A stretch of DNA of 27,979 nt from a virus. The stretch spans positions 1-27,979 of the IMG/VR virus record IMGVR_UViG_3300043446_001383. The stretch is one strand, 5' to 3'. The translations under genes were made by a program, and so were the position numbers. The notes beneath the pieces were generated by a model. That model saw only the letters and a list, made by a program, of their open reading frames with translations. It was not told where the DNA came from and made no database searches. Shown piece after piece: positions 1 through 27,979 of the stretch (its first letter is position 1; each line of letters starts with the position of its first letter).

Positions 1-995
1 GTACTAACACTTATCTGCAAGGCTCTAAGCGTTCTGATAAGATTAAAGGTTGTCCTTCAGGTGCTGGTTGCAATAGCAACGTAACTGAATGGTATAAAGT
101 GAACGGTTGTCCTACACCATTGACTCAAATCACTGATGTAGTAAACTGGAATGTACAATGTGGTGAGGTTGTAACCTTGACACTTCGTGCTCACTCTAGC
201 TACTTGGATACATTGTATTTCAACGGTTTCACTCGTTCTGTCACTGTAGTAGCTCCTTGCTGCGAGTGTGATGGTAACCCTTGTGACACTGTTGACATTC
301 CTGCATTCATTGATGATGTAATTTATCATTTGAATTTGCAGGCTCCAGGTAACAACCCTGACAACATCACTTTCTCTGATTTCTATCAGTTCCAAAGAAT
401 TGGTAACGATCAAAACGCATTCTTGCGTATTACTGGTAAGCCATTGACTAAATATGGCCAGCCTTGCGATATTGCTGCATTCCCATTTGAGTATGACAGA
501 ATGTGGTTCCGTACATTCGTATTCAGTGGTCCAGCTACTACAGCTGACTTCATTGTATATGACAACTGTAACATTGTTGCTGATCCTGTAATCGTACAGC
601 GTTCTTCTTACGCTACTGGTACTTCTGCAGAGATTGCACAATTGGAAAAGAACTTCTACAGCTATCAAGCTGGTTATTTGAAGCATCTTTACAGAATGAA
701 TGGCTACAACGAGAACTTTGAATCTTGGGTGAGTGATGGTACAACTTATACCACTTATTACATCAAGTTCAATGAACTCGACAAGTCTGCATACAGCTGG
801 GGAGACTACATTAAAGAAGATAGCACTGTAATCATTGCTGTTGAAAAAGACAGCGCTGCTGAAGCTGCTATTGAGGCTGTTCTTGTAGCTGGTCTTGGTG
901 CTGTGGCTGATGAGAATGGAGTGTGTGTAACTACCACTTCCACTACAACCACTGTATGGCCTTCTACCTCTACTACTACAACCTTGATTCCGTAA
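1..995 (+). CDS. C-terminal part of a virion structural protein, possibly major capsid protein (5'-truncated)
   Basis: The reading frame is open from the left edge (first whole codon at base 3), so the true start lies outside the window; a GTG at 99 is internal. About 330 residues are visible, ending in TAATAG. The sequence is rich in aromatic and beta-type segments with several cysteine pairs (a CCEC cluster). It then has an alpha/beta stretch ending in VIIAVEKDSAAEAAIEAVL, which resembles the C-terminal strand and helix of phage major capsid proteins with the HK97 fold. The last ~22 residues are almost all Thr and Ser, split by VWPS and ending LIP. The position at the head of a crAss-like structural gene series fits a capsid protein, but this is inference. 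A capsid decoration or head-fibre protein is the alternative. Structural role fairly likely; capsid identity uncertain. Confidence 0.55.
   Translation, partial: TNTYLQGSKRSDKIKGCPSGAGCNSNVTEWYKVNGCPTPLTQITDVVNWNVQCGEVVTLTLRAHSSYLDTLYFNGFTRSVTVVAPCCECDGNPCDTVDIPAFIDDVIYHLNLQAPGNNPDNITFSDFYQFQRIGNDQNAFLRITGKPLTKYGQPCDIAAFPFEYDRMWFRTFVFSGPATTADFIVYDNCNIVADPVIVQRSSYATGTSAEIAQLEKNFYSYQAGYLKHLYRMNGYNENFESWVSDGTTYTTYYIKFNELDKSAYSWGDYIKEDSTVIIAVEKDSAAEAAIEAVLVAGLGAVADENGVCVTTTSTTTTVWPSTSTTTTLIP
930..983 (+). repeat. Thr/Ser codon tract A (C-terminal tail of first protein)
   Basis: Eighteen codons, mostly ACT, ACC and ACA with a few Ser codons, interrupted by Val-Trp-Pro-Ser. They encode a mucin-like tail of the partial first protein. 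The mix of Thr codons (no ACG) shows selection at the protein level rather than simple triplet expansion. Confidence 0.85.
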
Positions 996-1026
996 TAGTA
1001 GGAGAATAACCTAGATTATATTAACC

Positions 1027-1074
1027 TAAGCCAGAGGTGAGAGGATTAAATCTCAATCCTCTGGCTTAATTATT
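1027..1074 (+). terminator. Hairpin after the first gene, probable terminator or processing site
   Basis: TAAGCCAGAGG (1027-1037) pairs perfectly with CCTCTGGCTTA (1058-1068). Inside it, TGAGA (1038-1042) pairs with TCTCA (1051-1055) around an 8-base loop. The stem is followed by ATTATTT, a weak U tract. It lies between the first protein and the next gene, so it may end part of the transcripts while letting some read through, giving more of the upstream protein than of the downstream ones. An RNA-processing or stability hairpin is the alternative. Confidence 0.6.
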
Positions 1075-1083
1075 TAAGACAAC

Positions 1084-1647
1084 ATGGCAGACTTGAAATT
1101 AGACATACTGGTGATCCCTACGTACAATGTAACCACGCTTGGGGTTGCTGATGCTTCTACCTATCCAACTAATCCACCTGTTGTTTCTGGTGCTACAATT
1201 GAAATCACGGTTCCTGGATTTGGCACATTTTTTAAACCTTTCAATGTTAACGACTTTAACATATTCACGACATCAAACTTAGGTATCACTCCTCCAGGTG
1301 TGGATCAACCCCTGCCTGATGGTGTATATCGTTTAAAATATTCTGTGGCTCCTGCCTACAAAAACTTTGTAGAGAAGTCAATCATGCGTGTTGAACAGTT
1401 ACAAGAAAAGTTTGACGGTGCGTTTATGAAGCTTGATATGATGGAATGTGATAGAGCTATAAAAACACAAGCATTTGTAGATTTGAACACTATTAATTTC
1501 TTCATGCAAGGAGCTCTGGCTGCTGCAAACAACTGTGCTGATGTTGAAGCAACAAAGATGTATAACCAGGCAGACATGATGCTGAATAACTTCTTGAAGA
1601 ATAATTGTGGATGTTCTGGAAACAACTACATTATAAACTTTTATTAA
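1084..1647 (+). CDS. Conserved crAss-like virion-block protein, 187 aa, function unknown
   Basis: Starts at ATG 1084 just after the hairpin and ends TAA. Residues 1-95 look beta-rich (IPTYNVTTLGVADASTYP, then VPGFGTFF and a LPDGVYRLKYS turn). Residues ~96-170 look alpha-helical (VEKSIMRVEQLQEKFDGAF; MMECDRAIKTQ; DVEATKMYNQADMMLNNFL). The C-terminus is NCGCSGNNYIINFY. The beta-sandwich plus helical layout and these end motifs match, as I remember them, a protein conserved in crAss-like phages near the capsid gene. No enzymatic motif is visible. It is probably a head or neck component, but the role is inferred from position only. The next gene starts two bases after its stop. Confidence 0.7.
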   Translation: MADLKLDILVIPTYNVTTLGVADASTYPTNPPVVSGATIEITVPGFGTFFKPFNVNDFNIFTTSNLGITPPGVDQPLPDGVYRLKYSVAPAYKNFVEKSIMRVEQLQEKFDGAFMKLDMMECDRAIKTQAFVDLNTINFFMQGALAAANNCADVEATKMYNQADMMLNNFLKNNCGCSGNNYIINFY

Positions 1648-1648
1648 T

Positions 1649-1801
1649 ATGGCTGTTTGTAAAAAATGTGGAGCTAAGGTTGGATGTGGATGTCAATTGA
1701 TTAACGGTCTTTGTGGTGCATGCAACGCTGCTGTAAAACAAGGAAGAAAAATTATAGGAAATGTTATCACCCAGGCTTACAAGTTGTCCAGAATGCGCTA
1801 G
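1649..1801 (+). CDS. Small zinc-ribbon-like protein, 50 aa
   Basis: ATG at 1649, one base after the previous stop codon, and TAG stop at 1799-1801. The protein has two CxxC knuckles (C4/C7 and C22/C25) plus a CxC pair at C13/C15 in the first 25 residues, within GCGCQLINGLCGAC, followed by a basic helix (KQGRKIIGNVITQAYKLSRMR). This spacing fits binding of one or two zinc ions. Similar tiny Cys-rich proteins occur in the structural block of Bacteroidota phages as I remember them. Its last 41 bases overlap the next gene in another frame. The role is unknown; it could be an assembly factor or a nucleic-acid-binding protein. It is short, but its Cys pattern and tight spacing make it likely to be real. 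Confidence 0.65.
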   Translation: MAVCKKCGAKVGCGCQLINGLCGACNAAVKQGRKIIGNVITQAYKLSRMR

Positions 1802-2027
1802 TATTCCTGCTTTAATTTCAGATATAGACTGTAAGTTAAATCAGCTTGGAAACAATTTGTACAATAATGTTGTGTTTATGTTGAACCAGCCTGTACCTGG
1901 AGGTGTGATGCTGGCCCTCATAAACTATAGAAGAATACTTGTCTACAAGTATTGTAACCCCGATTATGCTGCTCCATTCACAGTAAACATGATTGCCAGC
2001 AGAGTTAAACTTTTAAAATATAAATAA
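1761..2027 (+). CDS. Small conserved phage protein, 88 aa, with CPEC motif
   Basis: ATG at 1761 lies inside the preceding 50-aa gene, with a 41-base overlap and a +1 frame difference. The TAA stop directly abuts the ATG of the next gene at 2028. The protein starts MLSPRLTSCPECASIPALI, with C9/C12 and a further C24. It then has a helical segment (DCKLNQLGNNLYNNVVFML) and a basic segment ending in VNMIASRVKLLKYK. The LTSCPECA...LGNNLYNN pattern recalls a short protein of crAss-like phages next to the zinc-ribbon gene. No function is known to me. The overlap suggests translational coupling with the zinc-ribbon gene. Confidence 0.65.
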   Translation: MLSPRLTSCPECASIPALISDIDCKLNQLGNNLYNNVVFMLNQPVPGGVMLALINYRRILVYKYCNPDYAAPFTVNMIASRVKLLKYK

Positions 2028-3125
2028 ATGTCCAACACTTGTTCAAATTGCTATAATGGTTGTACAGAAACCGTATCTGATCAATGTGTGAGATATACGG
2101 GTGTAGATGTTCCTGTCTTGGGTATTCAAACAGGAGACTCACTCTCGTATGTTGAACAGGCTTTAATTACATTCTTGGTTTCTACATTAGATGGAACAGG
2201 AATTAAGCTCACCATTGACTCTCAGATTATTTGTGAGATTGTAAATAAAAACCTAATAGAATGTGAAGAGCTCACTCTTCCTAATGTAATCCAAGCACTT
2301 ATAAAAGCCATCTGTGAGCTAGACGAAAGACTCACTGAACTTGAAGAAGATTTTGTTGCTCTGGAAGGATCATATGATGTAGATTGTCTAAGTGGTGTAG
2401 ATAGTGGTTCTGGAACTCACAACATCCTTCAGGCAGCTATTGATAAACTATGTGGCCTTGAAATTGAGCTTGATGCTCTGGCTCTTGATGTAGAAACAAA
2501 CTATGTTAAGCTTGCTGATCTAAACGCACTTATTCAGGCTTACCTAGACAGTATTGGAACAAGCACCAAATACTACAATAAAATGATTCCTTATGTGGCT
2601 GTAGAATACTATGGTTCTCTTACAGGAAACTTTGATGGTACAGGTGCTGGTATTGGTGACTGGGAGAAAATCTACCTTTGTAATGGCCTTAATGGAACTC
2701 CTGACAAAAGAGGACGTGTTCCTGTGGGAGTTACAACAGGTATGGGAGGTGGAGTGATGAATCCTGCAGTTGATCCTGCTGTGCCAACCAATCCAAACTA
2801 TACACTTCTTGGAACAGCTGGTTCTAATACAGTGACCCTCACTACTAATCAAATACCTTCACACTCACACTCAGCTACATCATCTGTAACTGATCCTGGA
2901 CATACACATACACTTGCTTATGCTCCTGGAAAATCTGATCCAGATGAAGCAGGTGCTGTTCCTGATTATATGGATCAGGCTGGCACAAAGAGCTCTTCTG
3001 CAACTAGCAATGCTGCAAGCACAGGAATCTCTGTAGCTGTATCGATTGGCTCTACAGGAGGAGGACTAGGTCATAATAACTATCAACCTGGTCTTGGATG
3101 CTACTACATCATGTATATTCCTTAA
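2028..3125 (+). CDS. Tail or head fibre protein with tail-collar/microcystin-dependent-like tip, 365 aa
   Basis: Starts at ATG 2028, touching the previous stop; ends TAATAG. A Cys-containing N-terminus is followed by a motif at residues 23-46 (YTGVDVPVLGIQTGDSL) that also occurs in the next gene. A helical shaft lies at ~85-180, including ELDERLTELEEDF. The tip domain begins near residue 186. It shows TPDKRGRVPVG (224-234), IPSHSHS (276-282) and GHTHT (291-295), and ends with GHNNYQPGLGCYYIMYIP (348-365). PDxRGR-PVG, His-rich loops and a final NxQP...YIMYIP are hallmarks of phage collar and short-tail-fibre tips, where HxH pairs bind metal in known trimers. The likely role is host surface recognition or a fibre decorating the particle. 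The class is sure; its location on the virion is not. Confidence 0.85.
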   Translation: MSNTCSNCYNGCTETVSDQCVRYTGVDVPVLGIQTGDSLSYVEQALITFLVSTLDGTGIKLTIDSQIICEIVNKNLIECEELTLPNVIQALIKAICELDERLTELEEDFVALEGSYDVDCLSGVDSGSGTHNILQAAIDKLCGLEIELDALALDVETNYVKLADLNALIQAYLDSIGTSTKYYNKMIPYVAVEYYGSLTGNFDGTGAGIGDWEKIYLCNGLNGTPDKRGRVPVGVTTGMGGGVMNPAVDPAVPTNPNYTLLGTAGSNTVTLTTNQIPSHSHSATSSVTDPGHTHTLAYAPGKSDPDEAGAVPDYMDQAGTKSSSATSNAASTGISVAVSIGSTGGGLGHNNYQPGLGCYYIMYIP

Positions 3126-3146
3126 TAGCTAAACTCTCTACACAAA

Positions 3147-3401
3147 ATGATATTCCTTCCACAAAATCCATGCTGCACGCCTGTAGTCACTCCCGTTTCT
3201 TGTGGATGTGATCCTTGTAGTGCGCAGCCCATCCCAACAAATAATGTATCATACAGCGGTCCTAACCTTCCGTGTACAATAATTCACACATGCGATTCAG
3301 TAACTGTAGGTTTTCAAAAAATAGATGAACAGATTTGTCTACTCAAACAACAAATTGTAAATCTTCAAAGTCAAATAGACGACTGCTGTTCACCTTCATA
3401 A
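3147..3401 (+). CDS. Short Cys-rich fibre-like protein, 84 aa
   Basis: ATG 3147, TAA 3399-3401. The first 30 residues are rich in Cys and Pro (CC at 9-10; CGCDPC at 19-24). Residues 36-59 (YSGPNLPCTIIHTCDSVTVG onward) align with residues 23-46 of the upstream fibre: Y-S/T-G, a P, I-x-T, then D-S. The rest is a predicted coiled coil (FQKIDEQICLLKQQIVNLQ) ending DCCSPS. It has the anchor and stalk of a fibre without a tip. It may be a standalone adaptor, a fibre-assembly partner or the remnant of a second fibre. It is the last gene before a double hairpin terminator. Confidence 0.65.
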   Translation: MIFLPQNPCCTPVVTPVSCGCDPCSAQPIPTNNVSYSGPNLPCTIIHTCDSVTVGFQKIDEQICLLKQQIVNLQSQIDDCCSPS

Positions 3402-3412
3402 AGTTAAAAAAC

Positions 3413-3474
3413 CCCTGTTTGTTGGTTTTCAGGGATTCTCCCTAGAGTTTATTCTCTGGGGAGTTTTATTTTAT
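3413..3474 (+). terminator. Tandem hairpins with U tract, Rho-independent terminator
   Basis: A first small hairpin pairs CCCTG (3413-3417) with CAGGG (3430-3434). The main one pairs CTCCCTAGAG (3438-3447) with CTCTGGGGAG (3454-3463) with one G-U pair and a 6-base loop. It is followed directly by TTTTATTTTAT. Together they end the small-gene cluster. An alternative pairing of AAAACCCC (3408-3415) with the GGGGAGTTTT region could compete with the main stem. Confidence 0.8.
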
Positions 3475-3510
3475 AACCAAGTTGGTTATTTACAATAACC
3501 TGTTTGGTTA
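3473..3510. promoter_or_regulatory. Two operator-like inverted repeats upstream of a promoter
   Basis: ATAACCAA-G-TTGGTTAT (3473-3489) is a perfect 8-bp inverted repeat with a single-base centre. A second, looser copy has TAACC (3496-3500) and GGTTA (3506-3510). Both fit AACCnnnTTGGTT, and their starts (3475 and 3497) are 22 bases apart, about two helical turns. The second copy ends eight bases before the -33 box. This fits a dimeric transcription factor binding side by side. The regulator is not identifiable from this window. Confidence 0.5.
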
Positions 3511-3517
3511 AAATAAT

Positions 3518-3549
3518 TTGGAAAATATCAAAAAAGATTCGTACCTTTA
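3518..3549 (+). promoter_or_regulatory. Bacteroidota-type promoter before the metallophosphoesterase gene
   Basis: TTG at 3518-3520, then 21 bases, then TACCTTTA at 3542-3549. The Bacteroidota primary-sigma consensus is TTG-N19-21-TAnnTTTG; only the last base differs (A for G). The start of transcription should fall near 3556, about 20 bases before ATG 3578. It follows a terminator and starts a run of closely packed genes, so it probably drives the neck/tail unit. Confidence 0.65.
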
Positions 3550-3577
3550 GGGCAATTTTAATCAAACTAAAACGTAA

Positions 3578-4828
3578 ATGCCTGAAAATCAATCTCTTCT
3601 GCAACAGATGGAGCAGATGCTTCACTGGAAAAAGAGCAAAAAGTTCTATGCAGACAAACTGAACATTACAGAAAATGAAGTGGATGATTTGATAAGAGAG
3701 CTGCGAAGGTCGCAGATTGCACAAGATGAAGCAGAAGTGGGAAACTACATTGGGGAGCTAGAAGATCAAATAGTGAGGTTTTATGAGGATGTGCAAAGAG
3801 GCACAGGTGAGGTGGTCTTCAACTCTAAAGAAGAAATTAAAAGCTTGGACGAGCTGATTGAAAAGTGTAAGATAGATACAGACAAGTGGGAAATAACTAA
3901 ATACGTACAAAACTACTGGGGAAATGCTGAACAGCCTCACTACCAAGTGAAGGCGTGGTTGGGAAAGAAGAAAGGTGAACAGGTGTTTCAAGACAATTTC
4001 ATCACCTTCCTTGAGAACTACAAACCTGTTTCTCCTGAGATAGTGGCTCCTAAGTTTGATGCAGGTAAACAAGATGGTTGCTTAATCATCAATAAACAGG
4101 ATGCCCATTTAAACAAGTTAGACATAGGAGGAGATAATGATATAGAAGATCGTTTTGGTGATTTCATCCAGAGGGTGGAAATAATCTTAGACCAAGCATC
4201 TCTGTCTAACAATCTCACAGACATCAAATACATCATTGGTTCTGATGAGTTCAATAGTGAGTTTACCAACACCACTACAAAAGGCACTCCACAACAAAAC
4301 ATTCTATCCTATCACGATGCTTTCCAAGCAATCTGTGATCATGAGGTGAGCGTGATAAACCTGCTCCTTCAGAAAGGTGAACAAGTGGAAGTGATATTTG
4401 TAGCTGGTAATCATGATGAGTATGTAGGATGGCATTTAGCTAGTTGGTTAAAAATCTATTTTAGAAACCAACATCGTGTGTTCTTTGATATATCTCCAAG
4501 GTATAGGAAGTACGTAAGTTATGGTACATCTGCAATGATGTTCAACCATGGAGATGCTCTGAAGCCTGCAAAGCTTGCTCACTTGTTCCCTATGGAGTTC
4601 AAGTATGCATGGTCAGACCACGATAATTTCTATGTATTCACAGGTGATAAACACCATGAAATGAGTTTAGATTTCAACGGTATCAAGTTCTATCAGCTTC
4701 CAGCCTTCTCCACAGCTAAGAGTGGATGGGATGATAAAAATGGATATACAATAACCAAAGGTGAAGTGACAGGATTCTTGATAGACAACGATAACGGAAT
4801 AACAAATATATTCAAACAGTATATATAA
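3578..4828 (+). CDS. Calcineurin-like metallophosphoesterase with N-terminal helix-turn-helix, 416 aa
   Basis: First gene after the promoter. Residues ~18-45 (KKSKKFYADKLNITENEVDDL onward) look like a DNA-binding helix-turn-helix. A middle part (~105-145) has NYWGN and YQVKAWLGKKKGEQ. The C-terminal half carries the ordered metal-binding motifs of the calcineurin-like family: D-x-H in KQDAH (173-177), GSDEFN (221-226) in place of GDxxD/N, AGNHDE (276-281), NHGD (323-326) and GDKHHE (356-361) in place of GHxH. The set is complete enough to predict an active two-metal phosphoesterase or nuclease. It overlaps the next gene by one base (TAATG), implying coupled translation. Its place inside a tail operon suggests action on DNA during packaging, ejection or assembly, but the substrate is unknown. 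Repair exonucleases of the Mre11/SbcD type are distant relatives. Confidence 0.85.
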   Translation: MPENQSLLQQMEQMLHWKKSKKFYADKLNITENEVDDLIRELRRSQIAQDEAEVGNYIGELEDQIVRFYEDVQRGTGEVVFNSKEEIKSLDELIEKCKIDTDKWEITKYVQNYWGNAEQPHYQVKAWLGKKKGEQVFQDNFITFLENYKPVSPEIVAPKFDAGKQDGCLIINKQDAHLNKLDIGGDNDIEDRFGDFIQRVEIILDQASLSNNLTDIKYIIGSDEFNSEFTNTTTKGTPQQNILSYHDAFQAICDHEVSVINLLLQKGEQVEVIFVAGNHDEYVGWHLASWLKIYFRNQHRVFFDISPRYRKYVSYGTSAMMFNHGDALKPAKLAHLFPMEFKYAWSDHDNFYVFTGDKHHEMSLDFNGIKFYQLPAFSTAKSGWDDKNGYTITKGEVTGFLIDNDNGITNIFKQYI

Positions 4829-5556
4829 TGTCAACTTTTAGGAAGTTAGTTTCAGATGCACGTTCTATGCACAAGTTGCTACACACAGACAACTTGATCA
4901 CAGATAGAGCTATTATGTCTGAAATTAAGAACAATGCCTTCCTTCTGATAAAGCGTGAGACTAATCTAAGGAAGTTATGGGCAACCGATACAGTTTTTAC
5001 CACCATCCCTTGTCTAGAGATGGTGGAAGTTCCTATTTCAGAATGTTGTGACTATGCTGATCCTTGCACTGTAGCTAGAACAAAGTTCAAGCTCCCCAGG
5101 ATTACAGAAGGTAATTATCAGTATGTTATTCAGGGCGTGTATTCAATTAACGCCATGAGTGGACAAGGAAAAAAACTTAAGGAAATAACCATCAACCGAT
5201 ACGTAAATTTGCTCAAGCTTCCAATAATTAAGAAGGAAGAATACTACTGGATTTCTAATGGCTATCTATATGTCAACAATCCATTGCTAAAAGCAATTAG
5301 ACTTGTTGCTCTATTTGAGGAAGATGTTCCAAATGAGATAATGTATCCAGAATGTGGATGTGGAACTCCTAGCTATACAACAGAGCAACTCTGTGTAAAT
5401 CCATTAGACAAAGAGTCTCCTGTTCCTGGCTACCTAGAAAAGCAGGTGTTGGAACTCACTTCCCAGAAGCTCCTCTCTACGTATTTCAGAGTTAAGTCAG
5501 ACATCACAAGTGATGGCGTTGATGGTCAAGCACCTAACGCTCCAAACTTGAGATGA
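4828..5556 (+). CDS. Probable neck/tail ring protein of crAss-like type, 242 aa
   Basis: Starts in the TAATG overlap with the preceding gene. A helical N-terminus (FRKLVSDARSMHKLLHTD; DRAIMSEIKNNAFLLIKRE) is followed by TTIPCLEMVEVPISECCDYA (59-78), KFKLPRI and YQYVIQGVYSINAM, then a beta-rich part and PECGCGTP (175-181). The helical C-terminal segment is PVPGYLEKQVLELTSQKLLS. The R-KLW...C-EM-EVP-SECC...KLP pattern matches my memory of a structural protein found in crAss-like phages just before an IHF-like gene. It is probably one of the ring proteins connecting portal to tail. There is no catalytic motif. The Cys pairs could bind metal or form disulfides. Confidence 0.65.
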   Translation: MSTFRKLVSDARSMHKLLHTDNLITDRAIMSEIKNNAFLLIKRETNLRKLWATDTVFTTIPCLEMVEVPISECCDYADPCTVARTKFKLPRITEGNYQYVIQGVYSINAMSGQGKKLKEITINRYVNLLKLPIIKKEEYYWISNGYLYVNNPLLKAIRLVALFEEDVPNEIMYPECGCGTPSYTTEQLCVNPLDKESPVPGYLEKQVLELTSQKLLSTYFRVKSDITSDGVDGQAPNAPNLR

Positions 5557-5557
5557 T

Positions 5558-6034
5558 ATGAGAATTAAACTAGACTGGAGAAGCGCTAGTAAAGAAAACT
5601 ACAACAGTTTCTGTAAGAAACATCCGTCCATTAAGCTTACATTTGATCAATGGAGAAACATCATTTATTCATTTAATGATGCTTTCAGAGAATACATCCT
5701 TGAGACAGGAGAAAGAGCAAAGCTACCCTTTGGGTTTGGTGAGTTCTCAATAAGCAAGAAGAAGCGTAGGAAGATAAAAGGAATAGATGGTAAAGAGTTT
5801 GTCAACCTTCCTATCGACTGGAAAAAGACAAAAGAGAAAGGTAAGCGCATATACAATTTCAACTTTCACACAGAAGGTTTTTTCTTTGGATGGATGTGGT
5901 TTAAAATAACAGCTAGATTTAAACAGTCAAACCTGTGGTATTTCAAACCTTCCAGAAACACTTCCAGACTTCTCTCTCATTATTTGAAAACTGACGATAA
6001 ATACCAACATCTTTATCACGAATGGAAAAAGTAA
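5558..6034 (+). CDS. IHF/HU-like structural-block protein, 158 aa
   Basis: ATG 5558 is one base after the previous TGA. Residues ~28-75 read like the core of an IHF/HU subunit: a helix (TFDQWRNIIYSFNDAFREYI), then GERAKLPFGFGEFSISKKK at 51-69, matching the bacterial G-E-x-V-x-L-x-G-F-G-x-F pattern with basic residues after it. The remainder (NLPIDWKKTKEKGKRIYNFN; FFFGWMWFKITARFKQSNLW) is aromatic and basic and has no counterpart in ordinary ~95-aa IHF. crAss-like phages are known to encode an IHF-like protein in this part of the tail gene series. It may bind DNA at the neck or have become a structural ring protein. The fold call is likely; the DNA-binding role is uncertain. Confidence 0.65.
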   Translation: MRIKLDWRSASKENYNSFCKKHPSIKLTFDQWRNIIYSFNDAFREYILETGERAKLPFGFGEFSISKKKRRKIKGIDGKEFVNLPIDWKKTKEKGKRIYNFNFHTEGFFFGWMWFKITARFKQSNLWYFKPSRNTSRLLSHYLKTDDKYQHLYHEWKK

Positions 6035-6039
6035 AATAG

Positions 6040-7011
6040 ATGGCATACTATTATAAATATAATTTCATCAGCCCAGAGCCTGTATATTCCACCGTAAAGG
6101 AAGAGTTCAAAAGCTATTTTGATACAGGAGCTGTAGATGATTTGATGTTCCCCACCTATCTGGACAAGTGTCTCAGAAAGCTGGGCAGAACCACTTATGT
6201 GATTTCTCAGGAAATCCTTCACATCTGTGACTATGAAGCAAGACTTCCAGACAACTTCTATGCTGTTCGTGAAGCATGGCTCTGCACAGCTGTAGATGGT
6301 TATCCGTATCAACAAGCCAACTCTTTCTATTCACAAGCTGCAAGCTCTACAACAATTCAGGTGAGCCCTGTAATTGTGTATGGTAATCCTTGTGATGATG
6401 GTAGTTGTGGTCAGCAGTTTTGTCCTAAATGTATGCCTGACTTAGTGCAGGCTGTCTACAAGACAAACAACCAAGCCCCTGTTCTATATAGAAGGCAATA
6501 TCTTCTCAAGCCTGGTAACATCTCCACACAGAGAAACTGTGGTGTTGATTATACAAGCAATTGGGAGTTTTATCAAGAGTCACCTCCTATCAATGAGTTC
6601 ACACCAGAATCTGCTTGGTATGACTCATTTGACATTAGAGACAATAAGTTTGTAACCAACTTCCGCAATGGTGTGGTGCACCTGTTGTTCTATGCCACAG
6701 AATATGATCAAGGGGGTAACCAATTAATCCCTGACAACTATCGTATCAGGGAATATGTTGAGGCTTTTATCAAATACAAAGTGATAGAAACACTCACCAA
6801 CCAGACCAACGATGAGACATTCAACCAGCTACAACAAAAGCTTATGTATTATAAGCAGCAAGCTGAAGAAGCATTCATCATGGCTGACATTGAGATTAAG
6901 AAGCAAGATCCTTGGACCAAGCAACGTAGAATCATCAATGATCTTAACAGATTTAACATGTACGAATTACCAAACCGCACCAACAGGTATGGTTGGAGGA
7001 GAAATAACTAA
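6040..7011 (+). CDS. Probable tail adaptor / tubular protein A-like, 323 aa
   Basis: ATG 6040 is 5 bases after the previous stop; it ends TAATAA. Residues 1-80 hold conserved-looking blocks: YNFISPEPVYSTVKEEFKSY, DTGAVDDLMFPTYLDKCLRK and EARLPDNFYAVREAW. The middle has four cysteines at 118, 123, 128 and 131 (CDDGSC...CPKC), a possible zinc site. Helices follow: YRIREYVEAFIKYKVIETLT (234-253) and a Gln/Lys-rich stretch to ~300. The layout fits head-to-tail adaptor proteins of podoviruses (T7 gp11 / P22 gp4 type). The SPEPVYS...DTGAVDDLMFP opening recalls crAss-like tail proteins. It sits directly before the giant beta-rich tail protein, as tubular proteins A and B do. The call rests on remembered similarity and position. 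Confidence 0.65.
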   Translation: MAYYYKYNFISPEPVYSTVKEEFKSYFDTGAVDDLMFPTYLDKCLRKLGRTTYVISQEILHICDYEARLPDNFYAVREAWLCTAVDGYPYQQANSFYSQAASSTTIQVSPVIVYGNPCDDGSCGQQFCPKCMPDLVQAVYKTNNQAPVLYRRQYLLKPGNISTQRNCGVDYTSNWEFYQESPPINEFTPESAWYDSFDIRDNKFVTNFRNGVVHLLFYATEYDQGGNQLIPDNYRIREYVEAFIKYKVIETLTNQTNDETFNQLQQKLMYYKQQAEEAFIMADIEIKKQDPWTKQRRIINDLNRFNMYELPNRTNRYGWRRNN

Positions 7012-7016
7012 TAAAC

Positions 7017-10000
7017 ATGGCTGAACAGGAACAAGGCAATATTAGACAGGAGTATAATAATGCTACGACTGGTCTCAACATGGACCAAACCCCCAACCAA
7101 ATACAGAAGGGGAAACTTACGTATGCATTAAATGCTGCTGTTGAAAACTTTGACTCTAATTCTGTAAACTATCAGAATGAGCCAGGGAATGAACTATGTG
7201 TTACATTCCCTTCTGGCTTTGTACTTATAGGTAATCATTTCATCCAAGAGAAGAATAAACATGTATTCTTCATCACTAATCCAGACACTGGGGCTAGTCA
7301 GATTGGTTATATGCAAAACAACGATTGTATCTATCGTGTTCTTGTAAATGCTCCATGTCTTAATTTCAATCTTGCCCATCCTATACAAAAGGTGGCACAC
7401 AAGATAACAAACTGCACTACAGAAATCTACTGGACAGATGGTTACAATCCTAGGAGATATTTAGATATTGACAACATCCCTAAGGTGTTGAAATCTGGCA
7501 CTCCTTTCTGTGATCCAGAATATACAGACGATCTAGACTGTAATCAGCTCAAGCTTCAACCTAATTTTAAGATTCCTCAAATAGAGGTAGCAGATGTTAC
7601 CAGCACAGGTAATCTAACAGCTGGTACATACCAATTTGCTATTCAATATTCTGATCCTCAGGGTAATCCTTACACATCCTACTATTCTATTACCAATCCA
7701 ACACCTATTGCTGATCCTTTTATTACATCAGTGAATTTCAACTATCCTGTTGGAAAATCCATCATTCTTGATATCAGCAATCTTGAGGACACTGGGCTTT
7801 ATCAATATTTTAACTTAGCAGTGATCAAAACAGTGAATGACATCACTTCTGTGGAGCTGGTAGGTACATATTACATTGATGCTGTACAGAAACAGATTAC
7901 ATACACTGGTCAGAATGTTACACAGATACGTCTAACCATCAATGATATATTTGAGAAGTTCCCTTATTATGACATAGCACAAGACCTGACCACCGCGCAG
8001 GATATTCTGATATGGGACAATCTTACATCTATTGATCGTATCAACTATCAAAGCATTGCTAATCAAATCAATCTTCAGTGGGAAAGCTGGAGAATTCCTG
8101 CTAATGAGAATTACGCAGATGAACTGAATGCCACAAATCTCAGAGGATATCTGAGGGATGAGGTGTATGCTTTTGAAATAGTATTCTTGCTTAAGAACGG
8201 TAAGCAAACTGATGGATTCCACATTCCTGGAAGAATAGCAAATAGTTTTGACTTGACACCAGTTTCTCCAGCTAACAATGACTTCATTGGTGAACCTGAT
8301 CCTTTTACAGGAACAAGTCCATATTGGAAGATTTATAACACAGCATCTGTTACAGGATTTTCTCCTGGTTATTCCCCTGCTGAAGATTATAAAGGCCCAT
8401 ACCAATATGGTCAGTTTTCATATTGGGAATCTACAGACACATATCCTTGTAACGTAGATGTTTGGGGTGATCTAGCTGGTCAACCCATCAGACATCACAA
8501 GTTTCCAGATATAAATATCAGTCCTGCGTATGAGTCTAAGATTTTTCTTGGACCCACTGCGATGGTGATGGGAAACGATGCTGTATTCCCTGTTGGTGTC
8601 CACTTAGATGTAGAACAAGTGGAGGCTCTTATTCAATCATCTAATCTAACAGATGATCAGAAAAGTGACATTGTTGGATTCAAGATTGTTCGTGCAAACC
8701 GTAACACAAATAAATCAATTGTAGCCAAAGGTATTCTTAGAAATGTTAATACATACGAAAGAGAAAAACAAACCTACTTCTATCCCAACTATCCTTACAA
8801 TGATCTTAATATAGATCCATTCCTTAATGAAACCAATAATGCTTGGACACAGATTTGTGATGGATATACAGTGATTATAGATTCATTAGGTCCAGATCCT
8901 GATGGAGGTCCTGACTGTGCAGTGGTTCAATACACTGATTGTAACAGTAATAAACAGGGAACAAAGAAGTATTTTGCTATAGGAACATATGACCTCTGTT
9001 CTACAGAAAAACCAATAGTCCTTGCTCCTGCAACAGGAAAAGCAGGACTTTCTACATATGATGTTTGGGTGGCAACCATATGTCCTCCTACGTTTTTAAA
9101 AACAGGTAACAGGATAGAATGGGTTGATATATACAACGGTCCTTCTAAAGAATGGATAACAGGATGGCCAGATGTGGAAACATTCACATTTAAAGCAGTT
9201 CCTGGAACTGTCCCTAAAGTAATAGAAGGCACTCCTGACAATATATGCTTCACTGGTCCCACGCGCGTGACTGGTCCAAATTGTAAGATTGAAACTCCAC
9301 AACACGGTGTAACAGAGAAATACAGACAAATATTCAACTCTCCAGAAACTTCCTTTGGACAACCGTTCTTGGGTGACATTCTGAAACTTGAGAGTGTAAT
9401 GTTTGGTAAGGGCAGTGCTCACTTTGTTGAAGTGAAGAGCAACGCTAAGTATAAGCTCTTAACAGAACAGGCTCAGGTGGATGCTCTTGACAGCTCTAAT
9501 AAATTAGGCGCTCTCACTACACCTTTCAGTGCTACAGCTATGTTCACAACATATCAGGCATATCTTGCCATATATGTGAACGGTATCACTAGAAAGAACT
9601 ATGCCTACTCCTTCAACTCTATAGCTGATTACAACTATGGTGTGGGAGTTCCTGACAACCTTGGTATCAAACAAAGAAACTTAGACATTGCTAGATATTT
9701 GATTCCTGGTGTACAGAACGTTGGTGATATACACAACATCAACAACTTCCAAAGAGAATCTTCTGTCTACCTAAGAACTGATCTAACCAGACCAGCGCTT
9801 CCTTTCCCAGACCAAAGCCCTAACATGGTATCTGGAGGAAGTCCTTTAGTGACAGACAAATCTAGATTCACTATATCAGAGATTGGTAATTGTGATGTTC
9901 CTGGTAAAGAAGAAGACATATCTGTTGTATCTTATTATGCTTCTTTGAAGAATCTGTTCCCAAATCAATACGGACAGATCTATTCATATGACACTGTAGA

Positions 10001-11726
10001 CACTGGTTTTCAATCACTTATCGGTGATGTCAATCAACCAAAAACAGTGTTTGGTGGAGATACATTTATTAGCAGATTTGCATTCAAGAGTAAGCTACCG
10101 TTCTTCATAGACAACAGAGTGAATGCTCCTGATGACAGTGATATATTCTATGATGAGATTGGTAATATAGCCTATCCAAAATACTGGCACTCAGCCAGAT
10201 CTATTCTGAAGGATTATGTAAGTAGTGGAGGAACACTGACAAACATCATATCTTACAAAGCTCACAACTTTGATTGTCCTAACGATCAGGGTATTATTGT
10301 TACACCTACACCTACATCCACTACCACTACATCCACCACTATTCTGCCAGGCACCATTATTTCAACCAATCCAAACAGAACATATTATGATGGATATTTC
10401 TATCTGTTTGCATATGGTATTCCTAATTTCTATTGTGAAAGCTCTTATAACGTAGATTTACGTCAAGCCTTTAATAATAGAGAAGGTGACTTCTGGCCTC
10501 ATGTAAGCACAAGTATTCCTGATGATTGGGTGCAACAAAGTTTTGTACCTATTGCTCAAGACAACACCTACTACTATAATGTCACCTATTCTAAGCAGAA
10601 TAAGGAGAACACATTCACCCATCTACCTATTGACTGGGATAAACCTTGTTATACATACTATCCATTTAGAGCCATCTATTCTGATTCTCAGAACATAGAT
10701 GCTGATAACAGAGTGAATAGCTGGTTGATATATAGAGCCATCTCTTATCATGATTTTCCTCAGAACTATGGAAACTTGATTTCTCTAGATGGTATTCAAA
10801 ACAGAGCTGTTCTTGCTCGCTTTGAGAACAAGACACTCATGTATAACAACCTCCTTACGATAGATACAAGCAACCCTCAGGCTGCATATGTGGGCAATCC
10901 TAGGCTATTCCAAGGGGCACCACCAATCGACTTTGCAGAAACTGACTTAGGATATGTAGGAACTCAAAACAAAATGCTTTTGAAGATTCCACAAGGACAG
11001 GTGACAGCAGATGCTAAACGTGGTCAGATATTCCTCATTACTGGTACACAAGCTGTAGATATTTCTGGTTTTGGATCTGGACTCAACAGGTTCTTTACAG
11101 ACCATCTGGCATTTGAAATATTACGTTATTTCCCAAATGTTCCTACAGATAACAACTATGCAGGAATTGGTTTACATGGTGTGTATGACAGCAAGTATGA
11201 CAGAGTGCTCATTACAAAGCTTGATTATATTCCTAAGGTGACTTCTATAATGTATGATGAAGTTACAAAAATGTTTTATGATGTAAAGGTGGTAAATGAT
11301 CTGCTGATCAGAGTGCCTATATCTCTGTCTGATGAAAACTACTTCTGTAACAAGAGCTGGACAGTGTCTTTCAACTTCAATACAAAGAGCTGGATAAGCT
11401 TCCATAGCTATCTTCCCAACTGGTATATTGGAGAGAATAACTTCTTCTATTCTGGCATCAATGGATGCTGTGATGATTTTGATGTGCTTGTTGGTACAAT
11501 TGGGCGTATTCCAACCACCACTACCACAACAACACTTGATTGTGCTCTTGAAGGAACAGTGTATGTTTACAATTGTGACTTGGACGGGGAGGCAATCCCT
11601 ATCACTACAACAACCACTACTAGTAGTACAACAACCACAACTACTAGTAGCACAAGTACAACAACAACAACTACTACTACAATTCTACCTGACTGTTTAT
11701 TAGCTGGAACAGCTGAAGAAATATAA
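7017..11726 (+). CDS. Giant beta-rich tail protein (stabilization/muzzle or tubular B-like), 1569 aa
   Basis: ATG 7017, TAA 11724-11726. The N-terminus has QEYNNATTGLNMDQTPNQI, KGKLTYALNAAVENFDSNSV and YQNEPGNELCVTFP. ITNCTTEIYWTDGYNPRR (to residue ~147) follows. These blocks are typical of the large tail 'stabilization' protein of crAss-like phages, whose counterpart in the crassvirus particle probably forms the distal tail muzzle. Most of the chain is beta-type, with many Tyr/Asn/Pro-rich loops. A Cys module near residues 633-660 (D-C-A-V-V-Q-Y-T-D-C-N) resembles one in the next gene. Three Thr/Ser tracts lie at residues 1096-1108, 1500-1506 and 1530-1555, the last two flanking a short Cys segment. 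The C-terminus is ILPDCLLAGTAEEI. It probably closes the tail and contacts the host surface, with flexible Thr linkers displaying the end modules. Confidence 0.75.
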   Translation: MAEQEQGNIRQEYNNATTGLNMDQTPNQIQKGKLTYALNAAVENFDSNSVNYQNEPGNELCVTFPSGFVLIGNHFIQEKNKHVFFITNPDTGASQIGYMQNNDCIYRVLVNAPCLNFNLAHPIQKVAHKITNCTTEIYWTDGYNPRRYLDIDNIPKVLKSGTPFCDPEYTDDLDCNQLKLQPNFKIPQIEVADVTSTGNLTAGTYQFAIQYSDPQGNPYTSYYSITNPTPIADPFITSVNFNYPVGKSIILDISNLEDTGLYQYFNLAVIKTVNDITSVELVGTYYIDAVQKQITYTGQNVTQIRLTINDIFEKFPYYDIAQDLTTAQDILIWDNLTSIDRINYQSIANQINLQWESWRIPANENYADELNATNLRGYLRDEVYAFEIVFLLKNGKQTDGFHIPGRIANSFDLTPVSPANNDFIGEPDPFTGTSPYWKIYNTASVTGFSPGYSPAEDYKGPYQYGQFSYWESTDTYPCNVDVWGDLAGQPIRHHKFPDINISPAYESKIFLGPTAMVMGNDAVFPVGVHLDVEQVEALIQSSNLTDDQKSDIVGFKIVRANRNTNKSIVAKGILRNVNTYEREKQTYFYPNYPYNDLNIDPFLNETNNAWTQICDGYTVIIDSLGPDPDGGPDCAVVQYTDCNSNKQGTKKYFAIGTYDLCSTEKPIVLAPATGKAGLSTYDVWVATICPPTFLKTGNRIEWVDIYNGPSKEWITGWPDVETFTFKAVPGTVPKVIEGTPDNICFTGPTRVTGPNCKIETPQHGVTEKYRQIFNSPETSFGQPFLGDILKLESVMFGKGSAHFVEVKSNAKYKLLTEQAQVDALDSSNKLGALTTPFSATAMFTTYQAYLAIYVNGITRKNYAYSFNSIADYNYGVGVPDNLGIKQRNLDIARYLIPGVQNVGDIHNINNFQRESSVYLRTDLTRPALPFPDQSPNMVSGGSPLVTDKSRFTISEIGNCDVPGKEEDISVVSYYASLKNLFPNQYGQIYSYDTVDTGFQSLIGDVNQPKTVFGGDTFISRFAFKSKLPFFIDNRVNAPDDSDIFYDEIGNIAYPKYWHSARSILKDYVSSGGTLTNIISYKAHNFDCPNDQGIIVTPTPTSTTTTSTTILPGTIISTNPNRTYYDGYFYLFAYGIPNFYCESSYNVDLRQAFNNREGDFWPHVSTSIPDDWVQQSFVPIAQDNTYYYNVTYSKQNKENTFTHLPIDWDKPCYTYYPFRAIYSDSQNIDADNRVNSWLIYRAISYHDFPQNYGNLISLDGIQNRAVLARFENKTLMYNNLLTIDTSNPQAAYVGNPRLFQGAPPIDFAETDLGYVGTQNKMLLKIPQGQVTADAKRGQIFLITGTQAVDISGFGSGLNRFFTDHLAFEILRYFPNVPTDNNYAGIGLHGVYDSKYDRVLITKLDYIPKVTSIMYDEVTKMFYDVKVVNDLLIRVPISLSDENYFCNKSWTVSFNFNTKSWISFHSYLPNWYIGENNFFYSGINGCCDDFDVLVGTIGRIPTTTTTTTLDCALEGTVYVYNCDLDGEAIPITTTTTTSSTTTTTTSSTSTTTTTTTTILPDCLLAGTAEEI
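8913..9000 (+). repeat. DCN cysteine module, copy 1 (inside 1569-aa protein)
   Basis: Encodes DCAVVQYTDCNSNKQG and a following Gly-rich strand up to a Cys. It aligns with the C-terminal module of the 171-aa protein (12116-12271): A/G-x-V-Q-Y/W-x-D-C-N-x-N-x-Q. It is a protein-level repeat with no long DNA identity. It could be a small disulfide- or metal-stabilised beta domain. Confidence 0.45.
10302..10340 (+). repeat. Thr/Ser/Pro codon tract B (internal to 1569-aa protein)
   Basis: Thirteen codons encoding T-P-T-P-T-S-T-T-T-T-S-T-T, followed by ILPG. This looks like a flexible linker between two beta-rich parts of the tail protein at residues 1096-1108. Confidence 0.85.
11514..11681 (+). 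repeat. Thr/Ser codon tracts C and D at the end of the 1569-aa protein
   Basis: Tract C (11514-11534) is seven Thr codons. A 22-residue Cys-containing segment follows (CALEGTVYVYNCDLDG core), then tract D (11604-11681) of 26 Thr/Ser codons, using ACT, ACA, ACC, AGT and AGC. After D comes ILPDC. Tract D contains ACTAGTAGTACAAC (11619-11632), repeated exactly in the next gene's tract at 12017-12030. Confidence 0.85.
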
Positions 11727-11758
11727 CCATTACTTTAATCTTTAAATATTATATATCA
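11727..11758 (+). other. AT-rich leader of the 171-aa gene
   Basis: 32 bases, almost all A and T, between two Thr-tract genes. No TAnnTTTG box and no hairpin is visible. It probably only lowers RNA structure around the ATG at 11759. Confidence 0.35.
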
Positions 11759-12274
11759 ATGACAGCATTAATAATATTAACCACAGCAGGAACAAGTACA
11801 GGACCTTTTAGTCTGTATTCAGATGTAGATAGTTTTGTAACACCTTTTGAATTAGGCATATCTAAAGCAGCACTTGAAGCTGGGTACACTTCATTTATTG
11901 TTCCTAATGGTACAACTATAATCAGAGTGAAGTCTAATAGCATATGTACAAACTATGTAGACCTTCCTCTTGGTACAACTACTACAACCACTACATCTAG
12001 TACTACTACCACTACAACTAGTAGTACAACCACTACAAGTACAACCACTACAACCTATTGTTCTACTGTTACTGAAGGACTTGGTTGTTTCAATTGGAAC
12101 TTTACAGCAGCGGAGGGAGGTGCAATCGTGCAGTGGATAGATTGTAACGGTAACAACCAAACATCAGTATTGGGTGGAGGTGATTCAGGAACTGCATGTT
12201 TGTGTGATGGTCAATCCCCAAATATTTTAGAGGGTAGCCTATCTATTTTAAGTCAAGTGGGTACATGTTCATAA
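11759..12274 (+). CDS. Thr-linker virion protein with shared N-terminal domain and Cys module, 171 aa
   Basis: Three parts are visible. Residues 1-72 are a small beta domain (LIILTTAGTSTGPFSLYSDV; GYTSFIVPNGTTIIRVKSNS; C63; LPLG) that aligns with residues 2-67 of the next protein. Residues 73-99 are 27 Thr/Ser residues in a row. Residues 100-171 form a Cys-containing beta module: Y-C-S-T-V-T-E-G-L-G-C-F, then AIVQWIDCNGNNQTSV (122-137), CLCDG, GTCS. This is an 'anchor - mucin-like stalk - head' design, as expected for a surface-exposed decoration. No family name is known to me. It sits between the giant tail protein and its probable partner, so it is likely displayed at the tail end. The short N-domain may bind the same site as its neighbour's. 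Confidence 0.65.
   Translation: MTALIILTTAGTSTGPFSLYSDVDSFVTPFELGISKAALEAGYTSFIVPNGTTIIRVKSNSICTNYVDLPLGTTTTTTTSSTTTTTTSSTTTTSTTTTTYCSTVTEGLGCFNWNFTAAEGGAIVQWIDCNGNNQTSVLGGGDSGTACLCDGQSPNILEGSLSILSQVGTCS
11975..12055 (+). repeat. Thr/Ser codon tract E (stalk of the 171-aa protein)
   Basis: 27 consecutive Thr/Ser codons, 22 Thr and 5 Ser, mixing ACT, ACA, ACC, AGT and TCT. It contains ACTAGTAGTACAAC (12017-12030), identical to a stretch of tract D 398 bases upstream. This is the longest uninterrupted tract in the window. Confidence 0.9.
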
Positions 12275-12286
12275 TGCGTTTAGTAA

Positions 12287-13150
12287 ATGAGTAAAACAAT
12301 TATCATAAAGCTGACTAGTTCAGGACCTACAGCAGGTCCTTTCACCATCACTGATGAATTTGGAAACATCATAGCAACTGGTGTTTCCAAAGACAGTTTG
12401 GCTAATGGTGTAAGCTATAATGTTGATGACAATGTTACAATGGTGACTATTGAGTCCACTGGTAAGTGTAAGAACAAAAAGACATTCCCAATTGGTGTCA
12501 CGAATCCTGTAGAAATAGCAGCTTCTAATTATAAACAAATTACAACAGCCTGCATCTGGAGGCACTTAACCAATCCAGAGGTGTATAACTACTTCTACGG
12601 AAACATAGAACCATACATCATTGAGTATCCTTTTGCCTACCAGTATTATGATGAAATTTTACAATCTGTTCAAGACTTCACTAGGGCCTACAAATACCTT
12701 CCTACAGATGATGGTATTTTCAACTACAACAGAAGGATAGCTACCAATAAATACTTCAATAAAGCTGTATTGTACAACGATCAGCAGTCTTCTGGTGTGC
12801 TTGAGTTGGTTCCAAAACCAATCAACAACCTAAAGGAATACTTGAAGTATCCTATATATAGCACTGAAAGTAAGACAATTACATTCACAAAGAGTGATAA
12901 CTTCTATCAATATAACACATTCTGGTCATTGGTTAGAGACAAAGCTGCACCTCTGTTTACAAAGAGTTGTGAGTCTCTGTCCATAGACAAGGTGGTAAAC
13001 CAAGCTAACATGGACTATGGCAAGAGATCCTTTAAGAAGGAACCTCTGAGAGCTAAGGATTTGAAGGTGAGACACATCCTTGATAATAGTTCAGAGACAC
13101 ATTTGGTTTCCCAATTTATTTACACACCAAGTCAAATCTCCTACAAATAA
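12287..13150 (+). CDS. Tail protein sharing an N-terminal domain with the 171-aa protein, 287 aa
   Basis: Residues 2-67 (TIIIKLTSSGPTAGPFTITD; GVSKDSL; NVTMVTIESTGKCKNKKTFP) repeat the N-domain of the upstream gene. From residue ~80 it is different: CIWRHLTNPEVYNYFYGNIE, YQYYDEILQSVQDFTRAYKY, many Tyr/Phe/Asn, then KSFKKEP-like basic blocks. It ends KVRHILDNSSETHLVSQFIY...SQISYK. That ending (V-R-x-I-L-D-N ... LVSQ) recalls the C-terminal part of crAss-like tail stabilization proteins, so this gene may supply a piece carried within one chain in other phages. It ends in the TAATG overlap with the next gene. Tail structural role probable; exact role unknown. Confidence 0.6.
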   Translation: MSKTIIIKLTSSGPTAGPFTITDEFGNIIATGVSKDSLANGVSYNVDDNVTMVTIESTGKCKNKKTFPIGVTNPVEIAASNYKQITTACIWRHLTNPEVYNYFYGNIEPYIIEYPFAYQYYDEILQSVQDFTRAYKYLPTDDGIFNYNRRIATNKYFNKAVLYNDQQSSGVLELVPKPINNLKEYLKYPIYSTESKTITFTKSDNFYQYNTFWSLVRDKAAPLFTKSCESLSIDKVVNQANMDYGKRSFKKEPLRAKDLKVRHILDNSSETHLVSQFIYTPSQISYK

Positions 13151-14838
13151 TGGCAAAGAAGCTAACATCATCCAAGGCAAGAGAAATCCTACACGACAAG
13201 AGCGTGCATGGACATCCTTTGACAGACAAGCAAAGAAGATTCTTTGGTGCTATTGCTGGAGGTGCTAAGCCTTATAAGGCTGAAGAGGGTGGCTGGTTAG
13301 ATAAGTATGAGCAGGGAGGATTGATGCTGAAGCAAAAGACCAAGGACAACTATGGTGAAAAACCAAATGTTAACAATGATAAAGCCACCTATCCTGATGG
13401 ATTTGTAGGATGGGAGTATGATATAACAGGACGTAATTATAGCCCTGCATGGGGTGGACAGTTTCAAATGGGTGGTAAATTAACATTTCTTGAACCAACA
13501 AGTAGAAAACTTCCTGCAGGATACAATCCTATAACAGGTGGTTCTAGTACAGAATATGCTGTCTCTATAGGTGGAGAAGATGGAGAACCTGCATATCTTA
13601 TACCATCTTTTAAATATGGTAAACTATTAAAAGATCCTGTGGATGAGTTTAGAAAAACAGGAGAACATCTTGGTGGTCCATTCAAAACATATCAAGAAGC
13701 AGATGAGTGGGAAAGAACAGTGAGACATCCATATGTAGAAAAAGGACAAACTATTCCCACCCCACTTAGAAGATGGGGAAAAGATTTTGCTATGGGAGGA
13801 TCTCTTCCTGGTGCTGTAGGATTCACATACGCGCGCACGCAGGGAGCTGCTCCTGATAATGGTCCATATGCTAAGAAGACAAAGGCTAGTGCACAGAATG
13901 GAATGGAGATGAAATACTACCAGGCAGGTTTAGACTTTAAACCTAAAACCATCAGCCAAGATGGAACAGTGATAGATCCTGATGGATATTGGAACCCAGA
14001 CAACTGGGGCAACCCTGTCATCATCCCATCTACAGACATCACTATGGAGGGTGTAGATCAACCACTTATTGGTGTTTCTGACACAGGAGACACACAATAC
14101 ATGCAACCTGGAGAAGACTATCAATTTGATGGTGACTACGTAACAGAATATCCAGTGGCTCAGAATGGCAAAACATTGTTTGTAGATAACCCTAATGATC
14201 CAAGATTAAAAGCTTATCAGGATAGTTTAGCAGCATATAATTTATCACAAAGATTTTTAAAAGGGTCAGCTTCAAGCACTGATTATAAACGTTATGCAAT
14301 AGCTAGCTCTGAACCTGATAAAGATAAGTATTGGGGATACGTTAATAAGGTAGTTCGTAAAGAACCAGTTGTAACTGAATTTAATAAATATAAAGGTATA
14401 AGTCCTATTAATGTAGAACCAGGTAGTGGAGGAAACGTAGGTAAAGAATTTTATCCAATATTTAAAAAACCAAAACAACCTGTAAAGTATAAAAAACCAG
14501 AACCTAAACAGGAATTACCTGTCAAGAAACCAGAACCACCTGTTCAAAAGAAACAGAACATATATGAAGGAACTCCTGTATATTCTCCTGGAGCTGGAAG
14601 TGGTTTACCAAGTGCTCTTATAGGATTTCTCAATAAGAAAGGAGACATTACATTCATTAAGCCTGAGGACTACGAAAGATTTGCTGTTCCTAAATATGGC
14701 AGAGAATACATAGAGAAACAAAGAGATGGTGGTGTGAATAAGGCTGATGAATATCCTATTGAAAAGCTGGATCAATTGCTTAACTTTACAAACTATAACA
14801 AACCAACCAAGGGTGGATGGTTAGATAAATACAACTGA
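13150..14838 (+). CDS. Virion-associated protein with GGWLDKY ends and LTDKQRRFFGAIAGG motif, 562 aa
   Basis: ATG overlaps the previous stop by one base. The N-terminus SSKAREILHDKSVHGHPLTD and KQRRFFGAIAGG (residues 7-38) is a basic motif seen in several crAss-like phage proteins. GGWLDKY occurs at 47-53 and again at the extreme C-terminus (555-561). The middle has repeated G-G blocks, SLPGAVGFTYARTQGAAPDN (218-237) and KKTKASAQNG, also remembered from crAss-like phages. A Lys/Pro-rich linker spans ~438-470. No enzymatic motif is visible. The low-complexity, Gly-rich, motif-repeat structure fits a cargo or ejection protein held in the particle, possibly cut at repeated motifs. Membrane segments are not evident. 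It ends TGA one base before the next gene. Confidence 0.6.
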   Translation: MAKKLTSSKAREILHDKSVHGHPLTDKQRRFFGAIAGGAKPYKAEEGGWLDKYEQGGLMLKQKTKDNYGEKPNVNNDKATYPDGFVGWEYDITGRNYSPAWGGQFQMGGKLTFLEPTSRKLPAGYNPITGGSSTEYAVSIGGEDGEPAYLIPSFKYGKLLKDPVDEFRKTGEHLGGPFKTYQEADEWERTVRHPYVEKGQTIPTPLRRWGKDFAMGGSLPGAVGFTYARTQGAAPDNGPYAKKTKASAQNGMEMKYYQAGLDFKPKTISQDGTVIDPDGYWNPDNWGNPVIIPSTDITMEGVDQPLIGVSDTGDTQYMQPGEDYQFDGDYVTEYPVAQNGKTLFVDNPNDPRLKAYQDSLAAYNLSQRFLKGSASSTDYKRYAIASSEPDKDKYWGYVNKVVRKEPVVTEFNKYKGISPINVEPGSGGNVGKEFYPIFKKPKQPVKYKKPEPKQELPVKKPEPPVQKKQNIYEGTPVYSPGAGSGLPSALIGFLNKKGDITFIKPEDYERFAVPKYGREYIEKQRDGGVNKADEYPIEKLDQLLNFTNYNKPTKGGWLDKYN

Positions 14839-14839
14839 T

Positions 14840-17584
14840 ATGAAAAAACAGATTCTCAAAATCGCTGGTGTCAAATCTGAAAAGGAATTCTACAAGAAAT
14901 ATCCTACAGAAGAGGCATTCATGAAAGAACATGGCAAAGCTTTCAAAAAAGCAGAAAGAGTTGAAAAACTTCAAAACGGTCCTACGACTGGATTGCTATC
15001 TATACCCAACCCTGCAGATCTTACACAGGCTGACCAGGATATTAATCAACAATTTTATGAGGACAATCTCCCTACTGATGTAGAAGAATTGAAACAAAAT
15101 CTTGATTATAACAAACTTCAGGCTGGGGTTCAGGCTTCATCAACTATAGGACAGAATATCCAAAAGATAAGCAAAGCTATTCAGGAGAAGAAACAGGCTA
15201 AAGTGATGCGTCAGATAAGCCCAATAATTGCTAAGGCTGCTAGTACACGCCCTGAACAGATTGAACGCAGATATGTTCGTCCTGAGGATATTGTGAATAC
15301 AGGAGAAGAGTTCTTCCCCATATATGGTGTAGGTACAAATGTGCTTGCAAGAAACGGAGCTTCTGTGGGTGGTGGAGAAATCATGAACACATTTGCTCCT
15401 AACACACTTTATGACAATCTTGGATATGAGCCTTTGAATGAGAGTGAGAGAATGAAACAGTTCTATCATGGTGGTAAAATGCACACAGCTGGAGCTGGTG
15501 ATGTTTTACCACTTGTTCAGGAAGGTGTTAACACCTTAGGAGATTTGACCGCTGGTATTATAAGTTTAGGAACAAATAGGCTTAATAAGCAAAGTGAGAA
15601 ATATCTTGGCGAAGCTGCTTTCCAATCAGGAATACAAGGATTACAAAAAGGTCAGTATCAATCATATATGCAGGATGGTGGTACAACTTCTCCATATGAA
15701 TGGGTAAGTCATACATGGCAACCACAGGTGATCACCACCTTTGGAGAACACAAATTGAAAGACCTTTTGACACCTCCTAAGGATGCTGATATGCTCAGAG
15801 CTGGTGGTCATCTAAAAGAATACACTCCTCCTAGTGCAGCAGCTATGTCTACAGAAAGACCTGATTTCCAAATGGGTGGAGAGCTCCAAACACATTGGGG
15901 TGGATATGCTGAACCTATGTCTTACAATCCATACCTTCCTGAGGGAGGAGAAACTGTAATGTTCAGAGGTCAGTCTCACAATGAGTCTGATGGAAAAGGA
16001 AATACAGGTATAGGCATCACCTATGGTGACAATCCTGTAGAAGTGGAAAGAGGTGAGCCTGCTATGAAGATGAAAGATGGTAGTGGTGGAGACAGCAGTC
16101 TTGTGGTGTTTGGTAATTTGAAGATTCCAGACCTATTGGGTGATCCTGCTGCAAAGGGTAAAAACTTCAAAAGATATGTGGCTGATCTATCAAAACAAGA
16201 GAAAAAACAAAACAATTTGATGGACAAGTCTGTAACAGCTATTGATGAAATGGAAGTGCAAACACCATTTGACAGATTGAAATTTAACTCTTTACAAGCA
16301 AATGTTATGGGAGCAAACCTGAAGCTTAAAGACTACGCACAAAAGAAAATGGATGCTTCTGCTCTCCAGACAGCCATGAATGATACAATAGAGGAGTTTG
16401 GATTGAAGACAACAGATAAGGGTAACATTATGGCTAAGCTTGGTGCAAATATCATGAAGGCACAAACTGGAACAAAAACTTTGTCTAAGCTTGAGGCTAT
16501 GGAAAATGTTCCTAAACAAACAAAGACTGGCAAGTATTATGGAGGTGTCACTGATCAAATGGTTGCACAGATGAAAATCAACAATCCTTGGTATGATTGG
16601 CAAAACTTTGATCCTACCAATCCAGCAGATATAGAAGACTTCCAAAAGTCATTCAATGCAAAAGCACAAGAACAAGGAGTTGCTTCTCGTCTGAAGGTTG
16701 ATAAAAAACTTGGTCAACAAATGGTGAGTGCAAAAGGTTTATACACAGAATCTCCAATAAAAACAGAAACCCTTCCCACTATTACAATCACAGGCAATAA
16801 AAGTACACCTGCAGAAAAAGAAAAAGAGAAAGAAGTTGTACAGCCAGTTGGTTCTAAAAAGTTCCCTTGGATGACTGTTTTCAATGAAGCTCTTCCTTTT
16901 TTGAGACCTACTGATGTTGAACAACTGGACGCAAACCAGCTTGCTGGTGAGATGTATGCATTGAGTACCAATCAGTTAGAGCCTGTGAAAGCCCAAACCT
17001 TCCAGCCTCAACTTAGTGTTCCATATGACATTTCCCTTCAGGACATCCTTAATGAGAACGAAGCTACCTTCAGAAACCAACAAAGACTATTTGGCTACAA
17101 TCCTTCTTTGCAAAGTCAGTTGAGTGGTCAGAAATATGCTGCTAACCAGAAAGTGCTTGGTGAGCAGTTCCGCTTGAATCAGGGTTTAAAGAACCAGATT
17201 TATAAGGAGAACAGAGATCTTTTGAACCAGTCACAATTACAAAACCTAGGTATTTTGGACCAGCAGTATGAAAGACAAGAGATGGCTAAGTCTAAGACCA
17301 AGGCTACCACACAGGCTGCTCTTAACTCTATTGCTGCTAAATATGCTCAGAACAAGTTGGAAAACAGGACTTTACAAACATATGAGAATTTGTTCAACTA
17401 CCGTTTCGATCCTAGATTTAGGGCTATTAACATGAACCCACTGGTAGATTTTGACGCAATGATTGCTAACGCTAGCCCTGCTCAACTGGCAGAATACAGA
17501 AAAATGCTTGAGGCAAAGGCTAAGAAATCAGAAGAGAAATCTGTCAAAAATGGTTATATTGTAAGGTCTCTAAAAAATCTCTAA
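14840..17584 (+). CDS. Probable virion cargo/ejection protein, 914 aa
   Basis: ATG 14840. The N-terminus KQILKIAGVKSEKEFYKKYP then TEEAFMKEHGKAFKKAE (to ~41) is a motif I associate with crAss-like phage cargo proteins. The middle (205-410) has Gly-rich blocks: FYHGGKMHTAGAGDVLPLV, FQMGGELQTHWGGY and FRGQSH (375-380). GIGITYGDNPVEVERGEPAM (390-409) follows, ending in the VEVE-x-GE signature. A weakly hydrophobic stretch lies at 224-245. The C-terminal third is long helical, Gln/Asn/Lys-rich coil (RNQQRLFGYNPSLQSQLSGQ onward), ending near FDPRFRAINMNP. No catalytic motif was found. It probably travels inside the head or tail and leaves with the DNA. A 87-base gap with a promoter follows. Confidence 0.6.
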   Translation: MKKQILKIAGVKSEKEFYKKYPTEEAFMKEHGKAFKKAERVEKLQNGPTTGLLSIPNPADLTQADQDINQQFYEDNLPTDVEELKQNLDYNKLQAGVQASSTIGQNIQKISKAIQEKKQAKVMRQISPIIAKAASTRPEQIERRYVRPEDIVNTGEEFFPIYGVGTNVLARNGASVGGGEIMNTFAPNTLYDNLGYEPLNESERMKQFYHGGKMHTAGAGDVLPLVQEGVNTLGDLTAGIISLGTNRLNKQSEKYLGEAAFQSGIQGLQKGQYQSYMQDGGTTSPYEWVSHTWQPQVITTFGEHKLKDLLTPPKDADMLRAGGHLKEYTPPSAAAMSTERPDFQMGGELQTHWGGYAEPMSYNPYLPEGGETVMFRGQSHNESDGKGNTGIGITYGDNPVEVERGEPAMKMKDGSGGDSSLVVFGNLKIPDLLGDPAAKGKNFKRYVADLSKQEKKQNNLMDKSVTAIDEMEVQTPFDRLKFNSLQANVMGANLKLKDYAQKKMDASALQTAMNDTIEEFGLKTTDKGNIMAKLGANIMKAQTGTKTLSKLEAMENVPKQTKTGKYYGGVTDQMVAQMKINNPWYDWQNFDPTNPADIEDFQKSFNAKAQEQGVASRLKVDKKLGQQMVSAKGLYTESPIKTETLPTITITGNKSTPAEKEKEKEVVQPVGSKKFPWMTVFNEALPFLRPTDVEQLDANQLAGEMYALSTNQLEPVKAQTFQPQLSVPYDISLQDILNENEATFRNQQRLFGYNPSLQSQLSGQKYAANQKVLGEQFRLNQGLKNQIYKENRDLLNQSQLQNLGILDQQYERQEMAKSKTKATTQAALNSIAAKYAQNKLENRTLQTYENLFNYRFDPRFRAINMNPLVDFDAMIANASPAQLAEYRKMLEAKAKKSEEKSVKNGYIVRSLKNL

Positions 17585-17625
17585 CTAGTTCAGTTAGAGC
17601 GATTTACCAAAACTCGTTATTCCTC

Positions 17626-17656
17626 TTGGAAATTTTAATTATTCATATTACATTTG
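17626..17656 (+). promoter_or_regulatory. Bacteroidota-type promoter before the 885-aa and giant genes
   Basis: TTG at 17626-17628, 20 bases, then TACATTTG at 17649-17656: a full match to TTG-N19-21-TAnnTTTG. The predicted transcript starts near 17661-17663, leaving only ~10 bases before ATG 17672. No terminator hairpin precedes it, so it probably adds to read-through from upstream and sets separate timing or amount for the last two genes. Confidence 0.7.
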
Positions 17657-17671
17657 CTAACTTGACTTAAA

Positions 17672-20329
17672 ATGGCTTCATTTACAGACCTCATACCGCA
17701 ATTTAACCCCTACATCCAGCAGCTTCCTGTGGAGGCTATGGTGAATGTGGGTATGGAGAAACAGAGGCGCTATGATGAGGGTTTACAAAAGATTCAGTCT
17801 CAGATTAACAATGTTGCTGGTCTAGATATCTACAGAGATACAGACAAGGCATATCTACAATCTAAGCTGAATGAACTTGGTAACAACCTCAAACTCGTAG
17901 CTGCTGGTGATTTCTCTAACTTCCAGTTGGTCAATTCCGTGTCTGGAATGACCAATCAGGTGGCAAAAGATCCTATTGTTCAGAACGCAGTGAGTTCTAC
18001 AGCTAGGCTTAGAAAGGAACTTGCCTCTATGGATGAATATAAAAAGAAAGGCAAGTCTGACAAAAACAACGAAGAGTTCTTCATGGAGAAGGTGGTAAGA
18101 CCCTATCTAGATGGACCACTTGATGCTTCCTTTAATGGAGCCTATTCTCCTTACACTGACATCATGGGACTCATCAGTGATAACATGAAGGCTGCTGGGA
18201 TAGACAAGTCAATTGTACAGCAGATGTATCAAACCGACAACCAAGGCAGATTGATACTTGGAAAAGACGGTCAGCCTATTCCTGCTAGAACCATGACTGA
18301 GGTGGAAACATCAACCAACATGAAGCAGGTGAAGGCTATTGTAGAAAATGTACTTAGCAGAGGAGATGTACAAAATCAACTTAATATTGATGGTTGGGCA
18401 AATACAAGAGGCATATCCTCACAGTCTCTTATAGACAACTATCGTATACAGTATGATAAGAAGATAGGAGATGCTGATTCTGACATGTTAGAACTCAACA
18501 CCCTTCTTACAGGAAAAATGGGTTCTGGCGAAAGAGCAGTGTTGGAAGAAAAACTTAATGTTCTTAAAGACAATAAGCAGAAATACAAAGACCAATATTT
18601 AGCTCTTGGTGCTCTTGCACAAGCTAACCCTGATGCTTTCAAACAGCAATATTACAAAACAAACTACGAGAATAACCTTCTTGAGCAATTTACGAAATAC
18701 GAAAGAAACGAGAAGAATCTAAAAAGTCCTCTTACAGAACAACTCAATTGGGAAGCTGATTATGCTTTCAAAGAAAAGAAGGAAGCCTTTGATCAAAAAA
18801 TGGCTCTTCGTAAACAGCAGCTTGAAGAATTTAAGTTTCAAGCTGAATATGAGTTTGACCAATCTACAGGTGAGTGGAAGAAAAAACCAGACCCAACAAA
18901 ACCAACTGATGGAGGATTACTCCGTCTCACTGGTGATGTATCTGGGGAAGAGAATAGAAGTGCTGTACAGAGACAAGAGGCTCAAGTTCGTGGCATAGAA
19001 CAAACAAATAGACAAGTTGGAATGGACCTCATGTACAACTATTTTTACAAGTTGAATGATGGTAAAGACAGCAAGGGTAATGCTCTTACAAAAGCTGGTG
19101 TTTCTAGAATGGTTGAGAAGTTTGCAAAAGACAACAATGAAACTACAGACCAGTTTTTAACCAGATGGATATTAAACCTTAATAACAAAGCAAAAGAGAA
19201 TGGTGTCCAACTTAGTGCAGCAGATAGAGAAACTATTGACAACTTTAAAAGTAACCATTACAATTACACCACTCTTCTAGCTCTTGGAAAGATTGCTGAT
19301 GATGAGGCTCTCAAATCCACTGGTGTAGATATAAACGAATACACCAAAACCCTCAACCCAATAAACGTCAAGTTGAAAGATGGTAGAAGTGTAACAATTG
19401 GTAAAGAAGATATCCTTGATTATGCTCTTTTTTTAAAGAACAATGATAAAGGTGCTGAAGATAGGATTTCTGCCAAATATGGCTCTATCAAAAACTTTCC
19501 TCTTCACGCAAGTGGAACAATAGGATTAGTAACTGGCCCTGATATAAGAGCAGCTCAAATTGCTTTAGAAAACACTGAAGCAATGAAACTTCAGAAACTG
19601 TCAGGACTGAACACAATACTTGGTAAAGATTTTAGCAAGTTAAAAGAAGCTTCAAAGATTAAGAATGATTTCCTTGCTAACGTGGTAAACACAGATGATG
19701 TGTTCTCTTTTGGCGAAGGTGAGGAAAGCAAAATGAAAACTGCTAAGAACAAAGCTATAACATTTATATCAGGAGCATCTTCCTTGACAGGAAAAAACTA
19801 TAACAAGAGTGTGGCTTTAGCTGCTTTAACAGATCCTAATTCAAAACTATCCTTTAGGGCAGCTGCACCTTTTGAAGAAGGTGGTAAATGGAGTGGTACA
19901 TTGATAATCACCACAGACAAGGGTGTTGTTATTGAAGCTGATGTTCCTGTACAGAAAGATTTTGAACAAATCACTGGAGCTAAGTTTAACCCATATAAGT
20001 TCAATCCTTTAAGGGCAAGAGCAATGGTTAGTAAATTTGGATCTACAAATCTTGGTGCATTCACCACAGATAAGAGAGCTTGGGAGAGTGCTGCTATAGG
20101 TTCAGAGAATTTTGTATCAATGTTAGGTTCAAAAAAGTATATTCCTTTAGGAGCAGATCTAAATGTTCTTCCTAATGGAGGATATACAGTGACAGCTTAT
20201 TTCAAAGATAGATCTACTAACAAAGTGTTAGAACCAATAGAGTTTAGTCGTAAATATATTTTAGAAGAACAGGCACAAGCTGATCTAGCTTTGCTCACTG
20301 AATCTATGGTTGACAAGGAGTTAAAATAA
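17672..20329 (+). CDS. Large alpha-helical virion cargo protein, 885 aa
   Basis: ATG 17672 right after a promoter; TAA 20327-20329. The N-terminus MASFTDLIPQFNPYIQQLPV, then GMEKQRRYDEGLQKIQSQIN and NVAGLDIYRDTDKAYLQSKL, followed by DPIVQNAVSSTARLRKELAS, is a pattern I remember from large crAss-like phage proteins encoded next to the RNA polymerase-type giants. Residues ~1-420 are strongly helical and charged (for example KEKKEAFDQKMALRKQQLEE). The second half is mixed alpha/beta with Gly turns and no known catalytic motif. There is no signal peptide or clear membrane helix. It is likely packed in the virion and ejected with DNA, possibly forming part of a transit channel. The giant gene begins five bases after its stop. 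Confidence 0.6.
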   Translation: MASFTDLIPQFNPYIQQLPVEAMVNVGMEKQRRYDEGLQKIQSQINNVAGLDIYRDTDKAYLQSKLNELGNNLKLVAAGDFSNFQLVNSVSGMTNQVAKDPIVQNAVSSTARLRKELASMDEYKKKGKSDKNNEEFFMEKVVRPYLDGPLDASFNGAYSPYTDIMGLISDNMKAAGIDKSIVQQMYQTDNQGRLILGKDGQPIPARTMTEVETSTNMKQVKAIVENVLSRGDVQNQLNIDGWANTRGISSQSLIDNYRIQYDKKIGDADSDMLELNTLLTGKMGSGERAVLEEKLNVLKDNKQKYKDQYLALGALAQANPDAFKQQYYKTNYENNLLEQFTKYERNEKNLKSPLTEQLNWEADYAFKEKKEAFDQKMALRKQQLEEFKFQAEYEFDQSTGEWKKKPDPTKPTDGGLLRLTGDVSGEENRSAVQRQEAQVRGIEQTNRQVGMDLMYNYFYKLNDGKDSKGNALTKAGVSRMVEKFAKDNNETTDQFLTRWILNLNNKAKENGVQLSAADRETIDNFKSNHYNYTTLLALGKIADDEALKSTGVDINEYTKTLNPINVKLKDGRSVTIGKEDILDYALFLKNNDKGAEDRISAKYGSIKNFPLHASGTIGLVTGPDIRAAQIALENTEAMKLQKLSGLNTILGKDFSKLKEASKIKNDFLANVVNTDDVFSFGEGEESKMKTAKNKAITFISGASSLTGKNYNKSVALAALTDPNSKLSFRAAAPFEEGGKWSGTLIITTDKGVVIEADVPVQKDFEQITGAKFNPYKFNPLRARAMVSKFGSTNLGAFTTDKRAWESAAIGSENFVSMLGSKKYIPLGADLNVLPNGGYTVTAYFKDRSTNKVLEPIEFSRKYILEEQAQADLALLTESMVDKELK

Positions 20330-20334
20330 AACAA

Positions 20335-23300
20335 ATGCCAGAATTACCAATTAATCTTTCAGGCACACCAACGTACAAGAGAGCAGCAGGAGCTTCTCCT
20401 GATAACCTCTCTGTGGCTAATCGTGAATACAATCCACTGAATGATACTTCCCTTAATTATGCAACACCTAAGAAGTCTGGATATGATGCTTCTAGCATAA
20501 CCATGGCTGAGGCTGCTTCAGACAGAACTGGTAGATACAAAACCGTAATGTACGGGTATGATAATGAGGAAGCTGCAGCTCAACGTCAGAGCATCCTTGA
20601 TAAAGGAGCCAATGGTATATTGAAAGGTGTTAACCTCGCAGCCACCACTATCGCTGGAGGTTTTGGTATGTTATATGGAATACCAAAGGCTGCCTCCACA
20701 GGAAGATTGGCTGATATATGGGACAACGATGTAATGAGGCAATTGGATGATTGGAATAAAGAAGTGGATGATAAAATCCTTCCAAACTATTATACAAAAG
20801 CTGAGAAAGATTCAGCTTGGTATTCTCCAGACAACTGGTTCACTGCTAACTTCTTATTTGACAAACTCATCAAGAATGCAGGATTTGCTGTAGGTGCTAT
20901 GGTGAGTGGTAATATTATTAACGCTGGGCTCCTTAGAGCTGGTGCAGCTTTAGGAAGAGTGGCATCTGCTGGTGCTGTTGCAGCTGAATCAGCTCAAGCA
21001 TTTAAGATATTTTCACCTTTGTTGAGAAATACAGCAAGGGCTTTCAGTGCTGGTAAAAACATTGAAGCTGCTACCACTTTGAGGAAAGAATTATCATCTA
21101 TTGCAGATGTTGCTGCTAGAAGCTCTGAACTTGCACAGATTGAAAAAAGTGTAGGGGCTTTTTCACAGTTTAGTAATTCTGCTCGTAGAACAGCTATTGC
21201 TGCCTACTCATCTGCTGGTGAAGCTTCCTTTGAAGCCTTACAAACAGGTAATCAGTTTAGAGATTCTCTGATTCAAGAATATGTAGACAAGTATGGAGAA
21301 CAACCAACTGGTGATGTTTTGGAAGAAATAAACAAAAAAGCTGACCAGGTTGGTAAGACATCTTTCCTTGGTAACCTTGCACTTCTTGGTGCTACAGAAT
21401 ATGCTCAACTTCCATATCTATTAGGATCTTCCTATAAAAATACAAAACAGGCAGCTGGTGCTTTTGCTGGAAAGGTTGATGATATTATTGCAAAAGAACC
21501 AACAACAAGGCTTGGAAAGTTGTATTCAAAATCTACAAGCATTGGTAGATATGTATTTGATCCTAAGGAAGCAGGACAAGAAGTTGGTCAGTATGCTCTT
21601 CAAGTGGGCACACAAAACTATTTTAAAAAAGGAATGGGTTCTGAAGATGCTGATGTTTGGGTGGACGGATTCCTATATGGTTTTGTTGGTAGAGATGAAG
21701 AAGGAAAAGGAATAGGTGCTTTGGTATCTAAAGAAGGTATGGAAAGCTTTCTTCTTGGTGGTCTTACAGGTGGACCTTTACAAGCCAGAACAAAGTACCA
21801 AGAAACTCGTGCTAAAACTGAAAATACACAACGTTTCTTAGATCAAATTGATAGAGCTCCTTCTTTTAAAGAAGCATTTGTTGATAAGATGAATGCTGTA
21901 AACAGAGGTGTTGTTTTACAAGAACAACATGAAGCAGCAATTCTTGTAGGAAATGAATTAGAAGCTCGTGATCTGAGAACAGATATGATGCACAACTACT
22001 TGGCTCCTAGAATCAAGTATGGCAGATTTGACATGGTGATGGAGGACATCTCTGAGCTTCGTCAAATGTCTTCTTCAGAAACTGGTCTTGCTGAGTTGAA
22101 GGCTCAGGGTATTGCTAATGTTAATGATACAGTTGATAGCTTTCAATCAAGGCTAGGCAAATTTGAACGTGTAGCTAAGAACACAAACGAAATATACAAT
22201 GGTTTGTACATAAGATATGCTGGTGAAAGACTAGAAAATGGTAGTCTTAAATACTCTCCTTATGTACTTGATAAAATGGCGTATGCATCTAGTAAGATAG
22301 CTGACTACGATCTTCGCATCCCACAACTTAACAATATTCTAGTAGAGAAAGGTATACTAGTTGGTGATGTACTAAGTGATATTCTTAATAATAGAAAACC
22401 TGCAAAGGAGGCCACTGAAGCTATCCTTGATAATATTAATAGTCTTTCAACAACCTCCACTGTAAAAGATGGTTTAAAGACCGCTCTTCAAGATATTATT
22501 GATTTGGGTGATCGTAGGAAAACCTTCATGGAAGAGTATGAGGATATTAAAAACAATCCACAGAAATATGAGGCTGATCTTGAGGCTGAAGAAATTGAAG
22601 AGTCTGTAATTGTTAAGCAGTCTGTAATTTCTGAAGAAACCAAAAGAAAGAAAACTGTAGAGAAAGAACTTGAGCTTGGTAGAGAATATGCTCTAAAACA
22701 GCTTGCAAAGGTTGAGAAGGGTAAGTTGCAACTTGCTCCTAAACTCACCGTACTGTCTAAAACTCTTGGTGGTGAATACCAAGTGAAACTCCCTGATGGA
22801 ACAGAAACATTCCTCAAACCAGAAGAGTTTAAACAATACCAAATAGTAGAACAAGAGATTGATCCTAAAGAAATTGCCACTCTTGTTGATGAGTCTATAG
22901 ATGCTGTATTGGCAAAGAAGAAATACAAGGATATTGAAAAGCCTACAGATAACAAAGTTTCCTATGTGAACTCCCTTGGTAATGAGGAGCTTCTAAAGGA
23001 TATTGAAAAAGAAATAGCTGATAGATCCGAATCATTTGTTGCAGATATTGCAAGACAAGATGAGCTTGCAAAACAGTCTGATTTAAGAAAGGCTCTTGAG
23101 GAAACCAGTGATGTAGGTGTTCAAACCGTAAGAACTGGAGAAGGTAAATATGAACCAGATCCTAGGAAAACAAATCAAGAAGTTGTAGACAGCACAAAGC
23201 CTCCTGTGGAAGGATATTCTCAGAAGGAACCTCTGGCAGAACATCATGTTCGTGCTAATAGATTTGGAGCTAACTACTATACATTTCCTAATAAGGATAA

Positions 23301-26300
23301 CTTCCGTGGTGTTATTGTAACACAAGGTAATGAAGCAAAACTTGGCATCCCTGGACTTATGCAGTGGCTTAAGGACAAGGGTAAAGCAGGTGCTCCTGTA
23401 GATCCTTCAAAAACAATTGCACTGGTGGTAATGGGTATAGATCCCATCACTAATGAGAAGTATTTTATAGGTGTTGATGGTGAAAGATTAAAAGAACCCA
23501 CTCTTGAAAACACCATCTATCAGGTGTTTCCTGAAACCCTTGACTGGTCTGGTGGAGGATCTATGTTCAGAGAAGGCACTCCTGAGGATGTAAGAAAAGC
23601 TCTTACAGAAAATTATAACAAATGGAGAAATAGCACACTTGCAAATCCTTCTGTTGATTTGTATAACATCAGTGCTTCCTTTGGTGTTCCTCAGTATGTA
23701 GGACAGCTTGACGAAAGAGGTAATTTTGAATTTGACTATACAGCTACAGTTCCTGTAGAAGAATCTGAACTTATTACAGAGAAAGATTTGAGAACCAGGA
23801 GAGTGATAGGTGTGCCTACAACAGATGGTGCTGTTGTATATGGAAGTTCTACATTCAATGATGTAAAAGGCATTCCTCTGTTATATACAGCCAATGGTCT
23901 GGTGAGACTTAATAACAGACAGATCAGCAAAAACGAAGCATCCTTGGTATATGATGCAATATCTAAATTGGCTAACAATCTGTTCAAGGATGGTAATCTG
24001 AAGAGCAACGAATCTATAATGCTCTACAACTGGCTTAAGTCAGTAGTATACTGGGGCACTCCTAAAGATCCACAAGGAAACAGAAAACCTGCTGGATTTA
24101 GTAGTGTGTTCTTTGAGAACATGCAACTGATCATGGGTAAGGAAGAAAAGAAGTTTTCTCTCAAACCTAACGATCTCAAGAAGAACAAAGCTGCTATTAT
24201 TGAGGAGCTTCAAACCATGTATAACAACGTGAATTCCACTCTTGTATCTGGAGGACAGAAGAAAGACTGGAACAAACCATATACAGAAATCACAGCAATC
24301 ACTCCTGAAGGAATAGAAACCAGGGAATGGAAGAACTACCAAACCTTCCTATTGTCTGCAAAGAATCCTGATGGTAGTGCTAGAAACGCAAAGACTATTC
24401 CTCTTACAACCAGGATTAGACCTTTGGCTAATGCTGAAGATACAAACAGAAAGGGCATCTATTTCACAGTGATAGATAAGAAGGGAAACACTTCTCAAGA
24501 GGTGACCCCCACCACTGCTGAAAAGAAAGTGGTTGTGAAACCTGCCACTCCTGAAGAGGCTAAAAAGGAAGAACCTGTAAAGAAGTTTGTGCTAGATGGT
24601 AAAACTGAAAACATTCTTTCTACAAAGCTTGGCACTGTTTCATTCATTATAAACAGTGATAAGTCTATTTCTTTCCCTGATCCAAGCACAGATCCTGCAT
24701 ATAAAACAGTGCTAGACGGTGCTATTACAAAGCTTGCAACAATCCCTAACAGTGGTGTTACAGAAGAAACCCCTGAAGAGGATGCTGTAAAGGTTGCTGA
24801 GAACATCCTCAGGAACATGATTACAAAAGAGGTGGATAAGCAATTAGCCCCTGCTCCTGTGGTAGAAGCTCAACCTAGTGTAGAAAGAAGTGTTCAAATA
24901 GGTAATTTGCAAATTACTCAAACTATTAATTCTAAAGGTAACATAGAAAGAGAGATAAAGAATCTAGATAATGGAAAATCTTTATTGAACGTAATTACCC
25001 CTGAAGGTAAAAGTACATTCTTCTCTCTTCCAAATCTAAATGAAGCAATAGATAGTCAGTCAGAAGCTGTCAAAGCTGTAATAGGTAACATCAACATTAA
25101 TGCAGAACTAGCTGCTTTAGAAGGAGCTAAACCTTCTGTAGCACCAAGTCTGCAAGATAGAATCAACCAGAGGAAACAAGCTGGACCTACTAAAAGAGGT
25201 AGTGATTTCAGATTGATGTTGGCCAAAGACCTGGAGAAACTTAAGCCTGAGAACTGGGCTAAGGTGGAAGCTTTCCTTAAAGCAAACTATCCAAACATTC
25301 CTGTATACAGGGTTAAGAATTACATTCTGGCTGCTAATGGAAGAAGAGCTCATGGTATGTTCCAAGATGGAGCTATCTATCTCTCTGAAGCTGCAGAAGT
25401 GGGCACAATCTATCATGAGGTGTTCCATTCTATATGGCAAGCCCTCACCAGTCCTCAGGAGCGTGCAAACATTGCTAATGAGTTCAGGGGTAGGTCTGGT
25501 GTGTTCTTTGACAAGGCTAGCTTAAAGAACATCAAATACTCTGAAGCTACAGACAAGCAGATGGAAGAGAAGCTTGCTGAAGAGTTTAGAGATTATATAC
25601 AGGAGAACAAAGTTCCACAGAAACCTAAAGAAGGTAAGTCTTGGATTGGTAGGTTGTTTTCTGACATAGCTAACTTCTTTAAGACATTCTTCACTGGAGA
25701 GGATGCAAAGTCCAATACAGAGAAGTTGTTTGAGAAAATAGGCTCTGGCTATTTCAAACAAACCACTCCATACGATTCATCTCTATCTTTTGCCAGGAAA
25801 GGATTTATTGATATAGAAGATGTTGTAGGTGGTGAATTGGCTGACTATAGCCTGGATGTGTTTACAGGTGAGCAAGTGCATGACTTAATGCAGCACATGA
25901 CTTACATCACTGTAAGAGACCTGTTTGAAGAAAACAAGGGACTCTTCACAATAGTGAAGGAAAAGAAGACCGACATCCTTAAGAAACTCCAAGATGAGCT
26001 TGGTGATCTTATGGCTGATAATATTACAGAAGTTGAGAAGATGATAACTGAGGGAGAGGCTACAGCTGCTGAGGCTGATGTGTTGATTGATCATTACAAC
26101 AATCTCTATGAGAATATCATAAATGAGTGGGAAGGATTAACAGAGAAGTTTGAAGAATACATCAAAACTTATTCAATTGAATTTGATGAGAATGATGAAA
26201 TCAATGTTACCAGTGATGAAAGGAGTAAGAATGATCCTTACGGAGATGCTAGGAAGATAGACAACATGAGAAAGACCAATGCTGCTGTTAAGTTGCTTTT

Positions 26301-27979
26301 GGCCAGTCTTCCTGTTGTGGATGTAAATGGAACTGAGAAACTTTCATCTATAGGAGGATACACCCTCCTTCCTATGAGTGAGGTGTTTATGGGGGCTATG
26401 AACAATGTTCATAATTCAAGGAATATGACAGAGATGTTGAATAGGATTAAAGCCATGGCTGCTGATGATCCTAAATACATCAAACTGTACAATCGTCTTT
26501 CCAAGCTTAAGAACATAGATGAACTTAATGATGTGAATGATCTACAGCTTCTTTCTGCATTCTGGAGGTCCTTCAAGAAACAAAGTCCTGATGTAAAAAC
26601 TGTATACATTCTGGACAATGGAGATATACAAATAGGTGATTCCAACTTCACCACTGCAGCTAGGCAGGTGAAAGAAGAATTCCTGAACAATATAAAAGAA
26701 TCAATCAGCAAAGGAAGCAAGTATTTTAAAAAGGCTGAGAATGGCAAGTCCTACATAGGAAATGCTGATGCTATAAAAGGCGATGTAAAGCTTGAAAAAG
26801 ATAACCTTGCAGCACAAGTTTCCTTCATGAATGAACTTGGAATTGAGTTTGATTTGGATAGGCTTTCTGTTATTCCAGAGAAAACAAAGTTTGCTGAGGC
26901 AGTAAATGGTATCAGAACCAGCATTGCTAACTCTAGAAGCATAGTGAGCGTAGGTGGTAGATCTTTAAGTATAGACGGACGCTTGCGTGAGCTGGCTGAG
27001 ATTAAAGCTAAAATGGACAATCCTGAATTCAGCAGCACATATTACAATGTGAACGGTGAGCTTACACAAACATTCATTGGTACAAATGCTGCCAGTGATT
27101 TGTATGATACATTGTCCCAAATAAAGAATCTTAGTGAGCTTGATAATACACAATATGCCTATCTCCTTACAGACAGCTTTGTGAAAAACTCTGTACTGTT
27201 GTACAAGATGTTTGATAAGGAATCCCTTGATCGCATAAGTGATACAGAGCAGTTGATGAAAACTGCCTATGCTGACGGTATGATTGATAACAAGAAGGGT
27301 AAGCAAATAGAATCTTCTAAGCTTAATCAGAAACAAAGACTGATTCAGGAACTCAATCTTAATACAGCTGGTTACTATCTCAACCTCATCCCTGGAGACG
27401 CTTCTATTGGATGGGCTCAGTATATGGGTAACTCTGTAGACAAATCAGAAATCCTGACAAGCTACAAACGTGTGCATGATATATTCAAAGGCTATCTAGA
27501 GGATGAGATGGCTCTTGCTAAGGAAAACCGTCCTGTGGCTGAAGGTAGAAAGTCTGATGAACTTCGCTTCTTTAAATCCATCCTTGGAGATAAGTTGCAG
27601 GCTGCTGTTCTGGCTGAAGAAACCATAGATGATGTATACAAAAATCATGGGGCTGATATTAACGAGGCTATAGACAAGTTTATAAACAATAAGGTTGAGA
27701 AGTTAAAATCAGACCTTTTGGAATATGGCGGTATAGTTCTTGAAGATAACAAATACAAAACCCAAGAGCTTGCTTTTGGTAAAGAAACCATGACAGAAGA
27801 AGAGCTCAATATTGAGCTTGCTGCTCTTTCCATCAACTTTGCCATCAATAATATAGAGCTCCATAAGCTTCTGTATTCTGATCCATATCAGTATTCTGAT
27901 GAACTTAAACGTATCAAAAGCTTTAGTTCTCCTCGTCAGTCTATTATAAACAGCTCTCCAGAAATGAATGCTGCTTATA
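20335..27979 (+). CDS. Giant virion protein with zincin metalloprotease motif, >2548 aa (3'-truncated)
   Basis: Starts at ATG 20335 and stays open to the right edge, giving 2548 whole codons. The N-terminal ~210 residues include two Gly/Ala-rich hydrophobic segments (N93-P117 and N181-G207) that could insert in membranes. Long helical, Glu/Lys-rich regions follow to ~1000, then mixed segments. HEVFH at 1694-1698, preceded by GAIYLSEAAEVGTIY and followed ~45 residues later by EEKLAEEF (1744-1751), fits a zincin metalloprotease: two His ligands, catalytic Glu and a Glu third ligand. A later block, NTAGYYLNLIPGDASIGWAQ (2343-2362), looks conserved in large Bacteroidota-phage proteins. No DxDGD RNA polymerase motif appears in the visible part; it could lie downstream. 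crAss-like phages carry such multidomain giants, injected with DNA and thought to start early transcription. The protease could mature virion proteins or open the host envelope. Confidence 0.7.
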   Translation, partial: MPELPINLSGTPTYKRAAGASPDNLSVANREYNPLNDTSLNYATPKKSGYDASSITMAEAASDRTGRYKTVMYGYDNEEAAAQRQSILDKGANGILKGVNLAATTIAGGFGMLYGIPKAASTGRLADIWDNDVMRQLDDWNKEVDDKILPNYYTKAEKDSAWYSPDNWFTANFLFDKLIKNAGFAVGAMVSGNIINAGLLRAGAALGRVASAGAVAAESAQAFKIFSPLLRNTARAFSAGKNIEAATTLRKELSSIADVAARSSELAQIEKSVGAFSQFSNSARRTAIAAYSSAGEASFEALQTGNQFRDSLIQEYVDKYGEQPTGDVLEEINKKADQVGKTSFLGNLALLGATEYAQLPYLLGSSYKNTKQAAGAFAGKVDDIIAKEPTTRLGKLYSKSTSIGRYVFDPKEAGQEVGQYALQVGTQNYFKKGMGSEDADVWVDGFLYGFVGRDEEGKGIGALVSKEGMESFLLGGLTGGPLQARTKYQETRAKTENTQRFLDQIDRAPSFKEAFVDKMNAVNRGVVLQEQHEAAILVGNELEARDLRTDMMHNYLAPRIKYGRFDMVMEDISELRQMSSSETGLAELKAQGIANVNDTVDSFQSRLGKFERVAKNTNEIYNGLYIRYAGERLENGSLKYSPYVLDKMAYASSKIADYDLRIPQLNNILVEKGILVGDVLSDILNNRKPAKEATEAILDNINSLSTTSTVKDGLKTALQDIIDLGDRRKTFMEEYEDIKNNPQKYEADLEAEEIEESVIVKQSVISEETKRKKTVEKELELGREYALKQLAKVEKGKLQLAPKLTVLSKTLGGEYQVKLPDGTETFLKPEEFKQYQIVEQEIDPKEIATLVDESIDAVLAKKKYKDIEKPTDNKVSYVNSLGNEELLKDIEKEIADRSESFVADIARQDELAKQSDLRKALEETSDVGVQTVRTGEGKYEPDPRKTNQEVVDSTKPPVEGYSQKEPLAEHHVRANRFGANYYTFPNKDNFRGVIVTQGNEAKLGIPGLMQWLKDKGKAGAPVDPSKTIALVVMGIDPITNEKYFIGVDGERLKEPTLENTIYQVFPETLDWSGGGSMFREGTPEDVRKALTENYNKWRNSTLANPSVDLYNISASFGVPQYVGQLDERGNFEFDYTATVPVEESELITEKDLRTRRVIGVPTTDGAVVYGSSTFNDVKGIPLLYTANGLVRLNNRQISKNEASLVYDAISKLANNLFKDGNLKSNESIMLYNWLKSVVYWGTPKDPQGNRKPAGFSSVFFENMQLIMGKEEKKFSLKPNDLKKNKAAIIEELQTMYNNVNSTLVSGGQKKDWNKPYTEITAITPEGIETREWKNYQTFLLSAKNPDGSARNAKTIPLTTRIRPLANAEDTNRKGIYFTVIDKKGNTSQEVTPTTAEKKVVVKPATPEEAKKEEPVKKFVLDGKTENILSTKLGTVSFIINSDKSISFPDPSTDPAYKTVLDGAITKLATIPNSGVTEETPEEDAVKVAENILRNMITKEVDKQLAPAPVVEAQPSVERSVQIGNLQITQTINSKGNIEREIKNLDNGKSLLNVITPEGKSTFFSLPNLNEAIDSQSEAVKAVIGNININAELAALEGAKPSVAPSLQDRINQRKQAGPTKRGSDFRLMLAKDLEKLKPENWAKVEAFLKANYPNIPVYRVKNYILAANGRRAHGMFQDGAIYLSEAAEVGTIYHEVFHSIWQALTSPQERANIANEFRGRSGVFFDKASLKNIKYSEATDKQMEEKLAEEFRDYIQENKVPQKPKEGKSWIGRLFSDIANFFKTFFTGEDAKSNTEKLFEKIGSGYFKQTTPYDSSLSFARKGFIDIEDVVGGELADYSLDVFTGEQVHDLMQHMTYITVRDLFEENKGLFTIVKEKKTDILKKLQDELGDLMADNITEVEKMITEGEATAAEADVLIDHYNNLYENIINEWEGLTEKFEEYIKTYSIEFDENDEINVTSDERSKNDPYGDARKIDNMRKTNAAVKLLLASLPVVDVNGTEKLSSIGGYTLLPMSEVFMGAMNNVHNSRNMTEMLNRIKAMAADDPKYIKLYNRLSKLKNIDELNDVNDLQLLSAFWRSFKKQSPDVKTVYILDNGDIQIGDSNFTTAARQVKEEFLNNIKESISKGSKYFKKAENGKSYIGNADAIKGDVKLEKDNLAAQVSFMNELGIEFDLDRLSVIPEKTKFAEAVNGIRTSIANSRSIVSVGGRSLSIDGRLRELAEIKAKMDNPEFSSTYYNVNGELTQTFIGTNAASDLYDTLSQIKNLSELDNTQYAYLLTDSFVKNSVLLYKMFDKESLDRISDTEQLMKTAYADGMIDNKKGKQIESSKLNQKQRLIQELNLNTAGYYLNLIPGDASIGWAQYMGNSVDKSEILTSYKRVHDIFKGYLEDEMALAKENRPVAEGRKSDELRFFKSILGDKLQAAVLAEETIDDVYKNHGADINEAIDKFINNKVEKLKSDLLEYGGIVLEDNKYKTQELAFGKETMTEEELNIELAALSINFAINNIELHKLLYSDPYQYSDELKRIKSFSSPRQSIINSSPEMNAAY

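Follow-up and report, generated by a model that had tools for sequence, protein, structure and literature searches.

The giant open reading frame (ORF) of a Crassvirales-type virus fragment, the IMG/VR stretch of 27,979 bases analyzed here (the window), carries a domain that we identify, from its predicted structure, as a real zincin, and sequence comparison places this domain at the junction between a gp47-type virion cargo module and a virion RNA polymerase. In relatives of this protein, the second His of the HExxH motif alternates with Glu, and the switch is coupled to the residue before the third metal ligand. Our preferred reading, to which we give a probability of roughly one half, is that the zincin in the window binds zinc and cuts the packaged fusion protein near the gp47–polymerase junction, freeing the polymerase.

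Genes in the window follow the Crassvirales order, as matched to crAss001 and phi14:2: phosphatase (3578–4828), IHF-like protein (5558–6034), tail tubular protein (6040–7011) and a stabilization-type protein (7017–11726; PHROG virion structural protein, E 4e-107), downstream of which lie cargo-type genes and then the giant ORF from position 20335. ORFs of 562, 914 and 885 aa are neighbors of the giant ORF. The 885-aa ORF (17672..20329, plus strand) stands in the place of crAss001 gp46 (cargo C2), an assignment by synteny and position only, and is taken here as context rather than as a substrate. Long Thr/Ser runs (TTTTSSTTTT) were seen in three structural-type ORFs, at or near the C-terminus in those at 3–995 and 7017–11726 and internally in that at 11759–12274. 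Two copies of the motif GGWLDKY occur in the 562-aa protein (13150–14838), one close to the N-terminus and one at the extreme C-terminus, possibly for docking or anchoring.

The giant ORF (20335..27978; this and all features within it are on the plus strand) is open over 2548 codons and runs past the window end, so that its product has at least 2548 aa. Its gp47-type N-terminal module, mapped through relatives to approximately residues 77–765 (20563..22631), matched residues 68–829 of crAss001 gp47 when the environmental family was aligned with gp47 (hhalign, E 6e-40); the N-terminus of the ORF itself was 36% identical to gp47 over residues 31–194, and its middle matched giant Suoliviridae proteins (both tblastn). 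Neither the ORF nor the zincin domain yielded a usable family when scanned against Pfam and PHROGs. The two hydrophobic N-terminal segments that had been read from the sequence are present, in 19-residue windows starting at residues 95 and 182, and are moderate only (mean Kyte–Doolittle 1.28 and 1.45). C-terminal to the zincin, the region 25828..27978 leads into an RNA-polymerase module, as indicated by hhalign to crAss001 gp50 and by the fused relatives, and the window ends upstream of the catalytic DFDID motif. Judged by these alignments, the giant ORF appears to comprise the first two thirds of a fusion protein made of the gp47 homologue and the virion RNA polymerase.

The full-length relatives, in which this fusion is complete, have 3763–4618 aa, and all of those in the clade contain the polymerase motif SDFDID. 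Profiles of the environmental clade aligned in the order gp47 N-terminal module (E 6e-40), zincin (E 6e-17, corresponding to the C-terminal part of gp47) and gp50 polymerase (best block E 1e-27), and those of Suoliviridae in the order zincin, then polymerase. The distance from the zincin to DFDID is 1311–1394 residues in the window's clade and ~1477 in Suoliviridae; in the closest fused relatives (L003 and L006), it is 1355–1356 residues, and the motif is therefore expected near residue 3050, off the window end. The sequence-only reading had proposed looking for a DxDGD polymerase motif downstream; a DxDxD motif does occur in relatives, but as DFDID. The gene that follows the fusion gene in relatives matches gp49.

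Furthermore, genes of this type break on either side of the zincin. The gene stops 140–190 residues beyond the zincin motif in crAss001, Dulem virus 41 and L203, and the polymerase is separate where seen; in L204, on the other hand, the gene begins ~130 residues ahead of the motif and holds both zincin and polymerase. In phi14:2, the genes are split and the gp47 homologue is without a zincin. By sequence, the zincin sits at the gp47–polymerase junction, and the breaks that flank it fit a domain that keeps, or in the past kept, two products apart.

Several unusual arrangements were also observed. The L204 gene (L204:9803-16915, Cytophagales MAG) is a stand-alone zincin–polymerase gene with no gp47 module, and its upstream genes are oppositely oriented. 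In phi14:2 g067 (L216:1807-7200), the slot of the zincin is taken by a C-terminal acetyltransferase-like stretch, RRKGIASSVYQF, for which a Pfam scan gave no match. Chitinophaga sp. YR573 has a chromosomal gp47–zincin–polymerase fusion of more than 5087 aa (L200:5240-20500, on a 4.83-Mb contig) with HEAFE and DFDID, standing behind two co-directed ORFs, which is possibly an integrated crAss-like element. In two Suoliviridae (L032 and L033; cr4_1 and cr52_1), the giant gene is interrupted by stops under table 11 and was translated only by masking them; such interruptions fit a reassigned stop codon, which has been reported in some crAss phages.

The motif on which the sequence-only reading was built, HEVFH, does lie inside the giant ORF (residues 1694–1698; 25414..25428), preceded by the segment AHGMFQDGAIYLSEAAEVGTIY and followed by EEKLAEEF (residues 1744–1751; 25564–25587). 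Within the domain (residues 1620–1831; 25192..25827, delimited by alignments and the AlphaFold model), H1694 and H1698 are predicted zinc ligands and E1695 the general base; in the pair E1744–E1745 (25564..25569), E1745 is the predicted third ligand and E1744 the partner in the switch. Four residues past the third ligand stands the acidic E1749 (25579..25581; Glu or Asp in 88 of 88), giving the ExxxE spacing of gluzincins. The chance expectation of HExxH is 0.0065 per protein of this length and composition, and the motif was conserved at the aligned place across Crassvirales, the same domain being found in crAss001 gp47 (TTYHEAFH, HEAFH at residue 2157), cr85_1, Dulem virus 41 and Suoliviridae. 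Conservation of the predicted ligands and base among 116 distinct homologues was complete for H1694, E1695 and E1745 (116/116) but not for H1698, which was replaced by Glu in 79. A second, different HExxH was present in two gp47-type proteins, HEIGH (L012 ORF, residue 924) and HELNH (L038 ORF, residue 143), perhaps marking extra zincin domains.

The AlphaFold2 model (89 sequences, pLDDT 78.8) showed an N-helix, three strands, the HExxH helix, an insertion and the ligand helix, in that order. The three predicted beta strands, NIPVYRVKN, AHGMFQ and AIYLSE (25303..25386), correspond to model residues 29–32, 46–49 and 52–56 by DSSP, and E1745 falls within helix 112–129. It replaced an earlier model of poor quality (14 sequences, pLDDT 60), which matched unrelated proteins only. 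When the model was compared with the PDB by VIA-align, nearly all of the first 40 of 50 matches were zincins, the best being lethal factor (Z 6.9, a middling score), PPEP, IrrE/PprI, ArdC and MATCAP; Foldseek against the PDB gave no significant match. The expected core and the zincins as top structural matches bear out the proposed fold, and, together with the virion-detected homologues described below, support the proposal of a zincin inside a giant virion-carried protein. The HExxH form in the window would most likely be an active zincin.

To which zincins is this domain related? The best structural matches, the catalytic domain of anthrax lethal factor and PPEP (M34) and the IrrE/ArdC zincins, had middling Z scores of 5–7 and no significant sequence match to the window domain; for lethal factor and PPEP, the likeness is structural only (Z 6.9), and the protein context is different. 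PPEP-1 presumably has a Glu (E184) directly before its third ligand. Closer kin are the zincin-like MPTases of phage polyvalent proteins, whose core consists of an N-helix, three strands and two C-terminal helices with HExxH and a Glu (Iyer et al. 2017, PMC5512222); the window domain shares with them the core fold, HExxH plus Glu, and the place inside giant injected proteins. In a small search set of fetched loci, the zincin profile found proteins of Megasphaera (L209, 1e-10) and Marinobacter (L210, 4e-8), both of which contain LPD1 by Pfam, the former also LPD5, ddrB-ParB, MuF_C and SLT. Phage N4 likewise carries a zincin on its virion RNA polymerase, and N4 residues 2205–2362 were the top, though weak, match of the window zincin family (hhalign E 3e-4, probability 42%); the N4 polymerase is T7-like, whereas that of the window family is of the two-barrel Crassvirales type (DFDID). 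No Pfam model reached the cut-off for the window domain, and its relatives matched Tox-MPTase4 weakly (E 0.03, among the best 25 of 32 families). The model core, the reach of the profile to LPD-type proteins and the weak N4 alignment together make the domain kin of the MPTases of Iyer et al.; it belongs with the zincins of phage polyvalent proteins.

Among the closest known systems, phicrAss001 (Kehishuvirus, Steigviridae) has the same N-terminal module, zincin and gene order, and its gp47 is virion cargo (PMC10172136). In crAss001, however, the zincin lies near the gp47 C-terminus, and a gene of its own on the opposite strand encodes the polymerase (gp50); the crAss001 record labels gp47 only as a 'putative RNA-polymerase subunit' and leaves the zincin unmentioned. 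The g067-g066-g065 block of phi14:2 (Steigviridae) is the same cargo and polymerase block, with all three products marked as found in virions by MS/MS, but g067, the gp47 homologue, is without the zincin motif.

The variation at residue 1698 was strictly two-valued. Among 116 distinct domains, it was His in 37 and Glu in 79 and nothing else, a count from an unfair sample, as part of the search patterns admitted no residues other than His/Glu at 1698 or Lys/Glu at 1744. Nevertheless, in the first scan, whose patterns lay elsewhere in the protein (none over 1698, one, TDKQMEEK, covering 1744), the 12 loci with the domain had only His (4) or Glu (8) at 1698, with the same 1698/1744 coupling. The codons at 1698 were CAT/CAC or GAA/GAG only, two sets that differ by two bases. 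The residue before E1745 was Lys (70) or Arg (9) in all 79 HExxE proteins; in the HExxH proteins, it was Glu in 28, Lys in 3, Asp in 2, and otherwise Ala, Asn, Val or Leu.

A tree of the domain alone had too few supported pairs for an independent-pairs test, and we therefore built a tree from the flanking sequence alone (95 proteins, domain excluded). On this tree, 10 His/Glu changes were needed, and well-supported branches require at least 8 of these. Of 8 independent pairs, 7 had Lys/Arg together with Glu and none showed the opposite association (p 0.016). A single HExxE clade was rejected (p 3.6e-5) on a quick LG+G4 tree. The HExxE forms occur with the same fused architecture, and 12 of their 212 columns were invariant, including Y1693, H1694, E1695, E1698 and E1745. 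Simple decay of HExxE was considered and is disfavored: no Gln or Asp intermediates were seen, H1694 and E1745 are invariant, and the invariant general base E1695 argues against it.

In thermolysin, the second His has as a close neighbor the residue that precedes the third ligand, and by this geometry it is plausible that 1698 and 1744 form a charge-compensated second-shell pair. The HExxE site may be a metal site that has been rebuilt, or else a non-peptidase site under selection; a zinc-free salt bridge between E1698 and K1744 may replace the metal, and some of the HExxE relatives (two thirds of the sample are without the second His) may be inactive. It is possible, and we put it forward tentatively, that HExxE with Lys/Arg is a working His-Glu-Glu metal site. 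Crassvirales would have switched to and from it, in a protease delivered with the virion, on eight or more occasions, and the switches would tune the metal, the activity or the processing of the polymerase fusion.

How might such a domain act? According to our preferred reading, junction processing, the virion would carry the fusion protein and deliver it into the host before the DNA. In the HExxH form, zinc would be held by H1694, H1698 and E1745 with E1695 as the base, and the zincin would cut the polypeptide near the gp47–polymerase junction, either while still inside the virion or once in the host cell. The freed polymerase would transcribe the early genes, and the gp47 part would stay with the envelope or the ejection channel. 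In the HExxE relatives, the site, kept under selection and so presumably still doing something, would be rebuilt from the Glu ligand and the neighboring Lys/Arg, perhaps with a changed metal or activity. In favor of virion delivery, crAss001 gp47, gp49 and gp50 were found in virions by mass spectrometry (PMC10172136), and the record of phi14:2 lists their equivalents as detected by MS/MS. Self-cleavage itself we infer from the position of the domain. crAss001 keeps the zincin with gp47 and gp50 already on separate genes, which means that junction cutting is not its only use, and the zincin-free gp47 of phi14:2 also counts against junction cutting.

The N4 virion polymerase, with its related zincin, counts against it as well, since it is packaged uncleaved, and its zincin region is required for encapsidation (Iyer et al., PMC5512222). 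This favors a structural alternative, in which the domain cuts nothing and instead helps the giant protein to be encapsidated, or to be ejected and refolded; the HExxE form, the commoner one in the clade and found beside the same fused architecture, would show that catalysis is dispensable. We regard this alternative as somewhat doubtful, as it leaves unexplained why only His or Glu occurs at 1698 and why H1694, E1695 and E1745 are invariant in both the 79 HExxE and the 37 HExxH proteins. Alternatively, the zincin might be an injected effector that cuts host defense or envelope proteins or RNA-polymerase factors, an option proposed for polyvalent zincins by Iyer et al. (PMC5512222), with the His/Glu switch reflecting an arms race or a change of substrate. 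Its location in a virion cargo protein, its retention in crassviruses with split genes and the repeated independent switching, which fits changing selection, are in line with this; an effector, however, would not need a constant place at the gp47–polymerase junction, and we consider it unlikely.

Far less probable is a maturation protease that cuts the neighboring 562-, 914- and 885-aa cargo proteins during assembly. The genes are adjacent and co-directed, and their crAss001 counterparts are virion cargo, but cleavage goes unmentioned in the crAss001 structure paper (PMC10172136), and the Gly-Gly motif counts of the 562- and 914-aa proteins, whose repeated Gly-rich motifs had suggested them as substrates, are at or modestly above the shuffled expectation (3 vs 2.2 and 6 vs 1.6); this suggestion found no support. 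A chance occurrence of HExxH within some unrelated helical region, for which only the shortness of the motif speaks, is refuted by the low chance expectation, the order-wide conservation and the zincin fold.

The kind of zincin is already known from polyvalent-protein MPTases and the N4 virion polymerase; the domain of the window and its relatives is a new variant. Iyer et al. (PMC5512222) do not mention crAss phages, and their main text does not describe HExxE with Lys/Arg. The openly searchable literature gave no description of a zincin for crAss phages or Crassvirales gp47, which does not in itself establish priority.

crAss-like phages are the most abundant gut viruses, and a protease-type domain at the polymerase junction offers a testable model for the activation of their injected RNA polymerase. 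The same kind of domain is present on two unrelated virion polymerases, those of Crassvirales and N4. Furthermore, the coupled His/Glu and Glu/Lys switch constitutes a natural experiment on the requirements of a zincin active site.
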